Below, in pieces: positions 1 through 64,000 of a stretch of DNA of 64,000 nucleotides. This DNA is from Rhodanobacter sp. C01. GTDB lineage: Bacteria > Pseudomonadota > Gammaproteobacteria > Xanthomonadales > Rhodanobacteraceae. Both the position numbers and the translations under genes were made by a program. Below the pieces are notes generated by a model that searched no databases, was not told where the DNA came from, and was given only the letters and a program-made list of their open reading frames with translations. The stretch lies in the NCBI RefSeq assembly GCF_002001045.1, contig NZ_MUNR01000005.1, forward strand, positions 1-64,000. Reading direction: 5' to 3'. Position 1 is the first letter of the stretch; each line of letters opens with the position of its first letter.

Positions 1-26
1 GCAAGAGTAGGTCACCGCCAGGGGCT
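1..26 (+). rRNA. rrf: 5S ribosomal RNA, 3' end only (partial)
   Basis: The first bases (GCAAGAGTAGG then CACCGCCAGG) match the conserved 3' end of proteobacterial 5S rRNA, where GCGAGAGTAGG is followed by a CGCCAGG block that pairs with the 5' end. The rest of the gene lies before the window. No coding frame explains these bases, and a strong terminator follows within about ten bases, as expected at the end of an rrn operon. The exact 3' end is uncertain by a few bases. Confidence 0.75.
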
Positions 27-35
27 TTATCCAAG

Positions 36-69
36 AAGGCCTCCCCATCCGGGGAGGCCTTCGTCTTTG
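36..69 (+). terminator. Rho-independent terminator of the rRNA operon
   Basis: An 11-bp perfect stem AAGGCCTCCCC/GGGGAGGCCTT (36-46 with 51-61) encloses an ATCC loop and is followed by a short T-rich stretch (CGTCTTTGG). Its place just after the 5S 3' end supports an rrn terminator. From here to glpK (about 70-284) I see no gene. Confidence 0.8.
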
Positions 70-239
70 GGGGCGCTGGAAAGCGATAGCTGTCGGGATC
101 GCACCCTGCAACAGCGGAGCCCGTCTCACGCTTTATCCTCAAACGTCCATCGGAAACGGTGGGGTTTTTTCTTGGCTGGGTGTTGCTGAGATCAAGCTCC
201 TCGATTTGTCATGGTGGTGCTGCTGCGGCTTGTTGGTAA

Positions 240-1784
<1,545 letters not shown>

Positions 1785-1786
1785 TG

Positions 1787-1814
1787 CGGCGAGACCTCGC
1801 AGGAGGTCTCGCCG
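1787..1814. terminator. Hairpin between convergent glpK and PfkB kinase genes
   Basis: A perfect 12-bp stem CGGCGAGACCTC/GAGGTCTCGCCG (1787-1798 with 1803-1814) with a GCAG loop starts three bases after the glpK stop and lies 22 bases from the stop of the opposing gene. There is no T-run on either side, so it may act as a weak bidirectional terminator or as an RNA 3' end stabiliser. Confidence 0.6.
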
Positions 1815-1836
1815 TGGGTAATCGGTAGCGCGGTGG

Positions 1837-2772
1837 TCAATCCAGCGCGTAGCCGAACTGGTCGAGGAACTCCGCAGCGAACTCGGCATAGCTGAAACGC
1901 TGATTCTGGGTGCCGGGATGTTCGACCTTCAACGCACCCATCAGCGAGGCCATGCGGCCCACGGTGGGCCAGTCCTTGCCGTGCATGATGCCGAAGATCA
2001 TGCCTGCGCGATAAGCGTCGCCGCAGCCGGTCGGGTCGACGACCTGACGCTCGCGTGCCGGCGGGATCTCGTGTATCTCGTTGCCGACGTGGATGATCGA
2101 TCCACGCGGTCCCTGGGTCACAATGTACGCCGTCACGCGTTCCGAGATCTCGGCGGCGCTCCAGCCGGTGCGCGCCTGAAGCAGCTGCGATTCGTAGTCG
2201 TTGACGATCACATAAGTCGACTTGTCGATCATCGCGCGGAATTCGTCGCCGCTGAACAACGGCATCGCCTGGCCAGGATCGAAGATGAACGGTACGTCGC
2301 GTTCGGCGAATTCGGCCACATGCTGCAGCATCGCCTCGCGGCCATCGGGCGCGACGATCGCAAAATCGATCTGCGGAATGTCGCGCACATGGTTTTCCTG
2401 TGCACTGGACATGGCGCCCGGATGGAAGGCGGTGATCTGGTTGTTGTCCAGATCGGTGGTGATGAAGCATTGCGGCGTGAACTGATCGTCGAATTCGCGC
2501 ACGCAGTCGAGCCGGATGCCGCATTGCTCCATGTGCTTGCGATATGGCGCGAAGTCCTGGCCCACAGCCGCTACCGGCAGCGGATCACCACCGAGCAGTC
2601 TGAGGTTGTAGGCGATGTTGCCCGCGCAACCACCGAACTCGCGACGCATCCGTGGCACCAGGAACGACACATTCAGGATGTGCATCTGATCAGGCAGGAT
2701 GTGGTTCTTGAACTGGTCCTGGAACACCATGATGGTGTCGTAGGCCAGCGATCCGCAGATGACGGCAGGCAT
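1837..2772 (-). CDS. PfkB-family carbohydrate/nucleoside kinase (adenosine kinase-like)
   Basis: A 311-residue ribokinase-fold kinase. The N-terminal PfkB signature is visible as GGCAGNIAYNLRLLGG (residues 47-62) and the C-terminal signature as DPTGCGDAYRAG, where the Asp is the catalytic base and the GCGD turn forms the anion hole (GAGD in most family members). The family phosphorylates sugars or nucleosides; the overall look is nearest to adenosine kinase-like proteins of Xanthomonadales, but the substrate cannot be told from sequence. It is transcribed away from mreB, with 273 bases between the two start codons. Confidence 0.85.
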   Translation of the reverse strand: MPAVICGSLAYDTIMVFQDQFKNHILPDQMHILNVSFLVPRMRREFGGCAGNIAYNLRLLGGDPLPVAAVGQDFAPYRKHMEQCGIRLDCVREFDDQFTPQCFITTDLDNNQITAFHPGAMSSAQENHVRDIPQIDFAIVAPDGREAMLQHVAEFAERDVPFIFDPGQAMPLFSGDEFRAMIDKSTYVIVNDYESQLLQARTGWSAAEISERVTAYIVTQGPRGSIIHVGNEIHEIPPARERQVVDPTGCGDAYRAGMIFGIMHGKDWPTVGRMASLMGALKVEHPGTQNQRFSYAEFAAEFLDQFGYALD

Positions 2773-2997
2773 GATGTGCGAGAGCCCCGGGCAAGGTGAA
2801 AGGTCGCGACAGCCGCGTTCGGCCCGAAGCCGAACCGGTAGTTCCGGCCAAAGGGTGGAATCGTACCGTCATCTGCTTGCGTTGGCGACTTCTTGCGCCG
2901 TCGCACAGTTCATCCGGACACGTCGAAAATGCGCATATCGTCGTGTTGTAGAAGGGTTTCTTAACGTTTTTGTCCTTGCGCATGCGGGCCACGCTGA

Positions 2998-4092
<1,095 letters not shown>

Positions 4093-4101
4093 GGCCGGAC
4101 C

Positions 4102-5103
4102 ATGGCGCGCGCGCGCGATGAGTCCTCGCCACTGTTTGCCGGCAATGCGGCTGGCACGTTACGGCTGATTTTCTATCTTGCATTGGCCATGGTGCTGATG
4201 GTGCTCGACCAGCGCAATGGCTGGCTGTGGCGGCTGCGCTATGGCGCGGCGGCCGTGGTGGAGCCGGTATACCGACTCGCCGGTCTGCCGGCGGCTAGCG
4301 TACGCACCCTGAGCGTGGCCTTCGCCGATCGCCAGCGTCTGACCGAGCAGAACCAGCGCCTGCGCGAGGATCTGTTGCTGGCCAATGCCAAGTTGAACCG
4401 CATGTCTGCAGTGGCCGAACAGAATCAGCACCTGAAGGAACTGCTCGATACCCAGCACAGTCTCGAGTTGAACGTGCAACTGGCTCACGTGATCGACGTG
4501 GACCTGGGTGCCTACCGTTACCGGCTGACTTTGAACCTGGGTGCGCGTGATGGCGTGAAGCCGGGCCAGCCAGTGATCGACGCGCATGGCGTGATGGGGC
4601 AGATCAAGGAGGTCCTGCCGACCACGTCGGTGGTGATGCTGGTGACCGATCCGGCCCATGCCGTTCCGGTGGTGATCGAGCGCTCCGGTCTGCGCACGGT
4701 GGCCTACGGCTCGCGCGATGGCGGCCAGCTGACGCTGCCGAACATTCCGCTTGCCGCGGATGTGCGTGTCGGTGACCGTCTGTTGACCTCCGGGCTTGGC
4801 GGGCGCTTCCCGTCCGGCTTTCCGGTCGGCGAGATCACGGCGGTGGCACCGGCGGTCACGGGCATGTTCCTGATGGCGCAGGCGCGGCCGGCAGCAGATA
4901 TCGATCGCAGCGAGGATGTACTGCTGCTGCATGATCAGGCCGAGCCGGATGGTCCGCCGGCACCGGTGAAGCCGATGGGGCCGCCGCGCGACCTGGCGCC
5001 ACCCGCAGCCGAGGCGCCGATCACGCCAGCGAGCAAGGCCGGTGCGCTTCCTGCAGCCACCCAGTTGCCGACGCCGGCAACGAGCGGCGGGGTACCGCGA
5101 TGA
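4102..5103 (+). CDS. mreC: Rod shape-determining protein MreC
   Basis: Bitopic inner-membrane scaffold of the elongasome that links MreB/MreD to PBP2 in the periplasm. The 333-residue product has a short cytoplasmic N-terminus, one transmembrane segment near residues 17-33, a coiled coil (about residues 75-115, rich in Q, N and L with LTEQNQRLREDLLLANAKL-like heptads) and the beta-barrel MreC domain to about residue 275. The C-terminal tail of roughly 60 residues is Pro/Ala rich and probably disordered. Its stop overlaps the mreD start by four bases (ATGA), suggesting translational coupling. Confidence 0.96.
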   Translation: MARARDESSPLFAGNAAGTLRLIFYLALAMVLMVLDQRNGWLWRLRYGAAAVVEPVYRLAGLPAASVRTLSVAFADRQRLTEQNQRLREDLLLANAKLNRMSAVAEQNQHLKELLDTQHSLELNVQLAHVIDVDLGAYRYRLTLNLGARDGVKPGQPVIDAHGVMGQIKEVLPTTSVVMLVTDPAHAVPVVIERSGLRTVAYGSRDGGQLTLPNIPLAADVRVGDRLLTSGLGGRFPSGFPVGEITAVAPAVTGMFLMAQARPAADIDRSEDVLLLHDQAEPDGPPAPVKPMGPPRDLAPPAAEAPITPASKAGALPAATQLPTPATSGGVPR

Positions 5104-5585
5104 ACCGGCAGCGCCTGAGCCTGTGGTGGTTTGTCGGCACGCTGGTGTTTGCGTTGCTGTCGATGCTGGTGCCGCTGCCCAACGTGCTGGAACCGTTCAA
5201 GCCGTACTGGCCGGCCCTGTTCCTGCTGTACTGGTCGCTTGAATCGGAGGATCGGGTCACGCTGGGACTGGCCTTCGTGATCGGATTGGGTGCGGATCTG
5301 CTCAATGGCGTGGTGCTGGGTGAGCAGGCGTTGCGTCTGTGCGCACTGGTGTTCATCGCGTTGCGCTTTCGCTCGCGGCTGCGCTTCTTCCCGATGTGGC
5401 AGCAGACTCTCGCCGTACTGGCCCTGCTATTGAACGACCGCATCCTGCTGCTGATCGTGCGCATGCTGGCAGGTGGAATGCTGCCACCTGCCAGCTGGTG
5501 GATTTCGCCGTTCGTCGGTGCGGCGCTGTGGCCGTTCCTGTTCCTGCTGCTCGATGACCTGCGCATGCGTCTGCGGATTCAATGA
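5100..5585 (+). CDS. mreD: Rod shape-determining protein MreD
   Basis: Small polytopic inner-membrane protein of the elongasome, partner of MreC. 161 residues, family length. Several hydrophobic segments are obvious (LWWFVGTLVFALLSMLVPL at the N-terminus, LGLAFVIGLGADLLNGVVLG in the middle, a final FVGAALWPFLFLLL). The start ATG overlaps the mreC stop by four bases. mrdA begins 16 bases after the stop. Confidence 0.94.
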   Translation: MNRQRLSLWWFVGTLVFALLSMLVPLPNVLEPFKPYWPALFLLYWSLESEDRVTLGLAFVIGLGADLLNGVVLGEQALRLCALVFIALRFRSRLRFFPMWQQTLAVLALLLNDRILLLIVRMLAGGMLPPASWWISPFVGAALWPFLFLLLDDLRMRLRIQ

Positions 5586-5601
5586 GACATGAACCAGTGA
5601 C

Positions 5602-7590
5602 ATGAGGATACGGCGTTCGATCAAGGACACCCGTGGCGAAGGAGCCTTGTTCCGGCGCCGCGCGCTGGCGGGTTTCGTGCTGATCCTGCTGGGATTGTGC
5701 GTGCTGGTCAGTCGCTTCCACTTCCTGCAGGTGACGCGCCATGACGAGTTCGCCATCCGCTCGACCAACAACAGCGTCAAGCCGCGAGTGATCCCGCCGG
5801 CGCGCGGGTTGATCTACGACCGCAACGGCGTGCTGCTGGCCGACAATGTGCCGGCGTTCCGTCTCGAGGTGATACCCGACAAGATCAGCGACATGCCGGC
5901 CCTGCTGGCCGAGCTTGGCAAGGTGGTGCCGCTGGGGCAGGACGACCTGGACGCGTTCCGGAAGCAGCTCAAGCAGAGCCGGCGCTTCGACAGCGTGCCG
6001 TTGAAGATGCGCCTGACCGAGGACGAGATCGATCGCTTCGCAGTGAACCGCTGGCGTTTCCCCGGCGTGGATGTGGTGCCTTACCTGACCCGGCGCTATC
6101 CGCTGGGCGCGCTGTTTGCGCATGTGGTGGGCTATGTCAGTCGCATCGATGCCGATGATCTCGACCGGCTCGACCCGATCCGTTACAAGGGCACCAGCCA
6201 TGTCGGCCGCACCGGTCTCGAGCGATCCTACGAGGATATGCTGCACGGTACGCCGGGCTACGAACTGGACGAGGTGAATGCCGATGGGCGCATCCAGCAG
6301 GTGCTGGAAACGCATCCGCCCATACCCGGCAGGAATCTGTACCTGAGCATCGATGCGCGCATCCAGAAGGCCGCCGAGGCGGCCTTCGACGGCAGGCCTG
6401 GTGCCGCCGTGGCGATCGATCCGCGCAATGGCCAGGTGTTGGCAATGGTCAGTGTCCCCGCATTCGATCCCAATCTGTTCGTCAATGGCATCAGCCAGGC
6501 CGATTACAGTGCGTTGACCAATGATCCGGCCAAGCCGCTGGTCAACCGTGCGCTGAAAGGTGTCTATCCGCCCGGCTCGACGGTGAAGCCGCTGCTCGCG
6601 CTGGGCGGACTCGAAGATGGTGTACGCAAGCCTGGGGACACGGTGTTGTCCACGGGCCAGTTCTGTCTGCCAGGACATGCGCGTTGCTATCGCGACGATG
6701 AGCGCTATGGCAATGGCACGGTGAACATGGTGCGGGCGATCGAATTGTCGACCAATACCTATTTCTACAAGCTGGCGCTGGATCTGGGCATCGACCGATT
6801 GAGTGAATGGATGAGCCGCTTCAGTTTCGGTGGCAAGACCGGCATCGATCTGGTCGGTGAATCCGAAGGCATCCTGCCCTCGCGCGAATGGAAAGCCGCC
6901 CATTACAAGGTCCCCTGGTTCCCTGGTGACACGGTGATTTCAGGCATCGGTCAGGGTTTCTGGGCGGTGACTCCCTTGCAGCTCGGGCATGCGGTGGCCA
7001 CGCTGGCGGGGCATGGCGTGCCCTACCAGCCACGGCTGGTGATGGCCACCAAGGCCGTTACCGAAGCACAACCACAGCCGCTGGCCAATCCGGCCGCCGG
7101 CCCATCGTTGATCAGCAAGGACTCCAACTGGGACGTGATCAACGAAGGCATGCGCGCGGTGATTACCGGGGGCACCGGCAAGGGCTTGAACAACGGTTTT
7201 CCGTATCTGATTGCCGGCAAGAGCGGTACCGCCGAGCGCTTTTCGCGCACGACGGAGGCATACAACACCAACAAGAACTCCGCCTACCTGGCGGCACGCC
7301 ATCGCGCATGGTTCGAGGCCTACACGCCGACGGATGATCCGCAAATCGCTGCTGCTGTTGTCCTTGAATCGGGAGCATGGGGCGCGCAGGATGCCGGGCC
7401 GATCGTGCGCAAGATTTTCGATGCGTGGGTGGTGTATGCCAAGGGTGGTCCGCCGCCGGTGGATGTGCCGTTGCCCAAACCGGGGGCGCCGCCGGGCAAT
7501 GCGGCGCCCGATCAGGCGGCTCCCGCTCAATCGGTTCCTGCCGAAGACGTTCCGGCAGACGCATCCAGCAGCGACGGGGCGACACCATGA
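5602..7590 (+). CDS. mrdA: Penicillin-binding protein 2 (peptidoglycan DD-transpeptidase MrdA)
   Basis: Class B PBP that crosslinks new peptidoglycan during elongation together with RodA. The 662-residue product has one N-terminal transmembrane helix (about residues 24-42), a dimerisation/allosteric domain (YDRNGVLLADN near residue 72) and a transpeptidase domain. Catalytic motifs are visible: SxxK as GSTVKP, SxN as STNTYFYK and KSGT in AGKSGTAE. The C-terminus carries about 40 extra Pro/Ala-rich residues compared with shorter homologues. The stop overlaps the rodA start by four bases, consistent with a fixed PBP2-RodA pair. Confidence 0.97.
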   Translation: MRIRRSIKDTRGEGALFRRRALAGFVLILLGLCVLVSRFHFLQVTRHDEFAIRSTNNSVKPRVIPPARGLIYDRNGVLLADNVPAFRLEVIPDKISDMPALLAELGKVVPLGQDDLDAFRKQLKQSRRFDSVPLKMRLTEDEIDRFAVNRWRFPGVDVVPYLTRRYPLGALFAHVVGYVSRIDADDLDRLDPIRYKGTSHVGRTGLERSYEDMLHGTPGYELDEVNADGRIQQVLETHPPIPGRNLYLSIDARIQKAAEAAFDGRPGAAVAIDPRNGQVLAMVSVPAFDPNLFVNGISQADYSALTNDPAKPLVNRALKGVYPPGSTVKPLLALGGLEDGVRKPGDTVLSTGQFCLPGHARCYRDDERYGNGTVNMVRAIELSTNTYFYKLALDLGIDRLSEWMSRFSFGGKTGIDLVGESEGILPSREWKAAHYKVPWFPGDTVISGIGQGFWAVTPLQLGHAVATLAGHGVPYQPRLVMATKAVTEAQPQPLANPAAGPSLISKDSNWDVINEGMRAVITGGTGKGLNNGFPYLIAGKSGTAERFSRTTEAYNTNKNSAYLAARHRAWFEAYTPTDDPQIAAAVVLESGAWGAQDAGPIVRKIFDAWVVYAKGGPPPVDVPLPKPGAPPGNAAPDQAAPAQSVPAEDVPADASSSDGATP

Positions 7591-8702
7591 TCGAAACCAT
7601 GCACGTCCGCTTGAGTCGTTTCCTGCGCCGCACGCTTACCCGGCCGCGGATCGATCTGCCGCTGGCCCTCGGCTTGTTCGCACTGGCGACGGTGGGTCTG
7701 ATCACGCTCTATAGCGCCGGCGATGAAAACATGGCGCTGGTCGGTGGCCAGGCCGGGCGCTTCGTGCTGGGTGCCGCGCTGCTGCTGCTGATCTCGCGCA
7801 TCCCGCCATCGGTATTGCGCAACTGGACGCCATGGCTGTACGCCGGCAGCACGGCCTTGCTGGTGGTGGTGGCGGTATTGGGCGAGGGGCGCGGTGCCGA
7901 TCGTTGGCTCAATCTGGGCGTGATGCGATTCCAGCCGTCCGAATTGCTCAAGCTGACCATGCCGATGATGGTGGCCTGGTATCTACACCCGCGCCAGCTG
8001 CCACCGAAGTGGAAGGATATCGCCGTGGTCGGCGTGCTGATTGCGATACCTGCCGCCTTGATCGCCAAGCAACCGGATCTGGGCACGGCGTTGCTGGTCT
8101 CCGCGGCCGGCGCGTTCGCGCTGTTCCTGTCCGGCATGGCGTGGTGGCGCATCGGTCTGCTGGTCGGCGCCGTCGGCGGCATGATTCCGGTCGGCTGGCA
8201 TTTCCTGCATCAGTACCAGCGCGATCGCGTGCTGACCCTGCTCAACCCGGAATCCGATCCGCTCGGCAACGGCTGGCACATCATCCAGTCGCAGATCGCG
8301 GTGGGCTCCGGCGGCGTGTTCGGCAAGGGCTGGCAGCACAGTACGCAATCGCGGCTGGACTTCCTGCCCGAGCACACCACCGACTTCATCTTCGCGGTGT
8401 TTTCCGAGGAGTTCGGCCTGATCGGCGTGATCGGCATCATGCTGCTGTACGCCTTCATCATCGGCCGTTGCCTGTGGATCGCGATGGAGGCGCGCGATAC
8501 CTACTCGCGCCTGCTCGCCGGTGCGATCGGCATGAGCTTCTTCGTGTATGTCTTCGTCAACGGAGGCATGGTCGCCGGCATGCTGCCGGTGGTCGGCGTG
8601 CCGATGCCGATGATCAGTTATGGCGGCACCTCGGCGGTGTCGCTGCTGGTGGGCTTCGGCGTGCTGATGTCGATCCACGCCAACCGCAAGACGCACGAAT
8701 GA
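7587..8702 (+). CDS. rodA: Rod shape-determining protein RodA (SEDS peptidoglycan glycosyltransferase)
   Basis: Polytopic SEDS-family polymerase that extends glycan strands from lipid II in complex with PBP2. The ATG at 7587, inside the mrdA stop (ATGA), gives 371 residues, the family norm; a longer in-frame reading back to 7377 lies wholly inside mrdA and is rejected. About ten hydrophobic segments are present, and the SEDS signatures are seen: FLPEHTTDFIFAVFSEEFG and the C-terminal VVGVPMPMISYGGTS. The conserved Asp of the catalytic cavity is in the EHTTDF stretch. Confidence 0.96.
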   Translation: MIETMHVRLSRFLRRTLTRPRIDLPLALGLFALATVGLITLYSAGDENMALVGGQAGRFVLGAALLLLISRIPPSVLRNWTPWLYAGSTALLVVVAVLGEGRGADRWLNLGVMRFQPSELLKLTMPMMVAWYLHPRQLPPKWKDIAVVGVLIAIPAALIAKQPDLGTALLVSAAGAFALFLSGMAWWRIGLLVGAVGGMIPVGWHFLHQYQRDRVLTLLNPESDPLGNGWHIIQSQIAVGSGGVFGKGWQHSTQSRLDFLPEHTTDFIFAVFSEEFGLIGVIGIMLLYAFIIGRCLWIAMEARDTYSRLLAGAIGMSFFVYVFVNGGMVAGMLPVVGVPMPMISYGGTSAVSLLVGFGVLMSIHANRKTHE

Positions 8703-8811
8703 ACGTGATGCCATCTGTCGTTCAGCGGATGACCCGCTGCAGAACAGGTCCGCAGCGACGTGCGTGTTAGGCTTTCGACGAAGCCGCCATCACTGCCAGC
8801 GAAGCCTCTTC

Positions 8812-9822
8812 ATGACCGTCCCTTCCGTGCCATGTCCGGTCCGTTTCCTTGCCACCCTGGGCCTGTGCTGGCTGGGCCTGCTGGCCCCGGCCATGGCCGA
8901 CACCCATCCCGGCCAGGCCGAGCTGGTGAGCGAGGTGGCACGCGATACCGGCAAGGATCCGCAGGCGCTGAATGCACTGCTCGATGGCGCGAAGAGACAG
9001 CAGAGCATCCTCGATGCGATCAGTCGCCCGGCCGAGGGCAAACCGTGGAAGGACTACCGGCCGATCTTCGTCACTGACCAGCGGGTCAACGACGGCATCG
9101 CGTTCTATCTCGCGCATCGTGACCTGGTCGAGCGCATCGGCCGCCAGTACGGCGTGGCGCCGGAATACATCGTCGCCATCATCGGTGTGGAAACCAGCTA
9201 CGGCAGGATCACCGGCAAGTACAAGGTGATCGATGCCCTGGTCACGCTGGGCCTGTACTACCCGCCGCGTGCCACGTTCTTCCGCAGCGAGTTGAAAACC
9301 CTGCTGGAGCTGCCCGACAACCATCTGGCCGGGCCGCTCGATACGCTTACCGGCTCGTACGCCGGCGCGCAGGGATGGGGCCAGTTCATGCCGTCGAGCA
9401 TTCGCGATTACGGCGTGGATGCGGATGGCGACGGCCATATCGACCTGCAGAACTCGTTGCCGGACATCCTGGCCAGTGTCGCCAACTACTTTGCGAAGCA
9501 CGGCTGGGTCAACGGTGGCCCGGTAGCGGCATGGGCGCAGCCGGATGCGGCCGCAAAGCCGATCACGGTGAAGGACTCCACGCCGCAATGGCCGCTGGAA
9601 CAGCTTGAGGCGTGGGGATACACGCCGCTGCAGCCGATGAATCCGGGGCGGCCAAGCAGCCTGCAGAAGCTTGATGGCGTCTACGGGCCGGAATACTGGT
9701 TCACCTTCCAGAATTTCTACGTGATCACCCGTTACAACCGCAGTCCGTTGTACGCGATGGCCGTCAACCAGCTGGCACAGGAAATCATTTCCGGCGTGCA
9801 CCAAGCGGATCAGGCCCGATGA
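8812..9822 (+). CDS. mltB: Lytic murein transglycosylase B
   Basis: Cleaves the MurNAc-GlcNAc bond in peptidoglycan with formation of a 1,6-anhydro end. From the ATG at 8812 the 336-residue protein has a clean signal peptide ending at about AMA/DT (residues 1-30); a GTG 48 bases earlier adds a charged, unlikely leader. The SLT_2 domain shows the catalytic Glu in GVETSYGR and the GAQGWGQFMPSS motif. There is no lipobox Cys, so unlike E. coli MltB it looks soluble in the periplasm. The stop overlaps rlpA by four bases. Confidence 0.93.
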   Translation: MTVPSVPCPVRFLATLGLCWLGLLAPAMADTHPGQAELVSEVARDTGKDPQALNALLDGAKRQQSILDAISRPAEGKPWKDYRPIFVTDQRVNDGIAFYLAHRDLVERIGRQYGVAPEYIVAIIGVETSYGRITGKYKVIDALVTLGLYYPPRATFFRSELKTLLELPDNHLAGPLDTLTGSYAGAQGWGQFMPSSIRDYGVDADGDGHIDLQNSLPDILASVANYFAKHGWVNGGPVAAWAQPDAAAKPITVKDSTPQWPLEQLEAWGYTPLQPMNPGRPSSLQKLDGVYGPEYWFTFQNFYVITRYNRSPLYAMAVNQLAQEIISGVHQADQAR

Positions 9823-10736
9823 AGAAAAGCGGCTGTGCTGCGGCGATGCTGCTGGTCGTGCTGCTGGCCGGTTGCAGTGGTACGAAGACGCGGCCTGCGG
9901 CACCCGGCACATTGCGCAGTTATGGTCACGCATCGTCGGGATCGAGCGCTGCCGGCAGCACGCCATTCAACGATGACATCAGCCGATCCCAGGACAGTCG
10001 TTATCGCGACAGCAGCGACAGCGTGCCGGGCGGGCCACCACCGGACATCAGCAAGCTGGTCGAGCCGGTACCGAAGGTCGAGCCGCGCGCACTGTACGGC
10101 AACAAGTCACCCTACAGCGTGCTCGGGCAGACCTATCGCGTGCTGCCCAGCGCGCGTGGTTACGACGAACGTGGCATTGCCTCGTTCTACGGCAACAAGT
10201 TCCATGGCTACAAGACCTCCAGCCTGGAAACCTACGACATGTACGCGTTCACCGCGGCCAGCAAGACCTTGCCGTTGCCCAGCTATGCGCGGGTCACCAA
10301 CCTGCAGAACGGCAAGAGCGTGATCGTGCGGGTCAACGATCGCGGCCCGTTCCACGAGGACCGGGTGATCGACCTGTCGTATGCGGCGGCGGTGAAGATC
10401 GGCATCTGGCCCAAGGGCACCGGGCTGGTCGAGGTGCGCGGCATCGATCCGGGCGAACCGGCGTCGGAACTGCCGCCGCCCGCCGTGGTCACAGACGCAC
10501 ACCCGGGCATCTACCTGCAGGTCGGTGCGTTTTCCGATGCGGACAATGCCGAGCGCGTGGCCCAGCGTCTGCGCCAGGCCGGGCTGGGCACGGTGCAGGT
10601 GACCGACGCCGAAATCAACGGCCAGCATGTGCGCCGGGTCAGAGTCGGACCACTGGCGGATGTGAACAGTGCCGATCAGGTGAGCGCCCGGATCGAGGAC
10701 ATGGGTCTGCCTCGACCGCAGGTCGCGGTAGACTGA
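9819..10736 (+). CDS. rlpA: Septal ring lytic transglycosylase / rare lipoprotein A
   Basis: Outer-membrane lipoprotein that cuts denuded glycan strands at the septum. Residues 1-19 form a lipoprotein signal with lipobox LLAGC. After a Ser-rich linker comes the double-psi beta barrel domain (about residues 120-215) with GIASFYG and the catalytic Asp in VNDRGPF, and then a C-terminal SPOR domain (about residues 225-305, starting at YLQVGAFSDADNA) that binds denuded glycans. 305 residues, normal size. It starts inside the mltB stop codon and is followed by dacA after about 70 bases. Confidence 0.95.
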   Translation: MKKSGCAAAMLLVVLLAGCSGTKTRPAAPGTLRSYGHASSGSSAAGSTPFNDDISRSQDSRYRDSSDSVPGGPPPDISKLVEPVPKVEPRALYGNKSPYSVLGQTYRVLPSARGYDERGIASFYGNKFHGYKTSSLETYDMYAFTAASKTLPLPSYARVTNLQNGKSVIVRVNDRGPFHEDRVIDLSYAAAVKIGIWPKGTGLVEVRGIDPGEPASELPPPAVVTDAHPGIYLQVGAFSDADNAERVAQRLRQAGLGTVQVTDAEINGQHVRRVRVGPLADVNSADQVSARIEDMGLPRPQVAVD

Positions 10737-10809
10737 ACGGGTTTGTTTGAACACATACACCTTGCTGGCGCCTGCCACGCCCGCATCCAAGACTGGATTG
10801 AAGACCACG

Positions 10810-12090
10810 ATGAATTTTTTCCGCCGCACCCTGATTCCGTTTGCCGCTGCCGCCTTGCTGTTCGGTGTTGCCGTTGCCCAGACACCAACGCCGGCACCGC
10901 CGCACCCGTCGCCGGTGCCCCGCCCGGTCGTTCCTGACGCGCCGGTGCCACCGCCGCCGGACGTCGACGGCAAGGCCTGGGTGTTGATGGATTACGCCAC
11001 TGGCCAGATCCTGGCCAGCAAGGAGCCTGATCTGCGCGTGGAGCCGGCTTCGATCACCAAGATCATGACCGATTACGTGATCTCGGCCGAGGTCGCCAAC
11101 GGCAAGCTGCACATGACCGATCCGGTCACCATCAGCGAGAACGCGTGGCGCGGCGGTGGTGCCGGCACCGACGGTTCCACCAGCTTTCTCAAGCTCAACA
11201 GCCAGGTGCCACTGAAGGATCTGCTGTACGGCCTGATCATCCAGTCCGGCAATGACGCCGCGATCGCGCTGGCTGAACATGCCGCCGGTTCGGAGCAGGC
11301 CTTTGCCGGACTGATGAACGCGTATGCCAAGCAGCTCGGCATGGTGAACACGAACTTCGAGAATGCCTCCGGCTACCCGATCGCGAACCACTACACCACC
11401 GCGCACGACATCGCGATCCTGTCGCGCGCGCTGATCCATGATTTCCCCGAGGACTACGCGATCTCCGCGATCAAGCAGTTCGAATGGAACGGCATCAAGC
11501 AGGGCAACCGCAACACGCTGCTGTGGCGTGACCCGAGCGTGGACGGCATCAAGACCGGCCATACCGCGGCCGCCGGTTTCTGTCTCGCGGCATCGGCCAA
11601 GCAGGGCCAGTCGCGCATGATCGCGATCGTGATGGGTGCCAGCAGCGAGAAGGCGCGTGCCGATTCGGCGATGGCCCTGCTCAACTACGGCTTCCGCTTC
11701 TACGAGACGCACAAGCTGTATGACGCCGGCAAGCCGCAGGCCACGCCGCGGCTGTGGAAGGGCGTAGCGAACCAGTTGCCGATCGGCGTCGCCGAGGACG
11801 TGCTGGTTACCGTCAAGCGCGGCGAGTACGACCAGCTCAAGGCCACCATGGATATTCCGGCCACGCTGATCGCGCCGTTCACCAAGGGCCAGCAGGTCGG
11901 TACCTTGCGCGTCACGCTGGCCGGCCAGCCGGTGCAGACGGTGCCGTTGATCGCGCTGGACGCTGCACCGCAGGGCGGTTTCTTCTCGCGCCTGTGGGAC
12001 AGCATCATGCTGTGGTTCCACAGCAGCAAGGGCAGCAGCGAACAGGCTCCGACTCCCTCACAGGCTCCGAGTGCCCCGGGTACGAAGTAA
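10810..12090 (+). CDS. dacA: D-alanyl-D-alanine carboxypeptidase (PBP5/6 family)
   Basis: Low-molecular-weight PBP that trims the terminal D-Ala from pentapeptides. The ATG at 10810 gives 426 residues with a signal peptide (MNFFRRTLIPFAAAALLFG, cut after about AVAQ); a TTG at 10747 would add 21 residues before it and is not used. A Pro-rich linker follows (about residues 22-50). S11 motifs: SxxK in PASITKIM, SxN in SGNDAAIAL, KTG in IKTGHT. The C-terminal beta domain and amphipathic end fit membrane attachment. The last base of its stop is the first base of the ybeD start. Confidence 0.95.
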   Translation: MNFFRRTLIPFAAAALLFGVAVAQTPTPAPPHPSPVPRPVVPDAPVPPPPDVDGKAWVLMDYATGQILASKEPDLRVEPASITKIMTDYVISAEVANGKLHMTDPVTISENAWRGGGAGTDGSTSFLKLNSQVPLKDLLYGLIIQSGNDAAIALAEHAAGSEQAFAGLMNAYAKQLGMVNTNFENASGYPIANHYTTAHDIAILSRALIHDFPEDYAISAIKQFEWNGIKQGNRNTLLWRDPSVDGIKTGHTAAAGFCLAASAKQGQSRMIAIVMGASSEKARADSAMALLNYGFRFYETHKLYDAGKPQATPRLWKGVANQLPIGVAEDVLVTVKRGEYDQLKATMDIPATLIAPFTKGQQVGTLRVTLAGQPVQTVPLIALDAAPQGGFFSRLWDSIMLWFHSSKGSSEQAPTPSQAPSAPGTK

Positions 12091-12380
12091 TGCAACCGAT
12101 CGACTTCAGCAAGGCCACGCAGGACGGCAAGGGTTTCCAGTTTCCCGGTGAGTTCGAGATCACCGCGGTCGGCAGCGCCAGCGCGAACCTGCCGACCCAT
12201 GTGCCGCAGCTGCTGGAGCGCGCCGGCCTGCGTGTGCTGCACGAGAGCGTGCGGCACCGGCATTCCGGGGCCGGCAATTTCGTTTCGGTGACGGTGAGCT
12301 TCCACTGCGACAATCGCGAGCAGTACGAGGCGGCGCATGTCGCGTTGCGCGCCAGCCCGGACATCCGTTACACGATGTAG
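12090..12380 (+). CDS. ybeD: DUF493/YbeD family protein
   Basis: A 96-residue protein starting [19 protein letters not shown], a typical DUF493 beginning; [11 protein letters not shown] near residue 20 and the alpha/beta ACT-like pattern support the family. Its biochemical role is not established; in many gammaproteobacteria it lies between dacA and lipB exactly as here, which suggests a link to lipoate metabolism or to a regulatory ACT-like function. The ATG at 12090 overlaps the dacA stop by one base (TAATG), a coupling arrangement that fixes the start. Confidence 0.9.
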
Positions 12381-12427
12381 CCCCTCCGCAGGCGCGCTCC
12401 TGCGATCCCCTGTCTCAAGGTTCCGCC

Positions 12428-13096
12428 ATGTCGTTGCCGTTGAAAATCCGTCGCCTTGGCCGCCAGCCCTATGAGCCGGTGTGGCGGGCGATGAGCGCGT
12501 TCACCGACAACCGCACGGCGGATACGGTCGACGAGCTATGGTTGCTGGAACACGATCCGGTGTTCACCCTGGGCCAGGCCGGCAAGCTGGAGCATGTGCT
12601 GGCGCCGGGCGATATCCCGGTGGTGCCGGTCGATCGCGGCGGTCAGGTGACCTATCACGGGCCGGGCCAGATCGTCGGTTATCCGTTGATCGACCTGCGT
12701 CGTGCCGGTGTGGGCGTGCGCGAGCTGGTCAACCGGATCGAGCAGTCGATCATCGATACGCTGGCGCACTGGAGCATCGGTGCGGAACGGCTGGAAGGGG
12801 CCCCGGGTGTCTACGTCGGCGGCGCCAAGGTGGCGGCGCTGGGGTTGCGCGTGCGTCGCGGCTGCAGTTTCCACGGCCTGGCCCTCGACGTGAACATGGA
12901 CCTGGAACCGTTTCATCGCATCAACCCTTGCGGTTACAAGGGTTTGGCGGTCACGCAAATGGTAGACTTGGGCGGCCCGTCGCAGTTGGCCACGGTCGAG
13001 GACGTGCTGGTGGAGGAGTTCTGCCGCCAGTTCGACTTCGTTGCCGAGCCAGCTGCACCCTTGATCCCCGAACTCCCCGCTCGCGCAGCGGTCTGA
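12428..13096 (+). CDS. lipB: Octanoyltransferase LipB
   Basis: Transfers the octanoyl group from octanoyl-ACP to lipoyl domains, first step of lipoate assembly. 222 residues. The substrate-binding loop [13 protein letters not shown] (about residue 72), the catalytic Lys in [11 protein letters not shown] and the catalytic Cys in RINPCGYKG are all visible. Nine bases separate it from lipA, which finishes the cofactor. The ATG at 12428 is the first good start after the ybeD stop. Confidence 0.97.
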
Positions 13097-13105
13097 GCTG
13101 TCTAC

Positions 13106-14110
13106 ATGAGCGAAACGTCCGCATCTCCGTCCAAGGTCATCCCGATCAGTGTCGTTGCCAACGTTCCCGAGAAACTGCAGGGCAACGACAAGATCGCGCT
13201 GAACCGCGCCGGTTTCGACACGACCGTGCCGACCCTGCGCAAGCCGAGCTGGATCCGCGTGCGCCTGCCGCAGGGCAACGCCGTGCAGCAGCTGAAGGCG
13301 CGCCTGCGCGAGAACGCGCTGGTGACGGTGTGCGAAGAGGCCTCGTGTCCGAACATCCACGAGTGCTTCAGCAAGGGCACCGCCACCTTCATGATCCTCG
13401 GTGAGGTATGCACTCGCCGCTGCTCGTTCTGCGATGTGGCGCATGGCCGCCCGGCCGCACCCGATCCACTGGAACCGGCGCGCCTGGCCGAGACGATCCG
13501 CGACATGCGCCTGAAGTACGTGGTGATCACTTCGGTCGATCGCGACGACCTGCGCGATGGCGGTGCGGAACATTTCGCCGCGTGCATTCGCGCGACGCGT
13601 CATGCCAGCCCGAACATCAGAATCGAGATCCTCACGCCTGATTTCCGCGGCAAGGGTCGCATGGAGCGCGCGCTGGAAGTGCTCAAGGATTTCCCGCCGG
13701 ACGTGTTCAACCACAACCTGGAAACCGTGCCGCACCTGTATCGCGAAGTGCGGCCGGGCGCGGACTACCAGTGGTCGCTGGACCTGCTCAAGCGCTTCAA
13801 GGCGCAGCATCCGCAGGTGCCGACCAAGTCCGGCATCATGCTGGGACTGGGTGAAACCCTGGAGCAGGTGCTCGAGACGATGCGCGATTTACGCGCCCAT
13901 GACGTCGAGATGATCACCATCGGCCAGTATCTGCAGCCCACGCCGCACCATCATCCGGTGGTGCGCTACTGGACTCCCGAAGAATTCGATGCACTGCGCG
14001 AAGCCGGTGAGGCGATGGGTTTCCATCACGTCGCCTCCGGTCCGCTGGTGCGTTCGTCCTATCACGCCGACCTGCAGGCCCATGCAGCCGGTGTCACCGA
14101 GTCAGCCTGA
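13106..14110 (+). CDS. lipA: Lipoyl synthase LipA (radical SAM)
   Basis: Inserts two sulfurs into protein-bound octanoyl groups. The 334-residue enzyme shows both iron-sulfur ligands sets: the auxiliary cluster [12 protein letters not shown] (about residues 76-87) and the radical [11 protein letters not shown] (about residues 102-109). The C-terminal RSSY segment (VRSSYHAD), whose Ser ligates the auxiliary cluster, is also present. The product works on the octanoyl domains made by LipB just upstream. prc begins eight bases after the stop. Confidence 0.98.
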
Positions 14111-14118
14111 GAACCTAC

Positions 14119-16371
14119 ATGAAATTTCGCCCCGCGCTGGTGTTCCTGCTTGCCTTCACTGCGACCTGTGTCTTTGCACAGTCGGCCGCCGATCTCGGTG
14201 CCGGCAGCGGCCGCAAGGCGGCCAGCTGGCCGCTCAAGCCCACCACTACCGAAGCGCAGGCCGCACAGCTGTCGGCGCGCTTCCTGACCCGCTTCCACTA
14301 CGACGCGCAGCCGCTCGACGATGCGATGTCGGCGCGGATCTACAAGGCCTATTTCAAGCTGCTCGATGGCGAGAAGGTGTTCTTCACCCAGGCCGACATG
14401 GCCGGGTTCGCGCCGCTGAAGACCCAGCTCGACGATGCCATCTGGAACCAGGATCTGACGGCGCCGTTCACGATCTTCAATGCCTACGTGCAGCGCGCCG
14501 TCGAGCGCATGAACTACGCGCGCGGCCTGCTCAAGCAGGGCTTCGATTTTTCCGCCAATGAGAACTACACGTTCGATCGCAAGGATGCCGACTGGCCGAA
14601 GGGCCAGGCGGCGCTGGACGACCTGTGGCGCAAGCGGACCATGAACGACTGGCTGCGTCTGAAGCTCGCCGGCAAGGATGACGCCGAGATCCGCAAGACG
14701 CTGGACAAGCGCTACGCCGGTTACATCGAACGGGTGAAGCAGCTCGACAGCGAGGACGCGTTCCAGACCTTCATGACCGCATACGCCGAGACCACCGATC
14801 CGCACACCGATTACCTCGGGCCACGCGCGGCGGAGAACTTCGACATCGCGATGAAGCTCTCGCTGGAAGGCATCGGCGCGGTGCTCCAGGCACGTGACGA
14901 CTACACCCAGATCCGTGAGCTGGTGCCGGCCGGACCGGCCGGCAAGTCGGGCAAGATCCATGTCGGCGATCTCGTCGTCGGCGTCGGCCAGGGTGACAAC
15001 GGCCCGATCACCGACGTGATCGGCTGGCGCCTGGACGACGTGGTCAACCGCATCCGCGGCAAGAAGGACACCACCGTGCGGCTGGAAATCATTCCGGCCG
15101 ATGCCGGCGTGGACGGCAAGCACGAGATCGTCAGCCTGGTGCGCCAGAAGGTCAGCATCGAGGAGCAGGCGGCGAAGAAGAAGATCATCGACATCAAGGA
15201 TGGCGATGTCAGCCGCAAGATCGGCGTGATCGACCTGCCCACGTTCTATTCCGATTTCGGTGCGCGCAGCGAGGGCGACAAGGACTTCAAGAGCGCCACC
15301 CGAGACGTCGCCAAGCTGCTCGGCGAGCTGAAGGCTGAAGGCGTGCAGGGTGTGATCGTGGACCTGCGCAACAACGGCGGTGGCTCACTGGCCGAGGCCA
15401 TCTCCATGACCGGACTGTTCATCGACAAGGGGCCGGTGGTGCAGGTACGCGATTCCAAGGGGCACGTCGAAGTGCAGGGCGACGATGATCCGGGCATGGC
15501 GTGGAGCGGCCCGCTGGCCGTGCTGGTCAACCGTGGTTCGGCCTCGGCCTCGGAAATCTTCGCCGCGGCGATCCAGGATTACCATCGCGGCCTGATCATC
15601 GGCGAGCCCACCTTTGGCAAGGGCACCGTGCAGAACCTGGTCGATCTCGACCGCTTCACCAGCGGCGACAGCGAGAAGCCGCAGTTCGGCGAGCTGAAGA
15701 TGACCATCCAGGAATTCTTCCGCATCAATGGCGGCTCCACCCAGCTGAAGGGCGTGACGCCGGATATCGAGTTCCCGCAGAACGGTGACGCCAAGGACTT
15801 CGGCGAGTCGACCTATGATAACGCGCTGAAGTGGACGCAGATCGCGCCGGCCGACTACCAGCCGGTGGCCAATCTCAATGCCTATCTGCCGCAGCTGCAG
15901 ACCATGCATGAGCAGCGCGCGGCGAAGTCGCCGGCATGGAAGCTGATGCTGGACGAACTGGCGCAGTACAAGATCATGCGCGACAAGACTTCGGTTTCGC
16001 TGAACCTCGCCACGCGCGAGGCCGAGCGCAAGCAGCAGGATGCGCTGCAGACCGAATTCCGTGACAGGCACAAGGCCATCGACGGCACCGACGCCGCGCT
16101 GAGCGACGACGACAGTGCGCTGGACGATGGTCTCGATGCGAACGAGCGCAGCCTGAAGAGCGAGCTCAAGCAGGAAAAGGATGCCAAGAAGGCGAAGGAC
16201 GTGGAGCTCAACGAAACCGCGCACATCCTGTTCGATGCGCTCGGCCTGATCAAGACTGATCCGAGGCTTGCTGTCCAGGTGCTGCCGTATGGCGGCAAGT
16301 ACTCCGACGTGGCGGCGGTGAAGCCCGCGATACCCGTGACGGCTCCTGTAGTGCCGACAGCCACGCATTGA
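14119..16371 (+). CDS. prc: Tail-specific (C-terminal processing) protease Prc
   Basis: Periplasmic S41A protease; in E. coli it trims PBP3 and degrades MepS, tying it to wall metabolism, which fits this neighbourhood. 750 residues with a signal peptide (residues 1-21, ending FAQS). A PDZ domain lies around residues 245-340 and the S41 core after it; the Ser/Lys dyad is seen as the Ser in GSASASEIFAA and the Lys in TFGKGTVQ. A C-terminal DUF3340-like helical region (about 560-700) is rich in charged residues. Last gene of the block, followed by a strong terminator. Confidence 0.95.
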   Translation: MKFRPALVFLLAFTATCVFAQSAADLGAGSGRKAASWPLKPTTTEAQAAQLSARFLTRFHYDAQPLDDAMSARIYKAYFKLLDGEKVFFTQADMAGFAPLKTQLDDAIWNQDLTAPFTIFNAYVQRAVERMNYARGLLKQGFDFSANENYTFDRKDADWPKGQAALDDLWRKRTMNDWLRLKLAGKDDAEIRKTLDKRYAGYIERVKQLDSEDAFQTFMTAYAETTDPHTDYLGPRAAENFDIAMKLSLEGIGAVLQARDDYTQIRELVPAGPAGKSGKIHVGDLVVGVGQGDNGPITDVIGWRLDDVVNRIRGKKDTTVRLEIIPADAGVDGKHEIVSLVRQKVSIEEQAAKKKIIDIKDGDVSRKIGVIDLPTFYSDFGARSEGDKDFKSATRDVAKLLGELKAEGVQGVIVDLRNNGGGSLAEAISMTGLFIDKGPVVQVRDSKGHVEVQGDDDPGMAWSGPLAVLVNRGSASASEIFAAAIQDYHRGLIIGEPTFGKGTVQNLVDLDRFTSGDSEKPQFGELKMTIQEFFRINGGSTQLKGVTPDIEFPQNGDAKDFGESTYDNALKWTQIAPADYQPVANLNAYLPQLQTMHEQRAAKSPAWKLMLDELAQYKIMRDKTSVSLNLATREAERKQQDALQTEFRDRHKAIDGTDAALSDDDSALDDGLDANERSLKSELKQEKDAKKAKDVELNETAHILFDALGLIKTDPRLAVQVLPYGGKYSDVAAVKPAIPVTAPVVPTATH

Positions 16372-16392
16372 GTGCTGCCGGTACCCGCAGAT

Positions 16393-16424
16393 AAAAAAGC
16401 AGCGCATTCGCGCTGCTTTTTTTA
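16393..16424. terminator. Bidirectional rho-independent terminator after prc
   Basis: Stem AAGCAGCGC/GCGCTGCTT (16397-16405 with 16410-16418), loop ATTC, with an A-run before it and a T-run after it, so it can stop transcription from prc on the plus strand and from the sulfotransferase gene on the minus strand. Confidence 0.9.
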
Positions 16425-16434
16425 TTCGGCACCC

Positions 16435-18297
16435 TTATGCCGTGTAGCCGAGACGTTCGATCAAGGGGCGCAGGATCGGCAGCACGGGTTCGAAGCGATG
16501 CCGATAGGCATGCCAGCGGTTGACCGCGCGCGGATGAATGCCCTGCGTGACCTGGGCATAGCTGGGCGTGCTGATGAAGCCCTTGTTGCGCGCATGCTCG
16601 GAGAAGCGCGCCATCGGCGAGGCATCGGCGATGTCGAGGAACTGTCCCAGCTGCGCGACGTGATCGTCGAAATGGCTGACGACGGACTCATAGCGCCATT
16701 CCAGTACGTGCGGCGCGAGTGCATCGACCTGCCGCTGCCACTGCTCGAAGGCCTGCACGTAACCCTGCGCCAGACGTTGCAGCGACGAACACAGCACCAT
16801 GAAGGCCGGTGAACGAAACGGCTGCATGTAGCAGCTCAGCAGCACGTCGCAAGGGTGACGCAGGCACAGGATGATGCGCGCCTCGGGGAACAGCCGCCTG
16901 ATCATCGGCAGGCACAGCATGTTGAGCGGATTCTTGTCCACCAGCCTGCGTTGTCCCCGATCCGGGAGTACGTGATCGACCCGGCGGAAATAGACGGCGC
17001 GCAACTGATCGGCTTCCATCGGGGTCAGGCTGGCCAGATCCTCGGGATAGCGCTGGCCGACCAGTTCCATGCCCTCGATCAGCTCATGTACAAAGGCACG
17101 CTCGTCCATCGAGCGGAAATCCGGATGGGCATCGAGCATCTGTTCCAGCAAGGTGGTACCGGAACGCGGAAAGCCGACCACGAATAGCGGGCTTTGACGT
17201 GCGGAAGGCGAGGGCAGCGGATGCCAGGATTCGTAGTCAGCCCGACTGACGACGCGGCTGGCCATTTGCAGCGGCTGGCTGTCTGGTGCCAGCAGTTCCG
17301 GCAGCACATCCCGCGCGATATCCAGTTGTGCCGCATGCGCGACTTGCAGAGCCTGCCATGCCTCGTCGGGTTGGCCTTGCTTGTCACACGCTGCGGCGAG
17401 GCCAAAGGCGGCGCCGGCCCGGCTCTGGTCGTCAATGGCGAGCGCGAGTACGCGCTGGTACAGCGCGCCGGCGCCGGCATGGTCAGCCGCGCGCATGGCC
17501 AGTGCGGCATGAATGCTCCAGCCTTCTGCGCGTGCGTACTGTGCCTCGGGCGGCAGCAGGTCGAGCGTACTCAGTGGCAGCTTGCGCAACTCCTCCTGCG
17601 CAAGTTCGAGCCGATTGCTTCTTTCGTGCAAGGCGGTCCGTTGCGTGGCAAGACGCAGCCGCATGATGTCGGCCGCAGGGCCGGCAGGGAGTTCCGCGCG
17701 TGCCAGCGTGTGCAGTGCGGCATCCAGGTCGCCCTGGACGGCCAGCATCGCGGCCAGGAGCAGGGCCTGCTCGGCGGGTTGCGGTGGCCAGTCGACGGCG
17801 CCGGCCAGCATCGCCTCCTGGCTGCTGTTGTCGCCGCAGACATGACAGGCATGCGCGGCCTGCAACCGCGCCTCGATGAAGTGCGGCAAGAGCTCCACGG
17901 CATCCATCAGGGTCTCCCGGGCCGGCAGCCAGCGTCGCTGCTGGATGTAGAGCAGTCCCAGGTTGTAGAGCACCTCGGCATCATCCGGCGCCAGCGACCG
18001 TGCGGTCATGAAGGCTTGTTCAGAGGCCAGAGTGTCGCCCGACTGCCGACAGGCAAGCGCAAGATTGTTCCAGTACGCGGAGACATCCGGCCGTATCTGA
18101 GTCAGTCGACGGAACGCTGCCACCGCCTGTTCATGGCGGTGGGACGCCTGCTGCGCCAGGCCAAGCCAGAACAGGATGCTTTCATCCGCGTCGTCGTCTT
18201 CTTGCGCCTGCGCCGCGAGCGCGACCACGTGCTCCATCTCGCCGGCGTGGTAGGCGGCGGCCATGGCGTTGGCGAGATCGCTGGGTGGGGTAGGCAT
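16435..18297 (-). CDS. TPR-repeat sulfotransferase
   Basis: A 620-residue fusion of an N-terminal tetratricopeptide region (about residues 1-340, including PDVSAYWNNLALACRQSGD and PDDAEVLYNLGLLYIQQ) and a C-terminal PAPS-dependent sulfotransferase domain. The 5'-phosphosulfate loop is clear as GFPRSGTTLLEQML (about residue 370), and the 3'-phosphate site as LRHPCDVLLSCYM near residue 478. Such proteins probably sulfate a protein or carbohydrate; the acceptor is not predictable. No signal peptide. It sits downstream of a TonB-dependent receptor on the same strand, with a long hairpin between them, so partial read-through is possible. Confidence 0.9.
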   Translation of the reverse strand: MPTPPSDLANAMAAAYHAGEMEHVVALAAQAQEDDDADESILFWLGLAQQASHRHEQAVAAFRRLTQIRPDVSAYWNNLALACRQSGDTLASEQAFMTARSLAPDDAEVLYNLGLLYIQQRRWLPARETLMDAVELLPHFIEARLQAAHACHVCGDNSSQEAMLAGAVDWPPQPAEQALLLAAMLAVQGDLDAALHTLARAELPAGPAADIMRLRLATQRTALHERSNRLELAQEELRKLPLSTLDLLPPEAQYARAEGWSIHAALAMRAADHAGAGALYQRVLALAIDDQSRAGAAFGLAAACDKQGQPDEAWQALQVAHAAQLDIARDVLPELLAPDSQPLQMASRVVSRADYESWHPLPSPSARQSPLFVVGFPRSGTTLLEQMLDAHPDFRSMDERAFVHELIEGMELVGQRYPEDLASLTPMEADQLRAVYFRRVDHVLPDRGQRRLVDKNPLNMLCLPMIRRLFPEARIILCLRHPCDVLLSCYMQPFRSPAFMVLCSSLQRLAQGYVQAFEQWQRQVDALAPHVLEWRYESVVSHFDDHVAQLGQFLDIADASPMARFSEHARNKGFISTPSYAQVTQGIHPRAVNRWHAYRHRFEPVLPILRPLIERLGYTA

Positions 18298-18330
18298 GCT
18301 TCTCGATCGATCGTCTGCTCGGTTCCATTA

Positions 18331-18369
18331 TGCAAGAGGGCCGCGAGACTATCTCGCGGCCCTCTTGCA
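18331..18369. terminator. Long perfect hairpin between TonB receptor and sulfotransferase
   Basis: An 18-bp perfect stem (18331-18348 with 18352-18369; arms TGCAAGAGGGCCGCGAGA and its complement) with a three-base loop. It follows the receptor stop on the minus strand by 28 bases and precedes the sulfotransferase start by 33. No T-run follows on the minus strand, so it may be a leaky terminator or an mRNA-stabilising structure that sets different expression of the two genes. Confidence 0.65.
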
Positions 18370-18397
18370 GCGTGACGCTTTGCAGTGTGGTCAGGTG

Positions 18398-21328
18398 TCA
18401 GAGCTTGAACGTGGCACGCAGCCAGTAATAGCGTCCCATCGTGTCGTAGGTGGCAGTGTCCACGTTGTAGTTCAGGCCGTTCTGGTAGACCAGCGGTGGA
18501 GCCTTGTTGGTCAAGTTGTCCACGCCGAAGTCGAGCCGGGTATGCCACGACGGGATCGCATAACCGAGCTGGATCGAGTGATAGATCACCGAACCCATCG
18601 GCGCATTTGCCCCGGTGACGACGTCAGCGTTGAGGTTGGTCAGATGGTTGATGTAGCGCGATTGCCACTGCGCACTCCAGTTGCCCCTCTCCCAGTTCAG
18701 TGTGAGGGTGCCGCGCCAGCGTGCGAGGTTGCCGAACTGTTGGGTATAGGTGCCGGCGTAATCGATCGTTTTTGCGCCAGGCTGGCCCGGGGCGGAATCG
18801 TTCTTGTAGGTGGAGGTATAGGTGGTGGAGAAACCCGCCTTGAAGTTGCCGGGGTCGACGCTGCCCAGGTCGAAGTGCGGGAGCTTGTAGTTCAGCGTGA
18901 AGTCGACGCCGCTGGTGCTCAGGTTGCCCAGGTTGACCACCGGCGTGTTGATGACCTTCACCTGTCCCGGTTGCAGGGTGGAGGTATCGTAGCGACTGAT
19001 CAACGAACAGTACGGGCTGCTGTTGTTGGCGAAGCAGGCATTGACCACGGTCGATGCGGCGATCGGCGTCAGCAGATCGCTCAGGTAGATGTGCCAGAAG
19101 TCGACGCTGGTGGACACACCTTCTGCCCAGCTGGGGTCATAGACCATGCCGAGGTCGATCGATTTGCCCTGTTCCGGTTTGAGCGTGTTGCCGACCGTGC
19201 TGGCACCCGAGTAGTAGGTGTTGACCTGCGCCGGCGAATTACCCGCCCAGTTGACCGGAACGTACTGGCAGGCGGCGGTATGCTGCGCGAGCTCGGCGGC
19301 CGAGAGATGGGCGCAGGGATCGGTCAGGGTCGGCTGGACCAGGGTCACGCCATCGTGGAGTTCATCCAGGTTGGGCGCGCGGAACACCTGGGATATCGTG
19401 CCGCGGACCAGCAGGTCGGCGATCGGCTTCCATTCGACCGCGATCTTCTTGTTGGTGGTGGTGCCGGAGGTGCTGTAGTCGGAAGCGCGGATACCCACGT
19501 CGACGTTCAACGAATATGCCCATGGCTGCTGCGAGAGCAGCGGGATCAGCGATTCGGCATAGAGTTCCTTGACGTTGTCGCTGCCCCGGCCGGGCGAGCC
19601 GCAGGCCTCCTGCAGTACCTCGCAGGTGCCGGTGGTGAGGTTGAGGACGGCGTCGGGAGTGACCGTGTAGTTCATCGATTGCTGGCGATACAGGGCGCCG
19701 GCGGCCAGCTGGATGGCACCTGCCGGCAGATCCCACAATTCGCCATTGGCGTTGAACTGGACCTGCTTGGTGGTGTTGGTATACACGTATTCCGGCGTGT
19801 CCACGCCATTCCGCAACGCGGCCGACACGGTTGGATCGGCCTGGTTGAAGATGTTCACGCCGCTGTTGATCGCGTTCTGGAAGTCGGCGATGTTGACTTC
19901 GTTGTAATCGCGCTGCACGCGGTTGGAGTAGCCATAGTCGAACGAGGCGTCCCAGGCCCAGCTGCTCTGGCCGAATGCGCCGCGCAGGCCGGAGTTCACC
20001 TGCACGTTCTTGGTATCGAAGGTGTGCAGGCGGGTACCGAGGCCGGTCAGCCGGGTGTTGAACTGATAGCCACTGTTCGCGACGCCGGGGATCGGATTCG
20101 CGCTGAACGTGACGCCGAACGGATTGATCGGATTGCTGGCAAGGACGTACCAGCCATCGCCGACGCTGGTCGGCGCCGGTGCATCCTGGCCGCTCGACTG
20201 GGTGTGGTTGAAGAACGCATCGGTGAAGAAGGTCAGGTTGTCGGCCAGCTTGTAGCTGCCGAGCACAAAGGCATCGGTGCGTTGCTGCTGGGTCTGGATG
20301 TAGTTGTAGGCGTTGTAGTTGTAGGCATCCGGGGCGCCGCGGTCGCAGCGGTAGTCGCTCACGCTCGAACCGTTGCCCCCTGCCAGGGTGATGTACTGCG
20401 TCGGGCAGGTGCCTGCCGCGTTGGCGGCGATCGACGCGGGCGTCTGGATCTTGCCGGTCGGGATGGTGCTGGAGCCGGCCGGCGACGCCACGCCGCTCGA
20501 CAGATAAAGCTGGTGTGCGGAGTATTTGCGCTGAGTGGCCAGCACGGCGTCGTACTTGTTGTAGTTGAGGCCGCCGACGATGTTGAAGTTGTCGCCGCTC
20601 GCGCCAGCGGTCAGGCTGATGCCGTGCCGCTGGCCGTCGCCATGGCCGGAAATGCCGTCGTTGATGCTGGCTTCGGCACCCTGGTAGTCCTTGCGCAGGA
20701 TGAAGTTGACCACGCCGCCGATGGCGTCGGAGCCGTAAACCGTCGAGGCGCCTTCGGCCAGCACGTCGACCCGATCGATCATGTTCTGCGGGATCATGTT
20801 CACATCGGCATTCGCCATGCGCTGGCCGTCGATCAGCACCAGCGTGCGGTCGACGCCCAGGCCACGCAACGAGATGCGCGATGCACCGTCGCCACCTTCC
20901 AGCAAGGGGCTGGCGACGCCGCCGCCGTTACTGTTGTTCTGAGGGTTGGTCGCGGCGCCCGAGATGCTGGGTAGCGCCTGCAGCACGTTGCCGAGGACCG
21001 GGCTGCCGTTGTTGCTGATCGCGGTGCGGTCCACCGTCACCACCGGGCTGGACGTCTCGGCGTCGACGCGGCGGATCAGCGAACCGGTGACGACCACTGC
21101 TTTCAGGGTCTTTGCCTTGTCCGTCGTCGCCGGAGCCGTGGTCTGGTCGGTGGCGGAAGATGTCGACTGTGGTGCCTCGCCGGAAGCGGAGGGAGTCGCG
21201 TTGGTGCCTGGCTGGCTATCTGCGGGCTGACCTTGTGCAAATGCCGCGGTCGCCCCGAATGACATGGTGGCGAAGAGTGCGCTGGAAAGTGCCAGCGCTA
21301 GCCGGTTGTGAGGCAGTACACGATGCAT
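18398..21328 (-). CDS. TonB-dependent outer-membrane receptor
   Basis: A 976-residue outer-membrane active transporter. Signal peptide at residues 1-32 (ATAAFAQ), then a Ser/Thr/Gln-rich linker, then LKAVVVTGSLIRR and the plug domain (SISGAATNPQNN, SLRGLGVDRTLVLIDGQRM, VLAEGASTVYGSDAIGGVVNFI), then the barrel ending in a terminal hydrophobic strand YYWLRATFKL. It resembles the large oar/carbohydrate-or-peptide type receptors expanded in Xanthomonadales; the ligand is unknown. A clear Shine-Dalgarno (GGGGAGAATTTC) precedes the ATG. Downstream lies the sulfotransferase gene. Confidence 0.93.
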   Translation of the reverse strand: MHRVLPHNRLALALSSALFATMSFGATAAFAQGQPADSQPGTNATPSASGEAPQSTSSATDQTTAPATTDKAKTLKAVVVTGSLIRRVDAETSSPVVTVDRTAISNNGSPVLGNVLQALPSISGAATNPQNNSNGGGVASPLLEGGDGASRISLRGLGVDRTLVLIDGQRMANADVNMIPQNMIDRVDVLAEGASTVYGSDAIGGVVNFILRKDYQGAEASINDGISGHGDGQRHGISLTAGASGDNFNIVGGLNYNKYDAVLATQRKYSAHQLYLSSGVASPAGSSTIPTGKIQTPASIAANAAGTCPTQYITLAGGNGSSVSDYRCDRGAPDAYNYNAYNYIQTQQQRTDAFVLGSYKLADNLTFFTDAFFNHTQSSGQDAPAPTSVGDGWYVLASNPINPFGVTFSANPIPGVANSGYQFNTRLTGLGTRLHTFDTKNVQVNSGLRGAFGQSSWAWDASFDYGYSNRVQRDYNEVNIADFQNAINSGVNIFNQADPTVSAALRNGVDTPEYVYTNTTKQVQFNANGELWDLPAGAIQLAAGALYRQQSMNYTVTPDAVLNLTTGTCEVLQEACGSPGRGSDNVKELYAESLIPLLSQQPWAYSLNVDVGIRASDYSTSGTTTNKKIAVEWKPIADLLVRGTISQVFRAPNLDELHDGVTLVQPTLTDPCAHLSAAELAQHTAACQYVPVNWAGNSPAQVNTYYSGASTVGNTLKPEQGKSIDLGMVYDPSWAEGVSTSVDFWHIYLSDLLTPIAASTVVNACFANNSSPYCSLISRYDTSTLQPGQVKVINTPVVNLGNLSTSGVDFTLNYKLPHFDLGSVDPGNFKAGFSTTYTSTYKNDSAPGQPGAKTIDYAGTYTQQFGNLARWRGTLTLNWERGNWSAQWQSRYINHLTNLNADVVTGANAPMGSVIYHSIQLGYAIPSWHTRLDFGVDNLTNKAPPLVYQNGLNYNVDTATYDTMGRYYWLRATFKL

Positions 21329-21766
21329 GAAATTCTCCCCGATCTCTGATTGATGATGGCGGAATATTCATGGTGGCGGCGCTTCTCCGGCAGATACATC
21401 CAAACGAGCGCTTCAATGCGACCCTCTCCCAAGGGTACCCCTGCCACCATGATCCGGTGCTGTGAGCTACTGCAATTGCAAACGCGGTGATCCGTCATTC
21501 CTCCCATGGCATGTTGGCTGCATGGTGCTGGACGATGGTTGATACAGTCGAAGGAAAGCACGGATCGGCTAGCAGCATCACACGGGACCGTTGAAAAAAA
21601 CAGCGTCACGGCAGTGTTTTTCGATAGCCGTCGCGCTTGCGCGATATTTTCTTGCAGGTTGCACCATGGCACCGTACCCGCACCTCGACGGCTGGCGGCA
21701 AGGCTGGACAGACCACGGGATCGCGCGTAAACACGGTTTGCAGCCGGCCCCGCACGGAGGATCCGC
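21329..21766. other. Intergenic region, divergent promoters expected
   Basis: About 440 bases between the receptor gene and the DUF4126 gene, which point away from each other, so it should carry both promoters. I see an imperfect AAAAACA/TGTTTTT inverted repeat around 21595-21620 but no convincing promoter pair, operator or small gene. Confidence 0.4.
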
Positions 21767-22384
21767 ATGGACATGTTGCCGAACGTCGCACTCGCCGGTG
21801 GGCTGGCCTGGGCCAGTGGCATCCGACTCTATGCCACGATCTTCGTGGCCGGCATGCTGGGCCGGTTCGGCTACGTGCACCTGCCGGACGGCCTGCTGCC
21901 GCTGACCGATACCTGGGTGCTGGCCGTGTCCGGCGTGCTGATGCTGTGCGAATTCCTGGCCGACAAGGTGCCGGCCTTCGACAGCGCCTGGGATGCGATC
22001 CACACCTTCATCCGCATCCCGCTCGGCACCCTGCTCGCATGGGGGGTGTTCAAGGATTCCGGTGCCGGCACGCAGCTGGCGGCGGCCTTGCTTGGTGGTG
22101 CCCTGGTCGCCGGCACGCATCTGACCAAGGCCGGCACGCGGGCCTTGATCAACACGTCGCCTGAACCTTTCAGCAACTGGGGCGCCAGCGCGGGCGAGGA
22201 CGTTGGCTGGCTCGGTGCGATGTACCTGATGTGGCGGCACCCGCTGGTGTTGCTGGTCCTGCTCGGACTGTTCGTGCTGCTGATGTGCTGGATGCTGCCG
22301 CGGATCGTGCGCGGACTGCGCACGTTGCGACAGCGCTTGCAGCGCCTGCGTCTGACGCTGTCCGGCGACGCTCAGCCGCGATAG
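21767..22384 (+). CDS. DUF4126 domain membrane protein
   Basis: A 205-residue inner-membrane protein of unknown function. The DUF4126 pattern is visible: an N-terminal helix with ALAGGLAWASGIRLYATIF, then LADKVPAFDSAWDAIHTFIR and a Gly/Ala-rich helix GGALVAGTHLTKAGTRALINTSPEPFSNW, followed by a hydrophobic helix LVLLVLLGLFVLLMCWML and a basic tail. Four to five membrane segments are likely. The gene starts close after GGAGGATCCGC, a good Shine-Dalgarno, and its end overlaps the convergent aminopeptidase gene by 13 bases. Confidence 0.85.
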   Translation: MDMLPNVALAGGLAWASGIRLYATIFVAGMLGRFGYVHLPDGLLPLTDTWVLAVSGVLMLCEFLADKVPAFDSAWDAIHTFIRIPLGTLLAWGVFKDSGAGTQLAAALLGGALVAGTHLTKAGTRALINTSPEPFSNWGASAGEDVGWLGAMYLMWRHPLVLLVLLGLFVLLMCWMLPRIVRGLRTLRQRLQRLRLTLSGDAQPR

Positions 22385-23751
22385 CGCTGCTGCAGGAAGG
22401 CGAACAGCGCGCGCAGGCCCATCGCCTCGCCACCGCGTGGCCGGCCCGGACGATCGCTGTCGTTCCAGGCATAGGTGTCCAGATGCAGCCACGGCGTGCC
22501 GTCCGGCACGAAGCGTTCCAGGTACAGCGCCGCGGTGATCGCACCGGCATGCCGCGAGGGGCCGGCATTGGCGAAGTCGGCCAGGTAGGAATCAAGCATC
22601 CGGCGGTACGGACGCCACAGCGGCAACCGCCACAGCGGATCGTTGACTGCATGACCGGCGGCCAGTGCGGTCGCGGCGACAGTCTCGTCGTTGGTGAACA
22701 GCGCCGGCAGGTCCGGCCCCAGCGCCACGCGCGCGGCGCCGGTGAGCGTGGCGAAATCGACAATCAGTTCCGGCTGCTGCTCGGCGCCGTAGGCCAGCGC
22801 ATCGCACAGCACCAGCCGCCCTTCGGCGTCGGTGTTGTCGATCTCGACGGTGTGGCCGGCGCGGGTGGTGATCACTTCGCCCGGACGCATCGCGTTGCCG
22901 GCCACCGCATTCTCCACCGCCGGAACCAGCAGGGTCAGGCGCACCGGCAGCTTCGCCTGCATGATCAATCCGGCCAGCGCGATGGCGTGCGCGGCGCCGC
23001 CCATGTCCTTCTTCATCCAGCGCATGCCGTCGGAGGATTTCAGGTCGAGGCCGCCGGTGTCGAAGCACACGCCCTTGCCGATCACCACCAGTTTCGGATG
23101 GCTGGCCTTGCCCCAGTTCAGTTCGACCAGGCGCGGTGCGCGATGGCTGGCACGGCCGACGGCATGAATGGTCGGAAAGTTGGCCTTTAGCAATTCGTCG
23201 CCAACCCATTCGCGCACCTTGGCCTTGTGTGTCTTGCCCAGCTGCTTGATCGCATGGGCAAGCTGCTGCGGCCCCATGTCCTCGGTCGGTGTGTTGACCA
23301 GGTCGCGTACCTGGCCGGTGGCCTGCACCAGGGGAGCCAGCTGCTGCAGCTCGGCGGCGGACACGGCAAGCCGCGCCGGTGCGCGCTTCGGCTGGCGATA
23401 ACGGATGAACTGATAGGCGCCCAGCGCCCAGCCGAGTGCGGCCTGGGCGGTATCGGCCAGCACGCCTTCGGCGGCGAGATGGTAGCTCGCATCGGGCAGG
23501 CTGCATGGCAGCGCAGCCAGCGCGCCAAGCGCATCGTGCGCATCGACGCCGGCCAGCACGCGTACCAGCTTGCCGCCGGCATCGGACAGCAACGCAAAGG
23601 TGCCCGGGGCAGCCTCGAAGCCGCTGTCGCTCAGCCAGCGACGTTGCGCGGCGGTAAGTCGCCGACGCGTGGCCGCGTAGTGCGCCGCGTCGGTGGTCTC
23701 GATGGCGATGCTGTGGCGGTTGCCGGGCTGGCGTTCGATCAGGGCGGACAT
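22372..23751 (-). CDS. M17 family leucyl aminopeptidase
   Basis: Dinuclear metal aminopeptidase, cytoplasmic. From the ATG at 23751 (Shine-Dalgarno GAAGGATT eight bases before) the product is 459 residues; longer readings back to 23991 lack support. The PepA-type catalytic domain is in the C-terminal half, with GKGVCFDTGGLDLK (metal Lys and Asp) and NTDAEGRLVLCDALAYG (metal Asp and Glu, catalytic Arg). The N-terminal domain is divergent from E. coli PepA, so DNA-binding roles of PepA should not be assumed. Confidence 0.92.
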   Translation of the reverse strand: MSALIERQPGNRHSIAIETTDAAHYAATRRRLTAAQRRWLSDSGFEAAPGTFALLSDAGGKLVRVLAGVDAHDALGALAALPCSLPDASYHLAAEGVLADTAQAALGWALGAYQFIRYRQPKRAPARLAVSAAELQQLAPLVQATGQVRDLVNTPTEDMGPQQLAHAIKQLGKTHKAKVREWVGDELLKANFPTIHAVGRASHRAPRLVELNWGKASHPKLVVIGKGVCFDTGGLDLKSSDGMRWMKKDMGGAAHAIALAGLIMQAKLPVRLTLLVPAVENAVAGNAMRPGEVITTRAGHTVEIDNTDAEGRLVLCDALAYGAEQQPELIVDFATLTGAARVALGPDLPALFTNDETVAATALAAGHAVNDPLWRLPLWRPYRRMLDSYLADFANAGPSRHAGAITAALYLERFVPDGTPWLHLDTYAWNDSDRPGRPRGGEAMGLRALFAFLQQRYRG

Positions 23752-23839
23752 GCGGAATCCTTCAGGCGTGCAGGTGCGGTATGTCATGCGACTGCGTGAC
23801 AGTCGATCGGCAATGATCGCGCGTTTTGCCGTGCGCTGC

Positions 23840-24538
23840 CTATGGTGGCTGCTGTGCTTCGAGCCAGTCGGCGAGCGTGGCCAGATCGGGCAGGTCCAGC
23901 TCAGGCGGTGCGCCCAGTTCGTTCGGCCAGGATTCGCCATTGCGGTTGATCCACGCCGTGCGCAGGCCTGCATCGCGTGCACCGGCCACATCCATCACCG
24001 GGTCGTCGCCCACGTGCAGTATCTGCGCAGGCAGCACGCCGAGCTGTTCGGCGGCAGCCAGAAAGATGCGCGGATCGGGCTTGGCCACGCCACTGTCTCG
24101 CGCGCAGATGTGGTGGGCGAAATGAGTATGGATGCCGATGCGCTGCAGGTCGGCGTTGCCGTTGGTCAGGCTCGCCAGCGGCCAGCGCGCGGTGATGCGT
24201 TCGAGTGCGGGCAGGCTGTCCGGATACAGCTCCACGCTGTTGCGTGCGGCGAAGTAGATTTCCCACAACGCATCCACTGGCGCCGCGACGATGCCGCAGC
24301 TGGTGAATACGTGCTCAAGGGTGAGCTGGCGCTGGGTGGTGAAGTCATGCGCCAAGTCGAGCCGTTCGGCGGCGACCCGGGCGCGCAATTCGCGCATGGC
24401 CGCAACCGGCCATGCGCGTGCGACATCGGGATAGTGCTGCTGCAGCCACGCGTCGACCGCCAGGTCGGCGCGTTCCAGGGCCGGCAGCACCGGCCACAGG
24501 GTGTCGTCCAGATCCAGCGTCAGCGCGAGTATCTGCAC
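23840..24538 (-). CDS. HAD-superfamily hydrolase (YigB-like phosphatase)
   Basis: A 232-residue class I HAD phosphatase. Motif I is LDLDDTL with nucleophile Asp9 and acid/base Asp11; motif II SLTNGN, motif III Lys in GVAKPDP, motif IV VGDDPVMDV. A helical cap (about residues 20-110) makes it a subclass I enzyme like YigB, which acts on a riboflavin intermediate and other sugar phosphates; the true substrate is open. It lies 12 bases downstream of the phosphate-binding-protein/LysM gene on the same strand. Confidence 0.88.
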   Translation of the reverse strand: MQILALTLDLDDTLWPVLPALERADLAVDAWLQQHYPDVARAWPVAAMRELRARVAAERLDLAHDFTTQRQLTLEHVFTSCGIVAAPVDALWEIYFAARNSVELYPDSLPALERITARWPLASLTNGNADLQRIGIHTHFAHHICARDSGVAKPDPRIFLAAAEQLGVLPAQILHVGDDPVMDVAGARDAGLRTAWINRNGESWPNELGAPPELDLPDLATLADWLEAQQPP

Positions 24539-24550
24539 GACACCGCTTGC

Positions 24551-25768
24551 TCAGTGGTCGCTGACGCGGAGTACCTGGCCGAGCTTGATCTGGTCGCCCT
24601 TGAGGTGGTTCCACTCGCGCAATTGGGCCACGGTGACGGTATTGTTCTTCGCAATCAACGACAAGGTATCGCCCTTGACCACGGTATACGTGGCGCCGGC
24701 CTTGCTCTCGTTGCTGGCCACCTTGCTGGCGGTGTCCGGTTCACTGACCTTGGCGGCACTCGCGACGGCGTGGCTGCTCGTGGCGGGAGCCGGCGCCGCA
24801 GCCATCGTGCTTGGCGTGGTGACGATGTGACCTGGCCGCACACCCAGCTCGGCAAAGATCTGGTTGCTGCGCGCGTCCTCCATCGAGGCCAGGGCGATAC
24901 CGTCCTGATACGGCAGCACCGCGTGCACGCGCATCGCGGCCTTGGCGGCATCGGTTTGCAGGAAGTCGATGAAGGCCTGGACCTGGACGGCCTTCGGGCT
25001 GCGCGGATTGGTCACCAGGTAGACCGGGGTGTACAGCAGATAGGTGCCATTGCCGATGCTGGTGGCGTTCGGTGCGATGCCGTTGATCGCCACGGCCTTG
25101 AGCTTGGGATTGCCGCTGATGTCGGCCAGTGTGGCTGCACCCAGACCGTTCGGGTTGAGCTCGATACCTTCCTCGAGCTTGTGCGTATTGACGTACAGAC
25201 GTGGTGCGGCGACCGGCTGGTTGCCGCGTCCGAACAGCAGGTTGCGCAGGCTGTATTCCACGCCGTCGCCAGGGCTGGCCACCGCGTAGACATCGATCGG
25301 CGTGTTGTTGCCACCGACCTCGCTCCAGTTGGTGATCTTGCCGTAGTAGATGTCGTGCACCTGCTTCAGCGTGAGGCTGCGCACCGGATTGGAGGCATTG
25401 GTGATGATCACCAGCGCATCCCAGGCCACCGGAGTGAACGCGAGGTTGGTGTTTTCCGCGCTGCCGTCGCTGGCGCGCAGGCTACCGGCCAGATCGGCGG
25501 TGCCGATGGATACCGCATCGATGCCCGAGGCCGTGTTGAATGGCTGCAGCTCGAGATTGCCCTTGCCGCTCTTCTGCCAGGCGAGCGCCACTTCGTCGAC
25601 GACACCGGTGGCCGTGGCCACATCGCCGCGCCAGATCAGGGTGGGGCCTTTCGCTGGAGTGGACTTGGCGTGCGTGCGCGGGTGGGTCTTGGCGGCGAAC
25701 GCGGGTGCCGTGATGAAGCAGGCCCCGATCAGGGCGACGGACAGCAGGCGGGTAAGACGAACAGACAT
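24551..25768 (-). CDS. PstS-like phosphate-binding protein fused to a LysM domain
   Basis: A 405-residue exported protein. The ATG at 25768 places a signal peptide at once (MSVRLTRLLSVALIGACFI, cut near AFA/AK); an upstream in-frame start at 25837 is unlikely. Residues about 45-310 form a PBP-like-2 fold similar to PstS (IWRGDVATATGVVDEVALAW, LTLKQVHDIYYGKITNWSEVGG, TYLLYTPVYLVTNP). After an Ala/Ser linker the last about 48 residues are a LysM motif (YTVVKGDTLSLIAKNN). Known PstS proteins lack LysM, so this one may hold a phosphate or other anion sensor on peptidoglycan. No pst transporter genes are adjacent. Confidence 0.85.
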   Translation of the reverse strand: MSVRLTRLLSVALIGACFITAPAFAAKTHPRTHAKSTPAKGPTLIWRGDVATATGVVDEVALAWQKSGKGNLELQPFNTASGIDAVSIGTADLAGSLRASDGSAENTNLAFTPVAWDALVIITNASNPVRSLTLKQVHDIYYGKITNWSEVGGNNTPIDVYAVASPGDGVEYSLRNLLFGRGNQPVAAPRLYVNTHKLEEGIELNPNGLGAATLADISGNPKLKAVAINGIAPNATSIGNGTYLLYTPVYLVTNPRSPKAVQVQAFIDFLQTDAAKAAMRVHAVLPYQDGIALASMEDARSNQIFAELGVRPGHIVTTPSTMAAAPAPATSSHAVASAAKVSEPDTASKVASNESKAGATYTVVKGDTLSLIAKNNTVTVAQLREWNHLKGDQIKLGQVLRVSDH

Positions 25769-25995
25769 GGTGTTGGGGAACCCCGGCGTGATTTGAGTAC
25801 GGTGAAGACGCGAGTATGTCGCCTTGTGGGCTTTCATACGTGAATGCAGCAGGGTATTTCATCGGCCTGAATACAAAACATCAAGCACTTTCATGTGTTT
25901 GCGCCGGGATATGCGGTCAGGTTGTGCGCCGGCGCACGCCAGTGGCCGGTCCGTGGCGCGATTTGCGCCTCTGCCACGGATCGGCGATTTCCCAT

Positions 25996-27396
25996 TCAGT
26001 TGATCAACACGTAATGACTGCCGTTGTCGTCTGCCACCACCAGCGCCAGCTGACGCAGGTGCACCTTGGCCAGGCCGCGCAGCATGTTCAGGCTGGTGAT
26101 GCGCTGGTTGCCGATGCCAATCAGCAGGTCGCCGGCACTCAGGCCGGCACGTGCAGCCCGGCTGCCCGGCTGCACCGCGCTGATCGCCACGCCAAACATA
26201 CCTTGGGCGCGCTGGTCGTCGCTGAGGTCGCTGAAGCGCACGCCGGCCAGGCGCGCATCGAGCTGGCCACCTTCGACGCTGGCCAGCTTGAGCGGACTCA
26301 GGCTGACGCCGAGCTGGTGGCTCTGGCCGTCGCGCAATACGCCCAGCTGTACCGTGCTGCCCAGCGGCAGCAGGCCCTCGGCATTGCGCAGCTCCTGAAC
26401 GCTGCGCAGCGGTTTGCCATTGAGCGTGGTCAGCACGTCGCCGGGTTGCAGGCCGGCCTGCTCGGCGGCGGAGCCGGCACTGACGCTGGTTACCACCACG
26501 CCGTTGCTGTCCTTCAGTTTGAGCAGCTGGGCAATCCGCGGCGTAATCGCCTGCGTCTGCACGCCAAAGCTGCCGCGCTGCACCTTGCCGTGCGCCACCA
26601 GTTGCGCCATCACCTCGCCGGTGATGGCGGTGGGGATCGCGAAGCCGATGCCGACGTTACCGCCCGAAGGCGAAAGGATCATCGTGTTGATGCCGACCAG
26701 CTCGCCGCGCAGGTTCACCAGCGCACCGCCGGAATTGCCGGGATTGATCGAGGCGTCGGTCTGGATGAAGTTCTGGTAGCCGGTACTGTCCGAATCCGAG
26801 CTACCCAGCCCCGATCGGCCCAGTGCGGAGACGATGCCGGAGGTCACCGTCTGGCCGAGCCCGAACGGGTCGCCCACCGCGACCACATAGTCGCCCACGC
26901 GAAGTTTGGTCGAGTCGGCCAGTGGCAGCGCCTGCAGGTTCTGCGCGGGGATCTGCACCACCGCCACGTCGGTCGCCGGATCGGTGCCGATCAACTTCGC
27001 CTTGAAGTTGCGTCCGTCCTGCAGGGTCACCGTGATGTCGTCGGCGCTGCCGACCACATGGTTGTTGGTCAGCACGTAGCCCTTGGCCGCGTCCACGATC
27101 ACGCCCGAGCCGAGGCTCTGTTCGGTGCGCTCCTGCGGCGTGTCGGGCAGGCCGAACAGCTGGCGCAGTACCGGGTCGCTAAAATACGGATTGCTGACCG
27201 CCACCCGCGTCTTCGTCGAGATGTTCACCACCGCTGGCGTCACGCGTTCCAGCATCGGTGCCAGCGACGGCATTGGCTGGCCATCGACGGCTGCCGGCAG
27301 CGCGGCGGCGGAGCTGGTGCCCGGCACGAGGCCGATGACGATGGCGGCCAGCAGGCCGGTCAGCCAGTGCGAAAGGCGGGGAAGGCGGGGCGACAT
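25996..27396 (-). CDS. degQ: Do-family periplasmic serine protease/chaperone (DegP/DegQ)
   Basis: A 466-residue HtrA protease with signal peptide (residues 1-31). The catalytic triad is His in LTNNHVVG, Asp in ATDVAVVQ and Ser in NPGNSGGALVN. Two PDZ domains follow (from about residue 265, VQTQAITPRIAQLLKL, and from about residue 370). It degrades or holds misfolded envelope proteins. Length and the lack of a long Q-linker fit DegQ or the Xanthomonadales MucD-like form better than E. coli DegP. A strong Shine-Dalgarno (AAGGAGGATTCC) precedes the ATG and a sigma-E-like promoter lies about 50 bases further up. Confidence 0.95.
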   Translation of the reverse strand: MSPRLPRLSHWLTGLLAAIVIGLVPGTSSAAALPAAVDGQPMPSLAPMLERVTPAVVNISTKTRVAVSNPYFSDPVLRQLFGLPDTPQERTEQSLGSGVIVDAAKGYVLTNNHVVGSADDITVTLQDGRNFKAKLIGTDPATDVAVVQIPAQNLQALPLADSTKLRVGDYVVAVGDPFGLGQTVTSGIVSALGRSGLGSSDSDSTGYQNFIQTDASINPGNSGGALVNLRGELVGINTMILSPSGGNVGIGFAIPTAITGEVMAQLVAHGKVQRGSFGVQTQAITPRIAQLLKLKDSNGVVVTSVSAGSAAEQAGLQPGDVLTTLNGKPLRSVQELRNAEGLLPLGSTVQLGVLRDGQSHQLGVSLSPLKLASVEGGQLDARLAGVRFSDLSDDQRAQGMFGVAISAVQPGSRAARAGLSAGDLLIGIGNQRITSLNMLRGLAKVHLRQLALVVADDNGSHYVLIN

Positions 27397-27448
27397 GGAA
27401 TCCTCCTTGGGGACAGGGCGATGGTTTCAGGGTGATGCAGGCTGCTGA

Positions 27449-27476
27449 TTCGACCTGGCGGCGGCTTGCCGGTTCC
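27449..27476 (-). promoter_or_regulatory. Possible sigma-E (RpoE) promoter of the degQ-like gene
   Basis: On the minus strand GGAAC (27472-27476) is followed after 18 bases by TCGAA (27449-27453), in line with the RpoE consensus GGAACTT-N15-17-TCnnA. The predicted start of transcription would be about 45 bases before the degQ ATG. HtrA genes are classic RpoE targets. Only the pattern supports this. Confidence 0.4.
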
Positions 27477-27578
27477 ATCCGGCCAGCCGCGGGCGCGGCG
27501 TCAGTTTTCGTTGGCGTTTGCCGTGCCTGGCACTTTACATCCGACGGCAGCAGGGTTAACTTTCCTACCCGATCACAA

Positions 27579-27594
27579 CCACAACATCTTGTGG
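27579..27594. promoter_or_regulatory. NrdR box upstream of nrdJ
   Basis: CCACAACATCTTGTGG is a 16-base near-palindrome fitting the NrdR consensus acaCwAtATaTwGtgt at nearly all conserved core positions (C4, A5, A6, A8, T9, T11, T12, G13). It lies 207 bases before the class II ribonucleotide reductase start. NrdR boxes usually come in pairs about 31 bases apart; I do not see a clear second copy. The rest of the 27397-27800 gap holds no gene that I can see. Confidence 0.65.
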
Positions 27595-27800
27595 CTGGGT
27601 GCTGACGCTGTAACAAGTGCTGGTGCTGACTAGCGTACTCTTGAGGGGGAGTCGTTGTCGTCGGAAAGTAGCTGGCGCATGGGCCGGAGGGCAATCTTCC
27701 GTGGCCTGTCGACAGTCACAGATGCGGCGTAACAACGCCGTCGATCAAATAAATATAAGCAACGGGCGCCGCGAGGCCGCACCGGGAGGTCAGGAAGCCG

Positions 27801-29999
27801 ATGAGCACAGTGCGTGCGCCAGTCACAAATTCAGCCCCAGGCTCAAACCAGAACCCAGTCCAGAACGCCAGCATGAGTCGTGATGCCGCCGTGGAAATTC
27901 CGCTGCAACCCGCGTCCTGGGATATCTGGGACAAGAAATACCGCCTCAAGGCGAAGTCCGGCGAGCCCGTCGATGGCAGCATCGACGAGACCTACCAGCG
28001 CGTGGCGCGTGCCTTGTCCGACGTGGAAGCGAGCGACGAGTTGCGTGGCCACTGGTACGAGCGCTTCCTGTGGGCGCTGCGCCGCGGTGCGATCCCCGCC
28101 GGCCGCATCACCTCCAACGCCGGCGCGCTGGCGCACAAGCCGGCCACCTCCACGATCAACTGCACCGTCTCCGGCACCATCCGCGATTCGATGGACGACA
28201 TCCTGGAGAAAGTGCACGAGGCCGGCCTCACGCTGAAGGCCGGCTGCGGCATCGGCTACGAATTCTCCACGCTGCGTCCGCGTGGCGCGTACGTGTCGGG
28301 CGCCGGTGCGTACACCAGCGGCCCGCTGTCGTTCATGGATATCTACGACAAGATGTGTTTCACGGTGTCGTCCGCTGGCGGCCGCCGCGGCGCGCAGATG
28401 GGCACGTTCGACATCAGCCATCCGGACGCCAAGGAATTCATCCGCGCCAAGCGCGAGGATGGCCGCCTGCGCCAGTTCAACCTGTCGCTGCTGATCACCG
28501 ACGGCTTCATGGAAGCGGTCGAGCACGACCAGGACTGGCCGCTGGTGTTCCCGGTACACGTCAAGGAGAAGGACGAGGTCGACCTGACCGATTCCGCGAA
28601 GGTGGTCTGGCGCGAATGGCCGACCCACGAGAACTACGTCGACCGCGAGGACGGCCTGGTCGCCTGCAAGATCTACAGCCACATCCGCGCGCGGCACCTG
28701 TGGGACATGATCATGGTCTCGACGTATGACTACGCCGAGCCTGGTTTCATCCTGATCGACAAGGTCAACGAGATGAACAACAACTGGTGGTGCGAGCACA
28801 TCCGCGCCACCAATCCGTGTGGTGAACAGCCCTTGCCCCCTTACGGGTCGTGCCTGCTCGGCTCGATCAACCTGACCACTTTCGTGCGTGACCCGTTCGG
28901 CCCCAAGGCGCGTTTCGACTGGGACGAGTACCGCGAAGTGGTGAAGGTGTTCACCCGCATGCTCGACAACGTGGTCGAGATCAACGGCCTGCCGCTGGAA
29001 CAGCAGCGCCACGAGATCATGTCCAAGCGCCGCCATGGCATGGGCTTCCTCGGCCTCGGCTCCACCGTGACCATGCTCAAGATGCGTTACGGCAGCGCCG
29101 ACGCGGTGAGCTTCACCGAGGACGTCTCGCGCGAGATGGCCGTGGCCGGCTGGGAAATGGCGCTGGATCTGGCCAAGGAGAAGGGTGCGGCGCCGATCCT
29201 GCTGCGCGACTTCACCGTCACCGGCGACATGCTGCGCAAGCGCCCGGAAATGGTTGCCGACGGTTACAAGGTCGGCGACAGCATCCCCGGTCGCGTGCTG
29301 CACGCCAAGTACAGCCGCTACATGCAGCGCATCGCCACGGTGGCGCCGAACCTGGTGGCCGAACTGGCCGAGACCGGCGCGCGCTTCACCCACCACAGCT
29401 CGATCGCGCCGACGGGCACAATCTCGCTGTCGCTGGCCAACAACGCCAGCAACGGCATCGAGCCGAGCTTCGCGCACAGCTATTCGCGCAACGTGATCCG
29501 CGAGGGCAAGAAGTCGAAGGAGAAGGTCGAGGTGCTCAGCTACGAGCTGCTCGCCTACCGCGCGCTGATCAATGCCGACGCCAAGGCGTTCACCGACGAG
29601 GCGGCCAACAAGCTGCCGGACTACTTCGTGGCCGCCGACGACATCAGCCCGAAGCAGCACGTCGATATCCAGGCCGCCTCGCAGTTGTGGATCGATTCAT
29701 CGATCTCCAAGACCGCCAACGTGCCCACCGATTACCCCTACGAAGACTTCAAGGACATCTATTTCTACGCCTACAAGCAGGGCCTGAAAGGGTGCACCAC
29801 GTTCCGCTTCAACCCCGCCGCATTCCAGGGCGTGCTGGTCAAGGAATCCGACCTGGAAAATACCCTCTACCGCTTCGAGCTGGAGGACGGTAGTGTTGTC
29901 GAACTGAAAGGCAACGAGCAGGTGGAGTACGACGGCGAAATGCATTCCGCCGCCAACCTCTTCGATGCCTTGAAGGAAGGGTATTACGGCAAGTTCTAG
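27801..29999 (+). CDS. nrdJ: Adenosylcobalamin-dependent (class II) ribonucleotide reductase, catalytic subunit NrdJa
   Basis: Reduces ribonucleotides to deoxyribonucleotides using adenosylcobalamin, independent of oxygen. The 732-residue protein holds the ten-stranded RNR barrel: the redox Cys in TINCTVSGT, the motif AGCGIGYEFS, the thiyl-radical Cys in NPCGEQPLPPYGSC and the phosphate-binding APTGTISL. It ends at about ALKEGYYGKF, without the C-terminal CxxC reductant tail found in one-piece NrdJ; that part is encoded at 30825-31565. ATG at 27801 is preceded by AGGAAGCCG; a Met at residue 25 is an alternative start. An NrdR box lies upstream. Confidence 0.93.
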   Translation: MSTVRAPVTNSAPGSNQNPVQNASMSRDAAVEIPLQPASWDIWDKKYRLKAKSGEPVDGSIDETYQRVARALSDVEASDELRGHWYERFLWALRRGAIPAGRITSNAGALAHKPATSTINCTVSGTIRDSMDDILEKVHEAGLTLKAGCGIGYEFSTLRPRGAYVSGAGAYTSGPLSFMDIYDKMCFTVSSAGGRRGAQMGTFDISHPDAKEFIRAKREDGRLRQFNLSLLITDGFMEAVEHDQDWPLVFPVHVKEKDEVDLTDSAKVVWREWPTHENYVDREDGLVACKIYSHIRARHLWDMIMVSTYDYAEPGFILIDKVNEMNNNWWCEHIRATNPCGEQPLPPYGSCLLGSINLTTFVRDPFGPKARFDWDEYREVVKVFTRMLDNVVEINGLPLEQQRHEIMSKRRHGMGFLGLGSTVTMLKMRYGSADAVSFTEDVSREMAVAGWEMALDLAKEKGAAPILLRDFTVTGDMLRKRPEMVADGYKVGDSIPGRVLHAKYSRYMQRIATVAPNLVAELAETGARFTHHSSIAPTGTISLSLANNASNGIEPSFAHSYSRNVIREGKKSKEKVEVLSYELLAYRALINADAKAFTDEAANKLPDYFVAADDISPKQHVDIQAASQLWIDSSISKTANVPTDYPYEDFKDIYFYAYKQGLKGCTTFRFNPAAFQGVLVKESDLENTLYRFELEDGSVVELKGNEQVEYDGEMHSAANLFDALKEGYYGKF

Positions 30000-30093
30000 G
30001 AACGCGTACACCCGCAGGGTCTCGGCAAGTTTTGAAACGTCGCCCGTCTCGGGCGTGTGACATTCAAGAAATCCATCGGAGGGGAACACCAGC

Positions 30094-30726
30094 ATGTCCA
30101 TCGATAACGAAATTGAAGTGAGCAGCACACCGGTTGTCACCGAAGCGCCAGCCGTCGCCCTGCCGGTTCTGCCGGACGTGGCACCGGTGGCTGCTGCGCC
30201 TGCGCCGGCGAAGAAAAAGCCGGCGGTCAAGAAGAAGGCTGCGCCGAAGAAGGCTGCAGCAAAGAAAGCAGCACCGAAGAAAGCCGCTGCCAAGAAGGCT
30301 GCACCGAAGAAGGCGGCTGCCAAGAAAACCGCCAAGAAGGCTGCCAAGAAAGTAGCGAAGAAAGCTGCCAAGAAGACTGCCAAGAAGGCTCCGGCCAAGA
30401 AGGTCGCGAAGAAGGCCGTCAAGAAAGTTGCCAAGAAAGCCTCCGCCGCGAAGAAAGCGGTGAAGAAGGTGGCAAAGAAAGTCGCCAAGGTGGCCAAGAA
30501 GAAGGTCGCCAAGGTCGCAAAGAAGGTCAGCAGCAAAAAGTCGGCCAGCAAGAAGAAGGCCGCACCGAAGAAGGCGGCAGCGAAGAAGTCCGCCGGCACC
30601 AGGAAAGGTGCAAGCAAGAAGGCCGTCGCCAAGACGGCCAAGAGGTCCACTGCCAGCAAGAAGGTAGTCAAGGCGGCAAAGAAGAAAGTCGTCGCCAGGA
30701 AAAAGACTGCCGCAAAAAAGAAGTAA
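30094..30726 (+). CDS. Histone H1-like, lysine/alanine-rich DNA-binding protein
   Basis: A 210-residue protein with an acidic/hydrophobic N-terminus of about 42 residues (MSIDNEIEVSS to PAPA) and then a low-complexity tail of AKKAAPKKAAAKK-type repeats, about half Lys and Ala. Such tails resemble the C-terminal domain of eukaryotic H1, chlamydial Hc1 and Pseudomonas AlgP, and bind DNA without sequence specificity. A Shine-Dalgarno (GGAGGGG) is 11 bases before the ATG. It sits exactly between the two halves of the class II ribonucleotide reductase, so it may share their transcript. Repeat-rich DNA here is prone to length changes. Confidence 0.9.
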   Translation: MSIDNEIEVSSTPVVTEAPAVALPVLPDVAPVAAAPAPAKKKPAVKKKAAPKKAAAKKAAPKKAAAKKAAPKKAAAKKTAKKAAKKVAKKAAKKTAKKAPAKKVAKKAVKKVAKKASAAKKAVKKVAKKVAKVAKKKVAKVAKKVSSKKSASKKKAAPKKAAAKKSAGTRKGASKKAVAKTAKRSTASKKVVKAAKKKVVARKKTAAKKK

Positions 30727-30735
30727 GCACCACTG

Positions 30736-30766
30736 CATCCGGCCCGGCCTTGCGCCGGGCCGGATG
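30736..30766. terminator. GC-rich hairpin after the histone-like gene
   Basis: A perfect 13-bp stem CATCCGGCCCGGC/GCCGGGCCGGATG (30736-30748 with 30754-30766) with loop CTTGC begins ten bases after the stop codon. No T-run follows, so it could partly terminate or stabilise the upstream message and lower nrdJb expression relative to the H1-like gene. Confidence 0.6.
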
Positions 30767-30824
30767 ATCCATGCACCAGGCCGTGTCCATTCCGGCACCA
30801 ACACTAAAAAAAGAAGCGAACCGC

Positions 30825-31565
30825 ATGGCAATCAAGATCGAAAAGAAGATCACCGGCTACAACGTGGTCAAACCCGAAGACAAGGTTGCCGCCCCCACGG
30901 TCACAGCCATCGCGCCGAAAGAGCCGCCGAAGGCCGAAGTGATCCAGATGCACGAAAGCGTGGAGCGTCCCGAGACCCTGGTCGGCTCCACCTTCAAGGT
31001 CAAGTCGCCGCTGTTCGAGCACGCGCTGTACGTCACCATCAACGACATCGTGCTCAACGCCGGCACCGCGCACGAACAGCGCCGTCCGTTCGAGGTTTTC
31101 ATCAACTCGAAGAACATGGACCACTTCCAGTGGATCGTGGCGCTCACCCGCATCCTGTCCGCCGTGTTCCGCAAGGGCGGCGACGTCACCTTCATCGTGG
31201 AAGAGCTCAAGGCCGTGTTCGATCCGCGCGGCGGCTACTTCAAGGCCGGCGGCGTGTACATGCCCAGCATCGTCGCCGAGATCGGCGCGGTGATCGAGCA
31301 GCACATGAAGAACATCGGCATGATCCACGACCCGGAAATGGACGCCGCCACGCGCCAGCTGATCGCCGACAAGCGCGCTGCCTACGAGGCGGCCGGGGCA
31401 AAAAAAAACTCTGACGTAGCCGCGGCATCCGGCAGCAAGGGCGAGATCAACGACTCCGGCTTCCCGCCTGGCGCCACGCTGTGCGTGAAGTGCAATACGC
31501 AGGCGCTGGTGCTGATGGATGGGTGTCAGACGTGCTTGAATTGCGGGTATTCGAAGTGCGGGTGA
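30825..31565 (+). CDS. nrdJb: Class II ribonucleotide reductase C-terminal subunit NrdJb (TSCPD-like)
   Basis: A 246-residue protein that corresponds to the C-terminal part of one-piece NrdJ. The middle (VERPETLVGSTFKVKSPLFEHALYVTINDI, given here in part as GSTFKVKSPLFEHALY, and FEVFINSKNMDHFQW) is the TSCPD-type domain, and the end holds paired cysteines CVKCNTQ and CQTCLNCGYSKCG, expected to re-reduce the active-site disulfide and bind zinc. Split NrdJa/NrdJb enzymes are known from Pseudomonas aeruginosa. The ATG at 30825 begins the conserved sequence; an in-frame ATG at 30771 lies beside the hairpin and is less likely. Only the H1-like gene separates it from nrdJ. Confidence 0.88.
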   Translation: MAIKIEKKITGYNVVKPEDKVAAPTVTAIAPKEPPKAEVIQMHESVERPETLVGSTFKVKSPLFEHALYVTINDIVLNAGTAHEQRRPFEVFINSKNMDHFQWIVALTRILSAVFRKGGDVTFIVEELKAVFDPRGGYFKAGGVYMPSIVAEIGAVIEQHMKNIGMIHDPEMDAATRQLIADKRAAYEAAGAKKNSDVAAASGSKGEINDSGFPPGATLCVKCNTQALVLMDGCQTCLNCGYSKCG

Positions 31566-31698
31566 TTCGTCAGAGGTCCAGATCGGTGCAGTCAGCCCGC
31601 CGGGAACGCCGTTCGGGGTTCTCCTACGAAGGCAAACAATACTAGATGCACGTCGCAGGCTACATAATGGTGCACTTCACCTTCAAGCTTGTGCCACT

Positions 31699-32274
31699 GT
31701 GACCTTCCGAGAACCACAACTTGCGACGACTCTTGCCGCCCGCAAGAGCATTGGTGCGTTCTACACCCGTAACGATGTCACTACGGTGCTGTGCGGTTGG
31801 GCAATTAGAGCGGCTACGGACAAAGTTCTCGAGCCTTCCTTTGGGGGGTGTGGGTTCCTCGATGCGTCGCTTGAGACATTGGCTGCGCTGGGGTGTGAGC
31901 AACCTGAAGAGAACGTTTTCGGTTGCGACATATCAGATGATGCTTTTATCCATCTTCGAGAACGGTTGCCTGGAACCCGTGAGGGTCTGCGATTTGCTAA
32001 AGCGGACTTCCTTACGCTGAGTTCTGCCGCGCTCGGCGGAAGGGAATTCGACGCAGTCGTCGGCAATCCGCCGTACATCTCTCATGAAAAGCTCTCAAGT
32101 ACCCAGCGTGTTTCTGTTCGCGACTGGCAAAATGCTCAGTCGTTCAAGCTGACCGGTCGCCCCAGCTTGTGGGTTCACTTTGTCTTGCACAGCGCGAGTT
32201 TTTTACGAGACGGTGGCAGGATGGCTTGGGTGCTTCCCGGGAGGCGAAGCGCTTGGGCTGCGTGTCGAGTTTGA
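31699..32274 (+). pseudogene. Truncated N6-adenine DNA methyltransferase
   Basis: The frame from GTG 31699 gives 191 residues that match the N-terminal part of class I N6-adenine methylases: IGAFYTRNDVTTVL, the SAM-binding LEPSFGGCGFLDASL, the acidic GCDIS turn and the catalytic NPPY in VVGNPPYISHEK. After GRMAWVLPG (about 32238) homology stops and the frame ends 10 codons later, so the target-recognition half is missing. The next frame continues with part of a different protein (32240-32580). GC content is lower than in the neighbours, which suggests acquired DNA. Likely the remains of a restriction-modification or related defence operon. Confidence 0.8.
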
Positions 32275-32580
32275 CTGGGATCGAGACTTCACGGAAGGTT
32301 TGAATCTCGTCGATGTCTTCAGTCGAATCGAGCGCTTTGACCGTTCAGGCCAAGAAGACGGAACCACGCTGCGGATCAAGGATCTGAGGGACCCATGGTC
32401 TGATGCCTCGCTGCAGAGAGTATGGCGCTCCGTACTTCTTCTGCAGCCACCGTACCGCATTGAGGATAAAGAAAGAGATCAGTCTCAGGCGCGCGATCCG
32501 GGCTTTAAGGTTTCTATCAACGGTGCTTCATATGATCGAAACAACGAACTATTCTCGATTGAGAAAAGTTTTCTTTCGTA
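32240..32580 (+). pseudogene. Fragment of a HATPase (GHKL)-type protein, restriction-like
   Basis: Read in the frame that starts near 32240, the residues GLRVEFDWDRDFTEGLN, GTTLRIKDLRDPWSDASL, RSVLLLQPPYRI, DPGFKVSIN and ELFSIEKSFL match the middle of large HATPase proteins, some of which are grouped with BbrUII/HgiDII-type restriction enzymes. The GHKL N-terminus and the C-terminal half are missing and there is no start codon of its own. It is joined out of frame to the methylase fragment and ends near 32580, where the opposite-strand sensor fragment begins. I infer two deletions. Confidence 0.65.
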
Positions 32581-33120
32581 CGCGATAGGTACTACCCGCA
32601 CCGTCAGTACCAACGGTCCGCTGCTCGCCATGCCCGGCGGCAGCGCGAAGTAGCGTGGGTAGTGGTAACCATGGGCGGTTGGGGTCGCCCCTGAAAAATC
32701 CCCGACGCCCCCAAGCAGCCTGCCGTTGGCGTAGATCTGGTAAGAGCTGTCCACCGCCCACGGGCCGAGCAGCGCCAACCGCTCGCCCGCCGGCGGTATC
32801 ACCGCGAACCGCAGGTGATACCAGGCATAACCGTGATAACCGGGATGTCCCTTCGCGTTCCAACCCGAGGTATAGGGCGTGATCCCCACGTCCCCATCGT
32901 TCGCGCCCGGGGGCGCCGTGAGATCCACGCTCTCCCAGCCTGAATCATCGAAGCCTGGATCCGCCCAGCTCGGATCATCGCCGGTGTGAAACTTCCAGGG
33001 GCCGTTGAGCGTGAGGGTCTCATGGCCGAGGGTCACCGGCGTGGCATCAGTGATGGCAGCTACCCTTGGCGACCACGACAGCCAAAACAGCGGCAGCGCG
33101 CAGAGAATCGTCCACTTCAT
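32485..33120 (-). pseudogene. Truncated sensor protein: exported jelly-roll N-terminus only
   Basis: Starts with a signal peptide (MKWTILCALPLFWLSW, cut near RVAA) and continues with a galactose-binding-like jelly roll (GPWKFHTGDDPSW, GFDDSGWESVDL, WYHLRFAV, YQIYANGRLLGGVGDFSG, FALPPGM). In Xanthomonadales this domain usually precedes membrane helices and a histidine kinase or GGDEF output. Here the related sequence ends near 32590 at LTVRVVP, and the last about 30 residues are antisense to the HATPase fragment, so transmembrane and output parts are lost. Its ATG overlaps the stop of the upstream ABM-like gene by four bases. Confidence 0.65.
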
Positions 33121-33452
33121 GCACCACCTCGGTGCCTCGCGACGGAATCTTCGATGGCCGCCACAACGAAATGCTGAACCAGCGGCTCAAACTCCGACAA
33201 GTAATCTTGATCTTCAGGGTAGTACTTGGCCTTGAGCAGCTCATCGCCAGCGAAAGCACGAATGCTCTCCACCGACTCCCAGTGCGTCACGGTCAGAAAG
33301 TGCGTGACCTCAGCCTCGTCTCGCCGAAGTACGGCAACACTTAGATTGCCAGGAACCGAGCGGTAGTCTGGAACAGCCCGCTGCTCAAGGAAGCTCGTAT
33401 AGGCGTCGGCCTTTGAGCGTGGTGTGACCCCGTGCCATATGCGGCAGATCAT
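33117..33452 (-). CDS. ABM-like (dimeric alpha/beta barrel) small protein
   Basis: From the ATG at 33452 (Shine-Dalgarno GGAG eight bases before) a 111-residue protein starting MICRIWHGVTP. The central HFLTVTHWESVESIRAFAGD and the Tyr-rich LLKAKYYPEDQDYL are typical of antibiotic-biosynthesis-monooxygenase-like ferredoxin folds, common as stress or catabolic accessory proteins; enzyme activity cannot be claimed. It begins only 17 bases after an attC-like site, as cassette genes do. Its stop overlaps the truncated sensor start. Confidence 0.75.
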   Translation of the reverse strand: MICRIWHGVTPRSKADAYTSFLEQRAVPDYRSVPGNLSVAVLRRDEAEVTHFLTVTHWESVESIRAFAGDELLKAKYYPEDQDYLSEFEPLVQHFVVAAIEDSVARHRGGA

Positions 33453-33468
33453 GGGACTCTCCAATGCT

Positions 33469-33526
33469 GTCTAGCGCTGGTATCAAGCGGTGCCGGAGGC
33501 ATCCGCCTCGAATGAATGATTAGATG
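33469..33526 (-). other. Integron attC-like recombination site
   Basis: On the minus strand the 58-base segment begins ATCTAATCATTCATTC and ends CCAGCGCTAGAC. The ends resemble the inverse core (RYYYAAC) and core (GTTRRRY, here GCTAGAC) boxes, and the inner arms GCGGATGCC and GGCACCGC pair with one unpaired A, like the extrahelical base of attC sites; ATTCATTC is common in attC sites of Xanthomonas-type integrons. The TAA stop of the upstream ABM-like gene lies inside the left box, typical of gene cassettes. No intI gene is in the window. Confidence 0.6.
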
Positions 33527-33855
33527 GCACCGGGCGACAAGTCCACTGAATCAAACTCGGCAAACATTTGCTGCGCCTCCGCCAGATTGGCGAGCGGCAC
33601 ATAATCACAAGCCGCACCAAACTCATCCCAGAGGGCTTGGACGGCCGCATTGGCGTGCGCCTGATGGATTGCGTCAGCCGACCGCCATTCAAATACCTCG
33701 ACGATGGTCCCGTCTGCAGCACGCATGGCATAGGGTGCGCGATCACTAACCAACTGCTCAGACCGGAGCACCGCCACATGTTTCTTGACCGCGGCCAGCA
33801 ACGCCTCATCCATGCCGGGTTTGGGTTTGTACGCGACGATCACAAAACGGCCCAT
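33520..33855 (-). CDS. ABM-like small protein (likely integron cassette gene)
   Basis: A 111-residue protein starting MGRFVIVAYKPKPGMDEALL at ATG 33855, with AGGAG eight bases before it; a longer reading to 33924 lacks a ribosome site. IVEVFEWRSADAIHQAHAN and WDEFGAACDYVPL fit the dimeric alpha/beta barrel (ABM-like) fold. Function unknown. The stop codon is embedded in the attC-like site at 33469-33526, and a second attC-like element lies upstream, so gene plus site look like a single mobile cassette. Confidence 0.75.
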   Translation of the reverse strand: MGRFVIVAYKPKPGMDEALLAAVKKHVAVLRSEQLVSDRAPYAMRAADGTIVEVFEWRSADAIHQAHANAAVQALWDEFGAACDYVPLANLAEAQQMFAEFDSVDLSPGAI

Positions 33856-33942
33856 GTGCGATCTCCTGTCTTGTGCCGCCCGACTATCCAAAATACGAGT
33901 CCGTGGGTGGTTATACATCCCCAATCACGTTTGGAAGTCCCA

Positions 33943-34068
33943 GCGTAACGTACTGATCCGAATGCTAGCCAGCTAGCTGGGTCAGAGCCCGTCAGCGCAC
34001 CTTGGCCACAGCCGTTGGCCAGCTTGGCCAAGGGCGGCAGTCGATAGGTCGCTTTCGGCTAGTTAGGG
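33943..34068. repeat. Possible second attC-like element (imperfect dyad)
   Basis: A 126-base imperfect palindrome. Ends GCGTAAC (33943-33949) and GTTAGGG (34062-34068) resemble attC boxes; within it CCGAATGC pairs with GCTTTCGG, and CCTTGGCCA pairs with TGGCCAAGG at the centre. The size fits the long VCR-type attC sites. It lies upstream of the cassette-like gene at 33520-33855, where the previous cassette's site is expected. The boxes are imperfect, so this is tentative. Confidence 0.35.
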
Positions 34069-34406
34069 ATATTCGCTGCGCTCAATGCGATGCCTAAAGG
34101 CAGACATTCGTTGGCCAGCACTGGCGACCTGGATCGTCGTGAACGAATGGAGTCCGTTGCTTCGCAACGTCGATCGATCCGAGTCGGTCGGCATCGCGTG
34201 CAGCTTTGTTATTCCATGGAATGATCATCGCATTGATGCAGGTGAGGTGCATGATGTGTTCGCTGCGCATGGCGAGCGATGTCGTGAAGCCGGTTAGCCT
34301 TGGGTCGTCGACATTCAAAGTGTCGATCGCCAACAGCGACATCTCTTCAGCAGGCCTGCGAATCGCTGAGGTTCGATCCGTGACACGGGTTACCGCCGCG
34401 CCGAAC
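34069..34406. other. Intergenic region without recognisable gene
   Basis: About 340 bases between the attC-like element and the desulfurase gene. A minus-strand frame of 82 codons (34094-34342) could be a degraded cassette gene but shows no family features or ribosome site. I see no terminator for the sulfur operon here with confidence. Confidence 0.4.
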
Positions 34407-35783
34407 CTATTCGCCGCAGGCAGCGATCAATGCCACGGCACGCTCGATGTCGTTGTACGTCGTGGGGGCGCTGACGGACAAGCGCAGCGCACCCACGGTG
34501 GCGGCACGCCCCGCGCAGCTCCGGAACGCCTCGATGCTGAAGCGGCCCTCGAGTTGGTCGAAGCAACGTTCCACTCCCAAGGCATCGAATCCGAATGCCT
34601 TTTCGGCCGCCCCGGGATTGCAGAAGCAACCACCCCGAATGGCGACGCCATGCTCGCGCGCCAGCTGTTCGACATGCTCGTAGGGCAGCACGCAACCGTC
34701 GTTCTGCACTACATTGAAGGCGACGATACCGCCTCGCTGCTCCATATCCCGAGGGCCATACAGACGCACCAGCGGTGCGCCATTACGGTGTCGCAGTGTC
34801 GTTGCCAGTGTCAGGAAATGCTGCGTCAGGGACTGGATATGGGCACGCAAGCACGGGCGCGGCATGCGGGCGAGAAAGGCGAATCCGGATTCGATGGCGG
34901 CGAGATCGAGAAAGTTGGGAGTTCCGTCCTCGAATCCCTCGTGGCCCGTCCTGAGGGCATGCCGTCCATGCGCAACGGACACGAACTCCACGGTTCCGCC
35001 CGAAAACCACGGCCTCCGAAGGCGGGTCAGGGCCGACTTTTTCGCGATCAATGCTCCGACACCGGTCGGCAAGCCGAATAGCTTGTAGAACGAACACACG
35101 ACGAAGTCCGCGGAATGCTCCCTCAGACTGAGCGCGCCGCATGGGCCGGCCGCCGCCGCATCGACCAGGACATCGCATCCAAGCGCCTTGGCTTCTTCGA
35201 TGAGCGACAGGTCGTGAAGCACTCCGGAAAAGTTGGACTGCTGCGGGAAGGCGAACAGGCCACCGCCGTGTCGCTCGACGCTTGCCCGCAGGCTCGCCGA
35301 TCCGCGATAGAGCCGAAGTTCCGTATCCAGCGGCAGCACGCTCACGGGCGCCTGTGCGCGCCGGGCAAACTCCCGAATGCCGTTGACGGAATTGTGGTTG
35401 TCGGCCGAGAGAATGAGTCCGCGCCGCAGCGAAAATCGGTAGCTCTCGGCGACGAGCTTGATGGCTGCCGTCGCGTTGGCGGTGAAGCAGACATCGTGGA
35501 CGTCCGGATCGGCATCGAAGAAGGCGAGCGTTGCGGCACGGGCGACCGCCTGCGCGGCGGCGCTATGGCGGGACGCCAGATGCTCCGAGTGGGGATTGCC
35601 GAAAATCCCGTGCGCCAGCCGGTCACCCTGCGCTCGTGCCTGCGAGGCGCCGTACAACGCGCTCGCCGCGTAATCGAGATAGGCGATGCCGGCGGTATCG
35701 AGACGCGCGAATTCGCTGGCGCGAAGAGCGGCGAAGTCGAACGTATCGGCCGCATCGGTAGGTTCCATGGCAGGCGCTAGCAT
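34407..35783 (-). CDS. PLP-dependent cysteine desulfurase-like protein (MOCOS N-terminal type)
   Basis: A 458-residue class V aminotransferase-fold protein. The PLP Lys is in VVCSFYKLFGLPTGVGALI, and the persulfide Cys probably in RGGCFCNPGA; both motifs are those of molybdenum cofactor sulfurase (MOCOS/ABA3) N-terminal domains rather than IscS/SufS. The MOSC domain of MOCOS is absent. YLDYAASALYG at the N-terminus and ATAAIKLVAESY are also family-like. The ATG at 35783 follows GGAGG and overlaps the rhodanese-like gene by seven bases. As the last gene of the sulfur operon it may mobilise sulfur for transfer. No signal peptide, so cytoplasmic. Confidence 0.85.
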   Translation of the reverse strand: MLAPAMEPTDAADTFDFAALRASEFARLDTAGIAYLDYAASALYGASQARAQGDRLAHGIFGNPHSEHLASRHSAAAQAVARAATLAFFDADPDVHDVCFTANATAAIKLVAESYRFSLRRGLILSADNHNSVNGIREFARRAQAPVSVLPLDTELRLYRGSASLRASVERHGGGLFAFPQQSNFSGVLHDLSLIEEAKALGCDVLVDAAAAGPCGALSLREHSADFVVCSFYKLFGLPTGVGALIAKKSALTRLRRPWFSGGTVEFVSVAHGRHALRTGHEGFEDGTPNFLDLAAIESGFAFLARMPRPCLRAHIQSLTQHFLTLATTLRHRNGAPLVRLYGPRDMEQRGGIVAFNVVQNDGCVLPYEHVEQLAREHGVAIRGGCFCNPGAAEKAFGFDALGVERCFDQLEGRFSIEAFRSCAGRAATVGALRLSVSAPTTYNDIERAVALIAACGE

Positions 35784-36361
35784 CCGCGCCTCCGCAAATT
35801 GCGTCCGGTCTGCGTCACGCCCGCAACCTCACCATCCTGTTTTCCCCCGATCCGGGGGGAGCCACCAAAGTAGTGGCTCAATTCCGCGATCCGTGCACGT
35901 TCCGCCGGAGAACCGTTCACCGGCAACAACGGACTCAGAACCTCCTCGCGCCAGTCGGCAAGACCACCCGGCACGAACACCGCCTGGGTCACGCCGAGCG
36001 AGCGCAACATGACCCAGGCCTGGCCGGCATGCGCTCCTTCCTGCGAGTAAAGGACGATGGTCTGGTCGGGCGCAAAGCGCGACCTCACCAACTGGTCGAT
36101 CGGCAAGTTCTCCGCCGTCGGAATGGCGTCGTCGTGGAACTCGGCAGGCGAGCGCACGTCGATGACGCGAAGTCCCGGTCGGCGATCGCGTATCCACTCG
36201 GCAAGCTGGCGTGCGCTGACATGGTCGGAGCCCTCGTCGATCGCTCGGGCGATCGAATCCAGATCAAGCCCCCGCTGCTGCGTGCGGGAGGGGCTGCCTG
36301 CGAAAGGCGCCACCAGGCCCAACGCAAGCGCACCGATGCCCAACCCTTGCACAAGTCTCAT
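35777..36361 (-). CDS. Exported rhodanese-like protein lacking the catalytic Cys
   Basis: A 194-residue protein with signal peptide (MRLVQGLGIGALALGLVAP) and one rhodanese domain: LRVIDVRSPAEFHDDAIPTAENLP, then LYSQEGAHAGQAWVML where active rhodaneses have CxxGxR. Ser replaces Cys, so ordinary sulfurtransferase chemistry is not expected; a binding or regulatory role is more likely. VFVPGGLADW closes the domain. Start at 36361 overlaps the preceding transporter gene stop (ATGA). The C-terminal 40 residues are not rhodanese-like. Confidence 0.85.
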   Translation of the reverse strand: MRLVQGLGIGALALGLVAPFAGSPSRTQQRGLDLDSIARAIDEGSDHVSARQLAEWIRDRRPGLRVIDVRSPAEFHDDAIPTAENLPIDQLVRSRFAPDQTIVLYSQEGAHAGQAWVMLRSLGVTQAVFVPGGLADWREEVLSPLLPVNGSPAERARIAELSHYFGGSPRIGGKQDGEVAGVTQTGRNLRRRGC

Positions 36362-36897
36362 CGTGCGGCCTCCCGCTTCGCGATCCACGCCAACATCGAA
36401 ACGGCGACTACCGTGACCAGCGCGATCACGACCCCGTAAGGCAGGCCCGTGAGGCGCTGGAGTGTCAACGGGCCGTGTGGCGTCGAGCGGTAGAAAGCTT
36501 CGATCGCGGGAAAGGCCAGGCCGACAAGCAGCACGCCAGCGAACAGCCCGAGCATCGTCGCGGCGCCTTCGATGCGGCCGCTGGCCAGCGCCACGCAGGA
36601 GGTGCCCGGACACAGGCCGCTGAGCACGAAGCCGAGCCCGAAGACCAGGCCGCCGACGAGTTGCGGCAGCAGATACGTTTCGGGCACGTAGAACGCAGCG
36701 GGATCAAACATGCCCAGTCGCCCGCCCCAGAAGACACCGAGCATGGCGGTCAGCATCGCGCTCAGCATCACCTTGAGGACGGTGAAGTCCCGCAGGTAGA
36801 ACTGGCCGGCGAGCTTCGGCGGATCGCCCAAGCCGGCGCATTCCAGTGCCCATCCGAACGCCACGCCGATACCTCCCGCGATCAGCAGATCGTTCAT
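36358..36897 (-). CDS. YeeE/YedE-family transporter, second half
   Basis: A 179-residue membrane protein of the DUF395/Sulf_transp family, which includes the thiosulfate channel TsuA (YeeE). Motifs are GVAFGWALECAGLGD near the N-terminus and the conserved Cys segment LSGLCPGTSCVALASG, whose Cys residues relay thiosulfate. Four to five hydrophobic segments. One-piece family members have about 350 residues with two such halves; here they are two genes overlapping by four bases, as in PmpA/PmpB. The ATG at 36897 lies within the stop of the first half. Confidence 0.88.
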   Translation of the reverse strand: MNDLLIAGGIGVAFGWALECAGLGDPPKLAGQFYLRDFTVLKVMLSAMLTAMLGVFWGGRLGMFDPAAFYVPETYLLPQLVGGLVFGLGFVLSGLCPGTSCVALASGRIEGAATMLGLFAGVLLVGLAFPAIEAFYRSTPHGPLTLQRLTGLPYGVVIALVTVVAVSMLAWIAKREAAR

Positions 36898-37403
36898 GGC
36901 CAGAGCCTGCGCACGAGCGGCGCGGCGAGGAAGCCGGCGAGGAACAGTGCCACCATGAAGACCCAGGCGCCGACGCTCAGCAGCGCACCGCCACTCAATG
37001 CGAGGCCGCTGGTGCAGCCTCGCGCCAGTGCGGCCCCGACGCCCATCAACATGCCGCCTGCGACGCCGGCGAAGAGCCTGCCGCCGGATGGATGGGCGGC
37101 GCGGACGAACGTCAGCCGTGTTCGACCTGCCAGAGCCGCCGATGCGGCGGCGCCGACCAGCACGCCCATGATTTCGACGACAAGCCAGGCGGTCCACGGC
37201 GAACCGTCCTGGAGATAGCTCCGGAAGTAGGCGCTGTGCACGGCAGTTTCCGGCGAGATTGCGCCGATGACGCCACTTGCCACGCTTGCGAAAGCGCCCG
37301 ATGCTCCCAGCCCCTGCCCGGTCAGCGCGAAGCAGGCGAGCAGCACCAGGCCCAGGCACACGCCGGTCGCATGGGGTTCGGTATAGCGACGGAGTGGGCG
37401 CAT
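36894..37403 (-). CDS. YeeE/YedE-family transporter, first half
   Basis: A 169-residue membrane protein with about five hydrophobic segments and the family Cys motif GAALARGCTSGLALSGGALLS. It forms the other half of the split thiosulfate-uptake type channel and is probably paired with the product of the next gene in the inner membrane. It starts two bases after the stop of the exported rhodanese gene, so uptake and periplasmic sulfur transfer are encoded together. Confidence 0.88.
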   Translation of the reverse strand: MRPLRRYTEPHATGVCLGLVLLACFALTGQGLGASGAFASVASGVIGAISPETAVHSAYFRSYLQDGSPWTAWLVVEIMGVLVGAAASAALAGRTRLTFVRAAHPSGGRLFAGVAGGMLMGVGAALARGCTSGLALSGGALLSVGAWVFMVALFLAGFLAAPLVRRLWP

Positions 37404-37405
37404 CG

Positions 37406-38317
37406 TCAGAGCTCGACCGGCAGATCGCGCATAGTCCAGTCTTCGAATGAGCCGTCGTACAGCACGGCATCGATCCCCACGGCACGCGCCGCGAACAGCA
37501 CCGCCGTCGCCTGCTGACCGATGTGGCAGTAGGCGATCACCCGATCGCCCGGCTTGACGCCAGCCTTGCGGAACAAGGCCAGCAGTTCGCCCGGCTGCTT
37601 CAGGGTCAGGTCGTCATTGGTGATGCTGGTGAAGGGCAGGTTGTGTGCACCGGGAATATGCCCGCGGCGGGGGTGGCCATCCGCGCCGCTCTCTTCGACG
37701 CCGTCGTAGTACATCGCGGCACGCGCGTCGATGAGCGTGTAACCCGGTTGCCCGACGTGCGCGCGCACGAACGTGGCATCGACGATGGTTGGCTGAAGGT
37801 TGAAGGGCGCCAGGGTTCCCGGGTGCATGGCTGCGGTGGCCTGGTCGGTCAGGGCGCGGCCCTCGCGGTGCCACTTCGGCATGCCGCCGTCGAGCAGGTC
37901 GGCATGCGCTCCCAGTCCGGCCGATTGCAGCGTGAACCACACCCGTGTCGCCACGGAGACTTGATCGTTTCCGAAGTACACCACGACGCGGGAGCCGTCG
38001 GAGATGCCGAGGCCCTGCAGTCGCTGGCGCAATTCCGGCGCCGTCGGCATTTCCAGTGAAAGCTCGCCCGACGTGGCGGCGACGTCGGCAAGCCGGACGA
38101 AGCGCGCGCCGGGAATGTGCGCGGACTTGTACTGCGACTCTTCGCCGACCTGCAGCAGCACGAGGTTCGGGTCGTGCAGGTGACTTGCCAGCCACGCCGT
38201 GGATACCCATGGCTCGGCTTGCGCTGTGGCTTGCGCGTGCGCGCGGTACGGCATGGTCGTCGATCCGACGAGGATCGCAAACGCAACGGCCGCCTTCGCC
38301 AGAATCCTGATCTGCAT
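37406..38317 (-). CDS. Exported two-domain thiosulfate sulfurtransferase (rhodanese)
   Basis: A 303-residue SseA-like protein with a signal peptide (residues 1-28, ending AHAQ). The N-terminal rhodanese domain is inactive (VVVYFGNDQVSVATRVW, no Cys), and the C-terminal domain has the active Cys in VIAYCHIGQQATAVLFA. Domain borders are visible as SAHIPGARFVRL and RGHIPGAHNLPF. It would move sulfane sulfur in the periplasm, e.g. from thiosulfate. First gene of the sulfur operon and divergent from the LytS/LytR pair 153 bases away. Confidence 0.9.
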   Translation of the reverse strand: MQIRILAKAAVAFAILVGSTTMPYRAHAQATAQAEPWVSTAWLASHLHDPNLVLLQVGEESQYKSAHIPGARFVRLADVAATSGELSLEMPTAPELRQRLQGLGISDGSRVVVYFGNDQVSVATRVWFTLQSAGLGAHADLLDGGMPKWHREGRALTDQATAAMHPGTLAPFNLQPTIVDATFVRAHVGQPGYTLIDARAAMYYDGVEESGADGHPRRGHIPGAHNLPFTSITNDDLTLKQPGELLALFRKAGVKPGDRVIAYCHIGQQATAVLFAARAVGIDAVLYDGSFEDWTMRDLPVEL

Positions 38318-38470
38318 GGTCTCTCCCGATGTCGTGTGTGCGACAGATATAGGGCACGCAGGAGAGCGACGGGATGGGCATGCGACGGAACCGGTCGGCG
38401 ATGCGATGAAACGGTCCAGGCGCGGATGGTTCGTGTGCGCGACTGCGTGTGCTTTGCTAACGTGTCATGC

Positions 38471-39670
38471 ATGAATTTGCCCAACGACGACTTGCATGCC
38501 CGACTGCCACGAAGCGTGCTGTCGGATCTCGGCGGCTGGACGCTTTACCAGAATTTCCGCACCTTCACGTGGCCCTGGTTGCTGCGCCGGGGAATCGTGT
38601 TCTGGCCGTTGGCGGTCCTTGCCGGTTGCACGTATGCCACCTGGCATGCGTCGGGCATGGATGCATGGGGCGACTGGCCGGGGCTTGCGCTCCGGGCTTG
38701 CGTCGCGTCGCTGATCGCAGTCTCGGCCGGCCCCTTGCTCGCCACATTGATTCGGCATTGGCGTCTGCCGCTCGTCGTGGAGCGCGCGCTGGTGCTTCTG
38801 GCGATCCTGTTCGGGCTCTGGATCGGGATCATCGCCCTGGACTGGGCGGGCACCTATCACGCGCATCTCATGCAGGCCTATGCCGGGCGCCCCATGGGAC
38901 CCAACCTGCTCGGCCAGGCCGTTTCGAACTTTCTCGCCGCGACCATCAACGCGTCCCTCTTTGTACTGATCGTCGCGGGTGGAGGCTTCGCAGCCATCTA
39001 CTATCTCGGCGAACAGCGACGCGTTGCCCAGTACGCAGCCAGTCGCCAGATCGAAAGCCTGCGCGCGGAACGGAATGCAGCCGACATGCGACTGGCCATC
39101 CTGCAGGCGCAGGTCGAACCGCATTTTCTCTTCAATACGCTGGCGTCGGTGCGTTCACTGATCGCCAGCGAACCCGAGCGCGCGGCGAGAACCATCGACA
39201 CGCTTGCGACGTATCTGCGCGTCGCGTTGCCGCGCATCCGTACCACAGGCATCGAGGAAGCCACGCTCGGTCGCCAGATCGATCTCTGCCTGGGCTATCT
39301 TGAGATCATGAATGTCCGTACGGCCGGCCGCATCGAGGTTCGCGTCGATGCAAGCGACGAGGTCCGGGCGCTGCCGTTCCCTCCCTTGATCCTGCTGACA
39401 CTGGTGGAGAACGCGATGACCCACGGCATCGAGCCGAAACCCGGCCCCGGCATGATCGCGATCATCGCCGGTACCGCGGATGGATGCCTGAGCGTGAGCG
39501 TCGAGGACGATGGCCAGGGATTGCAGCCCGGCACCACGCCTGGCCTGGGCCTCGCGAATGTTCGCGCCCAGCTCCGCGATCGTTTCGGAACAAGCGCGCG
39601 CTTCGACATCGCATCACGCGCCGGAGGCGGGGTGAGCGCATGCATCCACATTCCGCTTACGTTCCCATGA
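38471..39670 (+). CDS. LytS/YehU-type sensor histidine kinase
   Basis: A 399-residue inner-membrane kinase. Four hydrophobic segments lie in residues 38-180. The His_kinase domain has the phospho-acceptor in QVEPHFLFNTLASVRSLI (about residue 218) and the ATPase N-box LTLVENAMTHGIEPK with DDGQGL and GLGLANVRAQL. No extracellular sensor domain is obvious, so the signal may be sensed in the membrane. The start ATG at 38471 follows no strong Shine-Dalgarno. Its stop overlaps the response-regulator start (ATGA). Divergent from the sulfur operon, which it may control. Confidence 0.92.
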   Translation: MNLPNDDLHARLPRSVLSDLGGWTLYQNFRTFTWPWLLRRGIVFWPLAVLAGCTYATWHASGMDAWGDWPGLALRACVASLIAVSAGPLLATLIRHWRLPLVVERALVLLAILFGLWIGIIALDWAGTYHAHLMQAYAGRPMGPNLLGQAVSNFLAATINASLFVLIVAGGGFAAIYYLGEQRRVAQYAASRQIESLRAERNAADMRLAILQAQVEPHFLFNTLASVRSLIASEPERAARTIDTLATYLRVALPRIRTTGIEEATLGRQIDLCLGYLEIMNVRTAGRIEVRVDASDEVRALPFPPLILLTLVENAMTHGIEPKPGPGMIAIIAGTADGCLSVSVEDDGQGLQPGTTPGLGLANVRAQLRDRFGTSARFDIASRAGGGVSACIHIPLTFP

Positions 39671-40419
39671 CCACACCCATCACGGCCCTTATCGCCGAAG
39701 ACGAGGAGCCGCAGCGAACGGAGCTGCGCGGCATGCTGGCAACCCTGTGGCCGGAACTGATCGTCGTCGCGGAATGCGAGGATGGCATCAGCGCGCTCGA
39801 TGCGTGGTCATCGAAGAAACCGGACATTGCCTTCCTCGACATCCGCATGCCGGGACTGGGCGGCCTCGAGGTGGCGCGGCAGGCCGCAAGTCCAGCCCAG
39901 GTCGTCTTCATCACCGCGCATGACGAATTCGCGGTGAAGGCCTTTGACGCCGGCGCCATCGACTACCTGCTGAAACCGATCCGCACCGATCGCCTCACCG
40001 AAACGGTGGCACGTTTGCGCAGCCGCCAGCCCGCCACGCAAGTCGATCTGACGGCATTGATCGACAGCCTCGCCGGCCGGTTGACGCGAGCGGAGACGAT
40101 CACCTGGATTACCGCCAGCATCGGCGATACCGTCCGGATGATACCCATCGAAGACGTCGTTTTTTTCCAGTCCGAGGAAAAGTACACCCGCGTAGCCACC
40201 GCCGCCGATGCCGCATTCATCCGGACGCCGCTGAAGGATCTGATGCTCAAGCTCGACCCGGAAGTCTTCTGGAGGATCCACCGCAATGCCATCGTTCGCG
40301 TGTCGGCGATCCGGCAGGTCAGGCCGGATGGAGATGGTCGCTTGCTGGTCTGGCTCCATGGCGTTGCCGAGCCGCTTCGCGTGAGCGACGCGTTCCGCCA
40401 TCGTTTCCGTGCCATGTGA
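39667..40419 (+). CDS. LytTR-family response regulator
   Basis: A 250-residue regulator. Receiver domain residues 5-120: acidic pocket AEDEE, phospho-acceptor Asp in IAFLDIRMPGLGG (about residue 58), Thr/Ser in VFITAHDE and Lys in YLLKPIR. Residues about 150-250 form a LytTR DNA-binding domain (VVFFQSEEKYTRVAT, FWRIHRNAIVRVSAI, RVSDAFRHRFRAM). LytTR proteins bind direct repeats upstream of targets. It is co-translated with the LytS-like kinase. The plausible target is the divergent sulfur operon or its own promoter, which is an inference from position. Confidence 0.93.
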   Translation: MTTPITALIAEDEEPQRTELRGMLATLWPELIVVAECEDGISALDAWSSKKPDIAFLDIRMPGLGGLEVARQAASPAQVVFITAHDEFAVKAFDAGAIDYLLKPIRTDRLTETVARLRSRQPATQVDLTALIDSLAGRLTRAETITWITASIGDTVRMIPIEDVVFFQSEEKYTRVATAADAAFIRTPLKDLMLKLDPEVFWRIHRNAIVRVSAIRQVRPDGDGRLLVWLHGVAEPLRVSDAFRHRFRAM

Positions 40420-40697
40420 TGAGGCGTGCAGGGCAAAGATCGCCTGAAGCGACCGTTTGCCAATCTCGCGATGACCTGGGCATTACGCACATGCCAGCCA
40501 TGTTCTTTGACGTGCTTTTGGTCGTTGTCGCAAGTCTTTTTTTGGCTGGTGGTGGTACGCGCAGCGAGTTCACTTCCAGCGGTGGAAAAGCTGAGTGGAG
40601 TTGGCCCGGTGGAAGCCTCTTCCTGGCCACTAAAGGGGGCCAGCCCGGATTCACTTCTTCAACTACGAGGAAGTGAACCTGGCACCGTTTTAACTAG
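40420..40697. other. Intergenic region with mobile-element-like end
   Basis: About 280 bases between the regulator and the convergent autotransporter. It holds an inverted repeat GTTCACTTCC (40568-40577) / GGAAGTGAAC (40669-40678), and the second arm extends to AAGTGAACCTGGCACC...TTTTAACTAGTC. A similar string (AAGTGAACCTGCCCC...TTTTTCTAGAGTC) is at 51900-51930, which suggests remnants of the same insertion element. No transposase is present. Confidence 0.4.
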
Positions 40698-43600
40698 TCA
40701 GAATTTCTTCTGGACGTTGATCAGGATCGACTGGTCGTTGGGTTCGCCGGTGTTGAACTGGTTCTGGTAGTCCACCCGCAACAGCAATTGATGCGCCATT
40801 TGCCAGTTCACGCCAAGGCCGATGAGCACGTGATTCTGCGCCAGTGGATAGATCTGGGCCCGATACACCGGACCGGCCAGCAGATCCGCATAGGTCATGG
40901 TGGCCTGGCTCGACCCTTCGAAGTCATGGCCGTATTCCAGTCGCAGCTGCGGCATCAGCACGCTGTCGTCGTTCTTGATCAGGTAGTTGATGCGCACGCC
41001 CAGGCTGCCGGTAGTGGTGTGCACCGCCTGGTTGCCGTAGGTCAGGGCGTAGATCGCATCGCCTTGCTCGGTGTAGCCGTTGAGATGGGCCAATGCCGCA
41101 TCCAGCCGGCCGTACGGGGAGACCATCAGCTGGCCAGCGTGGTATTCGTAGCCGCCCGAAAGCGATGCAAACAGCTGGTGCCCGTCGCGGCTGCCGTCGA
41201 CCGTGCTGCCGTCGGCGGTGACGTAGCGGCGCGCGTCGAACGACAGCCACTGGTAGCCCACCAGGCCATCCACGAAGGTGGATGCGCTTGGACTGAAGCT
41301 GCCGTACCAGGCCACGTTGTAACTGTCGGCGGTACTCTGGCTGCCGTTGTGGCCGATGTCCGTGCTGTCGTGTCCGTAACCTGCACCAAGGCCCATCGCA
41401 AAATTGCTGCCATACCGCTTGTCCACGCCGACGCTGATGCCGGCGGTGGTGAAGTCGAAGCCGTTGACCGTGGTGGTGGTATCACGCGAACCGAAATTCA
41501 CCGCGCCCCCGGTCCATACCGTGTAGCCGTCGGGCAGCGGCGTGCCGGACGATGCCTGCGGATCGGCGGGTGCTTGCGACGCCATCATGTCGCGACGATC
41601 GAGCAGGCCGGACGGACCGGCGTCAGTCATGTACGCCGAAGGCCCGCGCATGGTGGGCGTCATGCCATCGTCGGACATGACCGTCATGCCGTTTTGGAAC
41701 CCGCTGTTGCCGCCACCACCGTGCAGGGCCTCCAGACGCTGCTGGAAGTTGTCGATCTGGCCTTGTGCGAATTCACGCGTGGCATTGACCTGGGCGGTAA
41801 GCACGCCCATCACCTCCGGGTCCTTCGATGGGTCCGGCCGCGCCGCCACCGCGATGGTCAGCGTCGCCGGCGCGGAGGTGGCGAATGCGTTGCTCAGCGT
41901 AAAGGTGACGGTGGCGGTGCCGTTGAACGTCGCGCTGGCGAGGAAATCGAGTTCATAACCGCTGGCGCTCGGCACGATCCGCGCCGTACCGGCCGCTGCC
42001 GGCGTGATGCCGGTAACCGCCGCCGCCGTGAACGGACCACCGCTGGCGCCATCAGTCAAATTTACCTGTACCTCGCGCCCGGCGACGGTGGCGATGTTCC
42101 TGGAGACCGCCACCGGCCGCGGATCGACCGTCACCGTTACGGTGGCCGGCGTCGACACGCCGAAAGGATTGCTGAGGGTGTAGGTGAAGGCGACCGTGCC
42201 GCTGGCATTGGCCGCGGCCGTGTAGTTGATGGTGGTGCCGCTGACCGTGGCGGTGCCCGATGCCGGCGACTGCACGATCGCCACCGTGGTGAACGGTGCG
42301 CCGGTGGCTCCGGTCGTGGCACTGATCGCCACCGTATTGCCCGCCAGCACGGTGACCTTTTGCGCTGGCACCGTAGGCACCGCCAGTGGCGTGACGGTGA
42401 TGGTGACCGTCGCCGGTGCAGATGTGCCGCCCGGCCCGGTGGCCGTGTAGGCAAAGCTGTCCGTGCCGAAAAAGTCGTGCGCCGGCGTATAGACCACCGA
42501 CAGCCCGCTGACCGTCGCGGTGCCATGCGCGGGTGTGGACGTAAGGGCGATGCTGGTGATCGGCCCGGTATCGACCGAGGTCACATTCACCGTCACCGCC
42601 TGGTTGGCCATGGTCGAGGCATGGTCGTTCACCGCGACGGGCTTGGCCTGTTGCGTGCTCATCGAATACGCCTGCGACCCGGTGAAGCCCAGGCCATCGG
42701 CCGCCGTCACCGTGAAGCTGTACGTGCCGGCGGCGGTCGGTGTGCCGGACAGCAGGCCGTTCTGGCTCAGGGTCAGGCCGGCAGGAAGCGCGCCCGCGCT
42801 GATGCTGAAAAGGTAGCTGCCGTTGCCGCCGCCGGCACTGAGCTGCTGGCTGTAGGCGACGCCCACCTGCGAGCCGGGCAGGCTGTTCGGGCTAACCGTA
42901 ATGCTGGGCGCAGCCACCGTTACGGTATAGGAGCGACCGACGGTAAACGGTGCGCCGGTACCGGTGCTGCTGTCGGTGGCGAGCACGCTGAAGGTATAGG
43001 TGCCCGCCGCGGTGGGCGCACCCGAGAGCACGCCGCTGCTGCTGAGCGACAGGCCGGCGGGCAGGGCGCCATTATTGATCTTGAAGCTGTAGCCCGGCGT
43101 GCCACCGCTGGCGGTGAAGGTTTGCGAATACGCCGTTTCGGCCGTCGGAGCCGGCAGCGTTGCGGGCGACAACGACAGCGTCGGGATGCCGATCGCGATG
43201 GAATAGCCCTGCGTTGCGGTGGCGCCATCCGCATCGGTCGCCTGCACGTTGAAAGAGAACGTGCCGCTGGCGCTGGGCGTGCCGCTCAGCGTGCCCGATG
43301 AGCTCAAGCTCATGCCTGCGGGAAGACTGCCGCCACCGGCGATCGCGAAGTGGTAAGGGGCGATGCCGCCCGTCGCCGTAAAGGTCACCGCCGCGTACGC
43401 CGTCCCGTCGGTACCCGATGGAATGCTGGCCGGCGTGAACGTGATCGCCGCCGCGCTCACGTTGAGCGTGTAGTTTTGCGTGCCGATGAAGGGTCCCGTA
43501 CCGGTGCTGTGATCCGTCGCGGTCACCGTGAAAGAGAACGTGCCCGATTGCGCGGGGGTGCCCGACAGCGTGCCGGTCGCCGCGTTGAAACTCAGACCCG

Positions 43601-45956
43601 TAGGCAACGTGCCACTCAGCGCATACGTGTACGGCGCAACGCCGCCAGTGGCCGTGAAGCTCTGGCTGAACGCCCCGGCATAAGCGGCATTCAACGTACC
43701 CGATGGCGATAGCGTAATCGTCGGCGTGCCGATGGTGCCGCTATAGGTTTGCGTGCCGTAGTAAGGACCGGTACCGGTGCTGCTGTCCTTGGCCTGGACG
43801 GTAAAGCTGTAGGGTCCGGCGGCGGTCGGCGTGCCCGATAGCGTGCCGGTGCTCGACAGCGACAGGCCGGGCGGCAAGCTGCCGCCGGTCACGCTGAAAC
43901 TGTAAGGACCGGTGCCACCGGCCGAGCTGATCGCCTGGCTCGTCGCCAAGCCATCGGTCATGCCCGAAAGCGTGCCAGGGGACAGCGTTATGGTGGCCGC
44001 GGCAATGGTGACCGTATACGCCTGCGAGCCGGTCTTGCCGTTGGCATCGGTGACCTGCACGGTAAACGAATAGCTGCCACCTGCCGTCGGCGTACCACTC
44101 ACGCTGCCGCTGCCCAGCAGCAGTCCGGGCGGCAAACTGCCGGCGGAGATCGCATAGCTGTAAGGCGCGGTACCTCCTTGCACGGCTATCGTTTGCGAAT
44201 ACGCCGTGCCGACCGTGCCCGATGCCAGCGACGAGGTGGTGATGACCGGCGAGGACGGTGTGATGGTGAGGCTGTAGGTGATGGATTTGCTGAATGGCCC
44301 GGTGCCCGTGCTGCTGTCCTGCGCGGTAACGGTAATGCTGAACGCGCCGTAGTTGGTGGGCGTGCCGCTGAGCACGCCGCCACTGCTCAGGGTCATTCCG
44401 GTGGGCAGCGTGCTTGAGGTCGAGTACGTGTAGGGCGCCGTGCCGCCGCTGGTGCCGATGGTCTGCGAATACGCCTGGTTCTGGTTGCCGTTGGGCAAGG
44501 CGCCGGGCGATATCGTCAGCGTGGGGCTGGCGATGACGAGGGTTTGCGCGCTCGACTGCGTCGACGCACCGTTGGCATCGGTCACCTTGAAGGTCACCGG
44601 AAACGAACCGCCCGCCGTGGGCGTACCGCTGATCGCACCGGTGCTGCTGTTGAGGCTCAATCCGGCCGGCAACGCGCCGCTGGCCACGCTGTAGGTCAGC
44701 GGGCTGGCGCCACCCGATGCGCTCACGCCGCCGCTGTAGGCAACCGCCACGGTTCCGTTGGGCAGGTTGATCGTGCCCAGGGCCAACGGCGCGTCGATGG
44801 TCAGGTTGTAGTTCTGCGTGCCAGTGAAACCGTGCGCGTCGGTCGCGGTCACCATGATCGCGTCGTTCCCCTGCGAGTTCGGCGTGCCGCTGAGAACACC
44901 CGCGGACGAAAGCGTCATGCCCGACGGCAATCCCGTCGCGGAGAACGTATACGGCGACGTGCCGCCAATGGCCGACAATGTCGTGGCGGCGTAGGCCGAA
45001 CCGGCCGTGCCACTGGCCAGCGAGGCAGGCGACAGCGTGATGGTGGGTGCGGCCACGGTGAACGTAAAGTTCTGCTGATCGCTGCTGCCGGTGGAATCCG
45101 TCACCACCAGGGTAATCGTCGTGTTGCCCGTCGCTGTCGGTGTGCCGGAAAGCGTGCCGCTTGCCGAAAGATTGATGCCTGGCGGCAGCGCATTGCTGCC
45201 CGAGGCACGACTGAACGTATAAGGCGCCGTGCCGCCGCTGGCGCTCAAGCTCTGGCTGTAGGCCACATACGCGGTGGCGGTGGGCAAAGTCGTCGGTGCT
45301 ATCGCGATCGCGCCGGTAATGGTCAGCGTGATGTTCTGCGTGCCCACTTCACCGTTGCTGTCGGTCGCCGTTTCGGTGAAGCTGAAAGTGCCGCTTTCAG
45401 TCGGCGTGCCGCTGATCAGGCCGGCGCTGTTGTCCGATATGCCTGCCGGCAAAGTTCCGGTGTTGATTACATAGGTATACCGACCGCCATTGCCGCCGGT
45501 GGCGCTGAACTGCAGGGAATAGGCCGTGCCGACGTGTCCGCTGGGTGCCGTCGTCGGGCTCAGCACGATGGGCGTGGGTGCGCTGGAGGTGATGGTGACC
45601 GTGACCGTGATGGCTTCGCCTTCGTCGTCATACCAGGCGAAGGAATCGGAGGTCGCGCCATCGCCGTTGTTGACATAGGTGATGTCGTAATCGTTGGCGC
45701 TGACCGACACCGTGCCGTGAGAAGGTTGCACCGCAATCGGTGGCACATTGGTGCCAAATGGCGAACAGGCCGGCACCGCGAAGGTGGTCGTGCCACCCGA
45801 GGTGTCCTGGATCGACATGTTCGGGCACTCGTTGGCGTAGGCCAGCTTGGGCACGAGCATGCCGCCGAACAGCAAGAGGGGCAGCATGCGAACCAGAAAA
45901 GACGAGGTACTGCCCGACACCGGACCGCGCGTGCGCGGCGATAGCCAATGCCACAT
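40698..45956 (-). CDS. Giant autotransporter adhesin with Ig-like repeats
   Basis: A 1752-residue type Va autotransporter-like protein. The ATG at 45956 is preceded by GGGGAAGGGAT; a reading 20 codons longer lacks such a site. After a signal region (MLPLLLFGGMLVPKLAYA) comes a short cadherin-like segment, about eleven He_PIG (putative Ig) repeats with the LSGTPTAAGTYSF-type motif, three Big_9/cadherin-like repeats (TPAHDFFGTDSFAYTATG and similar), a linker with a short coiled coil and a C-terminal autotransporter barrel of about 260 residues (from YTVWTGGAVNFGS) that ends in VQKKF, a proper BamA signal. Likely surface adhesion or biofilm matrix. Divergent from the tail-collar genes. Confidence 0.9.
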   Translation of the reverse strand: MWHWLSPRTRGPVSGSTSSFLVRMLPLLLFGGMLVPKLAYANECPNMSIQDTSGGTTTFAVPACSPFGTNVPPIAVQPSHGTVSVSANDYDITYVNNGDGATSDSFAWYDDEGEAITVTVTITSSAPTPIVLSPTTAPSGHVGTAYSLQFSATGGNGGRYTYVINTGTLPAGISDNSAGLISGTPTESGTFSFTETATDSNGEVGTQNITLTITGAIAIAPTTLPTATAYVAYSQSLSASGGTAPYTFSRASGSNALPPGINLSASGTLSGTPTATGNTTITLVVTDSTGSSDQQNFTFTVAAPTITLSPASLASGTAGSAYAATTLSAIGGTSPYTFSATGLPSGMTLSSAGVLSGTPNSQGNDAIMVTATDAHGFTGTQNYNLTIDAPLALGTINLPNGTVAVAYSGGVSASGGASPLTYSVASGALPAGLSLNSSTGAISGTPTAGGSFPVTFKVTDANGASTQSSAQTLVIASPTLTISPGALPNGNQNQAYSQTIGTSGGTAPYTYSTSSTLPTGMTLSSGGVLSGTPTNYGAFSITVTAQDSSTGTGPFSKSITYSLTITPSSPVITTSSLASGTVGTAYSQTIAVQGGTAPYSYAISAGSLPPGLLLGSGSVSGTPTAGGSYSFTVQVTDANGKTGSQAYTVTIAAATITLSPGTLSGMTDGLATSQAISSAGGTGPYSFSVTGGSLPPGLSLSSTGTLSGTPTAAGPYSFTVQAKDSSTGTGPYYGTQTYSGTIGTPTITLSPSGTLNAAYAGAFSQSFTATGGVAPYTYALSGTLPTGLSFNAATGTLSGTPAQSGTFSFTVTATDHSTGTGPFIGTQNYTLNVSAAAITFTPASIPSGTDGTAYAAVTFTATGGIAPYHFAIAGGGSLPAGMSLSSSGTLSGTPSASGTFSFNVQATDADGATATQGYSIAIGIPTLSLSPATLPAPTAETAYSQTFTASGGTPGYSFKINNGALPAGLSLSSSGVLSGAPTAAGTYTFSVLATDSSTGTGAPFTVGRSYTVTVAAPSITVSPNSLPGSQVGVAYSQQLSAGGGNGSYLFSISAGALPAGLTLSQNGLLSGTPTAAGTYSFTVTAADGLGFTGSQAYSMSTQQAKPVAVNDHASTMANQAVTVNVTSVDTGPITSIALTSTPAHGTATVSGLSVVYTPAHDFFGTDSFAYTATGPGGTSAPATVTITVTPLAVPTVPAQKVTVLAGNTVAISATTGATGAPFTTVAIVQSPASGTATVSGTTINYTAAANASGTVAFTYTLSNPFGVSTPATVTVTVDPRPVAVSRNIATVAGREVQVNLTDGASGGPFTAAAVTGITPAAAGTARIVPSASGYELDFLASATFNGTATVTFTLSNAFATSAPATLTIAVAARPDPSKDPEVMGVLTAQVNATREFAQGQIDNFQQRLEALHGGGGNSGFQNGMTVMSDDGMTPTMRGPSAYMTDAGPSGLLDRRDMMASQAPADPQASSGTPLPDGYTVWTGGAVNFGSRDTTTTVNGFDFTTAGISVGVDKRYGSNFAMGLGAGYGHDSTDIGHNGSQSTADSYNVAWYGSFSPSASTFVDGLVGYQWLSFDARRYVTADGSTVDGSRDGHQLFASLSGGYEYHAGQLMVSPYGRLDAALAHLNGYTEQGDAIYALTYGNQAVHTTTGSLGVRINYLIKNDDSVLMPQLRLEYGHDFEGSSQATMTYADLLAGPVYRAQIYPLAQNHVLIGLGVNWQMAHQLLLRVDYQNQFNTGEPNDQSILINVQKKF
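42650..45570 (-). repeat. Eleven tandem He_PIG repeats coded within the autotransporter
   Basis: Units of about 80-95 codons each carry ITLSPATLP-like starts, an AYSQT..ASGGTAPYTYS-like middle, LPPGLSLSS and LSGTPTAAGTYSFTV ends. I count eleven [L/I/V]SG[T/A]P blocks. Units differ enough that they are old duplications, though some neighbours are close (the three with DSSTGTGP). Repeat number is likely to vary between strains. Confidence 0.85.
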
Positions 45957-46200
45957 ATCCCTTCCCCTGTTCCCTGTAATCGGCAATCCGCCCCGGTTGC
46001 CTGCTGCACCCGGCAACTCGATCCAGCTACAGATCTAGCAAGGCTTGTGCCATCCGTATGACGCGACTGCGCAGCTCACATCGCCGCAAACTGTATCGCA
46101 AATTGCACCGGGGTGTTGCGCTGATGCGCATATTGAACCTGTCATTCGGTTCCGCCAAAGTGGCGCCGCTGGACCACACATCACACAGAGGACGTTCACG

Positions 46201-46731
46201 ATGTCTGAGTTCTATATCGGGCAGATCATGCTCACCGGGTTCGGTTTTGCGCCACGCGGATTTGCCCAGTGCAATGGACAGACCATGTCGATCCAGCAAA
46301 ACCAGGCGCTGTTCTCGCTGATAGGCATCACCTACGGCGGCAACGGCATCCAGACTTTCATGCTGCCCAACCTGCAAGGGCGCACGCCGACCGGCGCGGG
46401 CTCCTCGGTCGATCCGGGCTGGCAGCCCACGACCTACCCCATCGGGCAGATGAGCGGCGTGGAAAATGTCACCTTGCTGACCGGCAACATGCCGGCACAC
46501 GCGCACACGGCCACGGCCACGACGCAGACCGGTACCTTGAGAAATCCGACCAATGCGGTCTACGCATCGGCATCGGAGTCTCTGTATGGACCCGCCACCG
46601 CCAATCAGGTGGCGCTGAATCCTGCCCAGATCGGCATGACCGGGGGGAACCTGCCGCATCCGAACATGCAGCCGTTTCGGGTCATCAATTTCAACATCGC
46701 GCTCAGCGGAATCTTCCCCTCCCGCAACTGA
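46201..46731 (+). CDS. Phage tail collar domain protein (MdpB-like), copy 1
   Basis: A 176-residue member of the tail-collar/microcystin-dependent-protein family. N-terminal MSEFYIGQIMLTGFGFAPRG, then FAQCNGQTMSIQQNQALFSLIGITYGG, FMLPNLQGRTPTG and a C-terminal INFNIALSGIFPSRN, all family marks. These proteins are related to short tail fibre tips but occur as free genomic clusters in Xanthomonadales and cyanobacteria; no other phage genes are nearby. First of three tandem paralogues, start at 46201. The 240 bases before it separate it from the autotransporter. Confidence 0.88.
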   Translation: MSEFYIGQIMLTGFGFAPRGFAQCNGQTMSIQQNQALFSLIGITYGGNGIQTFMLPNLQGRTPTGAGSSVDPGWQPTTYPIGQMSGVENVTLLTGNMPAHAHTATATTQTGTLRNPTNAVYASASESLYGPATANQVALNPAQIGMTGGNLPHPNMQPFRVINFNIALSGIFPSRN

Positions 46732-46769
46732 CACGGCGTTTCCTCCTACGGCTTACTGCGGAGCATCCT

Positions 46770-47303
46770 ATGAGCACACCTTATGTGGGCGAGATTCGCC
46801 TGTTCGGCTTCCCGCGCATCCCCACCGGCTGGTTTGCCTGCGACGGCAGCCTGCAATCCATCGCCGAATACCAGACGCTGTATGTCCTGATCGGCACCAC
46901 CTACGGCGGCGACGGCATAAACACCTTCGGGCTGCCTGACCTGCGCGGGCAACTGCCCGTGCATCAGGGGAACGGCCAGGGGCTCAGTCCACGCGTGCTG
47001 GGCGCATCGGGCGGTACCGAAACGGTCACCCTGCAAACGAACCAGCTGCCGGCACACACGCATACGCTGGTGGCCACCGCCACGCCGGCCAGTTCCGCGC
47101 AGCCGGGCAATCAGCTGTTGCCGGCGGCACTGGCCAACAGCGACACCATGTACGCGACCGATGTGACCGGCGCGCCGTCGTTTCCACTCGCAAACGCGGC
47201 CGTCGGCATGCAGGGTGGCAGCCAGCCGCACGACAACACGATGCCGACATTGACGGTGTCGTATTGCATCGCCTGGGCAGGCATTTTCCCGTCGCAAAGC
47301 TGA
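46770..47303 (+). CDS. Phage tail collar domain protein, copy 2
   Basis: A 177-residue paralogue of the gene before, with MSTPYVGEIRLFGFPRIPTGWFACDG, then YQTLYVLIGTTYGGDGINTFGLPDLRG and a closing SYCIAWAGIFPSQS. It starts 38 bases after copy 1. The middle third differs from the other copies, which suggests that the variable part binds different partners. Function is unknown. Confidence 0.88.
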   Translation: MSTPYVGEIRLFGFPRIPTGWFACDGSLQSIAEYQTLYVLIGTTYGGDGINTFGLPDLRGQLPVHQGNGQGLSPRVLGASGGTETVTLQTNQLPAHTHTLVATATPASSAQPGNQLLPAALANSDTMYATDVTGAPSFPLANAAVGMQGGSQPHDNTMPTLTVSYCIAWAGIFPSQS

Positions 47304-47357
47304 TCCACTCATGCACACAGCAAGCGCGCCGCAAGCGCAGCGCGCGAGGAGCACACG

Positions 47358-47888
47358 ATGACTACGCCTTTTGTCGGTGAGATCCAAGTATTCGGCTTCA
47401 ACTTTGCGCCTTACCAGTGGACCCAGTGCAACGGCGCCACGTTGCCGATCAGCCAGAACACCGCGCTGTATTCGCTGATTGGCGTCAACTACGGCGGCAA
47501 CGGCACCACCACCTTCCAGGTGCCCAATCTGGCTGCGCGCGGGGCCTGCAACCAGGGCAACGGTCCCGGCCTCACGCCGCGTGTCATCGGCGAGACCTTT
47601 GGCAACGCGATGGTGGCGCTGACCTCGCAGCAGATGCCGTTGCACAATCATGGGTTCAATATCTACAACCAGCCCGATTCGGCCAAGCGCAGCAACAAGC
47701 CCAGCCCCGGCAATTCCCTGGTGGTGCCGACGCAGGCCACGCCGTTTCTGCAGGCCGCGCCCAATACGACGTTCGCCGCCAACATGCTTGCGAGCAACGG
47801 CGGCAACCAACCGCATGAAAACGAGCAGCCGTATCTGGCGCTCAATTTCTGCATGGCGTTATCGGGGGCTTTCCCCAGCTTCGGTTGA
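47358..47888 (+). CDS. Phage tail collar domain protein, copy 3
   Basis: A 176-residue paralogue (MTTPFVGEIQVFGFNFAPYQW, YSLIGVNYGGNGTTTFQVPNL, NFCMALSGAFPSFG). A good Shine-Dalgarno (GAGGAG) precedes the ATG. Its stop overlaps the start of the GNAT gene (TGATG), so the two are coupled. Copies 1-3 share the same N- and C-terminal frame with a changed middle segment. Confidence 0.88.
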   Translation: MTTPFVGEIQVFGFNFAPYQWTQCNGATLPISQNTALYSLIGVNYGGNGTTTFQVPNLAARGACNQGNGPGLTPRVIGETFGNAMVALTSQQMPLHNHGFNIYNQPDSAKRSNKPSPGNSLVVPTQATPFLQAAPNTTFAANMLASNGGNQPHENEQPYLALNFCMALSGAFPSFG

Positions 47889-48451
47889 TGGACCCGGTTA
47901 GCCCGCCCCTGGCCTCATTCCCGCCGGCACGTGCCGATACCGTTTTGCATCATGCACGGCTGGCGGCGCAAGGCATTCGCGTCCGTGCCGGCACGATCGA
48001 GGACATGGCTTTCATCCGGCAGCTCTATGGCGATCTGCGCGCCGAAGAGCTGCATCAGACCGGGTGGCCGGACGCGGTCAAGCGGGCCTTTCTCGACAGT
48101 CAGTTCGCGTTGCAGCATCGGCACTTCGTCACGTACTACGCCGACGCGGATTTCCTGATGGTGGAGCATGACGGTGTGACGATCGGCCGGTTTTACCTGC
48201 TGCGTGCTGCCCCGTATTTTCTGGTCGTGGACATCGCGCTGGTTCCGGGCTGGCGCGGACGCGGTATCGGTCATGCATTGATGGACTGGGCGAAAGAACA
48301 GGCGCGGGCGGTGGGTGCCGCGGGCATCGATCTGCATGTCGACGAACGCAACGCAGGCGCACGTCGCCTTTACGCGCGCATCGGCTTTGTCGAGACGGCG
48401 CGAGAAGGCGTGTATATCGCCATGCGCTGGCAAACCGCTGCCCAGGCCTGA
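47888..48451 (+). CDS. GNAT-family N-acetyltransferase
   Basis: A 187-residue acetyltransferase. The acetyl-CoA loop is VPGWRGRGIGHALMDWAKEQA, followed by DLHVDERNAGARRLYARIGFVETARE, a classic GNAT C-terminal half. The N-terminus (residues 1-30) is a Pro/Ala-rich extension. The ATG at 47888 overlaps the tail-collar stop. GNAT genes follow tail-collar genes elsewhere, so it may acetylate those proteins or a related small molecule; this is inference. Confidence 0.88.
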   Translation: MDPVSPPLASFPPARADTVLHHARLAAQGIRVRAGTIEDMAFIRQLYGDLRAEELHQTGWPDAVKRAFLDSQFALQHRHFVTYYADADFLMVEHDGVTIGRFYLLRAAPYFLVVDIALVPGWRGRGIGHALMDWAKEQARAVGAAGIDLHVDERNAGARRLYARIGFVETAREGVYIAMRWQTAAQA

Positions 48452-48466
48452 CCGCAGGCAGTGCGG

Positions 48467-48760
48467 TTAGTTGAAAACGGCCTGATAGATGAAGCCGTCG
48501 CTGTTGCGGGCTACGGGTACGAGAAAAATGCCGATCTCGCCGAGATTCGCATTCGTCATTTGATATATCCGCTGCGGAAAAAGCACAGCCGACGCATGAT
48601 GAAAAAGCAGCGAGAACGGCGCGCGCGTCATGCCAGGCATGGCCTGTATCGGCAAGGGTCGCGCTTCGACCAACGTGAATGGCGAATTGCCATGCCCCAC
48701 ATCCACGACGAACGTCTCGTTGAGACGAGACGCGAAATGCTCCAACGTCAAAATCTGCAT
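48467..48760 (-). CDS. DUF6916 family small protein
   Basis: A 97-residue protein starting MQILTLEHFASRLNETFVV, with FTLVEARPLP, APFSLLFHHASAVLFPQRIYQM and a closing GEIGIFLVPVARNSDGFIYQAVFN; this is the DUF6916 pattern. Function unknown. The family is often found next to tail-collar proteins, as here. Convergent with the GNAT gene, leaving a 15-base gap. Confidence 0.75.
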   Translation of the reverse strand: MQILTLEHFASRLNETFVVDVGHGNSPFTLVEARPLPIQAMPGMTRAPFSLLFHHASAVLFPQRIYQMTNANLGEIGIFLVPVARNSDGFIYQAVFN

Positions 48761-49302
48761 ACGCCCCCGCCCTCAGCCCCTTCCCTGCAAAGTTTCACAT
48801 AACAGCATAGAGATCATGATGCAGGGTGGAACCCAAAGTCGGCCACCTCACAACAGAGCGCTCGTGGTACAGAGTGCTCGTAGTTTGGCCGGCCAACAAG
48901 ATGGCCGCAAGCTGCCAATACGCCATGCATGTTGACATGCTCTGTCACCGTCAAAGGATACGAAATCGCTTGTCAGGATTGCACCTATCTCTCGAACCAT
49001 GAACAACTAATCACCGAGCCAGCTCAGCTGCATTTTGGCGAGTGGGGCGTCGTCCCGGCGACACAGTTGGCGTTCGAACCGATCGCCTTCGCGCCTAGGC
49101 TCCGGCCAGCGCATGTTCCAGAACCCAAAGCAATATAGCCAGCGCTCGCCGACATGCATCAGCGTTCGCCTACACAGCCGCCAGCCATTTCCCGATAGCC
49201 GTCCTGTCGCCTTGGCTGCACATTGATGTGGCCCGGGAAGTCTGGTTCCTCGCCGATGCACCGAGCGCCCCGAGCTGCCGCAACCCCCTTGCACGGCTCA
49301 CT
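48761..49302. other. Intergenic region, nothing recognised
   Basis: About 540 bases between the DUF6916 gene and the next hairpin. Frames here are short with no family features, and base use is mixed. It should contain the DUF6916 promoter on the minus strand. I see no repeats, tRNA or other feature. Confidence 0.4.
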
Positions 49303-49327
49303 GGCCCCCGAAAGGGGGCCTTTCTCT
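49303..49327 (+). terminator. Terminator-like hairpin with GAAA loop
   Basis: GGCCCCC (49303-49309) and GGGGGCC (49314-49320) pair with a GAAA loop, followed by TTTCTCT. It lies about 20 bases before the ATG of a small protein gene, so it could terminate an unseen upstream transcript or act as an attenuator of the gene after it. Confidence 0.55.
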
Positions 49328-49344
49328 ATGCCGTGGTGCCCTGC

Positions 49345-49575
49345 ATGGTCGTCTATACCCTCAAGCAAGCCGATGACGGACAGTGGAGCATCTGCCGCCT
49401 GGGCATGCCGCTGTTCACCCAGATGCAGCTCAGTCCCGCCATCAAGCTGGCGCGCGAAGTGGCCCGCGACGAGCATCACCGCAACGGCCAGCCGACCAGC
49501 GTCGAAATGCGTGGGCTGGGTTCGCTGATGAGATTGGCGCACTTCGACCGGGCCGCGGGCACCACCGCGGCATGA
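49345..49575 (+). CDS. Small DUF2188-like hypothetical protein
   Basis: From ATG 49345 a 76-residue protein MVVYTLKQADDGQWSICRLG..., whose beta-rich start and the LAREVARDEHH helix resemble DUF2188 proteins. Function unknown. In the same frame the coding look extends 39 codons up, through the hairpin, which I do not accept. No clear Shine-Dalgarno, so the start is uncertain. Confidence 0.45.
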   Translation: MVVYTLKQADDGQWSICRLGMPLFTQMQLSPAIKLAREVARDEHHRNGQPTSVEMRGLGSLMRLAHFDRAAGTTAA

Positions 49576-49584
49576 GCGCTTGCC

Positions 49585-49770
49585 ATGGATGAAAGGATCG
49601 ACCTTGGCGACCCCCTGAGCCGCGCGCACTGGTGCGGCTGCTTCAGCTGCAGCGATCAGGAGTTGATGGAGGCAGTACGGGCCACGGATAGCGACGAAGT
49701 CGGTGCGGTCGGGTTGTACCTCGCCACCCGGCACTCACTGGAGGCCTTCGAGACTTCGGGTGATTCCTGA
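49585..49770 (+). CDS. Small DUF3606-like protein
   Basis: A 61-residue protein MDERIDLGDPLSRAHWCGCF. The pattern of IDL near the start, an aromatic W, SDQELMEAVRATDSDEVGAVGLYL and a short tail matches DUF3606 stress-type proteins, except that two Cys residues (WCGCFSC) take the place of the usual charged positions. Nine bases after the previous gene. Function unknown. Confidence 0.5.
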   Translation: MDERIDLGDPLSRAHWCGCFSCSDQELMEAVRATDSDEVGAVGLYLATRHSLEAFETSGDS

Positions 49771-49878
49771 GGCTGAATGACCTTTGCGCGTTCCACGCTC
49801 TGATATGCCCGATATGTCGTGTGCCATCGGTTGTCGTGTGCTGGTCGAGGGGAGCAAGGGAATGCCACAGGGGATCAC

Positions 49879-50365
49879 ATGCCAGATGCAATGCCGCCGC
49901 CACCGATCGCGGAGTGCACGTTTTTTCCTAAAGTGACGTACTGGTCGCTAATGCCAGGCTCGTATCAAGCGGGCACACATACGCCATCGCTGGGGTTACT
50001 TCGGTTAAGGCGATTGTGGAACCAGCTAAATCAACCGCAGTGGGTTGGGCGATTCTCGGCGCCATCGTTCTGTTGATCGCGTTATTGAATGCGTGGGTGC
50101 TTGGTATTGCTCGGGGAGTGATCGTCTTGGTGGCTGGCATCTTGGTCGCCAAGTCCCAGAAGGCAACGCATCATCTGATTCTGCACAGCTCATCGGGCGA
50201 GGTGCGGGCGATCAGTTCGCAGGACGGGATACCCTGACTGCCGTCAACAACGCGATCGTCTCGCGTTCATGGCGCTGCCAAGTGCTGATCGGACTCACGA
50301 AGAAGTGGGTAAGCCGGAGTCAGAAAGCACTTTCTCGATACTACGACTTTAGAAGTCCACTCTGA
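49879..50365 (+). pseudogene. DUF6232-type membrane protein with two frameshifts
   Basis: Start ATG 49879 after AGGGGATC reads to TFFPKV, then the frame breaks near 49933. In the next frame the sequence goes on as DVLVANARLVSSGHTYAIAG, then VTSVKAIVEPAKSTAVGWAI, a pair of membrane helices (GAIVLLIALLNAWVLGI, GVIVLVAGILVA) and HHLILHSSSGEVRAISSQDG, where it breaks again near 50228; the third frame supplies DTLTAVNNAIVSR. This order is that of DUF6232 proteins. Each break is cured by adding one G (GT to GGT, GGGAT to GGGGAT), so it is a recent pseudogene or a homopolymer sequencing error. Confidence 0.7.
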
Positions 50366-50500
50366 CCCTGGTTTTGGACCATGTTTTGGCATGGAAATGA
50401 TCTTTCGGACGAACCTGTAGGTTCTGCCAGTTCTTCGACATGTCTTCTGATGACACATTGACCGAGCCGCGATGCGCGGCCAATGATGGAGTAGATGATC

Positions 50501-50683
50501 ATGAGTCAACTCAACGTCGAAACCGAACTGGCACCAACGATTCGCCCACTGGCGCGGCTTTGTGCCACCGCCTTCGGTTCGGAGTGGGCGGATCCGGGTA
50601 GAGGCCACTTCCTTACAATGATAACCATGACGGCAACCATTCACTCTCCGGCGGATGGCGCTCTGGATTACGATCCTCTGTGA
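50501..50683 (+). CDS. Candidate graspetide (omega-ester RiPP) precursor peptide
   Basis: A 60-residue ORF from ATG 50501, with GGAG nine bases before it. The N-terminal part (MSQLNVETELAPTIRPLARL) would be the leader and the C-terminal third (TMITMTATIHSPADGALDYD, residues 39-58) the core. The core puts four Thr (39, 42, 44, 46) before three Asp (52, 56, 58), the nucleophile-then-acid order that ATP-grasp enzymes close into esters. A hairpin and then an ATP-grasp gene follow. I do not recognise a known leader motif. It could also be a non-coding stretch, but size, ribosome site and position fit. Confidence 0.5.
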   Translation: MSQLNVETELAPTIRPLARLCATAFGSEWADPGRGHFLTMITMTATIHSPADGALDYDPL

Positions 50684-50700
50684 TTTCAACCGGCTGACTC

Positions 50701-50730
50701 AAAGCGCCTTGGCGACGAGGCGCTTTGTCG
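50701..50730 (+). terminator. Hairpin between precursor-like ORF and ATP-grasp gene
   Basis: AAAGCGCCT (50701-50709) pairs perfectly with AGGCGCTTT (50718-50726), loop of eight bases, followed by GTCGTAT. It begins 17 bases after the small ORF stop and precedes the ATP-grasp ribosome site (AGGAG at 50735). Such a structure could let the peptide be made in excess of its enzyme. Confidence 0.6.
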
Positions 50731-50749
50731 TATCAGGAGATCTCCATTT

Positions 50750-51811
50750 GTGACACATACAGTCCACATGCTTGCCTGGGAGGACGATCCGCATGCTTTG
50801 GCATTGCGCTGGGCGCTTGAAAGGATGGGCGTGCAGGTCGCGCTCAGCCCTGGGCTGGCGCAATGGCGGGGCCATGACGTCGCCGTCGAAATAGGGCCCG
50901 GACACGCGGGGCTGCGCGACATGGGCAACGCGCCTGTCTCGGTGTGGAATCGCCGCCCGCAAGCGCCGAAGCCCAAGCCCGGCTTGCCGGAGGATCAGGC
51001 TTTCCTCGCCGGCGAGTGGCGCTCTTTTTACGATAACCTCGTCGCGACTGCGCCGCAGCTGCTGCCTTCGTTATGGATCAATGCACCAGCCGCAGCTTGG
51101 CGTGCCGAGAACAAGCTGGTGCAATTGGTAGCGGCGCGTGAGATCGGATTGACGTTTCCCGAGACGGTGATGGGCAACAACGCGGGTGCGGTGCGGCGGC
51201 TGGCGCAAGAAGGTCGCGTCGTATTCAAGCCATTTCGTCCGAACGCATGGCAGGAAGAGGGCGGGCTCAGCGCGGGGACGACCATACTGGATAACGACCA
51301 CTTGCCCGATGCTCAGGTAATCGAGTTTTGCCCGGGCATCTACCAGCGCTATGTGGAGAAGACCGCCGATATTCGCGTCACGGTGGCCGGTAACCGGTTG
51401 CTGGCGGTCCGCCTGCAGCGACGTTCCGGAGAGGCCTACGTCGATTGGCGCATGCATGTGCTTGAGCAGGATTTTTTCGCCGAGCGGATAACGCTGCCCG
51501 CTGCGCTGGAGCAGGGCATTCAAGCCTTGATGGCGTCGCTAGGGTTGGTTTTCGGTTGCCTCGACTTTGTGGTCGATGCCGATGGTGCGTATCAGTTCCT
51601 GGAAATCAATCAGGCCGGGCAATTCTTGTTTCTGGAAGACATGATTCCGGACATCGGGGTCATGCGCATGGTGGCTTCGTTTCTGGCTGCAGGCGCGCGC
51701 GACTACTCAGTGGTCGAAGACGCTTCGCTCACCATGGCGAGGTTTCGCTCCAGCGAAGCTTATGCCGCTTTGACGCGCCGACTGCACATCGATGAACCTT
51801 CGATCGTCTAA
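50750..51811 (+). CDS. ATP-grasp peptide maturase, graspetide-synthetase-like (MvdD/RimK type)
   Basis: A 353-residue ATP-grasp protein starting at GTG 50750. The N-terminal domain has FLAGEWRSFYDNLVATAPQLLPSLW, the centre AAWRAENKLVQLVAAREIGLTFPETVMGNN, then VVFKPF, IYQRYVEKTADIRVTVAG, AYVDWRMHV, LGLVFGCLDFVVD and the metal-binding FLEINQAGQFLFLE. This set of motifs is that of ATP-grasp enzymes making microviridins and other graspetides, which activate Asp/Glu by phosphorylation and close esters or amides with Thr, Ser or Lys. It would act on the peptide at 50501-50683. No N-acetyltransferase or exporter is adjacent. A different peptide-ligase role remains possible. Confidence 0.75.
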   Translation: MTHTVHMLAWEDDPHALALRWALERMGVQVALSPGLAQWRGHDVAVEIGPGHAGLRDMGNAPVSVWNRRPQAPKPKPGLPEDQAFLAGEWRSFYDNLVATAPQLLPSLWINAPAAAWRAENKLVQLVAAREIGLTFPETVMGNNAGAVRRLAQEGRVVFKPFRPNAWQEEGGLSAGTTILDNDHLPDAQVIEFCPGIYQRYVEKTADIRVTVAGNRLLAVRLQRRSGEAYVDWRMHVLEQDFFAERITLPAALEQGIQALMASLGLVFGCLDFVVDADGAYQFLEINQAGQFLFLEDMIPDIGVMRMVASFLAAGARDYSVVEDASLTMARFRSSEAYAALTRRLHIDEPSIV

Positions 51812-52022
51812 TACGGTGTGTGCGCTCTTTGAGCATGCCGCTGCGGTAGTTTTCCTGATCGCGGCGCTCTGTGCGTGCTGGCCACTCGCCTTTGTCAGAA
51901 AGTGAACCTGCCCCTATTTTTCTAGAGTCCGTTGTATTCTTCTTTCGAGATGGACGCCTCTGCCGATGGAGTCAGCGATTAAGCGAGAGGCTGAGCGTCT
52001 GCTATTGTCGTCGAAAGGGGAC

Positions 52023-52991
52023 CTAGGGCCGCTGGCTCGGCCGGAGCATTTCCCATCCGCATAGTTGGTCGGCTGTATTGAGATCGAGGCGTGTAAGGAT
52101 CACATTCGCGGGTCCCGGGTTGGTCAGCTCGACACGGGAACGGTCGCTGGCCAAGTTATGTGGAAACACGGCGAGGCATCGGCCGCCGGCTTTGGTCGAC
52201 GGGTAGAGAATGCCTTCGAACCCGGCATCAAGAATGAGCCCCGCCAAGATTTGGCTGACGGCGGGCAGACCGAATTGTGCTGGCGACACGCGCCAATTCT
52301 TGTCGAGGACCTCTTTACGCAGTTGACTCGGCGTGCGGATCATGAAGATAGATTTCTCCGGGATCTGCAGGCGCCTCTGAATCTTGCGCGCCTCAGCTGG
52401 CAGCCGCATTTTCCCTAGCACTGCGCATAACGCCTTAAGACAGTCCTTTTGATCAAGGTCGAAGACGCGGTCAAGGTAGCCATTGAAATGGATGACCGAA
52501 AAATCGTCCTTCGGTACTAGGGCCAAGTCCTCAGGCGTGAGTCCATCCACGCGTTCGCCGCGATCGAGCTGAAATTTCTCGCGAAATGCTGTCTCCAGAT
52601 CCTCGGCCAGGTAGAGCGCTGGCCAGGGCTTGTAGAGCGCTTGTTCGACATCGGTGCCGATGTTGAACCGACCGCCGAACCCAGTGAGGCTCCCCGCTGC
52701 AGACAGGGGCGAATTGCTAAAGCGAAAGCTGACGTTGCGCACCCAACTATTAATGGCGACTTGTACGGGCGCCACGCTCTGCAGTGCAGCAAGCATCTCG
52801 GGCTGGTACCGTCGGCGCTGCGGCTCGATTCCGAAGTACAGATCGTTATTGAGCTCGTCCAAGTCGGACGAGACGCGCCGCCAATGCTTCAGATCCACCT
52901 CGGAGAAGCGATCGAGCACGTGCAGGCTGGCCCTTACTCCAGAGCTCGCTGATAGCGTTGTCGGGAGGGGTTGCAGCTTACGCTTGGTCAC
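52023..52991 (-). CDS. RES-domain toxin (NAD-phosphorylase type)
   Basis: A 322-residue RES protein, longer than the usual 150-230 because of N- and C-terminal extensions. The RES core has FRFSNSPLSAAGSLTGFGGRFNIG (motif core GGRFN), ALYLAEDLETAFREKF and an aliphatic-rich C-terminal strand ILAGLILDAGFEGILYPS. Known RES toxins degrade NAD+ and are held by Xre antitoxins. The GTG start at 52991 immediately follows the antitoxin stop, so the two are coupled. Confidence 0.85.
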   Translation of the reverse strand: MTKRKLQPLPTTLSASSGVRASLHVLDRFSEVDLKHWRRVSSDLDELNNDLYFGIEPQRRRYQPEMLAALQSVAPVQVAINSWVRNVSFRFSNSPLSAAGSLTGFGGRFNIGTDVEQALYKPWPALYLAEDLETAFREKFQLDRGERVDGLTPEDLALVPKDDFSVIHFNGYLDRVFDLDQKDCLKALCAVLGKMRLPAEARKIQRRLQIPEKSIFMIRTPSQLRKEVLDKNWRVSPAQFGLPAVSQILAGLILDAGFEGILYPSTKAGGRCLAVFPHNLASDRSRVELTNPGPANVILTRLDLNTADQLCGWEMLRPSQRP

Positions 52992-53405
52992 TTAGCGGGC
53001 GCCGACCGACTTGTTGCTCGGGTCAGCCATGGCGTTGACGATGACTTTGCGCAAGCGGTCGAATCGACCTAGCCGCACCATGTCTCGCGGTGAGATGTCG
53101 CCAAGGTTCGGGTTCTTGGCTTTGAACCACACCGCCGTCTTTTGCACATCGCCGTCGAAGATCTTGGCGACCAGGTTGATGGTGATGGCAATCTCCTGGA
53201 GGCGTTCGATAACCGCTGCGGGGGCGTTCTTGTCGTAGCGGACGGACGATGGAGATACATCGGCTACCTTGGCAACGTCCGCTTTTCGGAGGTCGAGCCA
53301 CTTCGAGACGAGTTCTGGCTTGAATTCGGCCCCCATACCGAACTGCAGGGCGTCCGTGTCAGGGATATTGCTGAACAGGCTGGCTGCGTTCATGACTAAG
53401 GACAT
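52992..53405 (-). CDS. Xre/MbcA/ParS-type antitoxin
   Basis: A 137-residue partner of the RES toxin. The N-terminal half has a helix-turn-helix-like stretch (LVSKWLDLRKADVAKVADVSPSSVRYD) and the C-terminal half a DUF2384-like segment (TAVWFKAKNPNLGDISPRDMVRLGRFDRLRKVI) that normally plugs the toxin active site. It probably represses its own promoter; an operator-like dyad lies 48 bases before the ATG. A Met at residue 5 is an alternative start. Confidence 0.85.
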   Translation of the reverse strand: MSLVMNAASLFSNIPDTDALQFGMGAEFKPELVSKWLDLRKADVAKVADVSPSSVRYDKNAPAAVIERLQEIAITINLVAKIFDGDVQKTAVWFKAKNPNLGDISPRDMVRLGRFDRLRKVIVNAMADPSNKSVGAR

Positions 53406-53452
53406 ATCTATCTACTTGGGGGCCATAAAGTCTAGCACTCGATGCTGACGAA

Positions 53453-53466
53453 TTCGTTAATACGAA
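53453..53466. promoter_or_regulatory. Operator-like dyad before the RES/Xre operon
   Basis: TTCGT (53453-53457) and ACGAA (53462-53466) form an inverted repeat around TAAT, 48 bases before the antitoxin start. HTH antitoxins often bind such dyads to control their operons. Only one copy is seen. Confidence 0.4.
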
Positions 53467-53938
53467 CCATAGGTCGACCACATTTTAACCAATACCGAAC
53501 CAGCCCGTCAACATGTCTAGTGGGCTATGCCCAAACCTTGCCCCATGGGATCCCAAGTTGTATGCGGAATGTGAAGGGATAGCTAGGGGTTCGATGGGCT
53601 TCGCGCTGGGAGAGGATCTTGCCAATCAGTGTGGCAATACGCTTCGAGCCGACCTCAAACTTAAAGGTCGATTCCCTCGTCGTTGCAGAGCCGAAGACAA
53701 ATTTCGTTAGTCTGCTAAGGGTCGACAAACGACCTTCAATCGGACGGTCAATTGGCTGGCGATGCCGGTCGAGTTGTATGGCGAGCCTGGTCAGTTGTGC
53801 TGAGAATGATTGGTTAACAAGCTGGCAATCTGCACTCAGCGATGGCGCGTGGAATCGCAGGAATTTTAGTCATTCTCGCAAATATCTGTTCCATCAGCGC
53901 TTGCGTTTGTTCGAACCCTTGGAATACGTGCAGATAGC
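53467..53938. other. Intergenic region, nothing recognised
   Basis: About 470 bases. Frames are short (the longest plausible, minus strand 53525-53728, codes 67 residues with no recognised family). GC content is lower than in core regions. No operator, RNA gene or mobile element end is evident. Confidence 0.4.
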
Positions 53939-54262
53939 TCAGCGCTTTGCCTTCGCCTTCAGCTCGGCAGCCATCCGTCGTTGCTCTGCCGGCGACATAC
54001 CTGCTACTGCAAGAATGATGTCCGCCAGTGCATCGTTGTCTGCCAGTAGGTAGGCCAACGGGACACCAAGTTCCTTGGCCAGCTTGCTCGCCGTCACGAA
54101 ATCTGGCTCAGAAGTTCCGAGTTCGTACCTTGTAACCCTGCTGGACACGACGTCCTCCGAAAGCCCAATTCTCCTGCCAAGCTCTCGCTGGGAGATGTCC
54201 AAAGCCAAGCGCGCCTCCTTCAGGCGCTTGGTGAACATGCTGCGGGAGTTGGGAGGCGACAT
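53939..54262 (-). CDS. XRE-family transcriptional regulator
   Basis: A 107-residue HTH_3 regulator. The HTH spans about residues 9-65: MFTKRLKEARLALDISQREL, GRRIGLSEDVVSSRVTRYELG, then TASKLAKELGVPLAYLLADND; the tail SPAEQRRMAAELKAKAK may dimerise. It is transcribed away from the lasso receptor gene, and inverted repeats lie between them. It may be the regulator of the lasso locus in place of the FecI/FecR pair found with many such loci. No good Shine-Dalgarno; Met 9 (54238) is another possible start. Confidence 0.85.
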   Translation of the reverse strand: MSPPNSRSMFTKRLKEARLALDISQRELGRRIGLSEDVVSSRVTRYELGTSEPDFVTASKLAKELGVPLAYLLADNDALADIILAVAGMSPAEQRRMAAELKAKAKR

Positions 54263-54272
54263 GAGCCGTAGA

Positions 54273-54305
54273 AAGCCATTCCTGTAATTCCTTACAGAAT
54301 GGCTT
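54273..54305. promoter_or_regulatory. 33-base dyad immediately upstream of the XRE gene
   Basis: AAGCCATTC (54273-54281) and GAATGGCTT (54297-54305) pair, and inside them TGTAA and TTACA form a second step around TTCC, with one unpaired C. It lies 11 bases before the regulator start, a fitting place for autorepression or for an mRNA leader structure. Confidence 0.55.
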
Positions 54306-54321
54306 GCTTAGCTTAGATCGT

Positions 54322-54342
54322 ATGCTACATTATATGTAGCAT
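54322..54342. promoter_or_regulatory. Operator-like dyad, copy 1 (GCTACAT-N3-ATGTAGC)
   Basis: ATGCTACAT (54322-54330), spacer TAT, ATGTAGCAT (54334-54342) is a perfect 9-bp inverted repeat. The same GCTACAT/ATGTAGC arms recur 126 bases on. Both lie between the XRE regulator and the lasso receptor, so they are good candidates for regulator binding. Confidence 0.6.
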
Positions 54343-54449
54343 TTCGTGTGTGGCGGCTTTCAGGAGCAATGCTGAGGCGCCCGCCATGTTGAAGCCGGGA
54401 TTCTAGTAATGGTCAGCTGAGCACAGAGGAGCGTAGCTTTATCTGAATT

Positions 54450-54466
54450 GCTACATTTAATGTAGC
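54450..54466. promoter_or_regulatory. Operator-like dyad, copy 2 (GCTACAT-N3-ATGTAGC)
   Basis: GCTACAT (54450-54456), spacer TTA, ATGTAGC (54460-54466). Same arms as the copy at 54322-54342 and 202 bases before the receptor start. The rest of the region 54263-54667 carries no gene that I accept, although a minus-strand frame ending at 54457 looks like the end of some protein. Confidence 0.6.
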
Positions 54467-54667
54467 TGTGAGGATGATTCTCCGCAGAGCTTTTCGACAA
54501 CGGCGGCGGGATGGCGCAACGCCAGGTACTCCTCGTCGGTGATGCCGCACCCGTCGCCTGCGCAAGCCAAACGCGAGACAGATTTCGCCCGACGACCGTG
54601 CCAACGCCGGAACAGGACCGGAAGACACGCGAAGAGGGCCAACCCAGGGGAAAGCAAAGGACGCAGC

Positions 54668-57058
54668 ATGAAGACAAGCACGCTACGCAACGCCATTTCC
54701 ATCGCCTTGCTCATCGCCGGCCCCGGCACGGGCGAGTGGGCCATGGCCCAGGACGCCACGACAGACACGGCCACGCAGAGTAGGGCGCCGATGACCAAGG
54801 CGCCGGCCAAGGCGCAGCCGAAAAAGCCGACCGACACGTCCGCAGCGCCGACGGCAACCAATCTGCAGACCGTGACCGTCACCGGCACACGCATCCGCGG
54901 TGGCACCACGCCATCGCCGGTCATCACGATCAATAGCGAGCAGATCCAGCAGGAAGGTTTCGCGGATCTCGGGGACGTGATCCGGAGCGTGCCGCAGAAC
55001 TTCTCGGGTGGGCAGAACCCGGGTGTTGCGGCAGGCGCAGGGCAAGGTGGGCAAAGCAATCAAAACCTGACGGGTGGCTCGGGCCTCAATCTGCGCGGTC
55101 TGGGGCCGGATGCCACTTTGACCCTGCTCGATGGTCGTCGCATGTCCTATGGCGGGGCTGTGCAGGCGGTCGATATCAGTGCCATTCCTGTTGATGCGAT
55201 AGAACGCCTTGAGATCGTCCCGGATGGTGCTTCGGCCATCTATGGCTCCGATGCGGTGGGGGGCGTAGCCAATGTGATCCTCAGGCGCGACTTCGATGGT
55301 GTGACCGTGGGCACGCGCTATGGCGGTGCCACTGGTGGTGGACTGACCACACGCGAGTACAACGCTACCGCCGGCACCACCTGGACCACGGGTGGCTTGA
55401 TTGTGACGGGAGAGAAAACCTCCAACGATCCGATCTACTCGGACCAGCGCGACTACACCCAGTCGATGTATCGGCCTTCCACGCTGTGGCAGGGCAACGA
55501 TCTTCGCAGCGGTTTGTTCAGCCTGCATCAGTCGTTGGGCGATGCCGTTGAACTGCATCTGGATGCGCTCAGTAGCGAGCGGGATATGGATACAGCGACG
55601 GGCTACGGCAGCGTCTACTATCTCCGCAAGGCGGAGACCAATACCACCTTGGCGGCGCCCAGTATCGAAGTATGGCTGCCGGGAGATTGGACGCTCACGC
55701 TTGGCGGGGCGGTCGGAAAAGACCATACGTCTTATGCTCAGCCGACGGTGAGCAGTGCAAGCGGGGCGGTCACCGCCAGCGGCCTCGGCGAGTACCGCAA
55801 TAAGAGCCTGACTTACGAGATCGGTGCAGAAGGGCCGTTGTTCACACTGCCTGGCGGTGAAGCAAGGCTGGCTACCGGCGCAGGCTATCGATACAACGAT
55901 TTTCTGTACAAGAGCGGTAACACAACCTACGCCGATGATGGCCAGAGCGGCCGCTTTGCCTATGCCGAGTTGAGCCTGCCGTTGGTCGGGCCAGAGCAGG
56001 GCATTGGCGGGATTGAGCGACTTGCGCTGACAGGCGCCGCCCGCACCGAGGATGGGGATTATGGGAGGGTGACCACGCCCAAGCTGGGGGTGATCTATTC
56101 GCCCAGTACCGATTTCTCGTTGAAGGCTTCATGGGGCAAGTCGTTCAAGGCACCCACACTCCTGCAACGCTATTTAGCCCAGAACGCTCTCTATTACCCC
56201 GCGGGGCACTTTGGTGCTGGTTATCCGACGGATGCTACGGCGTTGTTTCTGTCGGGAGGTAGGCCAGACCTGCGTCCGGAACGGGCCCGGACATGGAGTG
56301 CCTCGCTGGCATTCCATCCGGAGAGCCTGACCGGACTCGAGACGGAGCTGACCTGGTTCGATATCGACTACACCCAGCGGGTCCTGCAACCCATCACCGG
56401 GAGCGCTGTCCTCGGCAATCCGATCTATGCGGAGTTCGTCGATTACGATCCCACCGGGGCCGCGCAGGCGGCGGCGCTTGCAAACGCCAGCAACTTCTAC
56501 AACTACGTGGGCACGCCTTACGACGCCAGCAAGGTCGTGGCGATCGTCGATGGCCGGTATGTCAATGCGGCTCGGCAGCGGATCAATGGGGTCGATCTGT
56601 CGGGGTCGTACCACGTCGACTTGGGGGTAGGAGGGTTGACGGTCCGTGGCTCGGTCAGTTGGTTGAACAGCGCACAATCCCTGACGGTGGCGCAGAGCCC
56701 TTACAACCTGGCCGGTACGTTGTTCTACCCAGCCAGGATCAACAGCCGAATAGGGGCGGTCTGGCAGCAGGGCGGGTTCAGCGCTTCGCTGTTCGGGAAT
56801 TACAAGAGCGGAGTGACCGACACGGCCGATGGCAGGAAGGGTGCCTCGTTCACCACCTTCGACGCTGCGCTGCGCTACGACACCGGCGCACGCGATGACG
56901 CCTGGTCGAACGTGGCGTTGGAGTTGTCGGCGCAGAACCTGCTCAACCGTGCGCCGCCGTTGTATGTGGTCACCTCGTTGACCAATGCCCCTTATGACTC
57001 GACCAATTATTCAGCGGTCGGTCGCTTCCTGAGCCTTTCCGTATCCAAGCACTGGTGA
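54668..57058 (+). CDS. TonB-dependent receptor of the lasso peptide locus
   Basis: A 796-residue outer-membrane receptor. The ATG at 54668 gives a signal peptide (MKTSTLRNAISIALLIAG, cut near AMAQ) and has AAAGGA before it; an in-frame ATG at 54539 would spoil this. LQTVTVTGTRIRGG starts the plug, followed by NLRGLGPDATLTLLDGRRMS and VPDGASAIYGSDAVGGVANVIL, then a barrel ending in VGRFLSLSVSKHW. Next to a lasso isopeptidase, such receptors are taken to import the mature lasso peptide. The isopeptidase begins 53 bases after the stop. It is related to but distinct from the receptor at 18398-21328. Confidence 0.93.
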   Translation: MKTSTLRNAISIALLIAGPGTGEWAMAQDATTDTATQSRAPMTKAPAKAQPKKPTDTSAAPTATNLQTVTVTGTRIRGGTTPSPVITINSEQIQQEGFADLGDVIRSVPQNFSGGQNPGVAAGAGQGGQSNQNLTGGSGLNLRGLGPDATLTLLDGRRMSYGGAVQAVDISAIPVDAIERLEIVPDGASAIYGSDAVGGVANVILRRDFDGVTVGTRYGGATGGGLTTREYNATAGTTWTTGGLIVTGEKTSNDPIYSDQRDYTQSMYRPSTLWQGNDLRSGLFSLHQSLGDAVELHLDALSSERDMDTATGYGSVYYLRKAETNTTLAAPSIEVWLPGDWTLTLGGAVGKDHTSYAQPTVSSASGAVTASGLGEYRNKSLTYEIGAEGPLFTLPGGEARLATGAGYRYNDFLYKSGNTTYADDGQSGRFAYAELSLPLVGPEQGIGGIERLALTGAARTEDGDYGRVTTPKLGVIYSPSTDFSLKASWGKSFKAPTLLQRYLAQNALYYPAGHFGAGYPTDATALFLSGGRPDLRPERARTWSASLAFHPESLTGLETELTWFDIDYTQRVLQPITGSAVLGNPIYAEFVDYDPTGAAQAAALANASNFYNYVGTPYDASKVVAIVDGRYVNAARQRINGVDLSGSYHVDLGVGGLTVRGSVSWLNSAQSLTVAQSPYNLAGTLFYPARINSRIGAVWQQGGFSASLFGNYKSGVTDTADGRKGASFTTFDAALRYDTGARDDAWSNVALELSAQNLLNRAPPLYVVTSLTNAPYDSTNYSAVGRFLSLSVSKHW

Positions 57059-57111
57059 TGCCGCGCGGTGAGCAAAGCCGTGCACTGCCATACCGATACG
57101 GGAGTGAGGTC

Positions 57112-59208
57112 ATGATGTCTTTTCCTTTCTACGCCGCCGTCAGGCGCATCTTGAGCGTCGGGATGTTGCTGAGCGGGCTTGCTGTTGTCCATCAAGTGTT
57201 TGCGACGTCACCACGGCAGCTGGTGGAGGTTGCGGATTTCAGCAGTCCTTTGGTGTCGCCCGACGGCACGCATGTGGCGTTTCGGGTGTCTCGGGCATCG
57301 ATCGACCGCAACACGTACGACAGCACGTGGTACATCCAGCTGATGGATGGATCGTTGCCACCGCAGCGCGTGAGCGACGGTGGTGTTCCCCTGCGCGATT
57401 CGGCCGGTGTCGCATTGCCGGCTACGGCAATCTGGTCGCCGGACGGGCACGCGATCTATTACCGCGCCCGTATGGATGGCCGCATCGACGTTTGGCGCGC
57501 TTCGGTCGTTGGTGCCGCCGAACGCGTGACCGGTGGCGACGCCGATGTGCGGGACTTTGCGTTGAGCGATGACGGCAAGACGCTGAAGTACAGCATCGGA
57601 CCAACCCGCGAGGAGGTGGTTGCGGCGGAACAGGCTGAGTACGACCGCGGCATTCGTGTCGACCGATCCACGCCTCTCGGGCAACCCCTGTTTCGATCCG
57701 GCTATACCGGTGGGCGACTTGCCACCCAGCGTCTTGGCCTCATGTTCAATCGTGTCGACCTGACTACCGATGTGCCGGATCGATGGAAGGCGATCGATCT
57801 GGCGCGTGGTGAGGTGCGGGATATCTCGCCATCCGAAAAACCACCTGCGCCTCTCGCGGCGTCCGATCTCGACAAGCAAGTGCCTCACGTCTGGAAAATG
57901 GCACGCGATCGCAATAGTGGGCGCATTGTTCTGCTCACGCGTACGGGAGCGCGGACGGATCGGCCACGGATCGAACTGGCCATGCTGCCTGGCCGGGACG
58001 CACGCACGCTGGTGAAATGCGTGGCGGAGGCGTGCACCGGCAAAAGGATCAGTGGCGTGCAGTGGCGCCCCGGCACTGACGAAGTGATCTTCACCGTGAC
58101 GCCCTACGACCAGGGATTCGCTCAGTCCATCTATTGCTGGAACGTGGCCACTGGCGAGGTATATCCGGTAGCCACATCCAGCGGCATGTTCGGCGGGGAA
58201 GATCGTTGGGGACCCGGTACCTGTGGCGTATCACCCGTGGCGCTGGCGTGCGTGACGGCCAATGCCAATCGACCGCCGCGGTTGGAGCGAGTCGATCTGC
58301 AGACGGGGGCACGGAAGGTCCTGTTCGATCCCAACAGGGATCTGGCGCAAGACCTTGCCAGGATTCCGACGCAACTGCTGCGCTGGAAGGATGCAAAAGG
58401 ACGGACGTTCACCGGCCAACTCTACTCGGCACGCCGAACGGGAAGCACACCACCACCGCTGTTCGTGACCTATTACCTGTGCGCCGGATTTGTGCGTGGC
58501 GGAACGGGCGACGAGTGGCCACTAGCCACGATGGCAGAGCAGGGCATTTCCACACTCTGCATCAACCAGCCTTCAGTCTCACCCAGCGCGGATGAGCGTT
58601 ACGGCATGGGGCAGTTGGCGGTCGAGGGTGCCGTCGAGCGACTCGCCTCGGAAGGCATGATCGACAGGACGAGGGTCGGAATGGGTGGGCTCAGCTTCGG
58701 AAGCGAAGTGACGATGTGGACACTCATCCATTCCCATGTGGTTACGGCAGCATCGGTGTCCTCGCCAACCATTTCGTCAATGTACTACCTGCTGGGCAGC
58801 AATATTGGCGAGCCATTCTTGTCGCTGCTGCGCAAGAACTGGCAACTGGGCGCCCCGGATGAAACGAAGGCGCACTGGCAAAAGATTTCGCCGACCCTGA
58901 ACCTGGGGAAGATCCATGCCCCGATACTGTTGCAGTTTCCGGAGCAGGAATACCTGTTCGCACTCGGATACGCCGTTCCGTTGATGCTGAGCAATCGCGC
59001 GGACGTCTATGTTTTCCCCAACGAGCCGCATAACAAATTCCAGCCTCGGCACAAGCTCGCCGTGTACACACGCAATCTGGACTGGTTTCGATTTTGGCTG
59101 CAGGGGTACGAAGATCCGGACCCGTCCAAGGCATCGCAATACGCCCACTGGCGCTCCATGCAGTCGAGTATGCGTCACGAACACATGGTGCAACGAGGCG
59201 CGCCCTAG
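57112..59208 (+). CDS. Lasso peptide isopeptidase (S9 prolyl-oligopeptidase family)
   Basis: A 698-residue exported S9 hydrolase. The ATG at 57112 follows GGAGTGAGG and leads into a signal peptide (residues 1-35, VVHQVFAT); an upstream GTG at 57055 overlaps the receptor gene. The N-terminal propeller (SSPLVSPDGTHVAFRVSRAS, WSPDGHAIYYRARMDG) covers the alpha/beta hydrolase domain, whose nucleophile is the Ser in GMGGLSFGSEVTMW; the His is in NEPHNKF. AtxE-type enzymes of this family open the isopeptide bond of lasso peptides in proteobacteria. Its product with the receptor would recycle the peptide. It converges with the cyclase gene; the two stop codons share CTAG. Confidence 0.88.
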   Translation: MMSFPFYAAVRRILSVGMLLSGLAVVHQVFATSPRQLVEVADFSSPLVSPDGTHVAFRVSRASIDRNTYDSTWYIQLMDGSLPPQRVSDGGVPLRDSAGVALPATAIWSPDGHAIYYRARMDGRIDVWRASVVGAAERVTGGDADVRDFALSDDGKTLKYSIGPTREEVVAAEQAEYDRGIRVDRSTPLGQPLFRSGYTGGRLATQRLGLMFNRVDLTTDVPDRWKAIDLARGEVRDISPSEKPPAPLAASDLDKQVPHVWKMARDRNSGRIVLLTRTGARTDRPRIELAMLPGRDARTLVKCVAEACTGKRISGVQWRPGTDEVIFTVTPYDQGFAQSIYCWNVATGEVYPVATSSGMFGGEDRWGPGTCGVSPVALACVTANANRPPRLERVDLQTGARKVLFDPNRDLAQDLARIPTQLLRWKDAKGRTFTGQLYSARRTGSTPPPLFVTYYLCAGFVRGGTGDEWPLATMAEQGISTLCINQPSVSPSADERYGMGQLAVEGAVERLASEGMIDRTRVGMGGLSFGSEVTMWTLIHSHVVTAASVSSPTISSMYYLLGSNIGEPFLSLLRKNWQLGAPDETKAHWQKISPTLNLGKIHAPILLQFPEQEYLFALGYAVPLMLSNRADVYVFPNEPHNKFQPRHKLAVYTRNLDWFRFWLQGYEDPDPSKASQYAHWRSMQSSMRHEHMVQRGAP

Positions 59209-60953
59209 GGCTGATGGCGCACCCAGTTCTCGACCATGCACAGGTCGAACATTCTGAGGAAGGTTCTATCGTGTGGTAGCAACGGCTTTGAAAAGAACGT
59301 ACTGAGGGCGGGTGTATCCAGAAGGCCTTGTGACCCGAGGCGGCCTGACAGCAGGGACTCTTCGATCTGATGCTTGTTTCGTTCGTACACGGCGACCAGG
59401 TAGCTCATGTAGGTCGCCTTGCTTTGGCGGTTCAATACGCCGGGTGGCAAGAGGCCTGCAAACGCTGTTCGTGCGACCGCGCGATTCTTGCCCCCTGCAA
59501 TCCACATCCAGCTCGGTGCGCGGAGGCAGGCCTCCATGACGGGTTGTGACAACAGTGGGAACCGCAGCGGCCGTCTGTACCTACGTGCTACCTGACCCTC
59601 GAAGAGCTGATTCGCAGCCAGATCGAATATTCGCTCCCTATCCCCAGGTAAAGCATTAGTGGGAGCCTCAAACCACGGATGTGTTTCCGGTTCCACGCAT
59701 GCCGATCCCGGCGCTAAGAATGTGGGATCTGGATGGAAGAGAGATTGAGGCGGCCGCCTCAACTTGGAGAGGGTAAGGCGGCCTGCCTTCCAGAATGTGC
59801 ATTGATGCAGGTTGGCCAGATCCCTCACGGCGGTGATGGCGGTGCCGAAACGATGGGCTCTCCACGCATCGGTGCTGGGGGCTGCGGTCCGCAGATAGCA
59901 GAACACCGAATCGCCTCCTCCTCCCGAGTAGTAAGCGGTGGTGCCGTGGTATTCGGCGGCGGCCTCCATGGCCTCGTCCACAACGTATTGCAATGGTCCC
60001 ATCGTGGGAGCAACGGAGTCGGGAGGTGGTGCGAAGTCGAAACATGCCTTGTCAAAGCCAAGGTGTTCGGTGTGGAGTTCGACGCCGAGTTGCACGGCCA
60101 TCTGGCGAGCGTACTGTCGCTCGTCCACCCCGGGAACCGGGGTAACCAGATTGCAGCAGACGACGCGCGCAGGGCGGTTCTGTAGGCACGCCGCGACGAT
60201 GGAAGAGTCGAGTCCGCCGGATAGTTCCAGCAATATGGACTGGTCGATGGCCGCCCACGCACGGACGGCGCTCTGGACGGCGTGACGGATCTGGTCTGCG
60301 GCATCGCTCAAGTCCCTATAACGGCGTTCTTGGACGACAAAATCCCAAGGTGACCACGTTTGCCGGACCGAGACCTTGGAGCCACTTGTGCGCAACGCAC
60401 ACCCAGGCAGCAACTCGGCGAGCTCGGCGAGTCCCGTGCGCTGCGTCTTTAAGCCGGGATACCTCAGGCGATGGGCAATGAAGTCCCAGTTGATCCGCTT
60501 TCGGTAGAGACCAGTCCGATTCGCCAAGGAAACGTCTGACGTAAGGAAGCCAGCTCCTTCCCTTATCGACCAGACGCATGGAAGGTTGCCGGCCGCGGAT
60601 GGGGCGCGCGTCATCGTGAACGCGCTCGGGTCTTGTGCATCGGGTTGGATAATGAGGTATGAACCCCAGCAGGTTTCCAGTATGTGCTTTTGGATCTGCG
60701 TTGGATCTGTAAGCCCTTGGAATCTTGCACTGTCATTGACAGCGACTCCATCCTGCGTAAACAGGCGGCCGATGAGTATCCCGTCGCCTGGCAGCGGCAA
60801 CGTCGACATGTCCTCCGTGCCGAACAGTGTCAGGGTGCCCGACGCATAGCGGACGCGCATACCCATCACATGGAGTGTGTCAGCCAGGTTGGGAAACTTA
60901 GCGTGGATACTCTCCTCGGTCGGCAACAGGATGGCGATGTAATCGTTGTCCAT
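59205..60953 (-). CDS. Lasso cyclase (asparagine-synthetase-like, C protein)
   Basis: A 582-residue protein that adenylates the side chain of the ring-closing Glu and forms the macrolactam with the core N-terminus. The PP-loop ATP site is LLELSGGLDSSIVAACLQ (about residue 245), followed by YSGGGGDSVFCYLR, both marks of the asparagine-synthase domain. The N-terminal about 200 residues resemble a glutamine amidotransferase fold but lack Cys2 (MDNDYIAIL), as in lasso cyclases. The start overlaps the B gene stop by one base (TGATG), fixing it. Transcribed after precursor and protease genes. Confidence 0.9.
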   Translation of the reverse strand: MDNDYIAILLPTEESIHAKFPNLADTLHVMGMRVRYASGTLTLFGTEDMSTLPLPGDGILIGRLFTQDGVAVNDSARFQGLTDPTQIQKHILETCWGSYLIIQPDAQDPSAFTMTRAPSAAGNLPCVWSIREGAGFLTSDVSLANRTGLYRKRINWDFIAHRLRYPGLKTQRTGLAELAELLPGCALRTSGSKVSVRQTWSPWDFVVQERRYRDLSDAADQIRHAVQSAVRAWAAIDQSILLELSGGLDSSIVAACLQNRPARVVCCNLVTPVPGVDERQYARQMAVQLGVELHTEHLGFDKACFDFAPPPDSVAPTMGPLQYVVDEAMEAAAEYHGTTAYYSGGGGDSVFCYLRTAAPSTDAWRAHRFGTAITAVRDLANLHQCTFWKAGRLTLSKLRRPPQSLFHPDPTFLAPGSACVEPETHPWFEAPTNALPGDRERIFDLAANQLFEGQVARRYRRPLRFPLLSQPVMEACLRAPSWMWIAGGKNRAVARTAFAGLLPPGVLNRQSKATYMSYLVAVYERNKHQIEESLLSGRLGSQGLLDTPALSTFFSKPLLPHDRTFLRMFDLCMVENWVRHQP

Positions 60954-61630
60954 CAGATCACCTTTATGGGTGTGAGAGCTAACGCATGTCCCAGGGCATC
61001 ATTCAGAACCGCAGTGCCGTATTGCGCCCAGCAGTGCGCGGAGAAGGGGTCTCCCGTCACGCCGAACACGAGATCGGCGTGCACTGCACGCTTGGCCAGG
61101 AACTTGATCATCGCGATGGAATCAAGAAGACAGCACATGTCTATCGGAACGTACAAACGCGCGCTGCGGAAAGCAGCGGCTACCTCCAAGGCACGGACTT
61201 CGCTTGGGCGGGACATTGAGGTTTGAGATGTCCGTTTTTCTCGAAGCGATGAAAGATTCCCGAGGGTCTGTTTCAAACTACGGGTTTTGAGTTGCCGGTG
61301 TGTGGAACATACGATGACCAAGGTGTCCAGCAGCTCGCTTAAAGTTGCGCGCCTGGTGCGAACTGACTCCTCCATCGCGCTATGCGTGGGAGTTTTAGTG
61401 AGGGGGAGTGATGCGCAATCGGAGTCGACTGGCCCGCGCACCAATATCTTTCGTTCGATCAATTTGCGAACGCTGCTACTTGGAGCATCGCCATCATCCA
61501 GGTAAGCGACCAACGCAGATGCCAAACATCCAGTGAGACGAAAGTAGCGGTCGTTCTGGATGTCGAGGAAGACAAGGTAGTCATCGACCCTGCAGTAGGA
61601 CAAGTCACGATGCAGTCTGAGTTGCGCCAT
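60953..61630 (-). CDS. Lasso peptide B protein: RRE plus transglutaminase-like leader peptidase
   Basis: A 225-residue fusion of the recognition element (B1) and the leader peptidase (B2). Residues 1-80 look PqqD-like (YCRVDDYLVFLDIQNDRYF). The peptidase domain has Cys in VPIDMCCLLDSIAM, His in PFSAHCWAQYG and an Asp in LNDALG, the catalytic triad of the B2 family. The ATG at 61630 is eight bases after GGAG; an ATG two codons earlier (61636) is too close to it. A longer frame to 61777 would run antisense-free through the hairpin and precursor gene and is not real. It cleaves the leader after Lys-27 of the precursor, by inference. Confidence 0.88.
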   Translation of the reverse strand: MAQLRLHRDLSYCRVDDYLVFLDIQNDRYFRLTGCLASALVAYLDDGDAPSSSVRKLIERKILVRGPVDSDCASLPLTKTPTHSAMEESVRTRRATLSELLDTLVIVCSTHRQLKTRSLKQTLGNLSSLREKRTSQTSMSRPSEVRALEVAAAFRSARLYVPIDMCCLLDSIAMIKFLAKRAVHADLVFGVTGDPFSAHCWAQYGTAVLNDALGHALALTPIKVI

Positions 61631-61642
61631 TTGCATCACTCC

Positions 61643-61670
61643 AAAAAAAGGCGCGCCTTTCGGCGCGCCT
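61643..61670 (-). terminator. Terminator-like hairpin between lasso precursor and B gene
   Basis: On the minus strand AGGCGCGCC (61662-61670) pairs with GGCGCGCCT (61649-61657), loop GAAA, and a run of seven T follows (61643-61649). It starts seven bases after the precursor stop. A leaky terminator here would give more precursor than enzyme mRNA; similar stem-loops between A and B genes are known from other proteobacterial lasso clusters. Confidence 0.85.
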
Positions 61671-61676
61671 CGTTGG

Positions 61677-61817
61677 TCATGCATCGGAAATGCCGGCGAG
61701 CGGATCGTCGCCGAGGGCCTCGATGAATCCACCGTTCCCTTTGGTTTCGATGCTCGCGACACCGAGCTCGATGACATCGTCCTGCGTATTGGTGCGGATA
61801 TTCTCGTTCGTGTTCAT
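61677..61817 (-). CDS. Lasso peptide precursor (A protein)
   Basis: A 46-residue peptide. The start ATG 61817 has GAAGGAG six bases before it. The leader (27 residues, from MNTNENIR) ends VIELGVASIETK, with Thr at position -2 before the cut and a LGxAS.ET pattern much like the astexin leader end. The core is 20 residues: ring GNGGFIE, tail ALGDDPLAGISDA. Gly1 would bond to Glu7, the only acid at positions 7-9, giving a seven-residue ring as in xanthomonins. The GIS near the C-terminus also recalls those peptides. A tail shortened by peptidases is possible. Confidence 0.88.
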   Translation of the reverse strand: MNTNENIRTNTQDDVIELGVASIETKGNGGFIEALGDDPLAGISDA

Positions 61818-61861
61818 CTCGATCTCCTTCGGTCATGTCATGGCAGTCCCATGACGCGAGC

Positions 61862-61891
61862 AGCGTAGGAGTCGGAAATTTTGATTTTCAA
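61862..61891 (-). promoter_or_regulatory. Possible promoter of the lasso precursor operon
   Basis: On the minus strand TTGAAA (61886-61891) and TACGCT (61862-61867) with an 18-base spacer resemble a sigma-70 promoter, in an AT-rich patch about 45 bases before the precursor ATG. The rest of 61818-62128 holds no gene; the alpha/beta hydrolase gene upstream is on the same strand and ends at 62129. Confidence 0.35.
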
Positions 61892-62128
61892 ATGATTATT
61901 GCGTTGTCATCCGTTGATTATTTCGGGAGCGTGATGCTCGTCGCGCAATGCCGGACTCAGCGTCGATGCTTCTTCGGCTGACTGCGGGCACCGCGGAACC
62001 TGATCACCCGAACCAACCGTCTGTGACCGGGGCGCCGGCACACTGAGCAGCTTCGAATCCAGCGGCCGCAACCGGCCAGAAGCGGACGTCCACTAATCTC
62101 GCCGAGAGTGTGCCGCAAAGATCAACGA

Positions 62129-63151
62129 CTACTTGTCGGGCGCTACAGTCTGTTGCAGAACCTTTGCCACGGCTTTCGCAACGACTTCGGGCTGATCCAG
62201 CTGGATATCGTGAGATGTGTTGTCCACAAACCAACGTTCCCCGTGCGTTGAAGTGGCGACTATCTGCGCCTGAGTCTTCTCTCTGGCACTTTCGAGAGCT
62301 TTGCGAACACTGGGAGGGGCTCCAGCGTAAGTATTGGCGGCAGTCAACACGACCAGCGGCACGGAACCATGTGTTTCCTTCAGCGGCACCGGCTTGCTGA
62401 ACACGACAGCATTGTCCTGCAACTCGGATAGCAGCGTACGCCAGAAGGCAGGCCTCGATTTTTCGGCAAGTATCACGGCATTTAGCTTTGCGCTGGCCAA
62501 TGGATTGGAACCCACCCCGCAAGCCTTAAGTGCCGGCAGCGACACCAGCGCATCCTTCTCGGCGCTTGCCTCGCATTGCCTGATCAAGGCAAATCGCTGG
62601 GCATTCAACTCTTCGTCACTCTTCGCCCATTCCGGTGCAAACGCAGCCACATCTTGTTCCGGTGGATCGATCAGCACCATGCCGGCCACCTCTGCGGCAT
62701 AGCGTTCCGCATAACGGCGCACGATATTGCTGCCTAGTGAATGGCCCACCAGGACAACTGGCGTCTTGATCCCCGCAGCACGAATCAAATCATGCAGGTC
62801 TGAAACATCTGCGTCGAGGTTTCGAGGCTGCGGCCCCCCGCTGCTGAACCCATAGCCGGCGCGGTCGTACGCGCACACTCTGGTAACCGATGACAGTAGC
62901 GGCTGCAATTTGAACCAGGTCATCGAATCGGCGTGTGAGCCTGCTTCCAGCATCACTGTCTGCAGGCCGCTTCCTGTGCAACGTAGATTGAGCTGACGCC
63001 CGTGCGCTACGGATACCAGCGTTGCCGCCTTTGCATAGGTATCCGGGATACGTTGGGGAACGATGACGCCGGCTGCACCAGCGAGGGGCGAAATGCCAAC
63101 GAATAGGGTCAGCACAGCTATACGAGACTTTTCCCAGAGCTTCTGGTTCAA
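62129..63151 (-). CDS. Exported alpha/beta hydrolase
   Basis: A 340-residue serine hydrolase with a signal peptide (residues 1-27, PLAGAAG). The nucleophile elbow is LVGHSLGSNIVRRYAE, the oxyanion region LEAGSHADSMTW, and the acid and His lie in the last 100 residues (TSHDIQLDQPEVV holds the likely His). YDRAGYGFSSGG is typical of hydrolases close to haloperoxidases and esterases. Substrate unknown. It lies upstream of the lasso precursor on the same strand, with 311 bases between, so a direct link to the lasso locus is not shown. Confidence 0.85.
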   Translation of the reverse strand: MNQKLWEKSRIAVLTLFVGISPLAGAAGVIVPQRIPDTYAKAATLVSVAHGRQLNLRCTGSGLQTVMLEAGSHADSMTWFKLQPLLSSVTRVCAYDRAGYGFSSGGPQPRNLDADVSDLHDLIRAAGIKTPVVLVGHSLGSNIVRRYAERYAAEVAGMVLIDPPEQDVAAFAPEWAKSDEELNAQRFALIRQCEASAEKDALVSLPALKACGVGSNPLASAKLNAVILAEKSRPAFWRTLLSELQDNAVVFSKPVPLKETHGSVPLVVLTAANTYAGAPPSVRKALESAREKTQAQIVATSTHGERWFVDNTSHDIQLDQPEVVAKAVAKVLQQTVAPDK

Positions 63152-63261
63152 GACACATCTCCCAGGGGTTCTACCCCGTTAACGCGGATACTTCCAAGAA
63201 GTCACGTCAAACCACCCATGGGGACTTTCAGACGAACCAGTCCTTAGGGGTGCTCTCTCTA

Positions 63262-64000
63262 CTAGTCGATCAAAATTAGCGTCGCTTGACGGGCGCTTTT
63301 CCCTCGTAGCGCGCTGAGTTGAACATGCGCCCCAGCGGGTTGCGTCGTAACTTCTTTAATATCATCCAGGCCCATATGACTAATGGGAATGCCATTGATG
63401 GCCGTGATCTGATCTCCCACGTGCAATCCTGAAGCTGCCGCAGGCGACTTGGGTTCGACCCGAGTGACGATCAACCGATCATGGCGTTGACGATCGAAGT
63501 TGATGCCCGAATGACCGTGTCGTTCGATGGCGTTGAAGGTCTTGCTCTTCTCGACGTATATCTGCCTATGCGCATAGTCAAAGGTAAGTACAAATTTCGA
63601 CAGCACTCCGTGACCGATATTGCCCGCGAGCACCTTCGAGGCAAATTCGCCGATCTTTGATGCGCCCAATGAAGCCCCTGGACTGTTTAGGGTGTAGGGA
63701 CCAAGGGACAAGCTGCCCAGCTGACCAACCGTCAACGCTGCTTCGCCTGCAACTCCTTTGGCGCGGCCGTTGAAGATGGTTCCTCGCAGTGAAATGTCAT
63801 GCGTTTTCGCAAAAGGCTTGAAGACGGTCAGGTCACCCATGTCACCGGTATCGAGCGCAAAGGTTCCGGGCACTTTATCGACACTTGCTACAACCAGCGG
63901 AGTACGGTCATCAAATTGAAGAGGCAGTCGGACTCCGTTACCGGTGTACTGGAACGCTTCATTCGACACGAAGGTCAACTCTTTCTCGTCGTAGTCGATG
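63262..64000 (-). CDS. Retropepsin-like aspartic protease with PDZ domain (5' part outside window)
   Basis: The frame is open to the window edge (last codons IDYDEKELTFVSNEAF), so the N-terminus is missing. About 246 residues remain. FALDTGDMGDLTVF is a retropepsin Asp motif (DTG), and a typical GNIGHGVLSKFVLTFDYAHRQIYVE closes the protease fold. A C-terminal PDZ follows (VTRVEPKSPAAASGLHVGDQITAING, QLSALRGKSARQATLILI). Such proteins are usually exported; substrates are unknown. The 110 bases to the hydrolase gene hold nothing I recognise. Confidence 0.8.
   Translation of the reverse strand, partial: IDYDEKELTFVSNEAFQYTGNGVRLPLQFDDRTPLVVASVDKVPGTFALDTGDMGDLTVFKPFAKTHDISLRGTIFNGRAKGVAGEAALTVGQLGSLSLGPYTLNSPGASLGASKIGEFASKVLAGNIGHGVLSKFVLTFDYAHRQIYVEKSKTFNAIERHGHSGINFDRQRHDRLIVTRVEPKSPAAASGLHVGDQITAINGIPISHMGLDDIKEVTTQPAGAHVQLSALRGKSARQATLILID

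Follow-up and report, generated by a model that had tools for sequence, protein, structure and literature searches.

The question raised by the 64,000-nucleotide stretch of Rhodanobacter sp. C01 DNA analysed here (the window) is whether a 46-codon gene near its end (61817-61677, minus strand) encodes a lasso peptide precursor and whether its product would carry a seven-residue ring, as a preliminary description had proposed. That reading frame (gene A) was recovered with an ATG start, and its translation consists of the leader MNTNENIRTNTQDDVIELGVASIETK followed by the core GNGGFIEALGDDPLAGISDA (Table 1). Because an in-frame stop lies directly upstream (frame PKEIEMNTN...), this ATG is the sole likely start; the Shine-Dalgarno sequence preceding it is good, if not literally the perfect ribosome site first claimed. 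The leader end ETK with Thr at -2, the initial Gly of the core, Glu7 as the sole acid in positions 7-9, and the absence of Lys, Arg, and His from the core were all confirmed, and Thr-2, an initial Gly, and an acid within positions 7-9 are together the mark of a lasso precursor. The mass of the full-length macrolactam was recalculated as 1869.874 Da ([M+H]+ 1870.882; [M+2H]2+ 935.945), in agreement with the earlier value of ~1869.87 Da and its ions, and that of the trimmed form GNGGFIEALGDDPLAG was calculated as m/z 1484.702 (1+). The gene had been described as being of unannotatable size, but it exceeded the cut-offs of both Pfam PF24178 (Subterisin; 53.2 bits, cut-off 27) and NCBIfam NF033522 (benenodin; 39.0 bits, cut-off 33), and the latter profile had matches in 0 of 14 control genomes. 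The leader columns were conserved across 21 aligned relatives, in which Gly1 and Thr-2 were invariant and Glu7 was fixed by the choice of rows. A PDB search with the precursor returned just 2 weak, unrelated chains (E up to 10). We conclude that A is a genuine lasso precursor gene.

Table 1. Features of the lasso peptide locus, with positions in the window.
Feature	Position	Strand	Evidence
A, lasso precursor, 46 aa + stop	61677..61817	-	PF24178 2.9e-14; NF033522 5.2e-10
Shine-Dalgarno AAGGAGA	61823..61829	-	sequence; 5 nt before A ATG
Leader, 26 aa, ending I-E-T-K, Thr at -2	61740..61817	-	sequence
Core, 20 aa, GNGGFIEALGDDPLAGISDA	61680..61739	-	sequence; mass
Predicted seven-residue ring GNGGFIE, Gly1 to Glu7	61719..61739	-	prediction
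Inverted repeat GTCATGG-GACTG-CCATGAC, ~21 nt before A ATG	61837..61855	-	CATG-n-CATG form in relatives
Conserved AT-rich box AATCATTTGAAAATCAAA upstream of A	61880..61897	-	upstream alignment; promoter-like by position only
Terminator-like hairpin + T run between A and B	61648..61671	-	10 pairs, 8 G-C
B, leader peptidase, PqqD-like N-terminus + transglutaminase-like B2 domain	60953..61630	-	PF13471 6.8e-17
C, ATP-dependent macrolactam synthetase (putative lasso cyclase), asparagine-synthetase-like, SGGLDSS at residue 245	59205..60953	-	PF00733 4.6e-27
E, AtxE2-family lasso isopeptidase	57055..59208	+	NF033523 628.5 bits, cut-off 400
T, TonB-dependent receptor	54539..57058	+	PF00593 1.1e-25; PF07715 6.2e-18

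Gene A belongs to a five-gene cluster in which A-B-C on the minus strand face the isopeptidase and TonB receptor genes on the plus strand; all five frames are open, and the convergent ends of C and E overlap by 4 bases. B and C were both recognised by profiles downstream of A, where the preliminary description had placed them; the facing pair had gone unmentioned. B scored above the cut-offs of NF033537 (68.5 bits, cut-off 33) and PF13471 and weakly matched TfuB1 (6jx3, E 0.084); its start at 61630 was picked by its ribosome site, and the open frame extends further. The genome contains one PF13471 transglutaminase-type match, which is the B of the window, and therefore probably one such cluster. 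C exceeded the PF00733 cut-off and fell far below the NCBIfam lasso-cyclase cut-offs (52.5 of 525 bits; 86 of 300 for the albusnodin type), and a PDB sequence search with it found no relative; its assignment as a putative lasso cyclase draws on its position and on homology to the cyclases of rhodanodin- and xanthomonin-type clusters. In an alignment of E to 5txc, Ser547, Glu632, and His659 face Ser527, Glu610, and His638 of AtxE2, presumably the catalytic triad of that enzyme. The TonB receptor gene adjoins the isopeptidase gene, as in isopeptidase-type lasso clusters, and a facing or divergent pair of this kind beside a lasso operon is known from Sphingomonas and Asticcacaulis (PMC11006600, excerpt). 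A scan of 12 window proteins recognised neither a GntR regulator nor a sigma/anti-sigma pair, which are called almost constant in isopeptidase clusters (PMC9266682, excerpt). A frame at 53939-54262 resembles by eye an XRE-type helix-turn-helix regulator and is a candidate for one.

The reading that we favour, with a probability of about 0.88, is that A encodes the precursor of a xanthomonin-like, isopeptidase-type lasso peptide of class II (no disulfide) that would be closed at Glu7 and serve in self-uptake. B would cleave the leader after ETK, and C would activate the Glu7 side chain and couple it to the amine of Gly1 with the tail enclosed, so that the tail passes through a ring of seven residues. 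The final ISDA of the tail may subsequently be removed, a step proposed because the crystal form of xanthomonin I is without its last four residues (PMC13352647, excerpt). The peptide would probably be secreted, taken up again via the TonB receptor, and then opened to a linear form by the isopeptidase, in keeping with self-directed uptake rather than use as an antibiotic. According to published accounts, isopeptidases are cluster-specific and require a threaded substrate, and one proposal is a siderophore-like cargo role (PMC9266682 and PMC11006600, excerpts). That the cyclised peptide is instead a narrow antimicrobial seems improbable: many lasso peptides are antimicrobial, and astexin-1 has narrow activity despite the isopeptidase in its cluster, but astexin-1 is reported to be the exception, the other isopeptidase-type lasso peptides lacking such activity (both from PMC9266682, excerpt), and an ABC exporter gene was absent among the flanking proteins scanned.

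NF033522 was run against three overlapping genome samples. At genus level 19 of 45 genomes had a match, 18 of them above the cut-off; at family level the figures were 31 of 233, with 29 above it, and for the sample taken from the order 36 of 398, with 32 above it. A leader-pattern scan of named genomes yielded 52 loci, with 47 labelled as Lysobacterales genera or bins, 4 as Sphingomonadales, and 1 as Paenibacillus; the scan was built on 21 chosen Glu7 rows and could favour Glu7, and its patterns lie in the leader. The order A-B-C > < E-T was found by script in 66 of 73 loci, including the xanthomonin-type loci L118 and L119. Among the exceptions, the sequences of L062 and L097 end before T and that of L075 ends before B, L095 fits with its nearer precursor (the script took another at 17890), the L116 precursor was missed by the pattern and its cyclase frame is short (213 residues), L128 has no recognised precursor, and L086 possesses B and C with E and T absent from the 4,516 bases after C. 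The core of L086, GGPLMNEVIGGFTTAGISQD, is of the Glu7 type, and this locus is without an isopeptidase or receptor match in that stretch, unlike nearly all of the relatives examined. In L097 the lasso precursor, B, C, and isopeptidase run out on a contig of 3.1 kb whose label is Paenibacillus dendritiformis; the cyclase groups with Lysobacterales rows in the tree, and contamination thus seems likelier than transfer. Rhodanobacter genomes already have lasso clusters on record, from antiSMASH and without structures (PMC11596576, excerpt), and the excerpts consulted on Rhodanobacter lasso peptides describe no product.

The position of the acid was tabulated for 78 distinct precursor frames of 26-159 codons with cores of 12-32 residues, each having the leader motif [LIVMF][GSA][VITAE][AVI]Sx[EDN]Tx before G, A, S, C, or W. 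These counts refer to frames rather than genomes, with near-identical frames counted apart, and the filter missed the precursors of L070 and L116 and kept none for weak matches in L052 and L053. Glu7 was present in 56 of the 78 frames (E7 only, 45; E7/E8, 8; E7/D8, 2; E7/E9, 1), the others having E8 only (16), D7/E8 (3), or D8/E9, D7/E8/E9, and D8 (1 each). For the genus, Glu7 was found in 20 of 21 frames including that of the window (18 alone and 2 with Glu8; the last has Glu8). The earlier argument that seven-residue rings are rare is overturned by these numbers. The ring-neutral subset defined by NF033522 gave the same picture, with Glu7 in 42 of 52 frames (34 alone, 8 with Glu8). Gly10 accompanied Glu7 in 55 of 56 frames (41 of 42 in the NF033522 subset) and Gly11 was present in 16 of 19 distinct Glu8 cores; since an acid followed by x-x-Gly thus occurs in both types, the register seems to shift as one unit. 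All 53 distinct Glu7 cores, a set selected for Glu7, begin with Gly1, and the set is highly variable at positions 2-6; position 9 is I, L, V, M, F, Y, W, or A in 36 of them, a pattern that Leu9 of the window fits, and the core end is of the GIS/GIA/GIT/GLS type in 51, though the last four residues of xanthomonin I are missing from its crystal form (PMC13352647, excerpt). The results suggest that the seven-residue ring would be the commonest form in this bacterial group.

In a 71-row tree of C, the window falls in a nine-row clade (100/100) whose precursors all have Glu7, the core of the ninth row (L070) having been read separately from the 78-frame set. Ring interiors within this clade include NGGFI, SGEGN, LSGIT, and QMGIT, and the eight other members keep B, C, E, and T at cyclase identities of 59-83%. 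Glu8-only and D7/E8 cores, including the rhodanodin-type core, are in other clades. Three register changes were counted on the tree (68 rows) versus 14-20 in 300 label shuffles, and three versus 8-14 when only the 56 unambiguous rows were used. By choice, D7/E8 and D8 were labelled as eight and E7/E8 as seven; the change count excludes L095 and L102 (two precursors with mixed labels), L128 is unlabelled, and the tree itself excludes L116 (short cyclase) and L075 (sequence without a cyclase). The pattern fits a review according to which a one-residue change in ring size cuts production, whereas the caulosegnins, with 8- and 9-residue rings made by one enzyme set, speak against a strict rule that the cyclase sets ring size (both from PMC13352647, excerpt). 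The association could also reflect common descent of whole clusters, not enzyme specificity. The tree and counts suggest that Glu7 is the common register of the order and tracks cyclase lineage, a proposal absent from the literature searched.

Closure at Glu7, as originally predicted, is well supported, if indirectly, by the sequence register, the cyclase clade, and the Gly10 pattern. It is very improbable that the ring is closed elsewhere, for example as a larger ring at Asp11 or Asp12 (the nearest other acids in the core), or that the leader cut is shifted. Known-motif rules can fail, as illustrated by a metagenomic lasso peptide starting with Asn (PMC12670498, excerpt), but among the 53 distinct Glu7 cores Asp11 occurs in 3, Asp12 in 3, and any acid at 11 or 12 in 9, against Gly10 in 52; the uniform Glu7 of the window's cyclase clade and the invariance of Gly1 and Thr-2 in the 21-row alignment likewise argue against this reading.

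Comparison with known systems places the predicted Glu7-closed peptide more precisely. The core GVLPIGNEFMGHAATPGITE of Rhodanobacter thiooxydans LCS2 (L076), which we take to be rhodanodin, shares the genus, leader type, and five genes with the window but has Glu8, hence an eight-residue ring by register, and its cyclase belongs to a Glu8/Asp7-Glu8 clade. Rhodanobacter glycinis MO64 (L057) and Rhodanobacter sp. B05 (L059) have cyclases 80-83% identical to that of the window, with cores (GPGGFIENFGGSPLGGISEA and GPGGAIESFGGAPLGGISDA) that differ from it in ring and loop sequence. We take the cores of L118 and L119 to be those of xanthomonin I and II, or similar ones. The seven-residue-ring xanthomonins I-III of Xanthomonas resemble the window's peptide in the gene layout seen in those two loci, in Glu7 followed by x-x-Gly10, in the GIS-type tail end, and in matching the same precursor profile; they differ in ring sequence (GGPLAGE versus GNGGFIE), in the window's lack of an acid at position 8, in having two precursors per cluster versus the one found in the window, and in cyclases that are ~50% identical to C and lie in another clade. 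A PDB search with the xanthomonin I core found nothing, and AlphaFold misses the lasso topology of xanthomonins (PMC11639067, excerpt).

The xanthomonins, cited at the outset as the known case, do not stand alone. A seven-residue ring was predicted in 2015 for StcA of Stenotrophomonas acidaminiphila (PMC4675943), and huascopeptin, cited as a seven-residue lasso (PMC12427821, excerpt), has the same ring size as predicted here. StcA, likewise a prediction only, shares a near-identical leader end (LGVASVETQ), Glu7, and a GIS tail with the window's peptide but has the ring GILQGNE and a cyclase in a different clade (that of L104, another strain of the species). The precursor profiles of benenodin-1 and subterisin match A, and the benenodin cluster has an isopeptidase (PMC9266682, excerpt), but the acid of benenodin-1 is at position 8 versus 7 in the window (PMC12427821, excerpt). 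Judged by its sequence, the window's predicted peptide is a new addition to the xanthomonin-like, isopeptidase-type lasso peptides, preceded by the xanthomonins, StcA, and huascopeptin. Neither its core, nor a survey of Glu7 in Rhodanobacter, nor a tandem-core lasso precursor was found in the literature searched, which comprised few subscription journals, no bioRxiv, and some sources in excerpt.

Two elements upstream of A have counterparts in relatives. The inverted repeat pattern TCATGGNNNNGCCATGA occurs at 2 places in the genome, and its CATG-n-CATG form is present in 62 of 75 precursor upstream regions across genera; the 13 regions without it include 6 that precede second precursor genes and 4 from Sphingomonadales. 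The base pair flanking CATG on its outer side is T-A in 52 regions and C-G in 9, and this position is paired in 61 of 62 regions versus at most 57 in shuffles. A longer hairpin is disfavoured, in that pairs 3, 4, and 6 were no better than shuffled columns and pair 5 was nearly at the shuffle maximum. The repeat is a candidate RNA hairpin or a candidate protein-binding site. Further upstream, AATCATTTGAAAATCAAA has just one occurrence in the genome when up to 2 mismatches are allowed, and this box followed by the CTCCTACGCTG stretch is strongly conserved before the precursor in relatives (L093, L118, and L119 are each represented in the alignment by one of two upstream regions). The two are possibly a shared promoter; a sigma-70 promoter scan found 0 sites (1.4 expected), and an Rfam search of 59000-62300 (E up to 5) found nothing. 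Terminator-like sites in the same interval numbered 3 with 2.5 expected by chance, a scan that in itself proves nothing, and the hairpin between A and B may attenuate B and C expression. This hairpin and the decayed-looking relative L116, with its truncated cyclase frame, lend hardly any credence to a silent or decaying cluster that makes no peptide, given the five open frames, the retention of B, C, E, and T by the eight clade relatives, and the replacement of the A-B region in heterologous work when no clear ribosome site was seen (PMC12670498, excerpt), such that poor coupling of A to B would not by itself imply a silent cluster.

Seven-residue lasso rings have been treated as sterically extreme (PMC12427821, excerpt). 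The 53 distinct Glu7 cores, with their very different ring interiors, and a cyclase tree with about three register changes offer a natural set for learning how a cyclase sets ring size and which tails fit through a ring this small. The window's peptide would be a clean test case, having one acid at 7-9, no basic residue, and a predicted mass.

A relative from another family, L117 (8516-8797; G445:C1:1454515-1454796; also L051), has one 94-codon open reading frame with three lasso-like cores (GIPVGTTEPLG..., GIPGKLDEPLG..., and GFPVGADEPLG...), each following an LG/IG-x-AS-x-ET-R/Q motif; beside it, B, C, isopeptidase, and receptor are all matched at nearly full length. It is the only three-core frame among the 78, and a search of 8 further genomes of its genus found no such precursor. 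A lasso precursor with several cores in tandem would be out of the ordinary; if true, three lasso peptides would be made from one chain. We regard as doubtful a wider scheme for the Lysobacterales in which cyclase lineage would fix ring size, with seven common, and the core end GISEE/GISDA would be a second recognition element or a relic resembling the leader end (LGVASVET), the motifs merging at the L117 joints.

Elsewhere in the window, a RES-domain protein (PF08808) and its small upstream partner (52992-53405) within 52023-53405 look like a RES-Xre toxin-antitoxin pair. In 40698-47888, a third frame of similar appearance separates two proteins with phage tail collar domains (PF07484), and a 1772-codon repeat-rich protein adjoins these collar domain proteins.
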